Shown here one piece after another: positions 1 to 64,000 of a DNA stretch of 64,000 nucleotides; the stretch's first letter is position 1, and each line of letters starts with the position of its first letter. A program made the translations under genes and the position numbers. The notes below the pieces were generated by a model, which worked only from the letters and a program-made list of their open reading frames with translations, had not been told where the DNA came from and ran no database searches. Source of the DNA: Siphonodentalium dalli (lineage: Eukaryota > Mollusca > Scaphopoda > Gadilida > Siphonodentaliidae); NCBI GenBank assembly GCA_032622095.1, contig CP136061.1:22508991-22572990 (forward strand). The letters are read 5' to 3'.

Positions 1-2037
1 AAAGCAGTTAGTTAATACTTATACTCGCATATCTATTGTGGTTTATCATACAACAATAAATCAATCACCGAACAATAAAATGGTAGAAGAGTTGCTTCAT
101 CAGAAGGGAACATCACAAGAGGATTAGCTACGTAAACACGACCGTCACACTAAATACTGGTAATCCATCCACCCATCGATAATAATGTTACCAGATTAAC
201 TGCATCTTAATGGAGGTGTTAACTTTTCCGAAGCCATTAAAACACCACTAATATAATTCTATTGTAATAGTTTCCTAAAATGAATGGTATTGATTGACCG
301 ATGTTTTTCAACTTTATTGAGGAATTAAAAAGTGACCTGCCAAAACATTTGCCAAATGAGAATATTTTTTGCCAAATGTGTATTATTTTTGCCATTGGCA
401 AATTTGGCAAGTGGGAGCGGGAACCCTGACTATAACCAGCAAGTACCCATTAACCCTTCCATGACCAAGGGGAGACGAAAAACGTTCCGGACACGTCGGC
501 GGGGGTCATCAGCTAAAACACCAGCTGTTTCCTCAAGCGAACTTTTTTCCCCTCATGCTTTTTCGCAAACTATATATTCAATTTTGACACAGAAATGTAG
601 ATTGCAGAAATGACAATAAACGCATTGTATACTGAAGTATATACTACATATGGCCGTACAATATGTTACATAGGAATGGGTTATCACTTCTCAACCCATA
701 ATAAACCCCTCTGCTGGATGCATATAATTCATCACTGTTCAATATTGTGACCCGAAACAAAAATTTGGCACTACCTGCTGCGAATCATAAAAAAAACCTT
801 TTTTTGTGAAAACAATAAAAATAAAACTAGGTACATATATGCTAATCGAAATGAAAACAGGAGCCTAAAAAACATTGCCTGCCACTGCCTGGCATATGGA
901 TTCAAAGAGGTATACGGACATTTCCCCACCGGACATTTCCCCACTTTCAAAAGCGAACATTTCCCCACCCGGACAATTACCAACCGGACATTTCCCCACC
1001 CGGACATTTACCCATTTAAACATTTGTCACGCGAAATATTGGGCCTAGAGAGTCCTTGTTTTGTGTCGTCCACCTATGATTTCCCCGCTGTATGGTATGC
1101 TACTTTTGAGAGGACTTGCATGGGTCAAGTTTGACAATATGTTATTGCCCGGTGAATTTTGAGGAGTTCTCTCTCTTTTAAATTTAGAATTCAGTTTTTT
1201 TTGGATGTCCGTATGATATCTTCTTCCTTATCGGCCAAAATACAATGGAATTTGGTATCTTGTTCATAATGTAGAGAAGCGCAGGTCAAGATCAAATGTC
1301 ACCGAGGTCTGCTAGTTTGTTTTCAGGAAATTTCATACAGAAAGGTAACATTTTGTAAAAAAAACTAACACAAAAAATGCTTATAAAATTCATCTGTTCC
1401 ACAGCTAACTGCGTGAGAAGTAAACACTCGGTAGGTCCACATGTAGCGAGCTATACCGAAATTTGCCTGTAAATTATATGCAATTATCTGATAAGAATAA
1501 ATTATGCAGGCTGGCTGCTTAATGTATGCCAAAAATATCATGGATATGGTTCTGGTAAATAAACAATTACAAAACGTATGGAGCCCCTAATACATATCTC
1601 AAGTGTTAACTTTTGTTACCAGTTTAATACCTACATATATATGTTTGAATATGACTATTATAATGTTGATGACTTACATGTTAGTCCTACTGTTTCTATA
1701 ATTATAATTAACCTTTTTTTGTAATTGTAGGCGGAGAGATGTTCCTAGCGCTCACGTGCAAAATACCATATATAACTTTGAGCGAAATCAAGCCAGAAAT
1801 AGATGTCGTGCAAAACTAAGGATGGTATACATCACAGAAGTAATGCATGAACATATTTATAAACCGAACTCTGACCTCACGACAGAATACATACTACGCC
1901 ATGTTTGTTTGTTTTTGTCTTTTTTGGTAATTATGTCTATCAATCGTCTCCAATGTTGTGTGAATAAAACGGTTCCCCCATGCTTTAGAACGACTTGCAC
2001 GTGCGCTGAGAACACCTATCCCCTCTCTGTTGCGCAT
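1..2037. other. Non-coding stretch, no gene recognised
   Basis: I see no supported coding region or RNA gene here. The open frames are short and lack recognisable domains. Between about 917 and 1012 there are several imperfect copies of a 15- to 18-bp unit built on 'ggacatttccccacc', a small degenerate minisatellite. The rest is AT-rich unique-looking sequence. Confidence 0.5.
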
Positions 2038-2672
2038 GTAGTCCTTCTCGTTGTAAAGGCTTACTGTATAGTGTAATTGTGATGGATATTGGGGTCGGGC
2101 GGGTCGGTGGCCTCAGGTAGTCCTTCTTGTTGTAAAGGCTTACTGTATAGTGTAATTGTGATGGATATTGGGGTCGGGCGGATCGGTGGCCTCATGTAGT
2201 CCTTCTCGTTGTAAAGGCTTACTGTATAGTGTAATTGTGATGGATATTGGGGTCGGGCGGGTCGGTGGCCTCAGGTAGTCCTTCTCGTTGTAAAGGCTTA
2301 CTGTATAGTGTAATTGTGATGGATATTGGGGTCGGCGGATCGGTAGCCTCATGTAGTCCTTCTCGTTGTAAAGGCTTACTGCATAGTGTAATTGTGATGG
2401 ATATTGGGGTCGGGCGGATCGGTGGCCTCATGTAGTCCTTCTCGTTGTAAAGGCTTACTGTATAGTGTAATTGTGATGGATATTGGGGTCGGGCGGATCG
2501 GTAGCCTCATGTAGTCCTTCTCGTTGTAAAGGCTTACTGCATAGTGTAATTGTGATGGATATTGGGGTCGGGCGGATCGGTGGCCTCATGTAGTCCTTCT
2601 CGTTGTAAAGGCTTACTGCATAGTGTAATTGTGATGGATATTGGGTCGGGCGGGCGGGTCGGTGGCACCCTT
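2038..2672. repeat. 79-bp minisatellite, about 8 copies
   Basis: A unit of about 79 bp beginning 'gtagtccttctcgttgtaaa' and ending near 'ggtcggtggcctca' is repeated head to tail about eight times. Copies differ by single substitutions (gcgggtcgg versus gcggatcgg, tgtatag versus tgcatag) and small indels. The open frames across it are by-products of the period and I do not regard them as genes. Confidence 0.9.
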
Positions 2673-2989
2673 GCATGCGGAATAAAGGACCGCTATGAAA
2701 CGCGTCCGCCCGAATAAGGGGACTTTATTTGACCGGTGCATTTTTTTTTTAAGTAGTACAAATTTTGATTCTGCATGGGAACAATCATTGAATAAAACTT
2801 TGCTTCCTATACTATCTATGCTGTTAACACATCTAGTTTTATTTAATTAGACACCAGAATAATTAGTAAATACTATGTCTATGAAGTTATCATCCAAGTC
2901 AATAATATTCAAGTTCTCTAGTAACTCAATTCGGTCGAATACTTTTCAAGTTGTCATCCGAAGAACATAAATAAACAGCAACTTCTAAG

Positions 2990-3520
2990 AAGAAAATATA
3001 CATAACTCTGACAGTAAGGTCAGTCCGGCCCCAAGTATTAACTTGATCGGGATTTTCTCATATAAAGACCACATACCAAGTTGCATGATATTCTGTCAAA
3101 GAGTTTATCAAGTTATCACCCGGACAACACAATAACCATCACATTCTAAATGTAAGTCGAAAAGGGGAATATTTCAGTCAGAAATGGACGGACCCAAAAA
3201 CTTAAAGACCACATACCAAGTTTCAAGAAATTCAGTCAAATACTTTTCAAACTTCATACGGACCGCGAAATAAACAGCAAATTGTAAGTTGAAAAGGGGC
3301 ATAGCTTCGTCAGACATGGTCGGTCCAGACCCAAATACGAACATGATTCGGACTTTCTCATATGAAGGCCACATGCCATGTTTCATTAAATTCTGTCCAA
3401 TAATATTCAAGTTGTATCATCCAGACAAATTTAGAAACGTTCTGACGGACGGACAAATTGGCAGACGGACGGATGGACACCGTTCATTTCGATAGTCACC
3501 CGTATTTTTTTGCGGGGGGG
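2990..3520 (+). repeat. Helentron-like non-autonomous element (degenerate array)
   Basis: Imperfect repeats of roughly 110 bp contain 'cataactctgac', 'accacataccaagtttca' and 'aaattc(a/t)gtc'. They are followed by a short (gacggacg) microsatellite at about 3442-3480 and a G-run. The order (core tandem units, then ACGG microsatellite, then a short terminal structure) matches the arrays at 13320-14130 and 46563-47080. Such architecture is known for mollusc pearl/HINE elements, so the assignment is by architecture only. Confidence 0.5.
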
Positions 3521-3908
3521 GGGGGGGCGGGGGCAACTACATAAATATCACTTCTCATATCGTTAGCTTTGGTATAGATGCAATTTATAGCAGGTTGCCG
3601 GTCATATTCTAGCATGCTTACGTTTTTCTATGAAAAAATGTATGCAAACAATACCATGCATGCGTACCGATGGATTATAATTTGGAATCCAAAATGGCTG
3701 TGGCGGCCATATATTTTAACAAATTTCGAAAACAAAAATAGATGGCTCCCATCTAGAGGTCACCCCGAAGATCCATATGAAGTTTGGTGATGATCTGCAT
3801 GATGAGGGATGCGGCCTTTAGGGTCATTGAAAAGAAATTCTCGACGAACGACCCAAGCTAACCCATGACAATAGCTCAAGCTTGACATCGTCAAGTTGAG
3901 CTAAAAAC

Positions 3909-4181
3909 TACCAACCGGCAAGCTTTGAAATAGGGTGTCTGTCATTTGCAGAATGAGGTCCCCAGAGGGTGAATTTAGTGATGCTACCCCGCATAGCGGG
4001 CTAGCATCACCAAATTCACCCTCTGGGACCTCATTATGCTTACACCTTAGCAGAATGAGGTTCCCAGAGGGTAAATTTGGTGATGCTAGCCAGCTATGCG
4101 GGATAGCATCACTAAATTCACCCTCTGGGGACCTCATTCTGCAAATGACAGACACCCTATTTCAAGGCTTGCCAACCGGTA
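3909..4181. repeat. Foldback MITE, CCAGAGGGTGAATTT family
   Basis: Long inverted arms start 'accaaccggcaagctttgaa' and run through 'ctgtcatttgcagaatgagg'. They close with the reverse complement at about 4127-4181. Two internal palindromes repeat the same core, so the element is a nested foldback. Solo or single-palindrome relatives occur at about 8490-8590, 16494-16585, 16795-16898, 44028-44117 and 44328-44420. Confidence 0.8.
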
Positions 4182-4596
4182 TAAAGGGATGGCCCCATAT
4201 TAAAACTACGAGGACGAAAAGAAAGGTTGTTGTACAAATTCTTTATTTTCAATTTATCGCCAAAATAGGGCTGTGCTACATGTTCTATATCAATTAGGAA
4301 ATACAACATTCCTCTGGTACACACTTCTTGTAATGGCTGTAGATTTGTAAATTAATTCCCATTGGAAAATAGATGATATTCTATATTATGCAGTGTTACT
4401 GTCAGGAAATTATGTTCGTGTAATACATACTATTAACAGATATATTTATCCACTATGTTTTCTATATCATCCCTAGAATACACGAAATCGCAAGGGATTC
4501 GAAACAAAATACCGTTCCTGAAGAATATGTTTAAGGTAGCCTAAAGTTACATTAATTTTGTTACAAGTCTACAGCCAAAAGTCTAAATGTAGAATT

Positions 4597-4602
4597 TTTA
4601 TT
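4597..4602 (-). promoter_or_regulatory. Candidate poly(A) signal of the dermatopontin-like gene
   Basis: AATAAA on the minus strand lies about 90 nt past the stop codon at 4691-4693. It is the first canonical hexamer after the last exon. Position and orientation fit, but the cleavage site is not visible from sequence alone. Confidence 0.5.
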
Positions 4603-4690
4603 TGAGTCAGCTGATTCGTGAATCCTGGTGTCTCTGATATATGTAGGGTGCAGTACTCATTCGTGCCCAGTCGACGCCTTCAGTCTCCAA

Positions 4691-4736
4691 TCAACATTCT
4701 GTATAGTCGCAGTATTCAAACACGTATCTTCTATCC
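4691..4736 (-). CDS. DPT: Dermatopontin-like exon 5 (C-terminus)
   Basis: A 46-nt terminal exon follows the acceptor 'tatatatttttcag'. It completes the split glutamate codon and reads DRRYVFEYC, then a short Cys-containing tail and TGA at 4693-4691. The EDRR motif is restored exactly across the junction, which strongly supports this tiny exon. Confidence 0.8.
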
Positions 4737-4830
4737 CTGAAAAATATATAAATAACTAGGTGGTCAGACGGGACGGACGGGAAATATAATGTTGGAGAGA
4801 GATCCATGTATTGATAGTGGAGAGTGAGAG

Positions 4831-4864
<34 letters not shown>

Positions 4865-4991
4865 TAGAGTATGAGAGCCAGAGAGAGTGAGAGAAGATAG
4901 AGAGAATGAGAGAGAGAGTGAGAGAGATTCATGTATTGATAGTGGAGAGAGAGAGTGAGAGAGAAAAGAGAGAGAGAATGAGTGAGTGAGT

Positions 4992-5088
<97 letters not shown>

Positions 5089-8000
5089 TGTTAGTTTAAT
5101 CATATTTTATTAACCAAATAGGTAATTAGATTGGGGCACAAGTTATTGCTAACCTATTGACAATTAACAGAGAGATTTAGCCTTCCTGTCTACAATAAAA
5201 TCTAATACAACCTGATACAACGGGTATACAAAGAACAAATATATGATTTACAGATGAAATTGAAGTAGGGATACACGTTAAGTTGTTAAGAAAGAGTGTA
5301 TTATGCGTCAGAATGGGGGGGGGGGATTGTGAACCGACACAAATATATCTTTGAAACACAACTTACTCTTTGCTGTTGTCGTGCACTGATACGAGCCCTC
5401 TAAGTCCCCAGTTGCCATTAGTGGTGGGTAACTCGAAAGACAAGTTAGAATCCCAGTCATTAGGAGAGCTAAATAGGCAATTCGTTGCACACAGTCCTGA
5501 AAAAGATGAACGATGTTACCACGATGCACCACAATTCATGTTTTGAATCACAGTCCCCTGGTGCGACAACCCTACCACGAGTATCCACAGTTATACCGTA
5601 ATACAAGGTTTGTATCTATCGGACCTGTTTTGAGCATAGACTCAAGTGCACACTTTCGAAACCGGACAATCCCTTCAACAGATTCCCATCAAATAGCTAG
5701 CACTGCATAATTCCACTTGTCACCACAGGTCCCCTGGAGCGACAACCCCCCCCCCCCCCACGAGTATCCACATTAATACGTTAAGGTGTTAAGGTGTTAA
5801 GGTGTTAAGGTGGATACTCGTGGTGGGGTTGTCGCACAAGGGGACCTGTGTGGTCTAGTCTGTATGACCAAAGCAGAGTAAATTATGCAGTGCTATTATG
5901 CTATATTTGATGGGAATCTGTTCAAGTGTTTGTCTTATTTCGAAATTGTGCACATATTCATTTATGACATTTATATATTTATATATTTCTTTGGTGATCT
6001 TGAACTTCTCGATGCGGGAGATACATCAAATTAAAGGCGCGAATATGATCTAAAGAACTGGGTTTTTGGCATTAGCTCATGCAAATGGGTTTTTGATTAA
6101 TTTTGTTCGCTGTTCGCAAGAGGTTAAAGTGGTTTATTTCGATCGTGTATAAATCAATAGTCGAATAGCAATTTGTCGTGATTGAAGGTGCTAATAAGAA
6201 AGAATTCTCCTTCTTGGTACGATTGAAGGTGCTAACAAGATAGAGTTGTCATTCTTGGTACGCGTTTTGGTAACCATCGATCCGAACTTTTTCGCGCGCA
6301 TGTCTGTTCTTAAAAGAGCTTCTAAAACGGTCACGCGGTTGTTATAAGAAATTCTAAATAATATTTATATTAATGGATAGCAACGAAAGTATCCTCGATT
6401 TCTTTGCAGGCATTTGAAGGCTATTTTCAGGCAAACTTGTTGACTAACATATGAGGCCCCCATCCCCCTTTTTGTACGCCGTATTCCATGCCCTGTTATG
6501 AGGTACGCCGTATTCCGGCCCCTCTGTTAGGAGGTATTCGGTATTCCAAAAATACCGGTATTCGTACGCCGACCTTCGACACCTTCCAAAAAATGATCAT
6601 AATAATAATATAAATGCGATTTTTGTCACAATAAATTCACGGTTTGACATAAGATCGTCGATCATCTTCATTTTATATCATTTTAGACGTGGACAATGCG
6701 GGATGACCGGCGTTCGTACGGCAATAGAAAATTTATCCGGAAAATTCCATATGGCTATTAACTGGTATTCCGTATTCCACCCTCTGTGTTAAGTGGTATT
6801 CCGTATTCCAGGGGGTGGGGGCCTCACATATATCATATCGCGGTATCATATCGCGGTGGTAGCACGCGGCAGTGCATATTCATCTTATAAGCCGGATAGT
6901 GTTCATATTCATATTATAAGCCGGATAGTGTTCATATTCATCTTATAAGCCGGATAGTGTTCATATTCATCTTATAAGCCGGATAGTGTTCATATTCATC
7001 TTATAAGCCGGATAGTGTTCATATTCATCTTATAAGCCGGATAGTGTTCATATTCATCTTATAAGCCGGATAGTGTTCATATTCATCTTATAAGCCGGAT
7101 AGTGTTCATATTCATCTTATAAGCCGGATAGTGTTCATATTCATCTTATAAGCCGGATAGTGTTCATATTCATCTTATAAGCCGGATAGTGTTCATATTC
7201 ATCTTATAAGCCGGATAGTGTTCATATTCATCTTATAAGCCGGATAGTGTTCATATTCATCTTATAAGCCGGATAGTGTTCATATTCATCTTATAAGCCG
7301 GATAGTGTTCATATTCATCTTATAAGCCGGATAGTGTTCATATTCATCTTATAAGCCGGATAGTGTTCATATTCATCTTATAAGCCGGATAGTGTTCATA
7401 TTCATCTTATAAGCCGGATAGTGTTCATATTCATCTTATAAGCCGGATAGTGTTCATATTCATCTTATAAGCCGGATAGTGTTCATATTCATCTTATAAG
7501 CCGGATAGTGTTCATATTCATCTTATAAGCCGGATAGTGTTCATATTCATCTTATAAGCCGGATAGTGTTCATATTCATCTTATAAGCCGGATAGTGTTC
7601 ATATTCATCTTATAAGCCGGATAGTGTTCATATTCATCTTATAAGCCGGATAGTGTTCATCTTATAAGCCGGATAGTGTTCATATTCATCTTATAAGCCG
7701 GATAGTGTTCATATTCATCTTATAAGCCGGATAGTGTTCATATTCATCTTATAAGCCGGATAGTGTTCATATTCATCTTATAAGCCGGATAGTGTTCATA
7801 TTCATCTTATAAGCCGGATAGTGTTCATATTCATCTTATAAGCCGGATAGTGTTCATATTCATCTTATAAGCCGGATAGTGTTCATATTCATCTTATAAG
7901 CCGGATAGTGTTCATATTCATCTTATAAGCCGGATAGTGTTCATATTCATCTTATAAGCCGGATAGTGTTCATATTCATCTTATAAGCCGGATAGTGTTC

Positions 8001-11000
8001 ATATTCATCTTATAAGCCGGATAGTGTTCATATTCTGGATTATGTAAACATCTGCGACGGAATGTCTGAAAAAATGCCAGTGTGTTAATATAGCTTTTAT
8101 ACTCGCTTTCTTAACGAACAACAACCCACTGTGGCGTTTCAAACGAAATTCACCATTTACAACAATTATTTTCTCAAAAGCACCTTCAATCCACAGGCAC
8201 CCAGAATGTTCCCCTCCATCCATCCACCCACCCATCCATCCATCCACCCATCCATCCATCTGGCTATCATCACTAAATTCACCCTCTGTGGACCTCATTC
8301 TGCTTAGGCCTCATCTGCTATTGGAGACTTAGACATTCATATAGGTTATCAGATGGTGAATAATGTGATTTGCACCTATTGGGCACATCGATTATGCAAT
8401 GTGTTGTCTGAAACTAAAAAAAACTAAAAAAAACTTTGATAATAAATTTGATAATAAAGATACTTTCGAGAGAAGATGATGCTAATATAAGCAGAATGCG
8501 GTCCCCAGAAGGTGAATTTTGTGGTGCTAGCCCGATGTGGGGGGTAGCTTCAGTAAATTCACCCTCTGGGGACCTCATTCTGCAAATGACCGACACCATA
8601 TTCTCAGGCCTTGACAGTACCTTTTCCCTGGGCACAGTAAACCTTCCATCTCCTGTCTTCCTTGCTGTTACTGTGTTCGGAGTAAAATCCTCGAATGAAC
8701 CCGGTACTGGGACACTGGTATGCCATCAGCTGATCATAGTCGTTAATGAATGCTGTAACGAGAGCAACATATATGTACATGTCTGACAAGGGACATGGCG
8801 ACATAGATAGGTGTCAGAGTGGCCCACACGTGCGGAGTAAAGTCACAGTATTATTCCGTTAATACTAGGTAATATTAAAACGACGCTTGGCCACACCTGC
8901 CCAGAAAAATGTGGCTTTTTACCACTTGGAGTTTTAGAAGGAAAAAGAATGAAATTCTGGCAATAACCATGCACCGCTTCCAACTTGAATTGTAAACATT
9001 ATAACAACATCATATACAAAATTCCATAACATTTTACCAATATATTCAAGTTTATCATCGGGGCAACACCTGTTTCGGGCAGACATGTGGACGGTCGAAA
9101 GTTTAGTTATATGGGGGGGGGGGGCGAAAATATTGGCGGAAGAAACCATTTAGTAAATAAAAGTTTAGACTACCCGAAGCCCAAATAAAGGTGCAAAGTG
9201 TATGATAAATCGTTTTGTTATCCTTCAACCCATTTTCCTCTCTTCTGATTGGCTGAGAGTGCGTCACATGGCGGGCGATAAATCACCTTGTTATCCTTCA
9301 TCCCATTTTCCTCTCTTCTGATTGGCTGAGAGTGCGTCACATGGCGGGCGATAAATCACCATATTACCCTCGAGGGTAACATTGCCTTAGTTATTGACCG
9401 CTCAGCTGTTACCAGTAAACATAGAACTACGAAGAACTCACCGCGCAGAGATTCTCTGAAAGCTCTCTGATAATTTCGAAAAACACTGTTTTTATAAACC
9501 CCACTGTTTCATAACAACCGCGAACTGTGGTGTTTGCTAATTTGCATAATTGTGAGTTTTTTTATTTGCAATTAAAGCACGCTATGTATAAATGGTGTTA
9601 TCACAGACACACATCTGTTATAAGGTGTAATATTCATATTGGACCTTTTTATATCAATAATAAAGACCGTGGGACAAATAGATAAACCTTATTATGTAGT
9701 TGGTATGCTGCAGACTATTGCACATACGATGTACATACGTTACAACTACGTTTGTGTACTAGATCAAATGGCCACTCTTTGCTGTTTATCAATTGATTAT
9801 TTCTTTTCTTCAATACATTCATCAGACTTCAGAGAATACCCGTATGTTGCGTAACGATCTGTGACAGATGGCAATTTCTTTTTGCACTACTACAACGTGT
9901 TAGTTCCACATTTTAGCATTCTGGAAATTAACACGTCTGTCGGCGTCTTCACGCTCATTTGAAACGAAACCGAACATTTCGCTGCATGGCTACTCAACTT
10001 CGAAATTGCTTTACTCCTCTTTCCGTGAACCGATTTCCACAATGCAACCAGCAAACTGACCGGAGAATATCTGCGCAAATGACGCGTCTGTTAATTGATG
10101 CAGATTATGAATGTTTTATTTTCTAAATAGCGATGATTCCAACATAAAATTAACTTTTCGAACTGGATTAAAGAATATAAGCACGCATTTATGCCTGCTA
10201 TTAAGGAGGTTCGTGTGTACTCCATTGTCAGATAACAAAACAGTTATCACCCTTGTTTTCGTGAGACACGGGGATTTGTCGCCGCTCTCGACCTGGAATG
10301 ACATTCCAGGTCTCGAGCGGGCGACAAATCCCCGTGTCTCACTCAATCGCGGGCGATAACTGTATATTATCCACCACTCACTACCTAATAAACGTTACTT
10401 TTATTACGTCAATGTAGCTTTATTAGGTCAACGTAGCTTATTGGGTTAGTACTACTTTCATAACGTAATTGCATATGCAAATTGCGCAGGTAACTAGGGA
10501 CGTCAACCGATCTAAATGACGTCATTATGATTTTGGGACGTTTTTATCGTCCATAATTCACCGCAATTGATACAAAATTCGTAAACGGATATGTGTCTCC
10601 GCTTTAAAACATCTATAAACCATTAGTAGCTAATGTTGTCGCTTATTTCAACTGTTTATGTCCGCTCGGGGGATATGGCATATAATGGACTCGGCAGAGC
10701 CTCGCCTAATAGATGCTCAAATCCCCCTCACGTACACAAACAGTTTAAGTGACGACACTAGCTATATATTCTATATTTATTGCATACTCATTCAATTATA
10801 TTTTGCAAAGTACAGCAAGAAAAAATTTATATTGTCCTTGCCCAGGCCTCATTTGTTATGGGATACCTAGTCTGATTTATGTTCCCAGATGGTGAATATT
10901 GTAATGTGACACCTCAATTACGATTGCAAACCGATTACGTTAACAAAGTAATTGGCGACGTCAACTTTAACAGACAATTTCTTCACTAAACTATGAGGTA

Positions 11001-14000
11001 TAGTCTACACAAATCACACGTTTGTTCAATTAAATAAAACAATATCGACCTAAATGTCAGTATATTACAAGCTACAACATGCATAGTGTGCAATTAACAT
11101 AGAATAACACAGTTGTCTGAACATGTTAACGTTATTGCACGCGTTTGACGTGTCGAGCCGAGGTCAAACTCGAACATATACGTTTCTAGTCTTAGTATCG
11201 CGTTACAACTCGTGCAATAACGTTAACATGTTAATACACACGTGACGTTCTCTCTATTTATTACACTCCTGTGCCCAATTTCCATTGAAACGCCGTTAAT
11301 TAAAAATGGTAACGTCACTAGTGAATTATATCATTTCCAGTGACGTCATTGACGTTACGTCACTTACTAATCTAGACTGAATTTGTTATCGTTCATCTTT
11401 CTCCACATCGGAAATTTCAATGATTAATTCTGGGTGTTTTAATGGTTACAGTTATGCCCTGTGCCAATGCATTCTCTTATACATGCGAGTCGACCATAGG
11501 TCGCCTCGCATATATAAGAGAATGCATTGGCCTAAAAATCAATTTTATAATATTTTCTTACATTTTTTTACAATTTTTATAATATTTTTCTACATTCTTT
11601 GACAATGTTATCATTTTTAATATGTGTTAAGCCAATGCATTCTCTTATATATGCGAGGCAACCTATGGTCGACTCGCATATATAAGAGAATGCATTGGCA
11701 CAGGGCCGTTCTGATGAGTAAAGGGTTAATTAAAAATGGTAACGTTGCTAGTGAATTATGTAATTTCTAGTGACGTCATTGACGTTACGTCACTTACTAA
11801 TCTAGACTGAATGTAATTTGTCTTACATGACTGTTGGTGATGCTCCTCTGTTCCGAAATTGTGAGGCGTGCAGTACATTTGCCATTTGCGATCTTCCTTC
11901 CCATTGTCGTGCTGACTGGTTACTTTGTAGAGTTTCTGGCCATTATTACATTTGAAGTCTAAGGTGGCATCGAAGCCCGTTTGTGACAGATACTGGCTAT
12001 TCTGGAGGAGTGCTAGCTGTAATAGATATAGGTTATCACCACCATGTGTGATTCCGAGATTCATATTCAAGTCGAGCTACCTTCTAAGTGCCGTATATCG
12101 TCGATATGCAGCACAGAAAAGGTAGCGACACTTGAATACCTGTCTCGGGAACATAAAGTGGTGATGACCAGTGTATCTTACAATTCACACAACAGACCAT
12201 CGTCTAAAAGTAGTATCTTATGAGAACTGTGTCGTTGTGTGTGTATATATAACGCACAACACAGTTGACGTCGTGGTGCGTCACAACCAAGACTGACGTC
12301 ATCAACGATTAAAGGTACTCAATCCGATAAAACTCCTCTCAATTACTATTTCAATGGCTTCGGGGGTCAAAAATATTTGATTCGAGTCGAGGAAGTCACC
12401 CATCATAGCTCAGATTTTTTAGATATCGATTTTAGAAATCTATTATTTTTCATTATCGGGAATACTTTCTGGCCCAGAACGCAGTCAAAATTGCATTATT
12501 ATTACCACTTGATTTTAGAGTTATCCATCCTTGTCTGTTTGAATAGTGTTTTGGTGTACACATCTCGAGCAGATTACGCAGTTGAAGGCAATTATTAGTA
12601 CTCATCTCGAGAAAATAACAAATTTCAAAAATCAATATCTAATAACTCTGAGCTTTGTTTGATGGGTTCCTCGACTCGAATCAAATATTTTTTACCCCCA
12701 AAGCCAAATAAATAGTAATATAGGACCCTCTGATCGGATTGTTGTTGTTGGAATCTGTTGAGATGGGGACCCTCTGATCGGATTGAGTACCTTTAATTGT
12801 GTCAAAATAGATCAGAATAATCATATGCACAAAATCAAAACACAATTTTGTTCGCGTAAGGCAACCGATTTTATTTAGTATTGCAAACAAACGACATAAT
12901 TGAATGTATATAGTAAATGTTTTAGTCCAATATTGTGAAAATAATAGGAATAATTGATGCCAATTGGCCGATTAATCATATTGTTTACAAACGAAGCGAG
13001 TTTCTCCACAACTCGCATGCAGTCAGTGTTGCCATCCAAGGTACGACTTGTTGCCATTCATGATACGACTTGTTGCCATGCAGGATACGACATGTTGCTA
13101 TGGATGATTCAAGATCGGAAACCGCCTATGCGTTTCACGTGTATTTGAGGAAAAATAGCTAAACTTTAAAATAAAATGAAATCTATGGACGGAAAGGATG
13201 CCGGTTGGCAGTATGTTAGGGAGATATCGTCTGCCCCTTGGGTTTGAATTTTCCAACTGGTACCTAAAACATTCAAACTGTTGGAAATCTACAACCTTAG
13301 TTTGCAAGTGATTGCCATTTCCGTCCAAAAAAAGGCCGTCCGGCCACAGTGTCCCACGAAAAAGTGGCTTCATCAGCTTTCTGAAGAAAAAAATAACAAG
13401 GACCCTAAATCCGAAGCAACCAGACAAAAATGGATGGAGAGTACCCATATTCGAACTTGATCTGTATTTCGAGCTGATAAACTCATATACCAAATTTGAT
13501 TCAGATATGATCGCACAAACTAAAGTTATCATCCGGAAACCAGAAATTGACAGGATTCTAAGTCATAAAAGGGCCATAACTCTAACAAAAATTGGCAGAG
13601 CAAACCCATATTCGACCTGACCTGTATTTTGGGCTGATAAACTAGCATACTAAATTTGATTCAGATATGATCACGCAAACTAAAGTTATCATCCGGAAAC
13701 CAGAAATTGACAGGATTCTCAATCGAAAAAGGGCAATAACTCTAGCAATGGGCGAATTGACGAATTGTACCCATATTCGAACCTGACCTGTATTTCGAGC
13801 TGATAAACGCACATTCCAAATTTGGTTCAGATATGATCACACAAACTGAAGTTATCATCCGGAAACCAGAAAATTACAAGATTATAAGTAAAAAAAAAGG
13901 GCCATACCTCTCGCAAAAATGGGCGGAGCAAACCCATATTCGAACCTGACCTGTATTTTGGTCTGATAAACTTACATATGAAATTTTCTTTTGATCTAAT

Positions 14001-17000
14001 AACCGTAACTAAAGTTATCATCCGGAAACTATTTCCGGACGCACGCACACACACATATATACACACACGGACGGACGGACACCGGCTATTTTAATAGTCC
14101 CCCGAATTTGTTTTTTCGGGGGACAACAAACATGGCCGAAATGGTGAGACCTCCCCAACCCCCTGTCACTGCATGCTGACATCTTTTTCTTATGTTATAG
14201 TCCGGGAGCTGCTATGGTACCCCTGCATCACACAGGACGTAACTGCACCCAAATTGTTTTCTTACTAATTATGTCCCTCAACTTTTAAGCAATGTTAATA
14301 CGAACAAAAAGCGGCCGATTAGACAACAGACAAAATGGCGTCCAACATGGCCTGTAGTTTTTCAGACGAGGCACTATATCAGCAGACGAGGCACTATATC
14401 AGCAGACGAGGCACTATATCAGCAGACGATGCACTATATCAGACGAGGCACTATATCAGCAGACGAGGCACTATATCAGCAGACGAGGCACTATATCAGC
14501 AGACGAGGCACTATATCAGACGAGGCACTATATCAGACGAGGCACTATATCAGCAGACGAGGCACTATATCAGACGAGGCACTATATCAGCCGATGCAAA
14601 TTATAGCGAGCAGATCGTGTAAAATGTATACAAATGAAACTAGAACATAACGCCACCTTTTTATCGATTGGCGCCAAAATAGCCACCGGAATTGGAAAAT
14701 ATGACTATTTCTCACTATTGTATTTTAGATCTTTTCTGTTATTTGGAACGAACGCCATTATAACATCCGCCAGGGTAGCCCGATTCGTCACATGAAATCG
14801 GTCCAGGGGTCTGTGAGAAAAATCGCGAACAGACACATCTTACTCTGTTATATATATAGCTACACCTGAGAATATACGTTATATATATAGCTACACCGGA
14901 GAATATACGTTATATATATAGCTACACCGGAGAATATACGTTATATATATAGCTATATACACCGGAGAATATACATTCTTTTCGCATTTATGTGTCATGT
15001 AAAATGAAAAAAGTGTAATAACCATGGATACATTTCCAACAACATGGCGCAAATATATATTTCAGTACATTTTATTTGACAACAAAAAGTTGTTTGAATA
15101 TAGCCAATTTAACACCGAATGTATGCATGGATATCCAAATTAGAGTGAACAAAATGGCATCAGGATTTGCTATGCAGCCAAAGACCGACTCAGTTGCTGA
15201 TTGGTCAAAAATATCTGCTAATAATTATTTGATTTACTGCTGTGGAAAGGTCTATTCATTTTATATGAAAGCCAACTGAATATGTGCATCTCCATTTGGT
15301 GGTAGGTGATTATTGGTTGACAAAACACGAATTGCCGGTGTATGTATATATAACTGAAACATAACGAACTGATGACATAGCAATTTTCCATCTGTTTTCA
15401 ATTTTTCGCACATAATTTTTACAAATTCTCTTTATACATACGTGTCAGGAACATAGCACAAGTGCCCATTGACCAAGTTATACTATAGGGCAGTATTATC
15501 CAATATTAATAACGCTGAAGGGGTATCTCTCACCAACTTCAATTTTGTTCATGAAAGTCTGGCGCCCATCAGCATTTTATTTTCAGTTTATTTTAATTTT
15601 CATTGGAAGTTAATGGAACGTAAACAAAATTTATGTTACAGAAATTGGTGAGAGTAACCCCTAATTCAGCAATACTAACGCTCATTGCATTGTACAAAGC
15701 TTTAGACCAAAAGCCTTCTTCCGAGCAACAAATTAATTTCCGATTACATATCACCAGGTTTAAACGATGCGTATCAAATTTAACACTACAACACAACCAA
15801 ATGGACATTATTGATACCATACAATAACAAGAAAACCATAATCAGAAATGGTAACGCCCTCAAGATTATATTATTACGCATAATATACATTATAAAAATA
15901 ATTGTAAAATATATTGGTTACATGAATGCACCGCCTCAGAATTCCGTTAAAACAACTAATCCTTCAAATTATTACAAAAAACTACGGCTTATTACTGCAG
16001 GTTTCTAATTCACCACACCAGAAGTCTCTAAATGCGGATCAAATATCGGAGTCATTGTGTTCCCGCCATAAAATCTTCAACAGTGGTCCAGCCATTGTTG
16101 ATATCTGAACATTGAAAGCAATTAATGGGGTCATAATAGTTACATACTGCAACTATCAATCCAGCGAATATGATATGATTGATAGAACAAACCACTATTA
16201 TGATGATAGTGTCGTTATTTGTTTAAAATACGTATCAATTGACATATACACACCCGTTCCTCATTAAAATCAACATATTTCTACCATTTTACCAACTAAC
16301 TAACATTTCTACCAACGTTCACTCGGATGTTTTTGCACTACACAGTCATATGGGGTCTCTTAGAATTTCATATGCAAAGATGGCTTCAGGTCAACAAAAA
16401 TTCGGACATTTCAGATAATTTTACTCTCGGCAAACATAACAAGAACGTCGCATGCATCCAGATCAAGCCTGAGTTCAGTGTGCCTCTCATTTGCAGAATG
16501 AGGCCCCCAGAGGGTGAATTTAGTGACGCTATCCCGCATATCGGGCTAGCATCACCAAATTCTCCATCTGGTACCTCATTCTGCATGGCCTCATCTGTCT
16601 TGGGAGACATAGATTCGGAATGAAATTCCCAAAATGGTGAGTATTGTTATGTACACCCATTGGGAACCTCGGTTATGCAAATGTCGTCTGCCAATTTGGG
16701 GATATAGAGAAACTAAACTAAAAAAGAAATAGACTCTATGTGAAGAAGTTTCTATAGAAATTTTATAATTTAAGAAACTTTCCAGATAAGATGAGGCCTA
16801 ATCAGATTGATGTTCCCAGATGGTGAATTTAGTGATGCTAGCCTGCTATGCGGGATAGCGTCAATAAATTCATCATCTGGGGACTTCATTCGGCAAATAA
16901 GAGGCACATTAACCCTTTACCCAACACAACGGCCCTGTGCCAATGCATTCTCTTATATATGCGAGTCGACCATAGGTCGCCTCGCATATATAAGAGAATG

Positions 17001-18753
17001 CATTGGCTTAACATATTAAAAATGATAAAATTGTCAAAGAATGTAGAAAAATATTATAAAAATTGTTAAAAAATATAAGAAAAAATAATAAAATTGTTAA
17101 AGAATGTAAGAAAAAATGCATTCTCTTATATATGCGAGGCGACCTATATAAGAGAATGCATTGGCACAGGGCATAACTGTAACCATCACAATGTGGTCAA
17201 TGTATGGTGTTATTGAGACAGACCGAAGATATTTTAGGCTGTTGAAGCTTTATTTGGGCGTTTTTGGCCGTTTTGTTGGGTAAAGGGTTAAACTCAGGCT
17301 TGATCCCGACCATGTTCTGACGTAATAACACTATACCCCTGGTCAAGTGGTCCTGCTAATACGATGCGGTTGGATCCTGCTGCATTGATATGATACTGTT
17401 AGGGCAAACTGATTCTGGTAACAAAACGTACCGTCATATTGTTTTATTTTGTCTTTTTCGCGGTGTTCCGATACTCTGAACATATCCAGGAAAAGCCGTT
17501 ATGCGTATGACACATTCACCAACATATATATTGCGAAAATATTTTAATACTCGTTACATTAGTTGTTGCAAATCGACTGTAATCAAGATGCCTATTCATG
17601 TCGTTTTGCATACACCAGCGCAGGCATTATTATAATTTTCAAAAATATATACGTTCTTGAATATTTCATACACACTATATATATGTTTCTCCAATCGCTC
17701 GGATTGGCTGCGGACACACGTACCACAGTAGCGATGGCATAGTAGGTGTGACAATTTATTATGGTAGAGTTTGGTGACAATTGGTCGTTACAATTAATAT
17801 GCCATAGCAATCCATGTCGCCCTCTGCAATTTCACACAATGAGTCTCTACCAAGCTCTACCAGCGACGGGTCGATCTCTCAAGGATGTATCTACCTGAAT
17901 GTCTTGTCGCTGTTGATCTTTACTCAACACGCAGTGTTATATTTTGCATGCTAACACGCAAGTCCACTTAATAACTTAATGAATAACCCATTTCTGTCAA
18001 CAGCCATGATTGTTCTTACTAATGAAATTAATATAAGTAGAAAAACATGCATGCATTGAGATCATATAAAAAACGTACCACACACATGGAATGTGGGTCA
18101 ATGAGGAATTGCCACCAGGCCACGGTCAAAACAATTCTGGACGAGCTATCGTGCAATTATATATATCGTAGCGAATACAATTTAGCAAAACGTAATGAGT
18201 AGAGATCAACCTTGGTGAAACGCAATGTGTTAATTGGTCCAGTAGACTCATTGTCCGGAAACTCAGCGGGCAACATGACCAGCTATGGCACAGAATTATA
18301 TATGACGGACCAATTGTCACCAAACTATCACCATAATTAATTGTCACACCTACTATGCCATCGCTACTGTGGCACGTGTGTCCGCAGCCATTAGTCAAAC
18401 ACCGCGAAAATAACAACTTTAGAAAAAATAACGGTACTTTTTCGTAACGGCATCAGTTTGTCCTACCCGCACCTTATCAATTCAGCAGGACCACCAGCAT
18501 CATAGCATATTAGCAGGACTACTTGACCAGGGTGGTATTATGGTACAAATCGGTGTTAAATCTTTACATAAATGTATGTGACATACATTACAATTATAAA
18601 TATATAAATTAAGCCTATAGTTCCATGCTCAGGTTGGTACATAGATAAAGGAGATAAGTCACTCACCAATTGGTTAGCAGTGCCCTCCACATCATCCACT
18701 AGATCGCAAGTTGCCATGGCAACGAACATTGCAAATACAACAAAGGTCTTCAT
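4691..18753 (-). CDS. DPT: Dermatopontin-like secreted protein, five-exon gene
   Basis: Five minus-strand exons join in frame: 18753-18667, 12016-11827, 8752-8621, 5496-5367 and 4736-4691. They total 585 nt, or 194 residues plus a stop. Intron phases are 0, 1, 1 and 2 and every junction is GT/AG. Residues 1-16 form a signal peptide. Three repeats follow, each carrying the family signature of a hydrophobic 'GxxSxHxNxxEDRxW' segment: EDRKW in exon 2, EDRRW in exon 3 and EDRRY across the exon 4/5 junction. Dermatopontins are extracellular matrix proteins of about 200 residues and are abundant in mollusc shell matrix, so the length fits. The expected secreted role is matrix binding. The exon 2 start has an alternative 15 nt downstream (12001), also in phase. 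I see no break. Confidence 0.85.
4822..5087. repeat. (GA)n microsatellite in intron 4
   Basis: Long interrupted (GA)n tracts, with an almost pure run from about 4992 to 5087. Two copies of 'agattcatgtattgatagtggagag' near 4798 and 4925 show that the tract grew in larger steps. It lies inside the 630-bp intron 4. Confidence 0.95.
5367..5496 (-). CDS. DPT: Dermatopontin-like exon 4 (repeat 3, first part)
   Basis: The acceptor 'catctttttcag' is followed by GA, which completes a glycine codon. The exon then reads [11 protein letters not shown] and [10 protein letters not shown] in frame. The donor is AAAGA followed by GTAAGT, splitting the glutamate codon (phase 2). The longest open frame here is a different one; only this frame continues the family signature. 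Confidence 0.85.
5722..5853. repeat. Short foldback element
   Basis: Arms 'accacaggtcccctggagcg' (left) and its reverse complement near 5822-5853 flank a C-run and a (ttaaggtg) triplication. A related partial arm is visible at about 5545-5590. Confidence 0.75.
6449..6831. repeat. Short TIR element (MITE)
   Basis: The left end 'atatgaggcccccatccccc' pairs with 'gggggtgggggcctcacata' at the right. Subterminal copies of 'gtattccgtattcc' are also inverted. The interior is AT-rich and non-coding. No clear target duplication can be assigned. Confidence 0.7.
6882..8035. repeat. 29-bp satellite, about 40 copies
   Basis: The unit 'cttataagccggatagtgtt' plus 'catattcat' (29 bp) is repeated almost without variation for 1.15 kb. 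One copy near 7650-7666 lacks the 'catatt' portion, and the first few copies show 'attcatatta' variants. Such homogeneity implies recent expansion or ongoing conversion. Confidence 0.97.
8621..8752 (-). CDS. DPT: Dermatopontin-like exon 3 (repeat 2)
   Basis: The acceptor 'ctctcgttacag' is followed by 132 nt. The first two bases complete a serine codon split by intron 2. The segment reads [13 protein letters not shown], then [15 protein letters not shown], the most typical dermatopontin repeat of the three. The donor is AAAAG followed by GTACTG (phase 1). Confidence 0.88.
10241..10371. repeat. Hairpin element
   Basis: Near-perfect inverted arms of about 60 bp meet at 'acctggaatgacattccagg'. 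The outer ends are 'cagttatcaccc' and 'gggcgataactg'. It is non-coding, with the same architecture as the hairpins at 20637, 21209, 41440, 45800 and 62630. Confidence 0.85.
11440..11725. repeat. MITE with two terminal palindromes (copy 1)
   Basis: Two 70-bp palindromes (11462-11532 and 11632-11702) are built from 'tgccaatgcattctcttata' and 'tgcgagtcgaccataggtcg'. They flank an AT-rich 100-bp core. The right end reads gtaaaggg followed by TTAA. The left outer arm appears truncated compared with the copy at 16913-17287. Confidence 0.8.
11827..12016 (-). CDS. DPT: Dermatopontin-like exon 2 (repeat 1)
   Basis: The exon follows an acceptor 'ctatattacag'-like tract and encodes about 63 residues. 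Recognisable pieces are [35 protein letters not shown] and a polar tail. It ends at TCAT followed by the donor GTAAGA, leaving phase 1. A second acceptor at CTCCTCCAG would remove five residues and keep the frame, so the 5' edge is uncertain. Confidence 0.85.
12313..12792. repeat. TTAA-flanked MITE, AGGTACTCAA family (copy 1)
   Basis: TTAA is followed by AGGTACTCAATCCGATAAAA. The right end is 'cggattgagtacct' followed by TTAA. The two ends are terminal inverted repeats and a second copy lies inverted at 21598-22061. TTAA target sites with RGG...CCY ends recall Kolobok-type transposons; there is no transposase here. Confidence 0.85.
13320..14130 (+). repeat. Helentron-like non-autonomous element
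   Basis: About four imperfect repeats of 150 bp share 'gggc(c/a)ataactctagc', 'acccatattcgaacctgacc' and 'aaagttatcatccggaaacc'. They are followed by (acggacgg) and a terminal hairpin formed by 'gtcccccgaa' and 'ttcgggggac' at about 14096-14125. A hairpin close to the 3' end is typical of Helitron-type elements. A related copy is at 46563-47080. Confidence 0.6.
14358..14595. repeat. Tandem array of 17- and 20-bp units
   Basis: The unit 'gcactatatcagcagacgag' (20 bp) alternates irregularly with a 17-bp version lacking one 'cag'. There are about 12 copies. The open frames reading through it are by-products of the repeat. Confidence 0.9.
14848..14972. repeat. Four copies of a 31-bp repeat
   Basis: The unit 'tatatatagctacaccggag' plus 'aatatacgtta' is repeated four times with minor changes. 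Confidence 0.9.
16494..16898. repeat. Two copies of the CCAGAGGGTGAATTT foldback MITE
   Basis: Palindromes at about 16494-16585 and 16795-16898 have diverged arms. They match the element at 3909-4181. The 200 bp between them also resembles the flank of the copy at about 8300-8480 (for example 'ggcctcatctg'), suggesting that a longer ancestral element broke up. Confidence 0.7.
16913..17287. repeat. piggyBac-like MITE with palindromic core (copy 2)
   Basis: TTAA precedes CCCTTTACCCAACA, and the mirror end 'tgttgggtaaaggg' is followed by TTAA. The inner part carries the 70-bp palindrome at 16937-17008 and a shortened one at 17119-17165. TTAA target sites plus CCCT termini are typical of piggyBac-related elements. 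There is no coding capacity. Confidence 0.8.
17332..18540. repeat. TIR element, CCTGGTCAAGTGGTCCTGC family
   Basis: Inverted ends of about 150 bp carry 'cctggtcaagtggtcctgct', 'gggcaaactgat' and 'cgcggtgtt'. A second inverted pair lies inside (17690-17810 against 18300-18390, sharing 'cctactatgccatcgctact'). A shorter complete relative lies at 60448-60960. Confidence 0.7.
18667..18753 (-). CDS. DPT: Dermatopontin-like exon 1 (signal peptide)
   Basis: ATG at 18753-18751 opens 29 codons: a hydrophobic stretch with small residues ([16 protein letters not shown]) and then an acidic start to the mature chain. The exon ends exactly at a codon boundary followed by the donor GTGAGT (18666-18661). 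No clear TATA box lies upstream. The 5' untranslated part and the transcription start are not resolved. Confidence 0.8.
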
Positions 18754-19810
18754 ATTTCTTCCAGTTGCTCAACGCTGGTCAATCAAGAAGGATGAATGCC
18801 AGGACAGCTCGGGGTCCATCGTTTTGTTTGATTTGGTGATCACGGACCTCTGATCAAGCGCGAATTAACCACATGAAATCACGAACGTAATACAATTATT
18901 GAAATATTATCAGATGAGGACAAACAAGTACGTATATCGACACACGCGATCGAGAATGATATTGCCATTTTTCCAAACAATTGTCCTAGAATTGATGGGT
19001 GAGAACAAACTCAGACAGTGATTATATGAATATATGAACTTAAAGTGACTGAATCGACAGGGGACACATACGATAATGGTGGGTGGGGGAGGGGGTCGGA
19101 GTGATCCACCAGATGAGATATATTTTATACTCAATCGTTAGTATCTGCTACTAAATTTGTACTTTTAATTTAGATCGTTCCATGACTCTACTCAGACTTA
19201 TACTCCGACATTTGCACATCATGGAGCGCAGGGGCGTGGCTAGAAGGGTCTCCGTACACCCCTTGAAATCAGACCAAACTCCCAAGGTCGCGCTGTTGCA
19301 TTTACATCCCCGGGTCCCTCCACTTGGCTTTCCATTTCCTAAACGGGTTTTCACAGGTTCTCGATTTGGTTCGTTTGATCGATTGGGCACATGTGCGGGA
19401 TTATGACCCACCGGGCCTATATAATGAAGAGCGTTTATCTGTCCACGATATGTATAATAAAGATTATCTATTACCGAAATGGCATAAATAAATAGCGTTT
19501 TATCTATTCCCGATATGATATAACAAAGAGCGTTTATCTATTCCCGATATGTTATGATAAAGAGCGATAGCCTATTCCCGATATGGTATAATAAAGGGCG
19601 GTTATCTATTCCCGATATGGTATAAACAAAGAACGTTTATCTCATTTATGTACAAAAAAACCCCACTTCTGTGCAAACAGCTGACAAATTCCTGGTATTG
19701 TTTTGGAGGAAGTAGAGTCTACATATCGAAATTTCATCCAGTTATCGACCTCTCGTTTCCACTCACGTAGACACAATTTGGAGATTCAAACAAATTTTCC
19801 ATGTCCGTTT

Positions 19811-20163
19811 AAAAGCACGGATGGCCTTCGCGGTGGGTATTGCTGTATAATAGTCACACCCATGCCATAAACAGAAAGCATATTAAAATATAGAAAGACC
19901 TTGTTCTTATACCAATCATAAACATCGTGTATATAGTATGTAATGGTCATGTTGGCACGCTTTGTTATGTAAACAAAAGCCAAACACGTTACAGAACCTG
20001 GCTTTTGTTTACATAACAAAGCGTAGGAACTTGACGTTAACATACTATTTACGCGATATATGTGAATTGTTTAAGAACACAATATTCTTTCTGTTTATGG
20101 TAGAATTAATGGGTGTGGTTATTTTAACAGCATGCCCTCCTCGAAGGCCATCCGTGCCTTTAC
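19811..20163. repeat. Foldback element
   Basis: Arms of about 160 bp meet around 'ggcttttgtttacataacaa' and its complement at about 19960-20025. The outer ends share 'agcacggatggccttcg' and 'cgaaggccatccgtgcc'. The arms have diverged by several per cent. Confidence 0.75.
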
Positions 20164-20636
20164 AGGGGGACTGTACACTAAATCCGGCAAATTTAGGGGA
20201 CCATCTCCTTTTATACTCAACATAATTTATTACATATCTATCAACGTAATTCGCATGATCGCACGAGTTTCCAAGCGTGTGATAATTCTCAGAATCGCAC
20301 TAGTGCAATCTGTCAACGGAACTATTTCATTCAGTGTTGTTAGACTGGTTCTCGCCGTTACTATTTTTACTTTTTCAATCACGACAATAAAGAAACAATA
20401 AGCGATCAATCGATGAGATGATTCATTCAAGTAGTTTCATTTCAAGAATATGTTTGTCGAGGCACAGAATTTAATTTCAAACGCATCATTAAAGATGGGT
20501 CAATGTCACTCGCGGATAGACGGGCTCCCTGTCTGATTGTTACGTTAACCCTAAAATGCCGTTAAAACTCAATTAAATTCACATTTTCTGTACGATTGTG
20601 AGTCAAATTACTATGATACGGAGATATGTAATAAAA

Positions 20637-20800
20637 ATAGAACCGCATGAGTGTCTGGAATTTGACGAATTATCGCACTCGATTTGTTGGCGGAACGCGA
20701 TACATCTCGTGTCGGACTGCGTCCCGCACTCGAGGTATCGCTCCGCCAACAAATCTCGTGCGATAATTACGTCAAAATGCAGACACTCATGCGGTTCTAT
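20637..20800. repeat. Hairpin element
   Basis: Inverted arms of about 75 bp start 'atagaaccgcatgagtgtct' and end with the complement, with a short central loop. No coding. Confidence 0.85.
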
Positions 20801-21208
20801 GTATTTATATGCAACAAATGAATTAATTTTAGCCATGGATTAGTGCAAAAATACACTCATGTGCTCAATGAACGATGCAAACAACATGGTAAGTGTAATG
20901 AAAATGAATTTATGACAAGAGTATTGACTTCCAAGGGCTGACAATTCCACCTGTCAACCAAGAAACGATGCGATAACTGTTTTATTTTATGATTGGAAAA
21001 GACGTTGTGATATTGAACGTCGCTGGGAAAACGTGATCTATTTTCAGGTCTGAAAATAAGTTATGTTAACCCTGAAGTATCTGACGTCACTCAGAACTGT
21101 TATTAACCTGTTGTTTCATTCATGAGGTGAGCATCGTATAAGATATCTCGATTTCGTTTTATCATAGGATTTGGGGAAAAGAAACTTATGATCATATAAT
21201 AAATATAG

Positions 21209-21350
21209 AATACACACGTAGTGTTTCTGAATACCAAATTTACACCACGAGTGGGATTGATGATTTACGACACGAGCTTTAGCGAGTGTGGTAAATCATC
21301 AATCCCACGAGTGGTGTAAATTTGGTATTCAGAAACACTACGTGTGTATT
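21209..21350. repeat. Hairpin element
   Basis: A near-perfect inverted repeat opens with 'aatacacacgtagtgtttct'. Its loop region is 'acgagctttagcgagt'. Same architecture as 41440-41580. Confidence 0.85.
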
Positions 21351-21504
21351 TTGTTTATACCATGACCGGTACAGGAGCAAAAAATGCTATGAAATCGAAA
21401 TAAATCCACTTAAATTAAGACGATTCTGTCGCACCATTCACAATCACCCCCGTTGTGTTTCCCACACTTGGTCGTACATCGACGTACACTATTACGGTGG
21501 GCAC

Positions 21505-22225
21505 TGAATGGAATCACGATAGGCAGGTCCGGTCTGCGCATGCGCAGTTTTTAATGTAATAATAATTTGTCGAATAAAACTGAGCGGAACGACTTAAAGG
21601 TACTCAACCCGTAAAGAGGGTCCCCATCTCAACAGATTCCAACAACAACAATCCGATCAGAGGGTCCTATATTACTATTTCTTTGGCTTTGGGGGTAAAA
21701 AATATTTGATTCGAGTCGAGGAACCCATCAAACAAAGCTCAGAGTTATTAGATATTGATTTTTCAAATTTGTTATGTTCTCGAGATGAGTACCAATAACT
21801 GCCGTAATCTGCTCTGGATGTGTACTCCAAATCTATTCAAACAGACAAGGATGAATAACTCTAAAATCAAGTGGTAATTTTAATGCAATTTTGACTGAGT
21901 TCTGGGCAAGATAGTATTCCAGATAATGAAAAATAATAGATTTCTAAAATCGATATCTAACAAATCTGAGCTTTGATGGGTGACTTCCTCGAATCAAATA
22001 TTTTTGACCCCCGAAGCCATTGAAATAGTAATTGAGAGGAGTTTTATCGGGTTGAGTACCTTTAACTAAAGTTCCGTAAACCATACGGTCAATTTGATCA
22101 CATTGACAACGCATTGTGCGTGTTTGACCAAACTATGAACAGTTGTGGGAGTGTTCGATCCTCTTGTCGTGCGCGGCAAAAAATGACGCATCATAGACCG
22201 GACCTGCCTATCCTGATTCCATTCA
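21505..22225. repeat. TIR element interrupted by another MITE
   Basis: Ends 'tgaatggaatcacgataggc' and 'cctatcctgattccattca' are inverted, each extending through 'aggtccggtct'. The AGGTACTCAA MITE (21598-22061) sits inside it with its own TTAA duplication, so it inserted later. Confidence 0.75.
21598..22061. repeat. TTAA-flanked MITE, AGGTACTCAA family (copy 2, inverted)
   Basis: Same element as 12313-12792 in the opposite orientation, with TTAA at 21594-21597 and 22062-22065. Internal identity to copy 1 is high, with scattered substitutions and indels. Confidence 0.85.
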
Positions 22226-22806
22226 GCCTTTTCCCACTATTACAGCTGATCAAGCGTATTGATACATTGAATTAGGTCAACATTCAATTGTACGAATATG
22301 GCATCATTGTAGCCAATTCACAATAAACTGTAATGAAACCGTCATAAATAATTAACATGAATATATTTGGGAATACGAATTTAAATAATATAAATATAAC
22401 ACATTGCGGGAACTTTTTTCTCTCCGCCGTACAGTCAACAGGAAACCACGAGTGTCATTTTGAAATCCACTGTATGTTGTTCCGAGTTTTTTACGTCCAT
22501 TTCTTGAAATATATGTTCAATTTGTTGATCTGGATGTGATTTCCACGGAATCAACTGTTCGTTTTTATCGCATTAGTGAGTATAATATTCAATTGAATCG
22601 AAATTATCAAATTGTTTTCATCGCGAGGCGCTACGTTTTCAAAATAGAGTCATTTTGATCGAGGTCACGGAAGGTTAATGAAAGGTCAACTCGGATGTAG
22701 TTCAACTATGGGTATAAACATTAACCATTGAAATGCCATTCAAACGTGTCGTTACCCACAGTAGAAACGTGTTACACACGGTCGGACTCCTGTTCACACA
22801 CAGTAG

Positions 22807-22812
22807 GGTGTA
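22807..22812. other. Left target-site duplication GGTGTA
   Basis: These six bases abut the first AG of the left TIR and are identical to the six bases after the right TIR. Confidence 0.9.
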
Positions 22813-23281
22813 AGTAGTAATGGGGGGCACTATGGCCCAGTACCCCCCAGTGGGGGGCACTATGGCCCAGTACCCCCCAGTGGGGGGCACTATGGCCCAG
22901 TACCCCCCAGTGGGGGGCACTATGGCCCAGTACCCCCCAGTGGGGGGCACTATGGCCCAGTATCGAATACTGGACCATAGATCGTCCAGTATTCGATACT
23001 GGGCCATAGTGCCCCCCAGTGGGGGCACTATGGCCCAGTATCGAATACTGGACGATCTATGGTCCAGTATTCGATACTGGGCCATAGTGCCCCCCACTGG
23101 GGGGGGTACTGGGCCATAGTGCCCCCCACTGGGGGGTACTGGGCCATAGTGCCCCACTGGGGGGTACTGGGCCATAGTGCCCCCCCACTGATGGGTACTG
23201 GGCCATAGTTCCCCCCTGAGGATAGATATTCCTGTCATTGATGTGATATTTCTGATCGGAAAAAATGAAAATGGACTTAGA
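22813..23281. repeat. Left terminal inverted repeat of the Polinton
   Basis: The outer part holds about five copies of a 30-bp unit with a G6 run and a C6 run (gggggg, cactatggcccagta, cccccc). Then come two perfect palindromes around 'tcgaatactgg', and then inverted copies of the same unit, so the TIR is itself a hairpin-rich array. The inner edge is 'gaaaatggacttaga'. Open frames across it are repeat artefacts. Confidence 0.93.
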
Positions 23282-23661
23282 CATTTTTTCATTACTAATT
23301 TTAAAGTTTGTATAATTCTGACCAGAGATGACACATCGACACGAACAGAATCAATTGGTGGGGATCCTACAGTGAAAACGATTTTGTTGAAATTTATCAT
23401 TTATTTTTCAAAAACAAGAACAAGAACAATGAACAATAATATATTATTATACATCAATAATATTAACAAAGAACAATAATTTATGTACAAAACAAGGTCT
23501 CAGATTTGAAGAAACTTAATTGAACATCCTACAACATCCTACAACATCCTACGCTGAATCAATAACAAAAGAGTCTATTTTGTGGAGTTGTTGACACATT
23601 CGTTGTTATCTTCGTCTTCTTTGCGTTGTATGTATATCAGCCGTCGATGTCCTGGTGAAGT
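23282..23661. promoter_or_regulatory. 3' flank of the minus-strand block with a possible poly(A) signal
   Basis: This is the non-coding stretch between the left TIR and the protease stop. AATAAA on the minus strand occurs at about 23400-23405, roughly 260 nt past the stop. Three direct copies of 'acaacatcct' lie at about 23526-23555. I find no histone-type stem-loop here, unlike the right arm. Confidence 0.4.
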
Positions 23662-24135
23662 TTAATTCAACAGCAAATTTGCTTTTCTGTATAATCGACC
23701 ATAGTGCTTTCCAAACCATCGAACTATTGTTCTGTCATTCTTGAAGAAATCCCGAGAATTGAATAATATTTTCATCCTCTTTCCTTTCATCATGTGGTGG
23801 AGTGCGAATATACAATATAATCCACACACATTTGTCGCACGATGTTGATATCGTGTTGTATTCATAGTCCATGCTGATGAGTTCCTTTTTATGAATGGTA
23901 ACATATATCGTCTCGGTGGTGGTAGTCCAAATGAGTCGAAGTATACAGCTGATCTTCCCTTGAATAACATCAATGTCCAGTGTTCTCCTGGCTGATCCGA
24001 TGAGTGCGTGTTCACAATATATGCTTGAATATGCTGTGGTTTCTTCTCTGGTAACAGATCTCTAGCACAAACATGTGTGTTAAGTTTACACAACCAGGAA
24101 TTGTCCAGAATATATTGAAGTTCAGCTGTCTGCAT
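23662..24135 (-). CDS. PRO: Adenain-type cysteine protease (maturation protease)
   Basis: The protein has 157 residues. It carries the catalytic order of the adenovirus/Ulp1-like C5 family: His52 in GEHW, Asp67 in VYFDSFG, and Gln97 and Cys104 in YQHRATNVCGLYC. In this family the enzyme processes capsid and core precursors inside the particle. The start overlaps the upstream gene's end by 14 nt, as expected in this compact block. The length is typical of Polinton proteases and shorter than adenain (about 204). All key residues are present. It is the last gene before the left TIR. Confidence 0.92.
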   Translation of the reverse strand: MQTAELQYILDNSWLCKLNTHVCARDLLPEKKPQHIQAYIVNTHSSDQPGEHWTLMLFKGRSAVYFDSFGLPPPRRYMLPFIKRNSSAWTMNTTRYQHRATNVCGLYCIFALHHMMKGKRMKILFNSRDFFKNDRTIVRWFGKHYGRLYRKANLLLN

Positions 24136-24580
24136 CGTTGTAATTCTCTTTGACTCGCTGTGACCACATCAGAGTCCACTCTGCATCGAATTTTTTGCGG
24201 TTGAGCTCCAAACTGTTTCTCAGATGATCCCACATAAGGTATGCTTCGAACTTCTCCTTGCAGTGTGGGTTTAACTCCATCAGCTTCGGGAACCATCTTT
24301 CCATAACATTGTATATGTCAATTTTAATCAGCGCTAAGTCGATAAACTGGTTTGTCCAATCATCAGTTGTAGAGAACAAACACAGAACATGTTCACGTTG
24401 ACTAGGATGTTCTATTTTACATCCTTCACAGTTTGCTGACACTTCCTTGCGAATAATTTCTTGTAGTTCTTCAATCGTAGCGTTGTTGAGTGTGTCCAAG
24501 ATCAGTTTTAATCTCGGAGCAACGTGTTGTGAACGTCGGTATTCTTCATAGTAGTTCCATAGCTGTGTTGTGAACTCCAT
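24122..24580 (-). CDS. Polinton protein of unknown function with Cys/His cluster
   Basis: A 152-residue acidic to neutral protein, probably mainly helical. A cluster Cys51-x2-Cys54-x3-His58...His64-x2-Cys67 within CEGCKIEHPSQREHVLC looks like a small zinc site. I believe similar C-x2-C...HPSQ...H...C segments occur in other Polinton or adintovirus proteins, but I cannot name a function. The gene starts 1 nt after the major capsid stop region and overlaps the protease start, so it is probably co-expressed with the virion genes. Confidence 0.75.
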   Translation of the reverse strand: MEFTTQLWNYYEEYRRSQHVAPRLKLILDTLNNATIEELQEIIRKEVSANCEGCKIEHPSQREHVLCLFSTTDDWTNQFIDLALIKIDIYNVMERWFPKLMELNPHCKEKFEAYLMWDHLRNSLELNRKKFDAEWTLMWSQRVKENYNDADS

Positions 24581-24581
24581 C

Positions 24582-25886
24582 CTAATAGTCAGTAAGCACT
24601 TCTCTCAAAGCTGTGATCTCTATTTCACTGTCGAATTCAGCATACACCAAAACGTTGACGGCTGTAGTGAGAGCTGTCAAGAACTGAAGCTCCAAACGCA
24701 GGTTCCCTGTCTTTATAGGATGTAGATGTCCCTCGTCGCTTCCTTGGTCCGGTGTCAAGTCGAAACCCCACAAACAATATCCATTCATATATTCTTTTAA
24801 ATTAATGCCAATTGATTTGTTAACACCAAACATTCCTAAAGATTGATACAAAGATAAATATGATCTGAGACATTGTTTTGTTGCGAAGTTTGGTTCAAAT
24901 GGACGGTTATGTATTGTATGACCGTCTTGACTAACTTCCAATTTATTCAAACTGAAATGTTTGAAGTGGAATGGATTGGTACCCAAATCTCCATTCATAT
25001 CTTTATTTTCGACCAACGCAATAAAAAGTCTCTTTGGTAATTGTCCTTGAAATAAGTGGTCTTCAATTTTTGATCTAAGTCCAGTACTAATTGTGAAAGT
25101 TTTTATTTCTACTCGTCTGATAGGTAGTTTCATTTTTGACTGGGCAATTTCTTGATTTAATTTATTTGAGACCGCTGGAAAGAGACTAACTGTTCTGACA
25201 TGGAACACTGCTGATTCGAAAACAATTTGTCCATCCTCGGAGCCAATGAGGCAAAATTTTGATGGTGATCTGTTTAATCTGATACGAATTTCAATTCCAT
25301 TTGGTAAATATTTTTCTTGAAGAAACAGATCGGTGTGTAAGCGTCCGCATAGTTCAACAAATTTACTACCAGTGATCAAACTTTCTCTAGAAGTTAATCC
25401 AGCATTAGTACCACCTTTGGTGCTCTCTTCAAATTGTTCTGCTGTATCGCCATACCACATTTCTAAATTTGCTAATTGATTATCTTTATATTCTTGAGAG
25501 TATCCCAACAGATTTTCGAAATATGCTCGGTATGGGTAAGTGTCAGAATTCGAAGTTATCAATTTGTTGTTCAAGTAAACATCGATACTGCTGAACATGC
25601 TATGAAAGAAATTGTTAACAGGTGCTAATTCCGTAGCAGCTACCAAATTAGTTCCATCTTTTTTTGTAATTTTGAATTTCACATAAAGATAAGATTGATT
25701 AATATCTGTCCACTTTTCGGTTTGAGATGGTATGACAAACTCTATCGGAGCAGAATTATTCAGCGGTGCAATAGGATGATTTTCGATCCACTGCGATTCT
25801 GACATTGTAGCCACCGTTGGTGGAACATGTGTTATATCAAGTTCCGATTTATTGCATTCGCATGATCCATTTACCATTTGTGCCAT
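24582..25886 (-). CDS. MCP: Major capsid protein (double jelly-roll, hexon-like)
   Basis: A 434-residue protein. It opens with the Cys-containing SCECNKSELD segment and 'VPPT', then 'PIEFVIPSQTEKWTD', a pattern seen in the widespread metazoan F54H12.2-like proteins that are Polinton major capsid proteins. The family forms trimeric pseudo-hexameric capsomers from two vertical jelly rolls. The many beta-prone segments fit this, as does the C-terminal 'LVYAEFDSEIEI'. It lies between the Cys/His protein and the pX-like protein, the usual capsid cluster. No break is seen. The assignment rests on pattern recognition, not on a structure comparison. Confidence 0.9.
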   Translation of the reverse strand: MAQMVNGSCECNKSELDITHVPPTVATMSESQWIENHPIAPLNNSAPIEFVIPSQTEKWTDINQSYLYVKFKITKKDGTNLVAATELAPVNNFFHSMFSSIDVYLNNKLITSNSDTYPYRAYFENLLGYSQEYKDNQLANLEMWYGDTAEQFEESTKGGTNAGLTSRESLITGSKFVELCGRLHTDLFLQEKYLPNGIEIRIRLNRSPSKFCLIGSEDGQIVFESAVFHVRTVSLFPAVSNKLNQEIAQSKMKLPIRRVEIKTFTISTGLRSKIEDHLFQGQLPKRLFIALVENKDMNGDLGTNPFHFKHFSLNKLEVSQDGHTIHNRPFEPNFATKQCLRSYLSLYQSLGMFGVNKSIGINLKEYMNGYCLWGFDLTPDQGSDEGHLHPIKTGNLRLELQFLTALTTAVNVLVYAEFDSEIEITALREVLTDY

Positions 25887-25888
25887 GA

Positions 25889-26263
25889 TTAATCAAAAAT
25901 ATCAAGAGCTCGACTGCTAGGATGATTTTTCGACTGACTTTTTCGGCGTTTGACAGCTGAATGATTCATTTTTGAAGTCGCTACTCTTTTTCTAGGTTTT
26001 TTTCTCGAGTTCAAAATTTGATTTTTAGCTTGTGTGCCAAAAGATTTTAAAGCTTTTTTACCTTCAGACATCAACGCTTCTTTCGGACTTTTACCTTGAT
26101 TAATAATTTCATCTGCAACACCAAAAGTGTGTTTTTTCGCAAGTTGTAAAGCTGTCCGACCAAGCGGTTTTAGAAATGGTATAGCAGATCTCATAACTGA
26201 TTTGAAAATTGAACCAATACCATTACCATATTGCCGTGGTACGCCTCTATACACGGGGAACAT
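25889..26263 (-). CDS. Adenovirus pX-like basic core/membrane-active protein
   Basis: A 124-residue protein. The N-terminus has 'YRGVPRQYGNGIGSIFKS' followed by 'AIPFLKPLG', a glycine-rich then amphipathic segment typical of adenoviral pX/mu-like and adintoviral X proteins. The middle is Lys/Ala-rich, and the C-terminal third is very basic (RKKPRKRVA, KRRKSQSK) and suits DNA binding or nuclear targeting. It sits 2 nt from the major capsid gene and 5 nt from the minor capsid gene. A role in condensing DNA or in membrane penetration is inference from the family. Confidence 0.75.
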   Translation of the reverse strand: MFPVYRGVPRQYGNGIGSIFKSVMRSAIPFLKPLGRTALQLAKKHTFGVADEIINQGKSPKEALMSEGKKALKSFGTQAKNQILNSRKKPRKRVATSKMNHSAVKRRKSQSKNHPSSRALDIFD

Positions 26264-26268
26264 TGTTT

Positions 26269-27120
26269 TTAGAACTCCTCTCGTTTTCTGAAATGTAGCT
26301 TCACCAAAGACTTACCACCGATAAACTGAATTGATTTTCCTGTGTCGCCACTTATATTTACACTAATTTTGTCAAAGTATGACTTTGAAACTGGAACATA
26401 ATGTAAATTTAAAAATTCATGTTTTACATGTAATCCGTCGATATCTCTTTTACTTCTGAAAGAAACAACTCGTAAAATTTGTACTTCAACATTTCCAACA
26501 AATGTGTAATCGGCAATATCAGAATAAACAAACATTAGATTATGACCAACATTCAAATCTACACCAAACGGAAATCTATTATTTGAATAAAAATCTTCAG
26601 AAGCGTTTTCAGTTTTGTAACCCAACTTGTGCAAAAGACATTGTGGTAATTCAATTCCTAGTTTTGTGTTACTTAAACTCTTGCGAATAATTTTCACACG
26701 TTTTGTACCTTTTGAGTACCCGATGTGAAATCCGTATTCGTTTTGCATTGCTTCTCCAAGTGTTTCATCAATTACATCTTGCATTGTATCAACTAAATCT
26801 GTCGCAGAGGTATACGAACCATTTTGTATCTGTATTTCAAGTGCATGAACGCCATCAGGTCTCTTAAATATCTTTTCTTCAAAACGATTTTGAAGAACAG
26901 ACAGTAATATTGCATCAGTTGTAATCAAATTGAATTTACACGAATCCCCTGTAACATTGTATGTTTCTGAAGGTGTTATCAGTTCGGCTAATGCAACTTC
27001 CCATTTTTCTTTATCAATTTGAACTGGTTTTGGTAATTGTACAGTAAAACAACATTGAGTATTGTTTGGATACATTACCATCGAACTGTCGCTCGGAATT
27101 GTAATGTAGAAAGGATTCAT
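26269..27120 (-). CDS. Minor capsid protein (single jelly-roll, penton-like)
   Basis: A 283-residue protein starting MNPFYITIPSDSSMVMYPNN. It then has the strongly conserved 'KWEVALAEL' around Trp40, which is widespread in Polinton/adintovirus minor capsid proteins. Its expected role is the pentameric vertex of the icosahedral particle. Its stop overlaps the start region of the membrane protein by a few bases on the far side. No truncation is evident. Confidence 0.85.
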   Translation of the reverse strand: MNPFYITIPSDSSMVMYPNNTQCCFTVQLPKPVQIDKEKWEVALAELITPSETYNVTGDSCKFNLITTDAILLSVLQNRFEEKIFKRPDGVHALEIQIQNGSYTSATDLVDTMQDVIDETLGEAMQNEYGFHIGYSKGTKRVKIIRKSLSNTKLGIELPQCLLHKLGYKTENASEDFYSNNRFPFGVDLNVGHNLMFVYSDIADYTFVGNVEVQILRVVSFRSKRDIDGLHVKHEFLNLHYVPVSKSYFDKISVNISGDTGKSIQFIGGKSLVKLHFRKREEF

Positions 27121-27380
27121 ACTTTCAAAATTTCTGCCGACTGATTTTTCAAATATTTCAAACGCGGTGTTGGTAAAATGTACCCCAAAGAACTACTGAG
27201 TAAAATTAACCACAGTTCGTTATTTTCACTTTGTAAACTTAAATGAACAATTGCTGTAGCGATTATACCAACAATTATAATAATTTGTGTAAAATATGTT
27301 ACTTGATTTTTTGCAATTTTTTCTCCACAGATTTGAAATTGTGATGGAGCATCGAGACCAACTGAACCATTTTGAGACAT
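27117..27380 (-). CDS. Small two-helix membrane protein
   Basis: I choose the Met at 27380 (MSQNGSVGLDAPS...) because the upstream extension overlaps the integrase end. This gives 87 residues. One hydrophobic helix spans about residues 29-50 (FTQIIIIVGIIATAIV) and a second spans about 57-70, followed by the 'GYILPTPRLK' motif. It is probably a virion or host-membrane protein. Similar small hydrophobic genes next to the capsid block are common in this group. The function is unknown. Confidence 0.7.
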   Translation of the reverse strand: MSQNGSVGLDAPSQFQICGEKIAKNQVTYFTQIIIIVGIIATAIVHLSLQSENNELWLILLSSSLGYILPTPRLKYLKNQSAEILKV

Positions 27381-27390
27381 GTTAAAAGTT

Positions 27391-28485
27391 TTATACCAAA
27401 TTTGTGGCAGGTATCCAACTGTCAAATTTTTTAGGATAACCAGCCCAATGAACTTTAATTTCTCTAACTGATTTACCAGCAACTTTTCTTGAACGTTTAC
27501 CAACAACTGATTCAATTTCGTAAACTTTATTATCTTTTATATGTTGAATTTCTTTACCATAAAATGATCCTGCGATGTTTTCACCATCTAAATCTACTAA
27601 TTTGTAAGTTAATGGTGTACTTTTACAAACTCTACTAATTTTGAAAATTTCTTTTGTCCAATTTGGAAGATATCCTTTATCAAAAGTTCTCTTTGTTTTA
27701 TTTATTCTAACAAAATCTCCAACTTTCAACATCTTATCTTTTTTCGTTTTTAACTTTCCATAAAGATTTCTGGAAACTTCAATTTCATTTTCTCGAGTTA
27801 CTAAAACTGGTGCCATCTTAATACTTCTATGAAAACTTTTGTTGTAAGAATTCACAAAATCGTGCAAAACATCAACGTATTTCAAAGTTTGATTATGTGT
27901 AAAATATTTCCACATCTTTGTTTTCAATGTCCGTTGAAAACGTTCAACTATACTTGCTTTTGTCTCTGGATTCTCTGTTGTGAAAAAATGAATTTTCTTA
28001 GATTTCAAAAATTGTAAAAATAATTTATTTTTGAATTCTGAACCTTTGTCAGATTGAAATGAAGCTGGTTTTCGTTTTGATGATTTTAGAATTTTCTGAA
28101 ATGTTTTAACTAAAGTTTTACCAGTTTTATCTTTAATTTTTTCAACCCATGCAAATTTTGAGAACACATCAATAACACAAAGTAAATATCTGTAATTGTC
28201 ATTGTGCTTTTGCAAAGTTTGCAAATCTGCCAGATCAGCTTGCCACTGAATATCAATTCCTGCAACAATAGTTTTACGTCTGCGAAATTTCCGAACAATT
28301 GGTTTGTGCAAAGTATATGTTTTTTGCCATTGTAACCATTTTTTAACATCTGAAAGTTTAATTTTGTTATTTGTTTCTTTTGCATTTTTAAAAAGTTGAT
28401 TTGCTCCACTGAAACCACCAACTTCTTTTGGATTGTAGTAAATTTCAGTTAGAAGTTTGTCAAATTTTATGTAAGTGAGGACCAT
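27391..28485 (-). CDS. INT: Retrovirus-like integrase with C-terminal chromodomain
   Basis: A 364-residue protein. The N-terminal 'YYNPKEVGGFSG' and 'TYTLHKP' segments are followed by the RVE core: Asp84 in WQADLADLQ, Asp146 in FQSDKGSEF and Glu181 in IVERFQRTLK, the DDE triad. Residues about 328-364 (VHWAGYPKKFDSWIP) form a chromodomain. The enzyme inserts the linear element at 6-bp staggered sites, matching the GGTGTA duplication, and the chromodomain may guide it to modified histones. It overlaps the upstream gene by 19 nt. All catalytic residues are present. Confidence 0.95.
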   Translation of the reverse strand: MVLTYIKFDKLLTEIYYNPKEVGGFSGANQLFKNAKETNNKIKLSDVKKWLQWQKTYTLHKPIVRKFRRRKTIVAGIDIQWQADLADLQTLQKHNDNYRYLLCVIDVFSKFAWVEKIKDKTGKTLVKTFQKILKSSKRKPASFQSDKGSEFKNKLFLQFLKSKKIHFFTTENPETKASIVERFQRTLKTKMWKYFTHNQTLKYVDVLHDFVNSYNKSFHRSIKMAPVLVTRENEIEVSRNLYGKLKTKKDKMLKVGDFVRINKTKRTFDKGYLPNWTKEIFKISRVCKSTPLTYKLVDLDGENIAGSFYGKEIQHIKDNKVYEIESVVGKRSRKVAGKSVREIKVHWAGYPKKFDSWIPATNLV

Positions 28486-29174
28486 CCTTTCAAAATAGTT
28501 TTTCTGGTTTCTGGTGTTAAAATATCAACTGAACGTTTTCTTGACTTGCCACTGATAGGAGTTGCATGTGGTGTATGAAACTCATCACCAGTGTGACCTT
28601 TTAAATGTCTTTGCATCCACAGCCATCGATCCCTGTTACCTACATAATCTTGTGGTATATTAAGTTCCCCCAATCCACGTAGGAATGTTTCATAACCAAC
28701 TGGGTTAAAACCTTTTCGGTGACGAACAACATCGTTTATCAAATCAATTATATTTGATCCAGTAACTGTTTCTGTTCCATAAATTAATTGTCCACGATCA
28801 TCCCATCTAAGTTTAGGATTAGTTGACAACAATGATAAAATTTGTTGTGCTTTACCACGAAATTTAGATGGCACACTTTCCAATATATGGTCACTCATTT
28901 TCCCAAAGTTTTCAGATAACTTTTGTTCAGGTAATCTGAATTTTGAATTTAAAGATTTTTGTGAAGTTTTCAATTTGTACAAATTTTCTCCAAATAACTG
29001 TGACTTTTCTGATTCAGAAATATTTTTATCATAAACTGATTTCAATTCTTTGTAAGAATCTGAAACATTTGAAATTGCAGGATCAGGAGGTAATTGAGGT
29101 TTATTCATTTCTGACATTTCCCATTGTTTGAAATCTTCCAACATTCTGAATGGTACAATAACCATTTTCTTCAT
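28467..29174 (-). CDS. Polinton-conserved protein of unknown function
   Basis: A 235-residue protein. The N-terminus reads 'FRMLEDFKQWE' followed by 'PQLPPDPAIS'. The centre has a Leu/Gln helix, and a later segment 'DLINDVVRHRKGFNPVGYE' precedes 'NIPQDYVGNRDRW'. I recall this overall pattern in other metazoan Polinton or adintovirus genomes, where it is uncharacterised. It overlaps INT by 19 nt. There is no signal peptide or membrane helix. The C-terminus is basic (KSRKRSVD). Its position next to the integrase could mean a DNA-related role, but that is a guess. Confidence 0.75.
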   Translation of the reverse strand: MKKMVIVPFRMLEDFKQWEMSEMNKPQLPPDPAISNVSDSYKELKSVYDKNISESEKSQLFGENLYKLKTSQKSLNSKFRLPEQKLSENFGKMSDHILESVPSKFRGKAQQILSLLSTNPKLRWDDRGQLIYGTETVTGSNIIDLINDVVRHRKGFNPVGYETFLRGLGELNIPQDYVGNRDRWLWMQRHLKGHTGDEFHTPHATPISGKSRKRSVDILTPETRKTILKGWSSLT

Positions 29175-29194
29175 ATTTATTTGAGATTTAGCTT

Positions 29195-29563
29195 TTACAA
29201 AATATTTTTAACAACTGCACCTAATGTTTTGCTAATCAATGGAGCAAGAAATAATAATGGTAAAAAGCCACCTTTTTGATTCAAAATTTTCTTCTTTTGT
29301 TGCAAAGGTTTGTTCTTGTCTGCAAGATATCTGATATGTTTACGCTTCGAATGTAACTTGCGGTTCTGAGCTTCATTCAGTTTTACATTACCTTTTAAAA
29401 GATTTTGACAACATTCTGAAATGCAATCCATCACTTGTTTCGGAGCTTCGTTGATCATTTTCTTTTTATATGCAGATGGAACTTTACTCATTGCAACAAT
29501 CAACTCACCATATTTTTTTATCAGCGGTGCTTTCCGGCTCTTAGTTTTTGAAGGCATCTTCAC
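29195..29563 (-). CDS. Basic protein with GG-hydrophobic motif (pVI-like candidate)
   Basis: A 122-residue, strongly basic protein. The second half reads 'LADKNKPLQQKKKILNQKGG' and then a hydrophobic tail 'FLPLLFLAPLISKTLGAVV'. The layout (basic part, GG, hydrophobic/amphipathic helix) resembles adenoviral precursors that the maturation protease cuts at GG. The same motif recurs in the next gene (29614-30201), so the two are probably paralogues. A membrane-lytic or scaffold role is inference. Confidence 0.7.
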   Translation of the reverse strand: MKMPSKTKSRKAPLIKKYGELIVAMSKVPSAYKKKMINEAPKQVMDCISECCQNLLKGNVKLNEAQNRKLHSKRKHIRYLADKNKPLQQKKKILNQKGGFLPLLFLAPLISKTLGAVVKNIL

Positions 29564-29613
29564 AGTCTAAGTAGTTGTCTCAAAATGAGCAGAAAAATTA
29601 TATGTTTCATCTT

Positions 29614-30201
29614 TTATCTTTTCGGATTGAACCATTCTAAAGCTTCGAATGCAGATTTCGATGCATCAGACAACGGCATAAATTTTGAAAATTCAAGATC
29701 AATAACTGGTTTTTTTTGTAACGGTTGATGTTGAGGGTTCTGCTGAGAAGGTATAGGTGTAAATTTAGAATGTTGATTTTGTTGAGTTTGCATCGGTGTA
29801 AACTTTGAATGATTTAGAGAAAGCTTTGTTTTACGTTTAGATTCTTTTTGATTACCTCTTTGTTGTGTTTGCTTCCGAGTAATCTTTGAACGTTTTGGAG
29901 AAACCTTTGATTTACTTTTAGATTGTCTACCAGTTTGTTCAAATGAATTTTTCAAAAGACTTCTAATTAAAACTCCTCCAAGAAACCCACTACCACCTCG
30001 TTGTAAAATTAATTTGCGTTTTGTTTCCATATCAGTTGATCGATCAGAGATTTTTTTAAGAACATTTTTATTTCTCTGAAAAAACTTTTTTGTCTGTGAT
30101 GGTAATTTCCAATCATTTTCAAGAAATAATTCAGCTGCAAAAGTGAAGAAATTTATAATTTGTGACAGTTCATCACGACTAAACATCTCGGTGGACGACA
30201 T
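29614..30201 (-). CDS. Basic Ser/Gln/Lys-rich protein with GG motif
   Basis: I choose Met at 30201 (MSSTEMFSRDELSQ) because the longer form overlaps the ATPase gene, giving 195 residues. An N-terminal helix is followed by 'KRKLILQRGGSGFLGGVLI', which parallels LNQKGGFLPLL of the neighbour. Then comes a low-complexity basic region with repeats of 'SK(F/I)T(P/R)xQTQQ' and a conserved-looking end 'FEALEWFNPKR'. It is probably a virion core or minor structural protein. Confidence 0.65.
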   Translation of the reverse strand: MSSTEMFSRDELSQIINFFTFAAELFLENDWKLPSQTKKFFQRNKNVLKKISDRSTDMETKRKLILQRGGSGFLGGVLIRSLLKNSFEQTGRQSKSKSKVSPKRSKITRKQTQQRGNQKESKRKTKLSLNHSKFTPMQTQQNQHSKFTPIPSQQNPQHQPLQKKPVIDLEFSKFMPLSDASKSAFEALEWFNPKR

Positions 30202-30235
30202 GGTTCTAAAATGAAAAAAATAACAACAACTGAAT

Positions 30236-30886
30236 TTATACTTTTGAATATATGACAGGACCTCGGTCATTAGCTGTCAACCATTTATGGAAAATATCAG
30301 TTCTAATTCGCAAATAATTTTCTGTTCTAGGATGAAAATCTACTAAAATATATCCATGATTTATTGAAGTTGCATCTTCGTATGCTTGTTTCAAATGATT
30401 GGTTTGCATTTGATGAGCCAAAACTTTTATTTGATTTTTATCTCGAACGCTTTGAAATAAAACCATGTAGTGTGCATTCAAACTTATAGTTCTGCTACTT
30501 TTTGATTTTTGGAACATGTTTTGAGTAATGTAAATTATTGAAGCATTTCGATGATGACCTTTTCTAGTAAACCAAAGCATTATTTTGTCTTCATCTTGTT
30601 CCCCCATCATGTCATCGAAAACAACAAGATGAGGAAATGATTTATCTGATACAATTTCCTCATCATCGTCTGGAATACCATCGATAAACTTAACGTTATC
30701 AATTTCTTTTATACGATTGTATGTGTCTTGCCATTCTTTGTAACACCAAACTATTTTCTTTGGTGGTGTTTGGAATAAATCGTGTTTAAATTCAATAACT
30801 TTTTTAACAAATTCTGTTTTACCTGATCCACTAGGTCCGCTGATAAAGAAATTACACGGATGTTGGAAAAGTAAAGATTCTTCCAT
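30236..30886 (-). CDS. ATP: FtsK/HerA-type (A32-like) genome-packaging ATPase
   Basis: A 216-residue protein. It has Walker A GPSGSGKT at residues 17-24, Walker B 'HLVVFDDMM' with Asp91-Asp92, and a later 'IIYITQNMF' sensor-like segment. Members pump the genome into preformed capsids. The length and motif spacing are normal for the Polinton/adintovirus branch. The gene ends 35 nt before the next start. Confidence 0.93.
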   Translation of the reverse strand: MEESLLFQHPCNFFISGPSGSGKTEFVKKVIEFKHDLFQTPPKKIVWCYKEWQDTYNRIKEIDNVKFIDGIPDDDEEIVSDKSFPHLVVFDDMMGEQDEDKIMLWFTRKGHHRNASIIYITQNMFQKSKSSRTISLNAHYMVLFQSVRDKNQIKVLAHQMQTNHLKQAYEDATSINHGYILVDFHPRTENYLRIRTDIFHKWLTANDRGPVIYSKV

Positions 30887-30919
30887 GTTGTCACTTTGAT
30901 GTCTAATCAGAGAGTGAAC

Positions 30920-31570
30920 TTAACGACGTGTGAATTTAGTTTTTAAACCGAAATCTCCAAAGCTGTAAATATTTCCATACATTTCAATAATCCAATCATC
31001 ATAGTCTTCTATTCTTCTGTGCTTTGTTCTGTAAATAAAAAAATCATCCCCCAAAATGTTTTTAATTTTTGCATATGTTGACATTTTTTTTGTTAACAAA
31101 TACCCATAGATCCTAGGAACTGATTCAAAAGTTCCCCCATCAAGAGGTAAATGATCATCATACTTTGTATAATGAATATAGTCATGTTCATCAAAAGTTC
31201 CTAAATCTATATCTAAATGGTGTTGATCAGCACCAAATGTCCAAAAATCAGATATTTTTTCAATGAGAAAAAATGTTTTGAATTTAATAAATGATTCAAT
31301 ATATTTTTGAGAGAAATGAGAAGATATACTTGACTCAAGATAGGCCAATCTCTGTAAACATTCGCCGACATCACAGCATCGTAGTATTGCTTTCTTTTCT
31401 CTTTCAAACCAGACTTCTTGTAATTCCTTCTTTATCTCTGGAATAAGCGTTGACTGTGCCACCAAATATCCATAAATCTTCTCAGCAATTTCTGGAGGTA
31501 CTACTCCTGCCAACATCTTGACATGAAATGACTCAACATCTCCATCCGTATGGGTATGTATGAATACCAT
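30920..31570 (-). CDS. Unknown Polinton protein with duplicated IYGYL motif
   Basis: The frame is open from 31624, but Met codons at 31570 and 31516 are also possible. I use 31570; 31516 would avoid all overlap with the PolB end at 31533. The product (about 198-234 residues) has a Leu/Glu-rich helical part and an acidic, aromatic C-terminal half. 'IYGYLVAQ' and 'IYGYLLTKKM' are repeated about 115 residues apart, suggesting an internal duplication. There are no catalytic motifs that I recognise. Its location between PolB and the ATPase does not settle its role. Confidence 0.55.
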   Translation of the reverse strand: MVFIHTHTDGDVESFHVKMLAGVVPPEIAEKIYGYLVAQSTLIPEIKKELQEVWFEREKKAILRCCDVGECLQRLAYLESSISSHFSQKYIESFIKFKTFFLIEKISDFWTFGADQHHLDIDLGTFDEHDYIHYTKYDDHLPLDGGTFESVPRIYGYLLTKKMSTYAKIKNILGDDFFIYRTKHRRIEDYDDWIIEMYGNIYSFGDFGLKTKFTRR

Positions 31571-34500
31571 TGACGAGTTTTCGTTTTGTGTACACCGATC
31601 TGAAAGTTTTGGTTTGACACTCACTAATCAATTGATGGTTCTTTTGTCTTTTAATTCTGGAAGGATACTCAACAACAGTTTTGAAATTTTCACGATCATT
31701 AACACATTGTACCATTGTTTCAAAATTAACTTTTTGACTTGTGCTGTAATCAAGAGTGATACCTTTTACCTTACATTTGGTGTATCTTACCCCATCTTTG
31801 ATGTATTCATATCCGTAGTTCTTTGGCCCAAGTCCAACAAATTTGACAATCTTTGCATCTGGATGTTCGTCGCTCCATTTCCCCAATCTTCCTTCGATAG
31901 TTTTGATGTTCTTCTTTGATGGATCACTGACATACATACAGCTGTCTGTATCAAAATACAGCACTCTATCTCCAAGTTTTTCTAAAACTTTATACAATTG
32001 TAATCTTGCATACGCTGTAACAAAAGAAGCAACAACAACATTTGCTGAATGATGAGGTTCAATATTATCTAAGATGTCAACATAATTTACCAGAATGAAT
32101 TTGTCACCATCAAGAAGTGTAACATTTTGAACAATTATATTGTTACTAGTAAGCAATTCAAAATAACGTGATGGTTTATCCACATACTCTGTTTTTGACA
32201 TAAGATTTCTTTGTGCATTCTTACCCCATATACAATTAATCATAATTTTAGATATTTGACGTTTTCCTGGATTCTTCTCGATGTTCTCCAAATTTATACC
32301 CTCAGCTGCATAATAATCCTGTACAAACTTTTGTTTCTGTTCTTCTGTCTCAACACCAAATGGATAACCACTACATTCCTGTTTGATCTTTAGATGTTTA
32401 TCGATATAGGATTTGTATATTTCATCTGTCCAATCTGTCCAATGCCAAATTTGGTACACATCAAGTATTTTGTAGCCAACATCCATTGCTTTGAATAATT
32501 CTGGCGTGGTCCACACTCCGGTTATAGCTCGATCTTCTTCTGAATGGTTACATGCCTCGTTCTCATTGATGGCACAAGTGTTGCACAGAGTAAAAACCAT
32601 TTTCTTGTTACAATGAATCGGTAGAACTGGAATATACAATTTCGATGATGGTAAAATTGTACATTTAACAAGCCCCGCATAGTCTCTAATGTGTTCTTGA
32701 TCGATCTGCTCTTGGCTCAAAATTTCTGGATGTCCAACAGGGTAGAATTTATATTTGTTGCAAAATGGATACAACGAACACACATCGATGAACTTGATTT
32801 CTTTTGTGGAATCTTGATCAATTTCCTCGTACAATTTGATGGCATTTGTACGTCCACCAAACAATGCTTCTCTTGGCAAAATAGGGTCTCGATGTTTGTA
32901 GAAAGATTCCATTTGTTGTTTGAATTTCACATCCGATTTCATTCTTTCGTCGATCTGATGCTCCCAAATTGATTCAACTCTGTAACCAAGACTTTCCAGC
33001 TCATCTTTCTTCTGTTGGGTTCTTGTATATAATTCTTCCATGGTGAGCATCGTATAGGGATTCTTGTATTGTCTGTTGTTGTAACATTTTGGACATCCAT
33101 GAAACAGACATCCATTCATCTCAAAAACTGTTCTTGTGGCTTCCTCATATCCATCGACGTAGTGTCCACCAATCTTGATTTCTCCTCCATTCAAAGCATG
33201 CTTGATTGTTATCATACGTGACAATGATATATGTTGAAGCCAACGTATCGCTTTCATGGAATAGTTTTTAGCACATGGGTATCCACCATCTGGAATGATT
33301 CCAATTGTTTTCTCTGGCATTGAATTCTTCCTCCATGCCAAATTGCAAACTTGTGCCAATGTTATTGACTCAATGAACGGGTCAATCTGTTCTGTTTCCA
33401 ATATGTATTTCCTGAATTTTCCACATCCACGGCGAAGAATATCCACGTCTGATTTGCAGTACTTCTCTATCTCTTCTTGGAAGTTGAATATCGCATAATT
33501 TTCTATTTTCTCATTGTACCATTCAAAGAATTTCTCTCGATTTTCCACGCTCATCATATCTGGTTTGTAGTAATCACAAGCCAAGTAAGGTCCAATGTAA
33601 TTTTGAAACTTTGGTGAATTCGCCCAATGTGGAAAGTGTCCTTTTGCCATCTCATTCAGCTGAAAAGTTTGTGGAAATTTTGAAAGCGGCATCATCAGAA
33701 AACTCAGAGAATCAATAACTTTCACGCTGTTGCATTTTAAACTGAGAATTTTGTTTCCATTCATGATCAGTTCTGGTTTATGAATTCCACTTTGTATGAG
33801 TGCTTGAAGTAGAAACTGTGCATCGTATCCCTGAGCATTATGTGCTATTGCAACACATCCTTTGTGATCTTGATGGAATAACCAGTTTGTGAAGTCTGTT
33901 AAAACATTGTCACCCTTGAATACAAATTCTCTGGAATCCGGTCCGCATGTTTCACATTTTTCTTCGATTGGTTTGCACATGCAATCTCCACAAGCGGTAT
34001 GTGCAACACAGAAGTTTGGAATATGAACACCTGTGTCTTGTCTGCATTCAAAGTCAAAGAATACATATGGAATCTTTGCAGGTTTCTTTTCCGGTGATTC
34101 ATATTTTGGAATGTAGCACCTGTGATCTGCTTCAACGATTTCTTTGCAATGTTTGCATTTCTTCAACCCCGCACATATATGTCTGTTTGATTTATTGATG
34201 AGAAATTCTTCATCACAAATGTTGCATAGTTGAACCAAATCACATATTTTTCTTTTCTGTTTTCCTTCCGTCTTCAAATGGTTGTCGAAACAAGATTTAC
34301 TTCTGAATGATCGTCGACACGTTCTACACTTCACCAAATTTGTGAAATTACACTGTGTCAATGACCAGCATGCACAAACAAATCTGCATCGATGATCGCC
34401 ACGACTTTTGAATCCAATGTCACAGAATTCGCAGTAGTAGCTGGTGCCTAGAAATCCTTTGATTGATGTTATGGTGTCGAAGTGATTGTTGTTGTAGTAG

Positions 34501-35606
34501 ATGTGTACACATTTGCTCTCCGAACACATTTCTGCAGGTTCAAATAGAAATCCAGCGCCAGCAAATTCATTGTGAATTTTCACAACATATTCTGGATACA
34601 ATATTTCTTGAATCTTGTGGAACTCATTGATACTGCAAACTGTATCGTGTGGAATACCAGCACGGTTGAGTAGATTTTTTGCTGCATCTGTTTGTGCTGT
34701 GTATATTGATTGTCTTATTCTTTTCCATTTCTTTGACCAGCACGCAGATCCATCACTATCTGCCTTACACATTCCGACGACAATAGATCTTGCCATACAC
34801 ATAACATCATCAGCATTTTCAATCCGGACAATACTTCTTTTCACTTTTGTAAGCTTGTTCTTGTCTGCAAATGGTCCATAATGTAGTGAGTGTCGTGTAC
34901 CACCTTCCGGAATATCTGTAACGAAGATTTCGAAATTGAGTGCACCGTCATGAATTGTAAAGTCTGCATTTGATTGAACCACATTTTGAATATTATCCAT
35001 GAGTGTCTCACCATTCAATTCACTGGCTTTTGTGAATGGAATGAAAATGTTCATATCAAGTCCTGGATGATTTATCGTAACTCTGATTCTTGTCTTCTCA
35101 TTTGCTGAACATTTCTGTTTCAATTCTTCTGTCAACTTCTCAAATATCTCTGGAATGTTTTCGATTGGATCTGTAAATTTCTCGAATTTCACACCAAATT
35201 GTCGTGATGCTGATTTAAATTTTCTGGAAAATTTCTCCGAGTTCAGCTCCAATTTGAAATATTTTGTTGGATTGAACACAACACGCTCTCTAGCCAGACT
35301 TCTCTTTCTCTTCCCACCAATTTCTCTATTCTGTCTTCGACCGCGTCCAATCTGACCATCACTAGAACTTTCTTCACTTTCGCCTCCATTAGTTTCCATA
35401 TCGCTCTCTTCACTTTCTGCCTCATCAGTTTCCATATCGCTCTCTTCACTTTCTGCCTCATCAGTTTCCATATCGCTCTCTTCACTTTCTGCCTCATCAG
35501 TTTCCATTTCGCTCTCTTCAATAACTGCAGGCCTTGGTCTTTTTCTAACAATATCTTCTTCGCTGGCGGAGTCGTCTGAAACAGGTCTTTTGATTCTCTT
35601 AAACAT
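31533..35606 (-). CDS. POLB: Protein-primed family B DNA polymerase
   Basis: A 1357-residue protein. The N-terminus (1-100) has a nuclear-localisation-like RKRPRP and four 12-residue acidic repeats (ESDMETDEAESE). A cysteine/histidine-rich zinc-finger cluster lies at about 392-497. The exonuclease has DFE at 518-520, Asn590...Asp595 and YxxxD at 716-720. The polymerase has motif A (Asp941, SLYP), motif B (Lys1120-x3-Asn1124-x3-Gly1128), DTDS at 1219-1222 and a KxY motif at 1262-1264. This is the Polinton replicase that uses a terminal protein primer. A segment at 819-885 resembles Vsr-type nucleases (see findings). Transcription starts from the palindromic promoter at 35511-35921. Confidence 0.97.
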   Translation of the reverse strand: MFKRIKRPVSDDSASEEDIVRKRPRPAVIEESEMETDEAESEESDMETDEAESEESDMETDEAESEESDMETNGGESEESSSDGQIGRGRRQNREIGGKRKRSLARERVVFNPTKYFKLELNSEKFSRKFKSASRQFGVKFEKFTDPIENIPEIFEKLTEELKQKCSANEKTRIRVTINHPGLDMNIFIPFTKASELNGETLMDNIQNVVQSNADFTIHDGALNFEIFVTDIPEGGTRHSLHYGPFADKNKLTKVKRSIVRIENADDVMCMARSIVVGMCKADSDGSACWSKKWKRIRQSIYTAQTDAAKNLLNRAGIPHDTVCSINEFHKIQEILYPEYVVKIHNEFAGAGFLFEPAEMCSESKCVHIYYNNNHFDTITSIKGFLGTSYYCEFCDIGFKSRGDHRCRFVCACWSLTQCNFTNLVKCRTCRRSFRSKSCFDNHLKTEGKQKRKICDLVQLCNICDEEFLINKSNRHICAGLKKCKHCKEIVEADHRCYIPKYESPEKKPAKIPYVFFDFECRQDTGVHIPNFCVAHTACGDCMCKPIEEKCETCGPDSREFVFKGDNVLTDFTNWLFHQDHKGCVAIAHNAQGYDAQFLLQALIQSGIHKPELIMNGNKILSLKCNSVKVIDSLSFLMMPLSKFPQTFQLNEMAKGHFPHWANSPKFQNYIGPYLACDYYKPDMMSVENREKFFEWYNEKIENYAIFNFQEEIEKYCKSDVDILRRGCGKFRKYILETEQIDPFIESITLAQVCNLAWRKNSMPEKTIGIIPDGGYPCAKNYSMKAIRWLQHISLSRMITIKHALNGGEIKIGGHYVDGYEEATRTVFEMNGCLFHGCPKCYNNRQYKNPYTMLTMEELYTRTQQKKDELESLGYRVESIWEHQIDERMKSDVKFKQQMESFYKHRDPILPREALFGGRTNAIKLYEEIDQDSTKEIKFIDVCSLYPFCNKYKFYPVGHPEILSQEQIDQEHIRDYAGLVKCTILPSSKLYIPVLPIHCNKKMVFTLCNTCAINENEACNHSEEDRAITGVWTTPELFKAMDVGYKILDVYQIWHWTDWTDEIYKSYIDKHLKIKQECSGYPFGVETEEQKQKFVQDYYAAEGINLENIEKNPGKRQISKIMINCIWGKNAQRNLMSKTEYVDKPSRYFELLTSNNIIVQNVTLLDGDKFILVNYVDILDNIEPHHSANVVVASFVTAYARLQLYKVLEKLGDRVLYFDTDSCMYVSDPSKKNIKTIEGRLGKWSDEHPDAKIVKFVGLGPKNYGYEYIKDGVRYTKCKVKGITLDYSTSQKVNFETMVQCVNDRENFKTVVEYPSRIKRQKNHQLISECQTKTFRSVYTKRKLVNGIHTYPYGWRC

Positions 35607-35697
35607 TTTTGTCTTGAGTTTTTGTCAGCACAAAATATTGCGACTGGCTTCTTCGGAGTTGAAGTGTAAAGTGTATAATTACACAATTTTACACTTG

Positions 35698-35705
35698 CTT
35701 TTATA
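35698..35705 (-). promoter_or_regulatory. TATA box of PolB
   Basis: TATAAAAG on the minus strand, about 92 nt upstream of the PolB ATG. It is in the mirror position of the plus-strand box at 35726-35733. Confidence 0.75.
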
Positions 35706-35725
35706 GCATTTTTCATCGTGACTGC

Positions 35726-35733
35726 TATAAAAG
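35726..35733 (+). promoter_or_regulatory. TATA box of the zinc-knuckle gene
   Basis: TATAAAAG on the plus strand, about 92 nt upstream of the ATG at 35826. It is inherited with the rest of the PolB promoter by the inverted duplication. Confidence 0.75.
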
Positions 35734-35825
35734 CAGGTGTTAAAATTGTGTAATTATACACTTTACACTTCAACTCCGAAGAAGCCAGTCGCAATATTTT
35801 TTGCTGACAAAAACTCAAGACAAAA

Positions 35826-36401
35826 ATGTTTAAGAGAATCAAAAGACCTGTTTCAGACGACTCCGCCAGCGAAGAAGATATTGTTAGAAAAAGACCAAGG
35901 CCTGCAGTTATTGAAGAGAGCTATATTGAGCTGCATAAAGAAGAATCTACACTACTACAGACTAGAAAAATTCAAGATAATCTTGTCGAATTGAGACAGA
36001 TCTCTACTGATTTGTTTAAATTTTGTAACAAAATGCAATGGCAAGAGAAAAAAGAGAAAAACAAAGCTGATAAAAATTGGAAACCACCATATGGTTACTG
36101 TTACAAATGCGGACAAGACTCCCATTGGTCCTTCCAATGTAAAACAGATTTCGACGACAAAAAAAATGTGAAAACTATACAAAAAAGTCTACAAGCAGTA
36201 ACAATACAAGAACAAAATGCAGTTATCAAAACTGAAGAGATGTCTACAACATCAGATGTTTTCAAACAACCCCGACCTGTTGATCCTACGAATGATTCAC
36301 AGAACAAATCTGAAGATAAGCATCCAGATTTTGAAAATTCCAAGAAAACTTCCAAGAAAAAGAAGCTGAGACAATTCTACATTCCAAAAACAGATAAATG
36401 A
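35826..36401 (+). CDS. Zinc-knuckle protein with a PolB-derived N-terminus
   Basis: A 191-residue protein. The first 32 residues are identical to PolB (start MFKRIKRPVS, basic RKRPRP) and the identity stops where the PolB acidic repeats begin. A helical segment follows, then a CCHC zinc knuckle (Cys92-x2-Cys95-x4-His100-x4-Cys105 in CYKCGQDSHWSFQC), and then a charged, Lys/Ser-rich tail. Zinc knuckles bind single-stranded nucleic acid; the shared head may carry it to the nucleus. It is followed by AATAAA at about 36434 and a GT-rich tract, so it probably has a normal poly(A) end, unlike its right-hand neighbours. Confidence 0.85.
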   Translation: MFKRIKRPVSDDSASEEDIVRKRPRPAVIEESYIELHKEESTLLQTRKIQDNLVELRQISTDLFKFCNKMQWQEKKEKNKADKNWKPPYGYCYKCGQDSHWSFQCKTDFDDKKNVKTIQKSLQAVTIQEQNAVIKTEEMSTTSDVFKQPRPVDPTNDSQNKSEDKHPDFENSKKTSKKKKLRQFYIPKTDK

Positions 36402-36433
36402 ATCGATACAAACATTTGAAAATTATATTGTGA

Positions 36434-36439
36434 ATAAAT
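36434..36439 (+). terminator. Poly(A) signal of the zinc-knuckle gene
   Basis: AATAAA about 33 nt past the stop, followed by the GT-rich 'cgtgttttgttttgtttttt'. The same block recurs at about 37896 as part of the duplicated cassette. Confidence 0.6.
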
Positions 36440-36511
36440 TATGAATTGAACAATCGTGTTTTGTTTTGTTTTTTCAGCTATGAAAGAGTAACCTTTTTGG
36501 GGAATGTGGGT

Positions 36512-36527
36512 GGCCCTGAAAAGGGCC
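36512..36527 (-). terminator. Histone-type 3' stem-loop of the 36546-36896 gene
   Basis: Read on the minus strand: GGCCCTTTTCAGGGCC, a 6-bp stem with TTTC loop, 18 nt after the stop. The flank after it is ACCCACATTCCCC, and then 'AAAAAGGTTACTC'. The stem, loop and ACCCA flank match the metazoan replication-dependent histone mRNA signal bound by SLBP. Confidence 0.85.
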
Positions 36528-36545
36528 GTTTTTCTTTTCCAGAAT

Positions 36546-36896
36546 TCATAAAAATTCTGCCAAATCAGGATATATCCCGTTGGGATTAATTGTCACAGAC
36601 CAAGTAGGGTTTGATCTGTGCGCCGCAGCAGCCTGAGCGAAGCTGTCAATTGCTGCATTGCACAGATCTTTCTTCGAGATCTGTGACAAGATCTCCCCGA
36701 GATCAAGATTGCTTGGTTCTTGATCACATACTTCAGCCGATGGTCGTCGCCGAGCCAGAAAATCTGTTAACATCTGTTTCTGCACCACCTTTTGTTCAGG
36801 AGAATCCTGCCATTTCCTATAGGTTCTGATTTTCGTCTCCTCTGACGAATCTCTCTTCCTCCATAGCTTCTTGAAAAATTTCTTTAGAGACGGCAT
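36546..36896 (-). CDS. Unknown small protein, basic amphipathic N-terminus
   Basis: A 116-residue protein. The N-terminus MPSLKKFFKKLWRKR is a strongly basic amphipathic helix. A charged middle follows, and then an Ala-rich segment (AIDSFAQAAAAH). I recognise no family. A TATA-like TATAAAAATA lies at 36936-36929, about 35-40 nt upstream of the ATG, in the divergent promoter shared with the gene at 37512. It ends at a histone-type stem-loop. It shows no similarity to the protein at the equivalent place in the second cassette (38007-38495). Confidence 0.75.
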   Translation of the reverse strand: MPSLKKFFKKLWRKRDSSEETKIRTYRKWQDSPEQKVVQKQMLTDFLARRRPSAEVCDQEPSNLDLGEILSQISKKDLCNAAIDSFAQAAAAHRSNPTWSVTINPNGIYPDLAEFL

Positions 36897-36922
36897 AATG
36901 AATGAAGTTCACTGAAAAAGTG

Positions 36923-37475
36923 AAAATATTTTTATACATTTGACACGGGCGGTAGAGAAATCACATGTCGCATTGACGTTAAAATTGACAAATGTTTCCT
37001 GGCGTTGTGTTTTTTCAGAGACGGATCAGCATTCATATTTTTCTTGATCATTATTGCATAGCGATCAAACAAATGTTTTTTATTTCGTTAGATCATTATC
37101 TATTATATGGTACACATGATTGATATATTTGTTACCTCGTTAGGAAAATATGGAATGTTTTTCTAGTTTTGTTTTTGGAGATGTACATATTTTATACATA
37201 AAACTGAACACAAGAAAACATACTGAACATTTTTCTTCATCATTACAATCGATAACTTTACTTGGTCATCGTTTATGAACGAAGATGAATTCATATGTTA
37301 AAACATCTTAATTAATTGCATATACTATCATGAATTTAATCTATAACATATCGAAATAGTGAAAACTACAGATAATGCACTGTAAAGAAACACAACGTCA
37401 GGGAGCATTTGTCATTTTAACGTCAATGCGACATGTGCTTTCTCTACCGCCCGCGCAATCGTAATATATGTTCAA
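36923..37475. promoter_or_regulatory. Divergent promoter cassette A
   Basis: The 553-bp non-coding region between the minus gene (ATG 36896) and the plus gene (ATG 37512). The ends are an inverted repeat of about 77 bp (36942-37018 and 37380-37456). Each arm carries 'cattgacgttaaaattgaca' or its complement plus 'tctctaccgcccg', next to TATA-like boxes (36929-36936 minus, about 37463-37469 plus). The centre is AT-rich. The whole cassette is repeated at 38533-39085 at roughly 98 % identity. Confidence 0.85.
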
Positions 37476-37511
37476 ACACGGCCGTGAACAATTTTTATTC
37501 TGCATTCAAAG

Positions 37512-37700
37512 ATGTCCGAAATCCCCGAACCGTTGATGTCTATACTAAGAGGAACGATAGGGCTATCACCCCAGATAATGCGGGCCGGACACGCAAAAGA
37601 AGTAACCGCCAGTGCAAAACTGGTTATGCAAATATGCAAAAAACAACAGCGTTGGAACAAAAGCAAAAGTCTCAAAAGAAAATCGTGGCGTGAACTTTGA
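37512..37700 (+). CDS. Unknown 62-residue basic protein
   Basis: The ATG at 37512 (MSEIPEPLMSILRGTIG) has the context CAAAG-ATG, which is identical at the equivalent genes (39118 and 38495). The upstream in-frame ATG at 37433 lies inside the promoter arm, so I reject it. The C-terminal third is very basic (KKQQRWNKSKSLKRKSW). No family is recognised. Two histone-type stem-loops follow at 13 and 41 nt after the stop. Confidence 0.7.
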   Translation: MSEIPEPLMSILRGTIGLSPQIMRAGHAKEVTASAKLVMQICKKQQRWNKSKSLKRKSWREL

Positions 37701-37713
37701 TGCCATACAAAAC

Positions 37714-37729
37714 GGCCCTTTTCAGGGCC
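37714..37729 (+). terminator. Histone-type 3' stem-loop (first of two)
   Basis: GGCCCTTTTCAGGGCC, 13 nt after the stop of the 62-residue gene, with A-rich flanks (AAAAC before, AAAAACAAAAAC after). Confidence 0.8.
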
Positions 37730-37741
37730 AAAAACAAAAAC

Positions 37742-37757
37742 GGTCCTTTTCAGGACC
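37742..37757 (+). terminator. Histone-type 3' stem-loop (second, with compensatory change)
   Basis: GGTCCTTTTCAGGACC: the third base pair is T-A instead of C-G, so pairing is kept. It is followed by AACCAA and then 'tcaaaaagaaaaacttt', which resembles a histone downstream (U7) element. Confidence 0.82.
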
Positions 37758-37895
37758 AACCAATTTTTTCAAAAAGAAAAACTTTTAGCATTGCTTAAGA
37801 ACTAATAATGTTCTTTGTACCCTATGTTTTGTTTTGAAAAAATCACGCCACGAATAATTTAAAACAAAATATACTTGCAAATATTTGTTGTTGAA

Positions 37896-37901
37896 TAAAA
37901 T
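37896..37901 (+). terminator. Downstream poly(A) signal in the duplicated block
   Basis: AATAAA followed by 'attgaacaatcgtg' and a T-rich tract, the same block as at about 36434. It could act as a fallback poly(A) site for the plus gene after the stem-loops. Confidence 0.4.
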
Positions 37902-37968
37902 ATAAATTGAACAATCGTGTTTTTGATTTTTTCAGCAATGAAAGAGTAACCTTTTGGGAAATGTGTGT

Positions 37969-37984
37969 GGCCCTGAAAAGGGCC
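37969..37984 (-). terminator. Histone-type 3' stem-loop of the 38007-38495 gene
   Basis: On the minus strand GGCCCTTTTCAGGGCC, 22 nt after the stop, followed by ACACACATTTCCC and 'AAAAGGTTACTC'. The position and flanks mirror 36512-36527. Confidence 0.85.
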
Positions 37985-38006
37985 GTTTTAAAATTATCAT
38001 CTGACT

Positions 38007-38495
38007 TTAACATCGTTTTGTGTTTTTCTTATATCTTGACATATCTTTCCCATGAGAACCAATAGCTTTTGCGAATTCATCACTTTTCTCTGTATCTTTA
38101 GATTCTTTACAAGGAAGACGAAATCTGACTTTTGTCTCAGTAGAAGGCTTCATGATACTTTTAGGTTCTTTTTCTTTCGCAGCCAATATTTTTTCTTTTT
38201 TGATCTGTTTCTGTTCTTTCGATTTCTGAACATCATGAACCCTGATTGGTATATCTATCTCTTCTGCAACGAAACGAAGATTCACTTTTACTTCTTGATG
38301 CGTTACTTGTGTTTTCACGTCAATATCCCTGCGAAGACATCTCAGTTCATCTAAAATCGCTTTTAAAATGAGTGTATCTCCACCTATAGTCATTGTCGTA
38401 TTAGCTTGGCCTGTTGACTGTGGTGCCGCATATGTATTCTGTACAACAGGATTACTGTATATCTCACTCTGAAGAAATTCTGTTAACGGATCCAT
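38007..38495 (-). CDS. Unknown Lys-rich protein with KVRF motif
   Basis: The ATG at 38495 (MDPLTEFLQ, context CAAAG-ATG) is chosen. The upstream Met at 38549 lies on the TATA box (38539-38546). This gives 162 residues. A Thr/Asn/Gln-rich start is followed by a helical Leu segment (ILDELRCLRRDI) and a long charged Lys/Glu region. 'ETKVRFRLP' contains a KVxF motif of the kind that docks protein phosphatase 1. The tail is basic. No family is recognised, and it is not similar to the gene in the same place of cassette A. Confidence 0.75.
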   Translation of the reverse strand: MDPLTEFLQSEIYSNPVVQNTYAAPQSTGQANTTMTIGGDTLILKAILDELRCLRRDIDVKTQVTHQEVKVNLRFVAEEIDIPIRVHDVQKSKEQKQIKKEKILAAKEKEPKSIMKPSTETKVRFRLPCKESKDTEKSDEFAKAIGSHGKDMSRYKKNTKRC

Positions 38496-38532
38496 CTTTG
38501 ATAGCAATGCAATGTAACGTTGATCAAATTCT

Positions 38533-39085
38533 AAAATATTTTTATACATTTGACACGGGCGTCAATGAAATCACATGTCGCATTGACGTTAAAATTGACA
38601 AATGTTTCCTGGCATTGTGTTTTTTCAGAGACGGATCAGCATTCATATTTTTCTTGATCATTATTGCATAGCGATCAAACAAATGTTTTTTATTTCGTTA
38701 GATCATTATCTATTATTTGGTACACATGATTGATATATTTGTTACCTCGTTAGGAAAATATGGAATGTTTTTCTAGTTTTGTTTTTGGAGATGTACATAT
38801 TTTATACATAAAACTGAACACAAGAAAACATACTGAACATTTTTCTTCATCATTACAATTGATAACTTTACTTGGTCATCGTTTATGAACGAAGATGAAT
38901 TCATATGTTAAAATATCTTAATTAATTGCATATACTATCATGAATTTAATCTATATCATATCGAAATGGTGAAACTAACAGATAATGCACTGAAAAGAAA
39001 CACAACGTCAGGGAGCATTTGTCATTTTAACGTCAAAGTATTATGTGCTTTCTCTACCGCCCGCACAATCGTAATATATGTTCAA
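38533..39085. promoter_or_regulatory. Divergent promoter cassette B
   Basis: Direct repeat of cassette A (36923-37475), same length and only scattered differences in the central 370 bp. Inverted-repeat arms lie at 38552-38628 and 38990-39066. Changes are concentrated in the arms ('gggcgtcaatgaaat' against 'gggcggtagagaaat', and 'caaagtatta' against 'caatgcgaca'). It drives 38007-38495 (minus) and 39118-39585 (plus). Confidence 0.85.
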
Positions 39086-39117
39086 GACGGATCTTCAGAC
39101 TTATTCTACATTCAAAG

Positions 39118-39585
39118 ATGACTGCTGTAAACATAACAGATCTTGACGAGATAATGGTACAGGGGGTATACTGTAAAGCAGTGTGCGGCGGCGAAGAAAT
39201 ATCTCTGTTTTGGAGGGCACTCAGCGTTGCGGTTTACGGGACGACCGATGGATGGATGGTTCTGAGAGATGCGGCAGTTGACCTGTACTACGCAGAGAGT
39301 GACGAACTTGGTGCGTCGGCACAAGATTTACGGCGCACACCACTTTTGGCTGAATCAAGATTGATGGTTGAATTAGCGGCGACTGTTATACAGCGACCTA
39401 TCGTCATGTTTGATGCTACCAGAGGCGGCTACAAATCAACACCAAGATTCAAGTCATCAATAACTCTAGTGTGGATCCCACACGTTTGCCACGAGCATTA
39501 TTGTGAATGCGAAATATGGATGAGGCGAGGAGACAAATCAATTGAAGTTTTGGCGAACAAAGAAGTTCAATGTGGCGGATTCTAA
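39118..39585 (+). CDS. OTU-like protein with substituted catalytic cysteine
   Basis: The ATG at 39118 (context CAAAG-ATG) gives 155 residues. The pattern of an OTU deubiquitinase can be followed: 'GEEISLFWRALSVAVYG' for the usual DGxCLFRAxS-type motif, then 'LRDAAVDLYY', 'MVELAATVIQRPIVMFD', and finally 'HEHYCECEI' with His127 for the HY-x-S/x-V end. The nucleophile position reads Ser29 (SLF instead of CLF) and the preceding Asp-Gly are Glu-Glu, so it is probably not a cysteine protease. It may bind ubiquitin or be a decoy. The OTU relation is my inference. It ends 19 nt before a histone-type stem-loop. Confidence 0.7.
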   Translation: MTAVNITDLDEIMVQGVYCKAVCGGEEISLFWRALSVAVYGTTDGWMVLRDAAVDLYYAESDELGASAQDLRRTPLLAESRLMVELAATVIQRPIVMFDATRGGYKSTPRFKSSITLVWIPHVCHEHYCECEIWMRRGDKSIEVLANKEVQCGGF

Positions 39586-39604
39586 ACTATAACAAAAATA
39601 AAAC

Positions 39605-39620
39605 GGCCCTTTTCAGGGCC
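39605..39620 (+). terminator. Histone-type 3' stem-loop of the OTU-like gene
   Basis: GGCCCTTTTCAGGGCC with AATAAAAC directly before and ACCAAA after. 'cgaaaagaaaaactc' starts about 12 nt downstream as a candidate U7-binding purine element, almost the same as after 37757. Confidence 0.85.
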
Positions 39621-39700
39621 ACCAAATATTCGAAAAGAAAAACTCTTGATTGCTAATTGATATTTTCCAAAGTGAGATTTTCCTTTTGAAAAAAAATAAT

Positions 39701-40167
39701 TCTAAGTCCATTTTCATTTTTTCCGATCAGAAATATCACATCAATGACAGGAATATCTATCCTCAGGGGGGAACTATGGCCCAGTACCCATCAGTGGGGG
39801 GCACTATGGCCCAGTACCCCCCAGTGGGGCACTATGGCCCAGTACCCCCCAGTGGGGGGCACTATGGCCCAGTACCCCCCAGTGGGGGGCACTATGGCCC
39901 AGTATCGAATACTGGACCATAGATCGTCCAGTATTCGATACTGGGCCATAGTGCCCCCACTGGGGGGGCACTATGGCCCAGTATCGAATACTGGACGATC
40001 TATGGTCCAGTATTCGATACTGGGCCATAGTGCCCCCCACTGGGGGGTACTGGGCCATAGTGCCCCCCACTGGGGGGTACTGGGCCATAGTGCCCCCCAC
40101 TGGGGGGTACTGGGCCATAGTGCCCCCCACTGGGGGGTACTGGGCCATAGTGCCCCCCATTACTACT
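39701..40167. repeat. Right terminal inverted repeat of the Polinton
   Basis: Reverse complement of 22813-23281 with only small length differences (467 versus 469 bp), mostly in G/C runs and array units. It starts at 'tctaagtccattttc' and ends ...TACTACT. Confidence 0.93.
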
Positions 40168-40173
40168 GGTGTA
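40168..40173. other. Right target-site duplication GGTGTA
   Basis: Matches 22807-22812 exactly, directly after the terminal CT of the element. Confidence 0.9.
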
Positions 40174-41439
40174 CAGCACAAATATATTATATAGCATGTT
40201 TGTACACAGTACAATATGGAGTCATGGTATAAACATGATTATACCATAATTGGCTATGCTACTGTGTGTATAACACCTGTTTTGTAAATTTAATCTTTAC
40301 ACCCCACTGTGGGTATAACGATTCCTAATATTGGTATAAATTTATACTGTTGTGTTTCAACGGCAGTTTAGGTTACAGTGAAGTAATTCGATTGGTAGCG
40401 CCCTCCAACGGATTTTGGACCAAGATGCAGGAGAGAATTAAAAAAATTCTGGGCTCTGGTTGATTAATAGTAGTTTCGATATTTAAACATATAAAATACA
40501 TGCAATCACTCCTCTTGAAATTTCAGACTCCAAACAAAACATTGGCACATTGTAAAGCACGTGGTTCCTAGATTAAATTTTGTTGGTGTGAGGTAAAAAA
40601 TGTCAATATTTTTTTCATGCAATTCTGACTCTCGATTATAAATCCCAAATTTAAAGGTACATTCCATGCTCGACGATATGATTTTTTTCATGCAGAAACT
40701 TTGCGCAGATGCCAATTCCGGTGACCATGTACTCATTTATCACAATTCTTGGATAGTCAGGGCTGCAGGCCATTATATGTTAACACTGAGGCCTATGGGA
40801 AATAATTACTTCACTGTAACCTTTATGTGTTAAAAGTGTATACCCATAGTAGAACGACCCGTCATTTGACCTCTGGTGACCTCGCTGTCGAAATTTAGCC
40901 CAATTTTTCGTCACGACCGCTTCGCGAAGTAAATACACAATTTTTCCGACTCAAAACACACTGAAATGCGATAAGTGGTCTTAACACAGAGATATATACT
41001 AGGTTTACTTGTCAAAAAATGACACATTAAAGTTAGTTTAAAGATGTTTTATGCTAGGTGCACGCACCGACAAAGTACACGTTTTATACAGGTCGGCGAT
41101 AGCTGTTGAAAATGTAAACAAAACAAACGCACGTGTTCGTCTGCCTTTCCGTGTTTAAAGCGAACGGCGGCTTACAGTTTGACTACAACGTATAGATTGT
41201 TAATGGTATCTGCAATGCGGGAAATCTGAATGTGTGTTCACATCAGCTGACTGATGCCCAAGAAAGTGGCGGATCACCGAATTTCCTAGAAATATGTATT
41301 ACTACGCGTGACCCACATTCATGATAGCTTAACATATTTGGGTCACTCGGTGCACATACATGTTAACAGTCACCACAGAGTAGCTCAGTAGCAATACATT
41401 TACGAAGCGACCGAAGAATAATAATTATGGTATAAACAA

Positions 41440-41580
41440 AATACACCCATAATAGCCGAGAATAAAAAAAAATCACCACTCGTGGAATTGTGGTTTTAAC
41501 CACTCGCCAAAGGCTCGTGGTTAAAACCACAATACCACTCGTGGTGAAAATTTGTTATTCTCGGCTACTATGGGTGTATT
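41440..41580. repeat. Hairpin element
   Basis: The left arm begins 'aatacacccataatagccga' and the right arm ends 'tactatgggtgtatt'. The loop is 'ccactcgccaaaggctcgtgg'-like. No coding. Confidence 0.85.
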
Positions 41581-41739
41581 CTATATTTATTACATTCATT
41601 AAACACATTTTATAATGATGATATACGGTCAGTGTACCCAAATGTATTGTTGTATTATTTGACTTCCGGTTTGTCGTCTGGTTACATTCCGTACGCTACC
41701 GTTGAGGAATGGAGAATCGATGTCTGTGCCGGGGTGGGT

Positions 41740-42245
41740 GGGTGGTCAAAGCCACCAACAAGAAATGTTTTCCGCAACTAAAAATAAAAATTCCTGCTTG
41801 TTTTTTTAGTGTTTTGGCAATGAGTTGGGCTTCAAAACCACTTTGAATGAGAGAAATAATGTAATTCTAACTGGTAAACTGACTGCAGGCAGTTATCGTG
41901 TTGTATTTTGTTGCAAATTTTGAAATCCAAGATGGCCGCTGGCAACCATGTTTTTTTTTGGCCGAATGACCTCAAAATGACTTATTCCTATTTACATGTC
42001 CATGTTAACATCCATGATAAATAGTATGCACAGAAATTCATATACAGCTGTTTACAGTGAATTTCCCCCCGCAAATCTCTGTTTTAGTGTTAAAAGGGGG
42101 TGGGTGTCAAAAAATGGTCGGAAAAAAACTGAGGAAAACGGAAACAAATTTGGCGGTGGGGGTGGGTGTGTACAAAAAATGATCGAAAGGGAAAAAATGC
42201 CATACGTGCCTGAGATATTTTTCCGACCCCCCCCCCCTGGACTCG
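41740..42245 (+). repeat. Dispersed repeat, copy 1
   Basis: It shares 'atatacagctgtttacagtg', 'aaaagggggtgggtgtc' and 'acaagaaatgttttccgcaa'-like segments with the inverted copy at about 48490-48975. A pure C run precedes the end. No coding. Confidence 0.7.
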
Positions 42246-42332
42246 TTTTGTAAAAATCAACTGGGAACTCGTTGTAGATCTTCTATATTATCTTTCATCT
42301 GAGCTGAATCAATCAACGATAAACGCACAGCG

Positions 42333-42446
42333 AAATGATATACCATCAACATCTATACTAAATGATATACCATCAACATCTATACTAAATGATATACCAT
42401 CAACATCTATACTAAATGATATACCATCAACATCTATACTAAATGG
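42333..42446. repeat. Four copies of a 27-bp repeat
   Basis: The unit 'aaatgatataccatcaacat' plus 'ctatact' is repeated four times with no visible variation. Confidence 0.92.
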
Positions 42447-42708
42447 ATTCTCCCCTTCAGTTATGGAAGTATACACAGGAATAATCTATTATTCATTTGG
42501 AGGTGTCTTCGGGTAACGAAAGCAGCCGACTGCAACAGAATAAGCCTATAATACAAGAGCAGAATAATTCATATTAATTGGTGGGAAATGTTCAGATAAT
42601 AAGTTCAACAAACGGTCTATGTTTTAACTTATTATATTAACATTTCACAATAGACTACTCATCAATGAATATGTAGTATAGAAAGGGACTACTTGTTATT
42701 TATTCCAG

Positions 42709-43608
42709 AATGATTACTGCATGATTACTGCATGATTACTGCATGAGTACTGCATGATTACTGCATGATTACTGCATGATTACTGCATGATTACTGAATG
42801 ATTACTGAATGATTACTGCATGATTAATGTATGATTACTGCATGATTACTGCATGATTACTGCATGATTACTGAATGATTACTGAATGATTACTGCATGA
42901 TTACTGCATGATTACTGCATGATTACTGCATGATTAATGTATGATTACTGCATGATTACTGCATGATTACTGCATGATTACTGCATGATTACTGCATGAT
43001 TACTGAATGATTACTGAATGATTACTGCATGATTAATGTATGATTACTGCATGATTACTGCATGATTACTGAATGATTACTGAATGATTACTGCATGATT
43101 ACTGCATGATTACTGCATGATTACTGCATGATTACTGCATGATTACTGCATGATTACTGCATGATTACTGAATGATTAATGCATGATTACTGCATGATTA
43201 CTGCATGATTACTGCATGATTACTGCATGATTACTGCATGATTACTGCATGATTACTGCATGATTACTGCATGATTACTTAATGATTACTTAATGATTAC
43301 TGCATGATTACTGCATGATTACTGCATGATTACTGCATGATTAATGTATGATTACTGCATGATTACTGCATGATTACTGAATGATTACTGAATGATTACT
43401 GCATGATTAATGTATGATTACTGCATGATTACTGCATGATTACTGAATGATTACTGCATGATTGCTGCATGATTAATGTATGATTACTGCATGATTAATG
43501 TATGATTACTGCATGATTACTGCATGATTACTGCATGATTAATGTATGATTACTGCATGATTACTGCATGATTACTGAATGATTACTGAATGATTACTGC
43601 ATGATTAC
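42709..43608. repeat. 11-bp satellite, about 80 copies
   Basis: The unit 'tgattactgca' is repeated for 900 bp. Variants 'tgattactgaa' and 'tgattaatgta' recur in a higher-order pattern, indicating multi-unit duplications. Confidence 0.97.
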
Positions 43609-45374
43609 CAACTTGGGTACAAAATTCGTTAAAATTACTACGTTGACCATGTATACGTTTGACTAAAATCATTCTTGTTCGTATATATGTAAAAATGTGG
43701 GATGTTTCACACCACTTTAACAATGTTTCCTATATTATGACCAGTTATCTGACCTCACTGAACTTATGAATGGGACCCGTTCTCTGGTCTGACCGCCCTC
43801 GCGACCTCATCATTTGATATTCTAGTAACATCCACCGTTTAATTCACCCTGGCTTTGTTAGTAGCCGGTTACGATTTCCGATGTGCCTGTAACATGGGAC
43901 CGTCTCACGCGATATAGATATTTAGGTTGTCACACTAAATCCTTATAGATAGACATTCTCATGAACCCACCGATCCATCACTCATGTGTTTACCTGCTAA
44001 AAAAAACCCTGGATATGGTGTGTTTGATATTTGCAGGATTAGGTCCACAGAGGGTGAATTTAGTGATGTTACTCCACACAACGGGCTAGCATTACCAACA
44101 TCACCCTCTTTCGACATCATTATGCTTAAGCATCATTTTCTGGGAAGTATCTATAGTCTCAAATTAATGGTTGCTTTAGTTACTTTCCCCCTTCTGTTCA
44201 GTTTCTATATCCCCTAATTTGCAGAAGATGAAATGCATACACGAGGTGACTAATGGGTGAACATAATCAACATCAACTGGGGGTACTTCAATATGATCCT
44301 ACATGTCTCCCATGGCAGTTGTGGCCTAAGCAGAATGAGGTTCACAGAGGGTGAATTTGGTGATGATAGCCAGCGGTTCAGGATAGCGGCACTAAATTTG
44401 CCATATGGGAACCTCATTCTGTCAATAGCATAGTCAATTTCAAGGACACCATGCGTTTCAAATTGGTGAATAACAAGGTAATCTTTAATCAACCAAACAC
44501 GAGGTTCTTCGGACAAGTCACCTTTCGATGTCGCTGACTTATAACGATCTTTTGAAATCTGAACGCCAAACATATTGACATTCTATATATGAATTACAAG
44601 ACAATATATACACCATATTCCATATTATAGACCATTTGAAAGACGAAGCTCCAAAATATTGTATTATCAACTTATCCAATCGAATAAAATGTGATACAAG
44701 TTGTTTTTGTCAAGATACCGACGTCTGTTCTGTGCTTAATATGTTCTCATAATGTTTGCGCTATATAAATTAATTATTATCAATTTCGATCTGGTCTTTA
44801 ATGCCAGTCTATTATTGTCAACGGAAGCGGAATAACTCTACCCCTTAGTTATGAATTATGATGCATTCTGGTGTGAATAACGGGGGAAGTCTTGGTGTAA
44901 ATCTGAGAACCTCTGTCACTTGGTGGACACTCCTAGGCCACAGCTGTTCCATATTCTGGTAGCACACATATACATATACATATTTGGTTCCTCTTAAAAT
45001 GGTAAATCACATTGAATATGTTGTACAAAATGTGATCTGGGGATTCGAAAATTAAGTGGGCCTTTAAGTGCTCTGGCGTTTCAATGCATGTACATGCAGG
45101 TTTGAATGTGTATCCCTGTTTATGGAAGATTCAGTATTTGAAAAACCTGATTGACTCTCAAATTCCCAATGATGAAATGAAGCAATCTCTATGTCACCTT
45201 AAAACAATAGCACTCTTGCATATATAGTACGTACAGAGTGTGCGATAAACAAAACACTCAACACCGGGGGAACCACTCTAAGCCCATGCAGTTAATGTTT
45301 CGTGGTGATCAACTGTGAACTTGCGCGGAGTGGATTTATTATGAATCGACAGAAATCCTGGAGACTGATCAGGG
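43609..45374. other. Repeat-derived non-coding region
   Basis: No gene is recognised. Two degenerate copies of the CCAGAGGGTGAATTT foldback lie at about 44028-44117 and 44328-44420. Part of a TTAA-flanked MITE ends at 45063 with 'attaagtgggcct' followed by TTAA; it is related to 50528-50957. Confidence 0.55.
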
Positions 45375-45383
45375 CTCATAGAG

Positions 45384-45527
45384 AATCACCGCGAACCACT
45401 GAGAATCGCCGCGAACCACTGAGAATCGCCGCGAACCACTGAGAATTGCCGCAAATCACTGAGAATCACCGCGAACCACTGAGAATCGCCGCGAACCACT
45501 GAGAATTGCCGCAAATCACTGAGAACT
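45384..45527. repeat. 18-bp tandem repeat
   Basis: 'gagaatcgccgcgaaccact' (period 18) is repeated about eight times with 'cacc' and 'attgccgcaaat' variants. Confidence 0.9.
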
Positions 45528-45799
45528 ACTTAAAATAGTTCGAGCCAATTTGATTTATTTGATTGTCTTGTTTTGACTTGTTCAATCTTTTAATGCCCGC
45601 GAAATGTTATGGGAATTGTAGATCTGTGAAATGAGATTTCCCACTCACACGATTCGTGTCAATGGGCGTGTTTTTTTTCTCAGCCGAGGACTATTTTGTA
45701 TACATGTATATAAAACGTTCGTATATAATGCCATTTATAAGAATAATTCATCGATATGAAAATAAGGTTGATCGTTGTATATTCAAACCTGTGTTTTAA

Positions 45800-45906
45800 G
45801 TCAGTTAATGGACTTGCGGCTGAACATTCGGAAACTAAATGGTCTCACCCTTCGGGCTCGACCATCTTGTTTCCAAATGTCAAGTCGCGAGTCCATTAAC
45901 CCTGAC
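45800..45906. repeat. Hairpin element
   Basis: Inverted arms start 'gtcagttaatggacttgcgg' and end 'gtccattaaccctgac', with the loop 'cacccttcgggctcg'. Confidence 0.75.
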
Positions 45907-46562
45907 ATATCGCTCGCCTATCCTCGCTTTCGGTTCTGAGTGGGTCACCGTGAATCACTCCACCCCCCCCCCCCAAAGTCGTCACGGTATTGAGTGATAT
46001 TCTTATCGTGCACTTTTTACATACTGTATATACCACTGTATATTTGCTTCTGTCATCAGTGTTGCTCCGAGAATTCATCTTGATCCACCTAAAAGCCCAG
46101 CCATCCAAAGCATCCACGCACTCGAGATGATTACATGGCTTCAGCTCATTTGATAGACGTCATGCTATAAAGATGCCACCTCCGAGATGACACCATTCAA
46201 TTAATATTTACACGTTTTCTACACAATAAGATAATGAATTTGAATCAACAACATGTATACGATGAATTCAGACCATGGTGACAGTCGTTAATATGGATCT
46301 TTTACCGCTAACAGCGAATATTAAAGAACGTTTCTAAAATGATCTAAACTATGATTTTATGCTTATTGTCACCCCAGTTTTGTTGTATGTCCTTACAAAC
46401 CCTATTGTACTTAACCGGGGACTATATACTAAATCCGGCCATTTATGTGACCATCTCCTTTTATAGTCAACAGAATATATGAATGAATTTGAGCCATGGG
46501 TTAGTGCAAAATACACTCGAGTGCTCTATGAACGATGCACACAACATGATAAGTATAATGAT

Positions 46563-47080
46563 AAAAGGCCGCCCGGCCACAGTGTCCCCCGAAAAAGTGG
46601 CTTCATTGGGGGCATCAGTTTTTCTGAAAAAAATAACAAAGACCCTAAATCCGATACTAAATTTCAGAACAATCCAACCAGTGTCCCCTGAAATGGTGGA
46701 TACACTATCATACTAAATTTGATTCAACCCATATTCGAACTTGACCTGTATATAGGGCTGATAAACTCACATACCAAATTTGGTTCAGATATGAATACAC
46801 ATACTGAAGTTATCATCCGGAAACCAGAAAATTACAAGATTCTAAGTAAAAAAAGGGCCATAACTCTCGCAAAAATGGGCGGAGCAAAGCCATATTCGAA
46901 CTTGACCTGTATTTTGGTCTGATAAACTCACAATGAAATTTTCTTTTGATCTAATAACCGAAACTAAAGTTATCATTCGGAAACCATGGAAGCACAGACA
47001 CACGGACGCACAGACGAACGGACGGATGAACACCGGCTATTTTAATAGTCGCCCGGAAAAAAAAATTCGGGGGACAAAAA
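46563..47080 (+). repeat. Helentron-like non-autonomous element
   Basis: Same building blocks as 13320-14130: 'gaaaaagtggcttcat' at the left, two core repeats with 'aaagttatca(t/c)cggaaacc', then an acgg-type microsatellite. It ends in a hairpin with 'ttcgggggac'. Confidence 0.6.
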
Positions 47081-48489
47081 TGAGTTAATGACTCGAGCCA
47101 TAAACTCATTTTCATTATAATTACCATATTGTTTTACATCGTTCAAAAAGTAAATGAGTGTATATATTTTGCACTCATCCATGGATCAAATTCATTCATT
47201 TGTTGCATATATTCTGTTCGCGTTAATTGTAAAGAAAATGGGCTAAAGAAGCATATAGCTAAGTTAGTGTTAATTTGATGTGGAATCCTTAATTTCCAAG
47301 CCTGTTCCGAAACTGAATGACGTCATATTGACTACCCCATCCATCACCACCCACAACCCGAGAGATAGTTGGCACAGAGACTATGGTATGGATTTTATAT
47401 ATTTTAATGTTTCAATCATGATATATAAACGCACGATGTGGCTGATGCTATCGTTGTCGTAATATTTACAAACAAAACTTGTTGAATAAAGAGTCTAATC
47501 ATTCGGAGTGAACATTTCTTGATTCAAACCATAAAAAGTTGGGAATAAATGTACTGTTTGTAATTCAATCCATCAGAACATCCAAAAGAAACTTCACGAA
47601 ATAAACTTTTTTATCAACATTGCATGCTTTGAAGTGAGATATCCCCTGGGTAAGTTCAATGGAGTTACTCGCGCCAGAACAACTTCTTGATAACCGTATA
47701 TCTATATTTGCAACAACGTTGCACTTGACTCGATTACGCGACTCCTGGTAGCGCAGTTACGTATTTTACGCACGTTGCCAATGACACCGTGCTCCGTTCA
47801 ACATTTTTTCTTCAGATCAGCGACAAATATTCCACTTGAATTACAATCACGCTTAAATATAATTGCTGATAATTAATTGTAAAAACATTACGTTTTTGTC
47901 GCATTTTTGAAGGTCTCTTGGTAGATTTGTATAATAATGTATACGACGAAAACCTCAGCCACAGTGTACGTGATACGAACAATTGCAAATGTGATATAGT
48001 ATGTATACACCGCATGAGTATAGTGATGTACATTCTATCATGTCAAGCAATATAAGAACGCTACGATGGAGATCAAGCCTCAAGAAAGCCAATCTGATTA
48101 TACAAATGCACGATCTAAGAACATATATATGTTAACTACATGGATTTAACCCTTTCGTGACGGGAGCTGCGCTGGTGCAGCGTTAAAGATCATGGGACAG
48201 TGCATTCAATTATACATACTAGTCTCCCATATATAGGGACCCTCGCATATATAGGATAATGTACTGGCTTACGTGGTCAAGGTAAATATTGTTAGGCGTC
48301 ACCCCACCCCATGAATCCTGAATCCCAGTTAACAGAGAGGGTGAATCTTGATTACCATTTAAGAAAATGTCGAATGAAAGTCATGGTTATTTCACACTAA
48401 TATTATAATTTGCACCTATTTGTTGAGGTTATGTACACAACTTCAACAAATAAAAATGTATGAGACTGAATTACATAAAAAATTGTCAT
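47081..48489. other. Non-coding region, nothing recognised
   Basis: AT-rich sequence without a supported gene. Around 48200-48265 a degenerate fragment ('acatactagtctcccatata', then 'cctcgcatatataggataat') recalls the palindromic-core MITE. Confidence 0.5.
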
Positions 48490-48975
48490 TTTGGCTCGGG
48501 GGGGGGGGGGGGGGGGCCCCGAATCTAATTTTTTTTCCGTTTTCGGCAGTTGTTTCCGACCATTTTTGGACACCCACCCCCTTTTAACACTAAAACAGAT
48601 ATTTGCGGGGGGAAATTCACTGTAAACAGCTGTATATGAATTTCTGTGCATACTATTTGTCATGGATGTTAACATTGACATGTAAACAGGAACGAGTCAT
48701 TTTGGGGTCATTCGGCCAAAAAAAACATGGCTGCCAGCGGCCATCTTGGATTTCCATATTTGCAACAAAATACAACACGATAACTGCCTGCAGTCAGTTT
48801 AGCAGTTAGAATTACATTATTTCTCTTATTCTAATGTGTTTTAAGCCAAACTCATTGCAAAAACAGTCAAAAAGACTTGCAGAAAAAAAAATTGAGTTGC
48901 GGAAAAAATTGTTTGTTTGTTGTCGCAACGACCACCCACCCACCCCGGCATACGTGCCCGGAACCCCCCCCCCTG
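48490..48975 (-). repeat. Dispersed repeat, copy 2 (inverted)
   Basis: Reverse complement of 41740-42245. The G run at its start corresponds to the C run of the other copy. Confidence 0.7.
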
Positions 48976-49239
48976 TTTGGCTAAGAAATAATTCCAATGT
49001 GGAACATTTTGATGCTATAAAAGCTGCACACCAGCCTTGTTGTTGAATCCTGATTTCCGGTTAAAATAGGCATATGAATCCATAGTATCAGTTAACAAGA
49101 GGTATGAATCATGCGGACCACATGAAAATAACCTGAATCCCAAGGGGGGGGGGGGAATGGCACACTCGTATGAAGACATACATCGATTGTATCACGCAGA
49201 CATCCGTGGTGTTTTGGTCATATCACATGTACAATTATA

Positions 49240-49762
49240 GGGGGATTATCTCTTTGTAAACTTGTAAACATGTATTATATAGTTACCGGGGTATAAAATA
49301 TTAGATCTGAATCGAAGACTCCTGTCCGGAAATGCTTCTATCGATTAATATTAATTTTATTTCTAGTATTTTCTGGTCTAAAAAGGTGTGGTCGTTTAGC
49401 TAACGAACAATAGTGGTTACTGTTAACAGAGACCAGAAATGTTATTGTGTAATTTTGTCACAAATAAACGTTAATTATATCCATTATCGCATATAACTAT
49501 GGAATAAAACAATACAGCCAATCAATCTGGTACATTTGACGTTCGGTTCGCAGCCATAGGAACAGCCTAATGCTCTATATCGCTATATGGTATCACCCGA
49601 ATGGGCTGTTCTAAAACTAGACAAATAAATGGGCCCAATAAAATATTCGAGATAAAATCAATATTAATTGATAGAAGCCTTTCCGGACAGGAGTCTTCAG
49701 TTCATATTATTTTATACCCACGCAACTATTTCAAATTTGTTAATTAAAGAGATAATCCATCT
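49240..49762. repeat. TIR element, GGATTATCTCTT family (copy 1)
   Basis: The left 'ggattatctctttgtaaac' and right 'aaagagataatccatctttaa' ends are inverted, as are the subterminal 'gaagactcctgtccggaaat' blocks. The interior is non-coding. Related ends occur at 61051 and 63121. Confidence 0.75.
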
Positions 49763-50527
49763 TTAAGATAATATCACGTTACTTCAAGATAATATTTCGT
49801 TATTTCAAGATAAGGATCTCGTTGATTGTTTCAAGATAAGGATCTCGTTGTAACGAAATAGATATGTCGTTATGCAAACATATTATCTCGAAATAACGAC
49901 ATATTATCTCGTTATTTCGAGATCAAAATAATTACTGGTATGTCCCAAATCAGCCACTGTAAAATGACCGAATGTGTGATTGTAAATACGAACACGCATG
50001 TGAAGTCTGATGCATACATGGATCGTCTGTTATTTATACATGGATCGTCTGTTATTTATACATGGATCGTCCGTTATTTCCAAAAAGTATTATATGGCTG
50101 TATATATAGTTCTAAAGATGTTTTTTCAGTGCGAATATTCCCATAACACACGCGATGACCAGGCCGATCTTCGGAGCAATGGAGCCTGAAACGATAGCAA
50201 TTAATCATGTCAACATGGCAGTAATGTCGAAAGCATGGACAAAATACTCATTGCCGAGTTGTTTTTTTTAGGAAATCTGCAGTTCATAAGTTCAACGATC
50301 GTTCCCCACCAATGAACAGTAACCATGGTAACGGTTTATTATCTGTTTGTTTGTGTCATATGCATATATTTCCTGAACATCCTTCCAAATAAATAATAGA
50401 CCACTCTAATGTATACTTTTGTAACAGAATGGAATATTTCATTCAGTTAAAGAGTTAACTTCACCCCTCCCATTGAAGATAAACATCCCCATCTGTGGGG
50501 AAACTGTATTTCCCACACCATTTTTAA
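49763..50527. other. Non-coding region with short low-complexity repeats
   Basis: It begins with repeats of 'tttcaagataaggatctcgtt' and 'ttatctcg(a)aataacgac' (49763-49925), then three copies of 'atacatggatcgtctgttat' (50015-50078). No gene is seen. Confidence 0.5.
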
Positions 50528-50957
50528 AGGCCCACTTAATTTTCGAACCCCCAGATCACATAATATAAAATATATGCAATATTATATACCTTTTGAAAAC
50601 ATTGTATTATCGACTTATCCGGTGTAATGAACTGTGAACATATTGTTTTTATTGAGTTACCGACGTGTTTTTCATCTGGATTGTAGTGCAAATGGTATTA
50701 TTTTCAATGGAAGGGGAATAACTCTATATCTTAAATATATAGTTTGGATCCTGTTGCTGTCTGGAAGTCGTAATCGGGGAAATGTGTGTATGATTTAAAC
50801 TATTATCTATTACTCTATGGGCACCTTCTGAGACACAGACGTTCCAAATGGTGATGAAATATAGTATCTTAATAATATTTTATGGTATAGATTGTTATTA
50901 AAACCGTATATCAAGGCACTACAAAAAATAAACTTGACTCGAAAATGAAATGGACCT
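50528..50957. repeat. TTAA-flanked MITE, AGGCCCACTTAATTTTCG family
   Basis: TTAA (50524-50527), then AGGCCCACTTAATTTTCGAA. The right end 'actcgaaaatgaaatggacct' precedes TTAA (50958-50961). Partial relatives end at 45063 and 52722 with 'attaagtgggcct'. Ends and target site are like those of the AGGTACTCAA family. Confidence 0.75.
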
Positions 50958-50964
50958 TTAAATA

Positions 50965-52130
50965 TAGCTCCACCCGTTTCCGAGATCTGGTCTGCGCATG
51001 CGCGAAGCTGGCGTCGCACGGGCTCGGCGACCCGATAAAATTCGTATCCGGGGCAAGATACATTCACATGCCAAATTTCAAGTCGATAGCTCCACCCGTT
51101 TCCGAGATCTGGTCTGCGCATTCGCTAAGCTGGCGGCGCACGGGCTCGGCGACCCGATAAAATTCGTATCCGGGGCAAGATACATTCACATAGCAAATTT
51201 CAAGTCGATAGCTCCACCCAGCCCGACCCGACGTTGTCCGGGCTATTAAAAAAACAAATTTCAAGTCGATAGCTCCACCCGTTTCCGAGATCTGGTCTGC
51301 GCATGCGCGAAGCTGGCGTCGCACGGGCTCGGCGACCCGATAAAATTCGTATCCGGGGCAAGATACATTCACATAGCAATTTTCAAGTCGATAGCTCCAC
51401 CCGTTTCCGAGATCTTATCTGCGCATGCGCTGCACGGGCGTCGCACGGGCTCGCCAAATACGACAACGACGACCGCCTGGTCAAACTACACACACGTACC
51501 AAGTTTCGTCCCGATCGGTCGAGAATCGTAGATTTGTATAAATAACATACAGACATACAGACAGACAGACAGACAGACAAACAAACAGAGGTCTTCAAAA
51601 TATATTATAGACTAGCCGATGAGCCCGACGTTGTCCGGGCTATTCAAAAACCAAATTTAAAGTCGATAGCTCTACTCGTTTCCGATATCTGATCTGCGCA
51701 TGCGCGAAGCTGGCGTCGCACGAGCTCGGCGACCCGATAACATTCGTATCCGGGGCAAGATACATTCACATACCAAATTTCAAGTCAATAGCTCCATCCG
51801 TTTCCGAGATATCGTCTGCGCATGCGCGAAGCTGGCGTCGCACGGGCTCGGTGACCCGATAAAATTCGTATTCGGGGCAAGATACATTCACATAGCAAAT
51901 TTCAAGTCGATATATAGCTCCACCCGTTTCCGAGATCTCGTCTGCGCATGCGCGAAGCGGGCGCCGCACGGGCTCGCCAATACGACAACGTCCACCGCCT
52001 GGTCAAACTACACACACGTACCAAGTTTCGTCCCGATCGGTCGAGAATCGTAGATTTGTATAAATGACAGACAAACGGACAAACAGACAAACAGACAAAC
52101 AGACAGACAGACAGAGGTCTTCAAAATATA
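50965..52130 (+). repeat. Tandem arrays with nucleotide-repeat tails (SINE/Helentron-like), two units
   Basis: Units of about 120 bp contain 'tccacccgtttccgagatct', 'tctgcgcatgcgcgaagctg' and 'aaattcgtatccggggcaag' in two successive arrays. Each ends with 'accaagtttcgtcccgatcg', a (cagacaga) tract and 'cttcaaaatatat'. Between the arrays is 'gatgagcccgacgttgtccg', which marks the start of the second unit. Open frames here are repeat artefacts. Confidence 0.75.
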
Positions 52131-53384
52131 TATATGAGATTTAAGACTGGGTATATTATTTGGCTATAAAGCCATAATAAAGTGATTTATTTCGATCGTA
52201 AATCCAGTTTAAATACAACTTGCCGTGGTGACGCGGCTTATAAGAGTTGTTCTTGTTATAAGCATTTGTTTTTTTGCTATGAAAGTTTTCGCGACGATAT
52301 CTGTTCTAAAAATAGCCCCTAGAAATATCCCGCGGATGTGATAGGAATGAAGTTTACGTTAATTGATAGCAACATTTCTGGGCAGGTACCCATATGATAG
52401 AAAATAGCTGAAAACATAAAATCATTTCCCCCGTTATGCCTCCCAGAATGCAACATAATTCAAATTATAGTTTATTTTCAATGGAAGGGGAATAACTCAA
52501 TATCTAAATATATAGAGTTATTCCTCTTCCATTGAAAATACTAAGGCTTTGTGTAGAAACTTCAGCACAGAAAAGAGACGTCGCTTTTAAAAAAATAACC
52601 TACATGTTCATAGTTTACTAAGTTGAAAATACAATGTTATGTAGCTTCCTCTTTCAAATGGTATATAATATTGCATATATTTTATATAATGTTATCTGGG
52701 GGTTCGAAAATTAAGTGGGCCTTTAAAGATGCATTCAGGGTTCCAGACCAATTTTTTACGATACCTATTTTACTTTTTATTAAGATTTTATTGCACAAAA
52801 TAACATGTTTGGAAGAAGACGTGCTACAAGAAAGACGCTATTTTGTCGATATTGAATTTTCTATGCATTTATTTCATTACAAGTCTGATGTTTTAGAGGG
52901 ACACCAAAACTATTATGTTAATATTTCAATAACAAAATGATATTCTTTTGCATTGATAAGTCGAGATTACAATTCAAATTTTATTATATTGTTCTCATCA
53001 TTTTTCAAACCAATCAACCAAACAAAGCAGAATAATATTTACAAATGTTAAATTAAATTATTATGTTGTTGTCGTAACTGGAGGTTCGGAACCCTATATG
53101 CATCTTTAATATTGTTGTACTATTGTTTAGCTATATCGACGAGAGCATTCACCCGCGAATATAACAATGTAGAAGCTCAGAATTGTCCCTTCATCGTGCC
53201 ACGAATCTCTACTCTAGCTAACGTCTGTATGTATCATAGTCCACAAGTACAAAATAAGGAAACTTTGAAGTTTTGACAGGGAACCTTACAAAAAGTCAAA
53301 AATAACGCGGGGAATAAATATCTCAGTTATTATCTCTTCCTTGGTAATGTATTTCACTGTAGGTGAAGGTCCTAACCCAAAATT
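52131..53384. other. Non-coding region, partial MITE
   Basis: It contains an inverted pair around 'tcaatggaaggggaataact' (52481-52545) and the right end of a TTAA-type MITE at 52722. A 105-codon open frame starting at 52623 has no recognisable domain and is AT-rich; I do not call it a gene. Confidence 0.5.
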
Positions 53385-53393
53385 TGAAGATAT

Positions 53394-53803
53394 AACCGTT
53401 TACCCAACAAACCGGCCAAAACCGGCCAAATAAAGCTGCAACAGCCTAAATTATCTTGGGTCTGTCTCAATAAAACCATACAAATATGGATATCATTGGA
53501 ACCGGCTCATTGACCACATTGTGATGGTTACAGTTATGCCCTGTGCCAATGCATTCTCTTATATATGCGAGTCGACCATAGGTCGCCTCGCATATATAAG
53601 AGAATGCATTGGCCTAAAAATGTTTTTGTTTCACACTTTTTACCATTTTTTCTTACATTCTTTAACAATTTTATAATTTTTAATGTGTTAAGCCAATGCA
53701 TTCTCTTATATATGCGAGGCGACCTATGGTCGACTCGCATATATAAGAGAATGCATTGGCACAGGGCCGTTATGTTGGGTAAAGGCTTAGGCCTAAGGGT
53801 TAA
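53394..53803. repeat. piggyBac-like MITE with palindromic core (copy 3)
   Basis: The two 70-bp palindromes at 53543-53613 and 53692-53762 flank a 78-bp AT-rich core. The outer arms carry 'gtttacccaacaaaccggcc' on the left and 'ttatgttgggtaaagg' on the right. Same family as 16913-17287, in the opposite orientation. Confidence 0.8.
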
Positions 53804-54312
53804 GTGAATTTGTGAGCGATTTCGCTTTGCGTCGCTTGCAATTATGGAATTTCTCCTCGGTATAATTAATTCGATGTTTATTACGATATCGGCCCACAAA
53901 AGGAACAGATAACAACTATGAAATATATTCCCGCGAGTTATTTTTTCGATTTAATAATGTTCCCTCTCATAACTTAAAAAAGTTCGAAGGTTTTTTACTG
54001 GTGTAATGTGATCTCTATACGTAAGCTATAATTAGCCATAGTAGAGATTCGTGGCATGATCTAGATTGCCCGTTAAATACGTCCCTCTATACTTACATGA
54101 ATCACATGTCCTATGTGCAATAACTAGCGATCTCTCGAGATACTCTCGGGTATGTGTATATTGTGTCTTGTCGCAAAATTTGAATGTTTCCCTCAGGCAG
54201 TGATACCAGTCTTTCTGTGCTCTGGAATAGGACAACAAAAAACACAAAGTCAAAGGTCAAGATCAATTTCTTCAGAACATCCGATGTGTACGCATAGTTG
54301 GTATTCACACAG

Positions 54313-56345
54313 TCGACGTAAACATCTCCGTAATAGAGACCTTTCGCAAAACTCACGTTTACGATTACGGATACGGATAGGGTACTACGTCACCAACCTT
54401 TGTGTACTTTCTAATCGTTCTCGTATTTTACTATCCGTAATAACGTTTACGATTTCATGGTTTCTAAGAAGCTCAAATAACACCTGAAATTTATTTTCTG
54501 CAATATATCACTTTACTCGGTTCGAGACTGTATATGTATATCATGTAAACCATCCAGTTGTATTGAGCTACAACCTCGGTGTGCTGTTTAGATTGACAAT
54601 CACTCTACTCGTCGTCGTGAATCTCGAGCTTCCCGCGAAATAAGATCGCTATTCACAACGGATAGTAATCGCTGGCTGCGACACAACACTTTGCAGTACT
54701 ATATAGAAGTACACTATGAAACCAGTCGCCAAAAATACACGACTGACATGGATTTGGTGGTACTAAAAGAATATTTGGCACACCCACCAACATCACCGTG
54801 TCGACTTTGTTACGATTTGATAGGACAAATCAGAAGTGATGCACATCAGCGAGCACAGCAAACTTATGTCTGATTTCCTAAACCCAAAGAGGTGATAGGC
54901 CTGGATAGGATAGGATATTTGATTCCCAATACACATACACAGAGACGTGGCGACAGGGGGGGGGTGGGGGGTGTCTCACCCTCCAACTTTGGTCAAAATT
55001 TTCAACAGTTGGAAATTTCATACCTGACACAACATTAGTTGGAAATTTTTACACCAACAATAGGTTGATAATGTTCTTGTAGTTTGATTTTCAAACAACT
55101 TATTGTGGGGAATTTATTGTTTTTGGACCAATATTTGCATATTTTCCTTCTTTTGATAAACATTTTGGACTGAAATGGCCATCAGTTAGAAATTTTCCAA
55201 CCTTAGGGGTGTCAGGTTGGAAATTTCCAACACTTGGAAAGCTTGTGTCTTGGTCCCTCCCCGTGGCCAGTCAAAAACTTCTAGTTAATTTAAGAAAATA
55301 ATATTGTCCTACATTTGGTCAAAATTGTCACTGGAATTGTCATCAGTTGGAAATTTCCAATTCTATGAATGCTTGAGGCTAGTCTAGATGCCAGGATTTT
55401 GCGATTTTCTTGTTCACGTTTAAAAAAAACTTTCGCCCGGTGTGTCCTGGTCCCTCCCCGTGGCCAATAAAAAACTGCTAATGAGTTTAAGAAAACAATA
55501 TTTTACTACATTTGGTTAAAATCGTTGACTGAACATTTCCAAACTAAGGGAGAGTATGAGGTTTGAAATTTCCAACACTAGGAAAGTTTGAGGTCAGTCT
55601 AGATGCTAGGATTTTGCGATTTTCTTGTTTAGTTTTCACAATTTTCTCACACCGGGCCGAACAACCATGATCGGCCCGGTGTGTCCTGGTCTATTGCCCG
55701 TAGTCGTGTGCACACCCCCAACGGAAACCCTCTAGCCACGTCCTGGCACATACATATTACATAATAATGATGACAATTATGGATAATTCTGTCGTAAATT
55801 GTGGGGGATGGCATAATCTGGCTAGACTGTCTTTCTGCAGAACTCGCGTTGAAATGAAATTACGGACTGAAAGGGTCTTGAAGTGGTGGCGTCGTGGTTG
55901 ATGTGAGGTCCAAATTTAGGAACCGCTCTTCCCCCATCAGCATAACGCCTATCAGTTCATCCATATGATAACAACGAACTGAATTTCCACCACATATGAC
56001 CTGGCATTTATACCTGTATTGCCATAATATATCACGAGAATCCCGGGTCGTACGTTGTGACTGGTCGAATTATTGACAATATAAACAGGTCATGATTATC
56101 GCATTGTTGCATATGAGACGATAAGTGACGTATTAAGGGACTGTATACCAAACACACGCTTTGAATTGTAAAAGTGGTACGAAATAATGATGGTACGTGT
56201 TCGTCAAAACTCTTACGCGTAGTCGTTTTGCGAATGGACTTTTTGGCCATGCGGATAGACTTACGACTACGAATAGCTATCCGTATTCGTAATCGTAAAC
56301 GTGAGGATGCGAAAGGTCTCTAATAATTATAATATTACGTCGACA
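54313..56345. repeat. Possible 2-kb element bounded by 75-bp inverted ends
   Basis: 'gtaatagagacctttcgcaa' and 'tttacgattacggatacgga' near 54328-54380 are inverted at about 56262-56335. Between them lie two imperfect direct repeats of about 190 bp (near 55250 and 55440, sharing 'ggtccctccccgtggccaa') and several 'ttggaaatttccaac' words. No transposase is visible. The open frame at 54691-54873 has no known domain. Confidence 0.5.
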
Positions 56346-57537
56346 CGAATTCATGTAAAAACCCTTTTCCAGAACAATGGGCTTCCCCCAATATCGTGAC
56401 GTCATACTGATGTCACAGACATTCCAAATAAGGAATAATTTATGCGGTTGTATTGGAATGTTACGAGAGGCAGAGATTTACAGAACACTGAATATCGGTA
56501 TCGGTTATTTGCCGCCGATCAGAATCATGCCATTTGTCAAAAGTGTTTTTCTTTAATAAAGCAGCTGGTCAAAATCAATACGACTATTAAAACTAACTTT
56601 AAATCAGTGCAACATGACCGAGTTAAACGACTATTGCGTTCGCCGTATACAGATGACACCTGAGCTATTTTTACGGGACACGCGCAGCTGTTATCGGTTA
56701 GCCAATCGGGGTTAGCGGTTTCTGGTACCGCTTCCAATCAAAACAAGGAATTTCCTGGTATATCCCCAAGTCTGGAAATAGCTTTCCGGCCAGTCCTGTT
56801 CGACTCAGATGAATTTATTTCGGCCAATTTGGCCGGTTACTTCATGTGACTTTTTCATCTGACGTGTGTGTCGGATAATTGATCTGGAGGATTTATGTAA
56901 ATGTTAGCCCAAACTACATTTCCAAGTAACGATGGTTTTGTTGTTTATTTTGAGGAATAATACCGCGTCAGATGAATTCAGCCCAAATATGTTAACAGTT
57001 GTCGTGTCAAACATTCGGCAGTAGGTTAGCGTTATTTAGTATTTGTGGATTTCCTTTAACATGGGGAAAATAGCCTACTGCGCTTGAACGAGCATGTGAA
57101 TTTGTCGTTTTTAATGTACAGCAACTTGATAATCAATAACAGAGGCATTCTCTGTCAAATAAGGTCGCTCTATTTACGGTATTAATTGCGGAACTTTCTA
57201 AAGTAAACTACGCGTAAACGGATACATACGGTAAATTATAGAATGTGCTTGAATCGGCCTAATCGCCCCATGGCCAACTCGCCCAGTCGACGTGTGTCAA
57301 CTCGGTACCTACTATAACATGTACCCGAGTCCGATTCGGAATAAAAGATGTATACGGGTGTTATATAGCGTTTGGTCCGTTGTTTCTCAATGAATATTAT
57401 TGAAATTTGGTGTATATGTCCGGGCTGGGACATGGAATACAAAAACGTTTGAATTGTTTTTAAATTTACAAATTTGTTGATTTTATTCAATTTTTTTTCG
57501 TTCTGAAAACACACTATAAAGTGTATATAATATAATA

Positions 57538-57838
57538 ACGAACACGAGACATACATAATTTATAAACTGTTAACAAAAGATATCAAATTCAATACATGAC
57601 AAAGATGACTCAGTGGAGTTTATAAAGTGAACATAAAAACAATGAGGTAAGAATCTTTTTAAGGAATGCAACTTTATTTAATGATAATAAACACATAAAT
57701 TAAAATAACAAACATGAGACATACATGATTTATAAACTGTTAACAAAAGATATCAAACTCAATACATGACAAAGATGACTCAGTGAAGTTTATAAAGTGA
57801 ACATAAAAATATTAAGGTAAGAATCTTTTTAAGCATTA
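57538..57838. repeat. Tandem duplication of about 123 bp
   Basis: 'catacatgatttataaactg' to 'gtaagaatctttttaag' occurs twice (57545-57662 and 57715-57836) with few differences. Confidence 0.85.
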
Positions 57839-59262
57839 CTAAACCGTTTAGCACAGACCACAGTCCACTTCACTCATCCGATCATCACCAAACTTCATAT
57901 TTATCTTGATATTGATCTATCAGATGAGAGCTATCAAATATGTTTTTAATTTCATAGGAAAAAATGGTCGCCATTTACGTTATATTTTATCGCGTCATGT
58001 CGATATCTAGTATTACTTAGAAATTTCACCTTTCCAGATTCATAATTGCTCCATTGACTGTAACAGATGAAATTATTCCCCTCTTCGGATAGAGTGTCAC
58101 TGAAACTTTATTTTGTCAGACTGTCTGTATAATCACTGATTATATATGGCAATAATCTGTAATAAGATGTAGCACTATTTTATTTTATATTTACATGCAG
58201 TGCTGTTTTATACATCAATTCTAATCCCCCTAGATCATCATGTGATCGATCATACATCGCGCGAGGACCTGGTTGAATTAAGGGGGGTTTTATGGATCAC
58301 TTCTGTCCTCAAGCTAGATTATACTTATGACATTTGATGGCATGTTTCTAACGTGGAGGGTTAGATATGCTTGAGAACCCACCACTCTTTAATTCACACC
58401 AAGTTCTCAGCTGTCATGTTCGGATATTAGAACCCATAGCCATGATATATGGTTTATTTTGTGTATACTAGTAATATAGTTATTTTCAGTACCTTTATAT
58501 ACCAGTACTGTGTATAACAATGCATATAAATTAATCCATGTATACATGTATATTGATTCAACGGATTCAGTGGTTTTGTCCATCAGTCTATCAAATTTGC
58601 GGGGAAAACATGGTTACAAGCAGTACACCCTGCTAAATTTCGAATTTGAATCAATTGGCGCACCCTGCAGCCAGCTTTTATTGGAGAACTTTTTCTTATG
58701 TGGATATTTTGGGTCACCGCTAGATGTGAGCCATATTTTGTTCTCAAACTGTCCTTGTGAAGACATCACTGCCAGCGGTGATCTTCAATTTTACTATTTT
58801 TATGGCTAAATAATTTGGTTGATCCTACAGACGACACCCTTGTCCGATCGTCATCAGATTCCACAATTATCTTATGGATAACCAGGGTGAGAGTAATCTA
58901 ATTTTCCCGAATTTCGTTAAAAAACATTACCACAGGCAGCAATTTGGTATCTTACTCTTTGATCCTCTTTTGCGTGACTGAATTGTTTAGCAACTGTACA
59001 GACATATCCCTCATCTGGTTTTTATATACATGTATATCTCTTCATGCGGATAGCCAGTATTACGTAGGTACTTCAACTTTCTGCATTCCTGTCATCATTT
59101 GAAATATAAAAATTTACCTGATACATGCACCCTTCAAAATTTGTTTCGTCGTATCTATTTTAATGACCCGTATGGTAATATTGATACAGATATATTTGTC
59201 AAACATTTCTTTGTACAATATACAGGTATTTAGTTTGTAACTAAATCTAGAAATATATAATA
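57839..59262. other. Non-coding region with one doubtful open frame
   Basis: An open frame at 58510-58809 encodes about 99 residues with 'YTLLNFEFES', spaced cysteines and 'LCGYFGSP', faintly like a degenerate CUB domain. I cannot support it as a gene. Nothing else is recognised. Confidence 0.35.
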
Positions 59263-60140
59263 GTAGCTCGTGGACCCCACTTCGTCCGGGATGTTCCCCT
59301 CTGATTTTCGGAGAAATGCGCGATTTAACCTTGAATTGACTATTTTAAAGGTGAAGGTCATGTCGGGGTCACGATTTGACCCGTCCAAAACACTCCCCGG
59401 ACAAAATTCACGACAAAAGTACCCGTCGAAATCCGCCCGGCTTTATACCCGATTTGACCTTGAATTGACAATTTTGAATGTCAAGATCAGGTCAGGGTCA
59501 TGATTTGACCCACCCGAAACACTCCTGGGACAAAAGTAGCAGTAGGTATCAAATTTCGTTGAAATACTTCCGTTTTACCAGATTTGACCTTGAATTGATC
59601 TTTTTGAATGTCAAAGTCAGGTCGGGATCAAGATTTGACCCGTCCAAAATACTCCCTGGAAATAATTTCCACTAGGTATCAAATTTCGTCAAATCTGTCC
59701 GGCAGTTTTCCCGGCCATAGCTAACAGACAAACAGACAGACAAATGTCCAAAATATATATTAAACTAGCTGATGTACTCGACTTCGTTCGGGCTAGTTAG
59801 GGATTTTTTTGGTGATCGCCTCCATCTGGACAGTACCCAGTATATACAGCGTCTGGCCAAACTATTGTTCAATTGGTCCAGAAACATGCCTATATCAGCA
59901 CGTTCGAGAACATGGTCCCACGTGAAATTGGACCCGTCCATATTGCTCCCGGGATCGAAGTAGTCCTACACACAAATTTTTAGTCGGATCGGTCAAGGTC
60001 CAGAAACATGCCTATGAGCGAGGTCAAGTTGACACGTTAAATACCAAATTCGAGCAGTGTTAGAGTCTATAACACATACACACATGCATTCACGCATACA
60101 CACATACATACATACATACAGACAGGTGTTTCAAAATGTA
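59263..60140 (+). repeat. SINE/Helentron-like tandem elements, two units
   Basis: Three repeats of about 115 bp share 'gatttgaccttgaattga', 'caggtcggg(a)tca' and 'cccgtccaaaa(c/t)actcc'. They are followed by (agacaaac) and 'aaaatatatattaaactagc'. A second unit starts 'tgtactcgacttcgttcggg' and ends in a (cata) tract. Confidence 0.65.
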
Positions 60141-60447
60141 TAATCGATAGCTACAACAATTCTATGGTAGATAGTTCACGGCCGACCTGATGCATGCATC
60201 TTAGTTTTCTTGTATGATATACTGAGTCGAAATTTATGTCGACTGGTATTCACACACACTGATGTGGGTGAGGGGGTTCAAGGGTGACAATTCCACGCAA
60301 CATATAAATACAAACGGGACAGATCATTGAATAAATGTACGTCAGATCGTCACTGAGACAAACAAGATCCTCCAAAATACGTTATGAAGGATAAGGGGGT
60401 ATACCCGCTATACTACGCTAAATCTACTTTAAATTAATTTCGTTCTG

Positions 60448-60960
60448 ATACCACCCCTGGTCAAATGGTCCTGCCAATATGCTATGATGATGGTGGTCCT
60501 GCTGAATTGCTATGATGCGGGTAGGGCAAACTGATGCCGTTACGAAAAAGTACCGTTATTTTTTCTAAAGTTGTCATTTTCGCGGTATTTGGCTAATCCG
60601 AGCGATTTGAGAGTGAAAAAAACAGTGTGTATGAAACATTCAAGAACATATATTTTTGAAAAATATAATAATGCTGCGCTGGTGTTTCTAAAACGACGCG
60701 AATAACCACATTGAGTACAGTCGATTTTCAACAACAAATACAACCGGTATATATATATTAAAAATATTTCGCAATAAATATGTTTTTGAATGTTTGATAC
60801 GTATAATGGCTATTCCTGTATATGTTCAGATTATCAGAACACCGTCAAAAAGACAAATTAAAAATATAGCGGTACTATTTGTTAACAGTTTCCAGTTTCA
60901 TTTGCCCTAACAGCATGATAGCAATTCAGCACATTAGCAGGACCACATGACCAGGGGTGA
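60448..60960. repeat. TIR element, CCTGGTCAARTGGTCCTGC family (short copy)
   Basis: The left 'acccctggtcaaatggtcct' and right 'gaccacatgaccaggggtg' ends are inverted, with subterminal 'gggcaaactgatgccgtta'. It is a compact 0.5-kb relative of 17332-18540. Confidence 0.75.
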
Positions 60961-61050
60961 AGCACACACTGGGAGTAGTAACATACATTAGATATTTATA
61001 ATATTACAAAATATAACGATCTTCTATCATTCTCGTGAATATCATAACTT

Positions 61051-63121
61051 AAAGGTGGATTATCTCTTCATCAACATGATCTATATAGTTTCCTGGGTAT
61101 TGAATACTAAATACGAATCGAAGACCCCTGTCCGGAAACGCGTCTGTCAATTAATATTGATCTTATTTGCTAATTTTTCGTATAAAATAACTTTGTGCCG
61201 TTCAGTAATGATCCCTGATTTTCACGACGGTCTTTTTTAATTGCGTTTTTGTTTTGTTATTTCAGTTACTTTAATAATTAAAAATAAGCATATACTACAT
61301 TCTAGGTCTTATCTACTTGATTAGTCATTAATATTACAATAGATACAATCAATCGGAGACATTTTGTGGCTCGCATTCGTTCGGAGCACCATGCAGGAGG
61401 CCTCTATCTAAGAAGTGTCCCATTAATTCAATGAAATAATATCAAAATAAAATCAATATTAATAGATAGAATCGATTCCTGACGGGATTTCCAACTCATA
61501 CAGGGGGGGGGGGGGGGGGTCAGGAAAAAAAATTACGGATACAGGGGGGGGGGGGGTCAGGAAAAAAATTACGGATACAAGGTGGAAATTTTGTGTGTTT
61601 CAGTTTTGGGGACCCACCACCCCGGGAGCGTAAGTTTTTTCCACCCAGGTCTGGGACACCCACCCGGGGCCGTAAGTTTTTTCCACCCAGGTCTGGGATA
61701 CCCACCCCCAAAATTGAGGAAAATCTTGTAAATTCTACTAAATAATGTGTTGTTGGCAGGGTAAGGGTCTCTCATTGTGTCTGCACCGGAACTGAGAGAA
61801 TGCTGATCAAGTAGACCCACAAAAAATAAACAAACAAAGCACATGGCTGAAAAATATGCCAACAAAAACAGTGACAAAACCTTTAAAAACCCAAATATAA
61901 ATGGTTATAAAGGTAAAATACCCACTTTAACAGGATAGTTGTGTCCCTTATTAGAAATAGGTTAAAATATGTGCATGTGTAAAGTAAAAACACCATCAAT
62001 TTGATTAAATAAACACAGTTCCAGTCCTCTCCATGTGGGAAATCACTGGTGAGCAATTAGGAGCTCCCCTTAAAATCATTCTAGGCGAGTGGCGAGTAGC
62101 TCTCCTACAAAATGTCGAGGCGAGTAGTATCCCAGCAGGAGATGCCGAAGGCATCTCCCGATGGCCTGAGATTACGGGAGGGGGTCAGGGGGCATCGCCC
62201 GGAAAATCAGATGCTCTGAGATTGAATCTGGAGCCTTTTAATTCTCCAATCAGTGAACAATACGTTATTATGTGCCTTAAGTCACTGTAGTCATGTATCG
62301 ACATCGACCATGTACTTCGACCACGTGGTCACTGTATTTATCGTTTATTCAATATCTTGACTGATATCATTAATATAAACAAATGAGGCCAACGGTTTTT
62401 CGGCTTTTTGACAGCTGGCCACATTGCTAATAGTACACACGCAAGTAAGTTCGTATATTTTGAAGCATGTGTATTCTGAGTTATCGACAGTATTTTATTG
62501 AACCATGTGGTCTATCTGTTTGTTGTGCAGAAATTGTATTGCCTATGTGAATCGGAATCAGTTCGATTTTGAATTAATTCCTCAATCGATTTTAGTAAAT
62601 AGCGCATATAATAAAAAGAAAACCTTCGTGTTTTGGGTGAATACCGGAATTACCTCATTCGTGGTCATAGTGAGATACCGGAATCATCACTCATGGCCTA
62701 AAGGCCACTCGTGATGATTCCAGTATCTCACTGTGACCACTCATGAGATACTTCCGGTATTCACTCAAAACAAGCAGGTATCCTCTATGTATAAAAGCCA
62801 TGATTAACTATGAGAAAAGATGAGAATGGATTTAAAATTAAAATATAGAGCCCCCCTCACTTGTATAAGGCTATATCATGCCCTACTATATGAATCTGAT
62901 TGTTTCAATTCATTTTGAAGCTGTAATTTGTCTTAGAAATGATTTTGGAAAAAAACTGCATGACATCAGAAAAAATCTGCATTCCGGGCTCGGGGACACC
63001 CACCCACCCGGTCCTTGTATCCTGTAATTTTGTTCCGACCCCTCCCCCCGGACTCATATGTATTATTTCATACCCAGGAAACTATCGAAAAATGTTACTT
63101 GAAGAGATAATCCATCTTTAA
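61051..63121. repeat. TTAA-flanked TIR element, GGATTATCTCTT family (long copy)
   Basis: TTAA then AGGTGGATTATCTCTTCA at the left. The right end is 'tgaagagataatccatct' followed by TTAA at about 63118. The inner blocks 'aagacccctgtccggaaacg' and 'agtttcctgggta' are shared with 49240-49762. The interior is enlarged by other insertions: G runs, two 'gtaagttttttccacccagg' repeats at 61629-61690, and a hairpin at 62630-62772. Confidence 0.7.
62630..62772. repeat. Hairpin element
   Basis: Inverted arms start 'tgttttgggtgaataccgga' and end 'ccggtattcactcaaaaca'. The loop is 'ggcctaaaggcc'. Several mismatches are scattered in the arms. Confidence 0.8.
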
Positions 63122-63136
63122 TACCTGTAGTATATT

Positions 63137-63594
63137 TGTGACCCGCTATATCAAATCCAGTCGTAAGTCGGGTTTGTTTTTACCCTGTGCCAATGCATTC
63201 TCTTATATATGCGAGTCGACCATAGGTCGCCTCGCATATATAAGAGAATGCATTGGCCTAACAATAGTTTATCATTTTTTTTAAATAAATGTTTCTTACA
63301 ATTTTTAGGACATAAAATAAAAAACATCCATTACCCTGCAGGGAGCCCCACACATATATAGAAGCATATAGAAGAGTGTCGTCTGCTCATGTTTGTCTGG
63401 GGCTCTGTATGGGTGAAATTATAAACTTGTTAAAGAATACAAGAAAAAATTATAAAATTGTAAAAAATTGTTAGGCCAATGCATTCTCTTATATATGCGA
63501 GGCGACCTATGGTCCACTCGCATATATAAGAGAATGCATTGGCACAGGGTAAAAAAATCCCGACTTACGACTGGATTTGATATGGCGGGTCACA
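63137..63594. repeat. MITE with palindromic core in different outer arms (copy 4)
   Basis: The outer inverted ends are 'tgtgacccgctatatcaaat' and 'gatatggcgggtcaca', plus 'cagtcgtaagtcgggtt'. These differ from copies 1-3. Inside are the same two palindromes (63187-63257 and 63475-63546). Confidence 0.8.
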
Positions 63595-64000
63595 TTTATG
63601 CACTCTCACATCGTTGGCGTATTCATACGCGACCGGAGGCGCCCCCATAAGCTTTGTGTTCGATGTCAGGTCACCTCCATACAGCTAATATACATTTTTC
63701 ATACATCATATTTTATATTGTACATATTAAATTATATCAGTGGAATAAATACTGTCTACATCAACGGGGGCTGGGAACGAAAAGCAACAGCGATTAGGCT
63801 GTCGGTTTCAGAGAACAACCGGATAGATCGGGGGGGGGGGGGGGGGTCTGCAGAAAATTTCCGCCACGTTATCTCGGAAGCTGGTTCTATTAGATGTTAA
63901 ATGATATGATTGAGCCTCTATATTATACTTTCAATAGTATTACACGTACTTCAGGCAGTGGCCATCAATGTTTTATTCTTTTTCATTTTTTCTGTTAGTC
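63595..64000. other. Non-coding end of the window
   Basis: No gene or repeat is recognised apart from a G run at about 63830-63846. Confidence 0.45.

Follow-up and report, generated by a model that had tools for sequence, protein, structure and literature searches.

We found that four genes in the right arm of a Polinton (Maverick) element carry, just past their stop codons and in sense, hairpins that match the curated model of the metazoan histone mRNA 3′ end. In the window, which is the whole 64-kb stretch of DNA that was analysed, GGCCCTTTTCAGGGCC occurs in four exact copies, all of them in this right arm. The best explanation, to which we give a probability of roughly 0.8, is that the mRNAs of these genes (B, C, D and E) undergo histone-type cleavage by stem-loop-binding protein (SLBP) and U7, without poly(A) and mainly in S phase. 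From the letters we infer that B-E are transcribed, that SLBP binds their mRNAs, that these are cleaved and left without poly(A), and that they are coupled to S phase, which suggests that the element borrows the replication-phase message machinery of its host for its own genes.

The element lies in host DNA, probably of a marine invertebrate, and spans 22813..40167 (17,355 bp, unstranded), as delimited by its terminal inverted repeats and target duplication. The left repeat (22813..23289) and the right repeat (39693..40167) are 98.7% identical over 479 columns, the 6-bp target duplication GGTGTA lies on both flanks (22807-22812 and 40168-40173), and the 17.4-kb Polinton is intact-looking. Along with these long repeats and the 6-bp duplication, it contains genes that mark a Polinton/Maverick, all on the minus strand: a DNA polymerase B of 1357 aa (31533..35606; Pfam DNA_pol_B_2, 2.2e-38), a retroviral-type integrase with a chromodomain (27391..28485; Pfam rve 1.3e-12, Chromo 1.7e-05) and an A32-type packaging ATPase (30236..30886; Pfam Pox_A32 1.3e-08, 35.1 bits versus a cut-off of 22.8). 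The polymerase is the family B enzyme expected of a Polinton/Maverick, with putative protein priming. A protein of 434 aa (24582..25886, minus strand) without a Pfam match has 1004 relatives; bivalves make up 10 of the 11 organism-named rows among the matches listed, the best being Mercenaria at 63%. We take it to be the capsid candidate by its place and by the gene sets of Polintons. By eye, 23662-24135 looks like an adenovirus-type protease. A palindrome lies at 35636-35797, and the terminal repeats are palindromic too. We took 17 ORFs of the element as genes and scanned 10 of the 17 proteins with Pfam; left out of the 17 were ORFs nested in a larger one or antisense to it (e.g. 31560-31919, 35243-35716 and 38052-38354), ORFs of the terminal repeats and most ORFs shorter than 100 aa.

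The right arm holds genes A to E. Gene A (35826..36401, plus strand; 191 aa) is zinc-knuckle-like (Pfam zf-CCHC_3, 1e-4, 22.6 bits, under the curated cut-off of 27) and has no histone hairpin; an AATAAA lies 32 nt past its stop. The other four form two divergent gene pairs: B (36546..36896, minus strand; 116 aa) with C (37512..37700, plus strand; 62 aa), and D (38007..38549, minus strand; 180 aa in its longest ORF, or perhaps 162 aa if it starts at a second ATG, at 38495) with E (39118..39585, plus strand; 155 aa). For C, the 62-aa gene was preferred over an overlapping 86-aa ORF (37433-37693) because it fits both the placement given by an earlier, sequence-only reading of this DNA and the ATTCAAAGATG start common with gene E. 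Pfam gave no match at E 1 for B, C and E, only ASL_C at 0.1, far under the cut-off, for D, and no histone match at E 1 for any of the four. Homologue searches returned none at E 1e-3 for E (37 candidates) or for D queried from its second ATG (25 candidates), and B had no match in the PDB. Gene E resembles an OTU protease by eye; this candidate was dropped, being unsupported by Pfam and a PDB sequence search, and the best PDB sequence match of E, ribosomal protein L3 (0.056), is taken as chance. Gene D contains LPCKE (38103-38117), an LxCxE motif as would suit a viral oncoprotein-like RB binder; an LxCxE also arises in 1.65% of shuffles of D and in 8.3% of shuffles of the five proteins.

Single hairpins follow B at 36512-36527 (minus strand, 18 nt past the stop), D at 37969-37984 (minus strand, 22 nt) and E at 39605-39620 (plus strand, 19 nt), and two tandem hairpins follow C at 37714-37729 and 37742-37757 (plus strand, 13 and 41 nt). 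The sequence-only reading had placed sense stem-loops 13-22 nt past the stops of four right-arm genes, and the four exact copies indeed lie 13, 18, 19 and 22 nt past them; the second hairpin behind C was overlooked. This fifth copy, GGTCCTTTTCAGGACC, has two mismatches, which change a C-G to a T-A pair in compensatory fashion. All five hairpins are in sense, with perfectly paired stems. Five matches were observed at up to three mismatches, where 100 dinucleotide shuffles gave 0.18 on average and never more than 3. All five also lie at most 50 nt past a stop, positions that account for 867 of 34,710 (2.5%) of the element for the 17 ORFs; the placement p^4 would be about 4e-7 under full independence of the copies, which holds only in part. 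None of the 13 remaining ORFs counted as genes has the motif GGYYCTTTTCAGRRCC within 300 nt past its stop. Directly 5′ of all five stems stands AAAAC, and the 3′ flanks read ACCC (B), AAAA (first of C), AACC (second of C), ACAC (D) and ACCA (E), in agreement with the ACCCA and ACCA that had been pointed out behind the stems of B and E. Compared with shuffles, the folding energy of the 3′ ends is not exceptional for B (z -0.66) and D (z -1.61), and z is -4.51 for C and -3.63 for E.

We scanned the whole 64 kb with Rfam, in which the Histone3 model (RF00032) has a gathering score of 34. The model matched the hairpins of B (42.6 bits, E 2.9e-9), E (41.8 bits, 6e-9) and D (40.1 bits, 2.5e-8) and the second hairpin of C (37.1 bits, 3.4e-7), the first hairpin of C being under the cut-off at 22.2 bits; nothing else in the scan, of this or any other Rfam family, reached gathering score. 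In a lax search, E-values as low as 2e-7 came from some microRNA models, at the terminal repeats with their palindromes and at the palindrome of 35636-35797, with 45-51 bits versus cut-offs of 95-200, so E-values alone are not decisive. Past the stems, AAAGR occurs at 14-16 nt in 4 of the 5 hairpins, in A-rich surroundings, the exception being the inner hairpin of the C tandem. Within the presumed cleavage regions, this U7-like purine box is AAAGG for B (36487..36511, minus strand) and D (37945..37968, minus strand), starting 16 and 15 nt past the stem, and AAAGA for C (37758..37783, plus strand) and E (39621..39646, plus strand), starting 16 nt past the second stem and 14 nt past the stem, respectively. 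Purine-rich stretches had been described earlier at the place of the U7 element, and the AAAGR boxes found there could be pairing sites for U7 snRNA. The proposed likeness to the histone 3′ signal is borne out by four scores above the Rfam cut-off, by the sense orientation near stops and by the one compensatory pair change. Together these features support a match to the complete histone 3′ signal, from the A-rich 5′ flank through the stem, its UUUC loop and the 3′ flank to the purine box, rather than to some generic hairpin. Neither a chance hairpin nor a generic terminator was accepted, given the orientation of the loop, the flanks, the placement and the model score.

The four hairpin-ended genes proposed earlier are all present; the duplication of their presumed promoters and 3′ cassettes had been missed. 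The presumed divergent promoter region of B/C (36923..37475, unstranded) and its second copy between D and E (38533..39085, unstranded) are 96.6% identical, and the ends of the B/C region are mutual inverted copies (36946-37018 versus 37453-37380, 90.7%). The 3′ cassettes are also duplicated within the right arm, although the coding sequence of B is unrelated to that of D, and that of C to that of E. The B and D hairpins with their flanks are identical at 23 of 23 positions, inside an 86.7% duplicate, and the stretch from stop to hairpin aligns poorly. Because promoters and 3′ cassettes were duplicated, the hairpin sites are not independent origins and represent fewer independent events. By these alignments, the 3′ cassette is preserved while its cargo differs.

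Such duplication would also suit a passive relic, in which a host histone 3′ end was captured once, copied with the duplicated segments and is functionless now. We consider this very improbable, given the five perfectly paired stems, one of them paired through a compensatory change, and the full identity of the B and D hairpins next to a poorly aligned stop-to-hairpin stretch. The near-identical terminal repeats and the 17 open ORFs speak against a relic as well, although both also fit a young copy that has lacked the time to decay. Somewhat less improbable, yet still unlikely, is that the hairpins serve as SLBP-binding decoys or as stability or translation elements on mRNAs that are polyadenylated further downstream. 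The tandem hairpins behind C would agree with this, as would an AATAAA 194 nt past the stop of C and another 12 nt past the stop of E, immediately 5′ of its stem; with these signals, mixed 3′ ends or poly(A) ends may occur for both genes. However, the candidate U7-type box past 4 of the 5 hairpins would be needless for a decoy, and B and D have no AATAAA or ATTAAA within 500 nt past their stops, the first being at 2350 nt (B) and 508 nt (D). This absence is weak evidence, since 5 of the 12 left-arm genes also have neither signal within 300 nt.

Polintons are distant kin of virophages, and the hairpins might act as a virus-type terminator, like the palindromes where mimivirus mRNAs are cut and polyadenylated. 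According to PMC4402537, hairpins mark the ends of mimivirus mRNAs, and a viral RNase III-like enzyme cuts there; the palindromes described there are not conserved in sequence, whereas the Polinton hairpins match the histone signal including its loop and flanks. Moreover, no more than 4 of the 17 ORFs that we count as genes have hairpins, and Pfam showed neither an RNase III nor a poly(A) polymerase match among the 10 proteins, of 17, that were scanned. We therefore give this terminator hardly any credence.

Histone mRNA 3′ ends are made by the pathway of SLBP, the U7 snRNP and CPSF73. In the SLBP/U7 processing that we favour for B-E, each gene bears a histone-type 3′ cassette in which an A-rich flank and a 6-bp stem with a UUUC loop are followed by a presumed cleavage stretch and then by a purine-rich box. 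RNA polymerase II would make the pre-mRNA in the host nucleus, host SLBP would hold the hairpin, and the U7 snRNP would pair with the AAAGR box, its CPSF73 nuclease cutting a few nt past the stem. The hairpin would then form the end of the mature viral mRNA, in place of a poly(A) tail, and this mRNA would be produced, translated and stable chiefly during cell DNA replication, a benefit to an element with its own DNA polymerase. The remaining genes of the element, without hairpin, would presumably rely on ordinary poly(A) sites. With less assurance, we lean towards a broader picture of a Polinton histone-like cassette, consisting of a shared divergent promoter, a short intronless gene and an SLBP/U7 3′ end, that is loaded with interchangeable accessory genes, one with a possible RB-binding LxCxE; these genes would be expressed, in S phase or to serve it, as mRNAs that lack poly(A).

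The SLBP/U7 3′ end is usually regarded as private to replication-dependent histone mRNAs. If our reading is true, a DNA virus-like element runs a class of its genes on the histone mRNA cycle, which would be a new route for a DNA virus or transposon to tie genes to the S phase of its host and to bypass polyadenylation. The mRNAs of B-E would be missed by poly(A)-selected RNA-seq, which bears on judging the Polintons of animal genomes as silent. The hairpin would also provide a simple sequence tag to find such elements, and the element would let one see, in a natural setting, how much of the histone signal, and which of its parts, suffice for cell-cycle control.

The sequence-only reading knew of no report of such signals in Polintons or adintoviruses, and a PMC search, mostly among the best matches listed, likewise found no earlier report of histone stem-loops in Polintons. 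No paper with both 'histone stem-loop' and 'Polinton' was found in that search, the titles and abstract openings of adintovirus papers among the matches listed do not mention a histone hairpin, and 'stem-loop' occurs 0 times in the main text of PMC11071296. Scans of IMG/VR with PolB, an 18-row alignment of the capsid candidate and two-row alignments of the integrase and the ATPase gave no relative confirmed by tblastn. A pattern search of IMG/VR found GGCYCTTTTCAGRGCCA in 7 contigs and GGYYCTTTTMAGRRCCACC in 1, and these 8 loci have no Histone3 match at gathering score. Among genome contigs we found three Polinton-like pieces, two (L008 and L009) in an Escarpia laminata endosymbiont MAG and one (L010) in a Breoghania MAG, presumably animal contamination. 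None of the three has a Histone3 match at gathering score; since L008 starts within the polymerase ORF and right-arm genes were unrecognised by eye in the ORF lists of all three, this absence is neutral at best.

Among known systems, the mimivirus 3′ signal shares with the one predicted here a hairpin just past the gene that marks the transcript end; it differs, according to PMC4402537, in having no sequence conservation, in being cut within the hairpin and in the addition of poly(A). For the bivalve Lucina pectinata, PMC6210712 reports that every histone mRNA found has a palindrome close to its stop, with a purine-rich element near some. Those genes are histones, unlike B-E, and the likeness is one of description, not of letters. 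With the metazoan replication-dependent histone mRNA 3′ end (RF00032), the Polinton signals share the 6-bp stem, the UUUC loop, the A-rich 5′ flank, the ACC-like 3′ flank, the downstream purine-rich box and the short distance from the stop, but the genes that they follow are not histone genes and belong to a mobile virus-like element, and one of these genes has a tandem pair. With other Polintons/Mavericks and adintoviruses, the element has in common PolB, an rve integrase, an A32-type ATPase, a capsid candidate, long terminal inverted repeats and a 6-bp target duplication; what sets it apart is a right arm with two divergent gene pairs that end in histone-type hairpins.

We examined the right arm of the Polinton (22813-40167), which comprises genes A (35826-36401, + strand), B (36546-36896, -), C (37512-37700, +), D (38007-38549, -), and E (39118-39585, +). 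The sequence-only reading had placed hairpins 13-22 nt past the stop codons of four of these genes, in sense orientation, and this is confirmed: the distance from stop codon to hairpin is 18 nt for B, 22 nt for D, and 19 nt for E, and gene C carries a tandem pair at 13 and 41 nt. Four hairpins are copies of GGCCCTTTTCAGGGCC, at 36512 (-), 37714 (+), 37969 (-), and 39605 (+), and one is GGTCCTTTTCAGGACC, at 37742 (+); with up to 3 mismatches allowed, these are 5 matches vs 0.18 expected. All five lie in sense relative to the gene upstream, and 2.5% of the element's positions are in sense and no more than 50 nt past a stop. The motif is absent from the 300 nt past the stop in all 13 other ORFs taken as genes (12 in the left arm, plus gene A). 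Every stem (5/5) is fully paired. The 37742 hairpin differs from the other four at one stem pair, where both bases have changed (C-G to T-A), the kind of difference that selection on an RNA stem would leave. In folding energy, C and E stand out and B and D do not.

Using the Rfam Histone3 model (RF00032; gathering score 34 bits), we obtained 42.6 bits for the hairpin of B, 41.8 for E, 40.1 for D, and 37.1 for the second hairpin of C (37742-37757), and nowhere in the 64 kb did another RNA family exceed its own cut-off. When the element was searched at lax settings, microRNA models came up on palindromic repeats at E 2e-7, far under their cut-offs, so the argument rests on the cut-off and not on the E-value. 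In eleven other loci (107,914 bases), eight of them chosen for containing a hairpin-like string, no Histone3 hit reached the gathering score. AAAAC precedes all five stems, which are followed by ACCC (B), ACAC (D), ACCA (E), AACC (second of C), and AAAA (first of C, 37714-37729). A candidate purine box, AAAGR, starts 16 nt after the stem in B and in the second hairpin of C, 15 nt in D, and 14 nt in E; none follows the first hairpin of C. Four hairpins above the cut-off, with no other family reaching its own, support the earlier proposal of a histone 3' signal, and as judged from sequence the right-arm hairpins are this signal, more than mere hairpins.

Ordinary polyadenylation is an alternative for these 3' ends. 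Neither AATAAA nor ATTAAA occurs across 2350 nt past the stop of B or 508 nt past that of D, and with the hexamers this far away or missing, both genes are left without an obvious alternative end. A missing hexamer by itself is little proof, since both are likewise missing from the 300 nt past the stop in 5 of the 12 left-arm ORFs. AATAAA lies 32 nt past the stop of gene A, 194 nt past that of C, within a segment common to the end of gene A, and 12 nt past that of E, within the A-rich flank of the stem. C and E might have alternative poly(A) ends, and their AATAAA argues against the histone route as the exclusive one in these two genes.

The presumed divergent promoter at 36923-37475 matches 38533-39085 at 96.6%, the 3' cassette at 36416-36532 matches 37875-37989 at 86.7%, and 37729-37795 resembles 39593-39654 at 82%. 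Neither B and D nor C and E match each other by BLASTP, and with blastn (words of 7) C and E again gave none and B and D only 10-15 base matches, indicating that the coding sequences within the duplicated cassettes are mutually unrelated. The hairpins of B and D with their flanks are identical at 23/23 positions; the stretch from stop to hairpin aligns poorly. Duplicated promoters and 3' cassettes around unrelated genes imply that the hairpin sites are not four separate inventions; a cassette has thus been retained while its cargo changed, the hairpin sites deriving from copying. Elsewhere, an inverted duplication (35511-35921, 96%) surrounds the presumed divergent promoter of gene A and PolB (31533-35606, -), whose proteins have identical first residues (MFKRIKRPVSDDSASEED...).

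The Polinton (17,355 bp) looks intact, with terminal inverted repeats (TIRs; 22813-23289 and 39693-40167) of 98.7% identity, a 6-bp target duplication, GGTGTA (22807-22812 and 40168-40173), and genes for a family B DNA polymerase, an rve integrase with a chromodomain, and an A32-type ATPase. TIR parts 22821-23216 and 39766-40159 consist mostly of ~30-bp units (GGGGGGCACTATGGCCCAGTACCCCCCAGT) in direct and inverted copies, which makes either TIR itself a large palindrome. Stop-to-stop frames lying wholly inside the flanks reach at most 154 aa in the left flank and 138 aa in the right; the host flank holds several copies of a repeat, seen in translation, at 3929-4297, 8005-8310, 8414-8786, and 16300-16623.

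The capsid candidate has 1004 homologues; among the 120 listed, 11 carry an organism name, 10 of these 11 are bivalves, and the best organism-named bivalve match is Mercenaria (63%). A bivalve or some other marine invertebrate is accordingly the probable host. Searched with D and E, a set of 5.8 billion proteins gave no homologue of either at E 1e-3, where a hit must share 5-residue words with the query. A scan of IMG/VR with four element proteins confirmed no relative. Polinton-like pieces occur within bacterial MAGs (L008, L009, and L010; Escarpia laminata endosymbiont, Breoghania), presumably as animal contamination in bacterial genome records; no right arm was recognized in them by eye, and none has a Histone3 match at the gathering score. 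In open full-text literature (PMC, with most subscription journals outside), no paper joins 'histone stem-loop' with 'Polinton', and in PMC none joins 'adintoviruses' with 'LXCXE'; titles and abstract starts of the PMC matches listed, again with most subscription journals outside, include no report of histone hairpins on Polinton, adintovirus, or other viral genes. PMC11071296 (animal virus gene transfer) uses 'stem-loop' 0 times in its main text and names histone-like proteins of adomaviruses, PMC6210712 covers Lucina histone genes, and PMC4402537 covers mimivirus hairpins.

Most likely, the B-E pre-mRNAs would be processed by host SLBP and U7 snRNP, which would cleave them 3' of the stem, and cleavage at this point would yield mRNAs that follow the S-phase life of histone mRNAs. 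For a self-copying element that encodes a DNA polymerase of its own, it would be an advantage to have its genes on while nucleotides and replication factors are abundant. The C-terminal part of the gene D product contains LPCKE (38103-38117, -), which fits the LxCxE motif that viral RB binders use. This is suggestive of RB binding, with chance a real possibility, as an LxCxE turns up in 8.3% of cases when the five proteins are shuffled. B, C, and E share CATTCA, 8-9 nt 5' of the ATG, and also have TATA-like boxes, at -40 to -47 (regions 36897-36986, -; 37422-37511, +; and 39028-39117, +, respectively), a pattern not seen before PolB, A, or D (D counted from its first ATG). Invertebrate histone genes have a cap motif resembling CATTCA, and the promoters of B, C, and E recall, if only suggestively, those of invertebrate histone genes.
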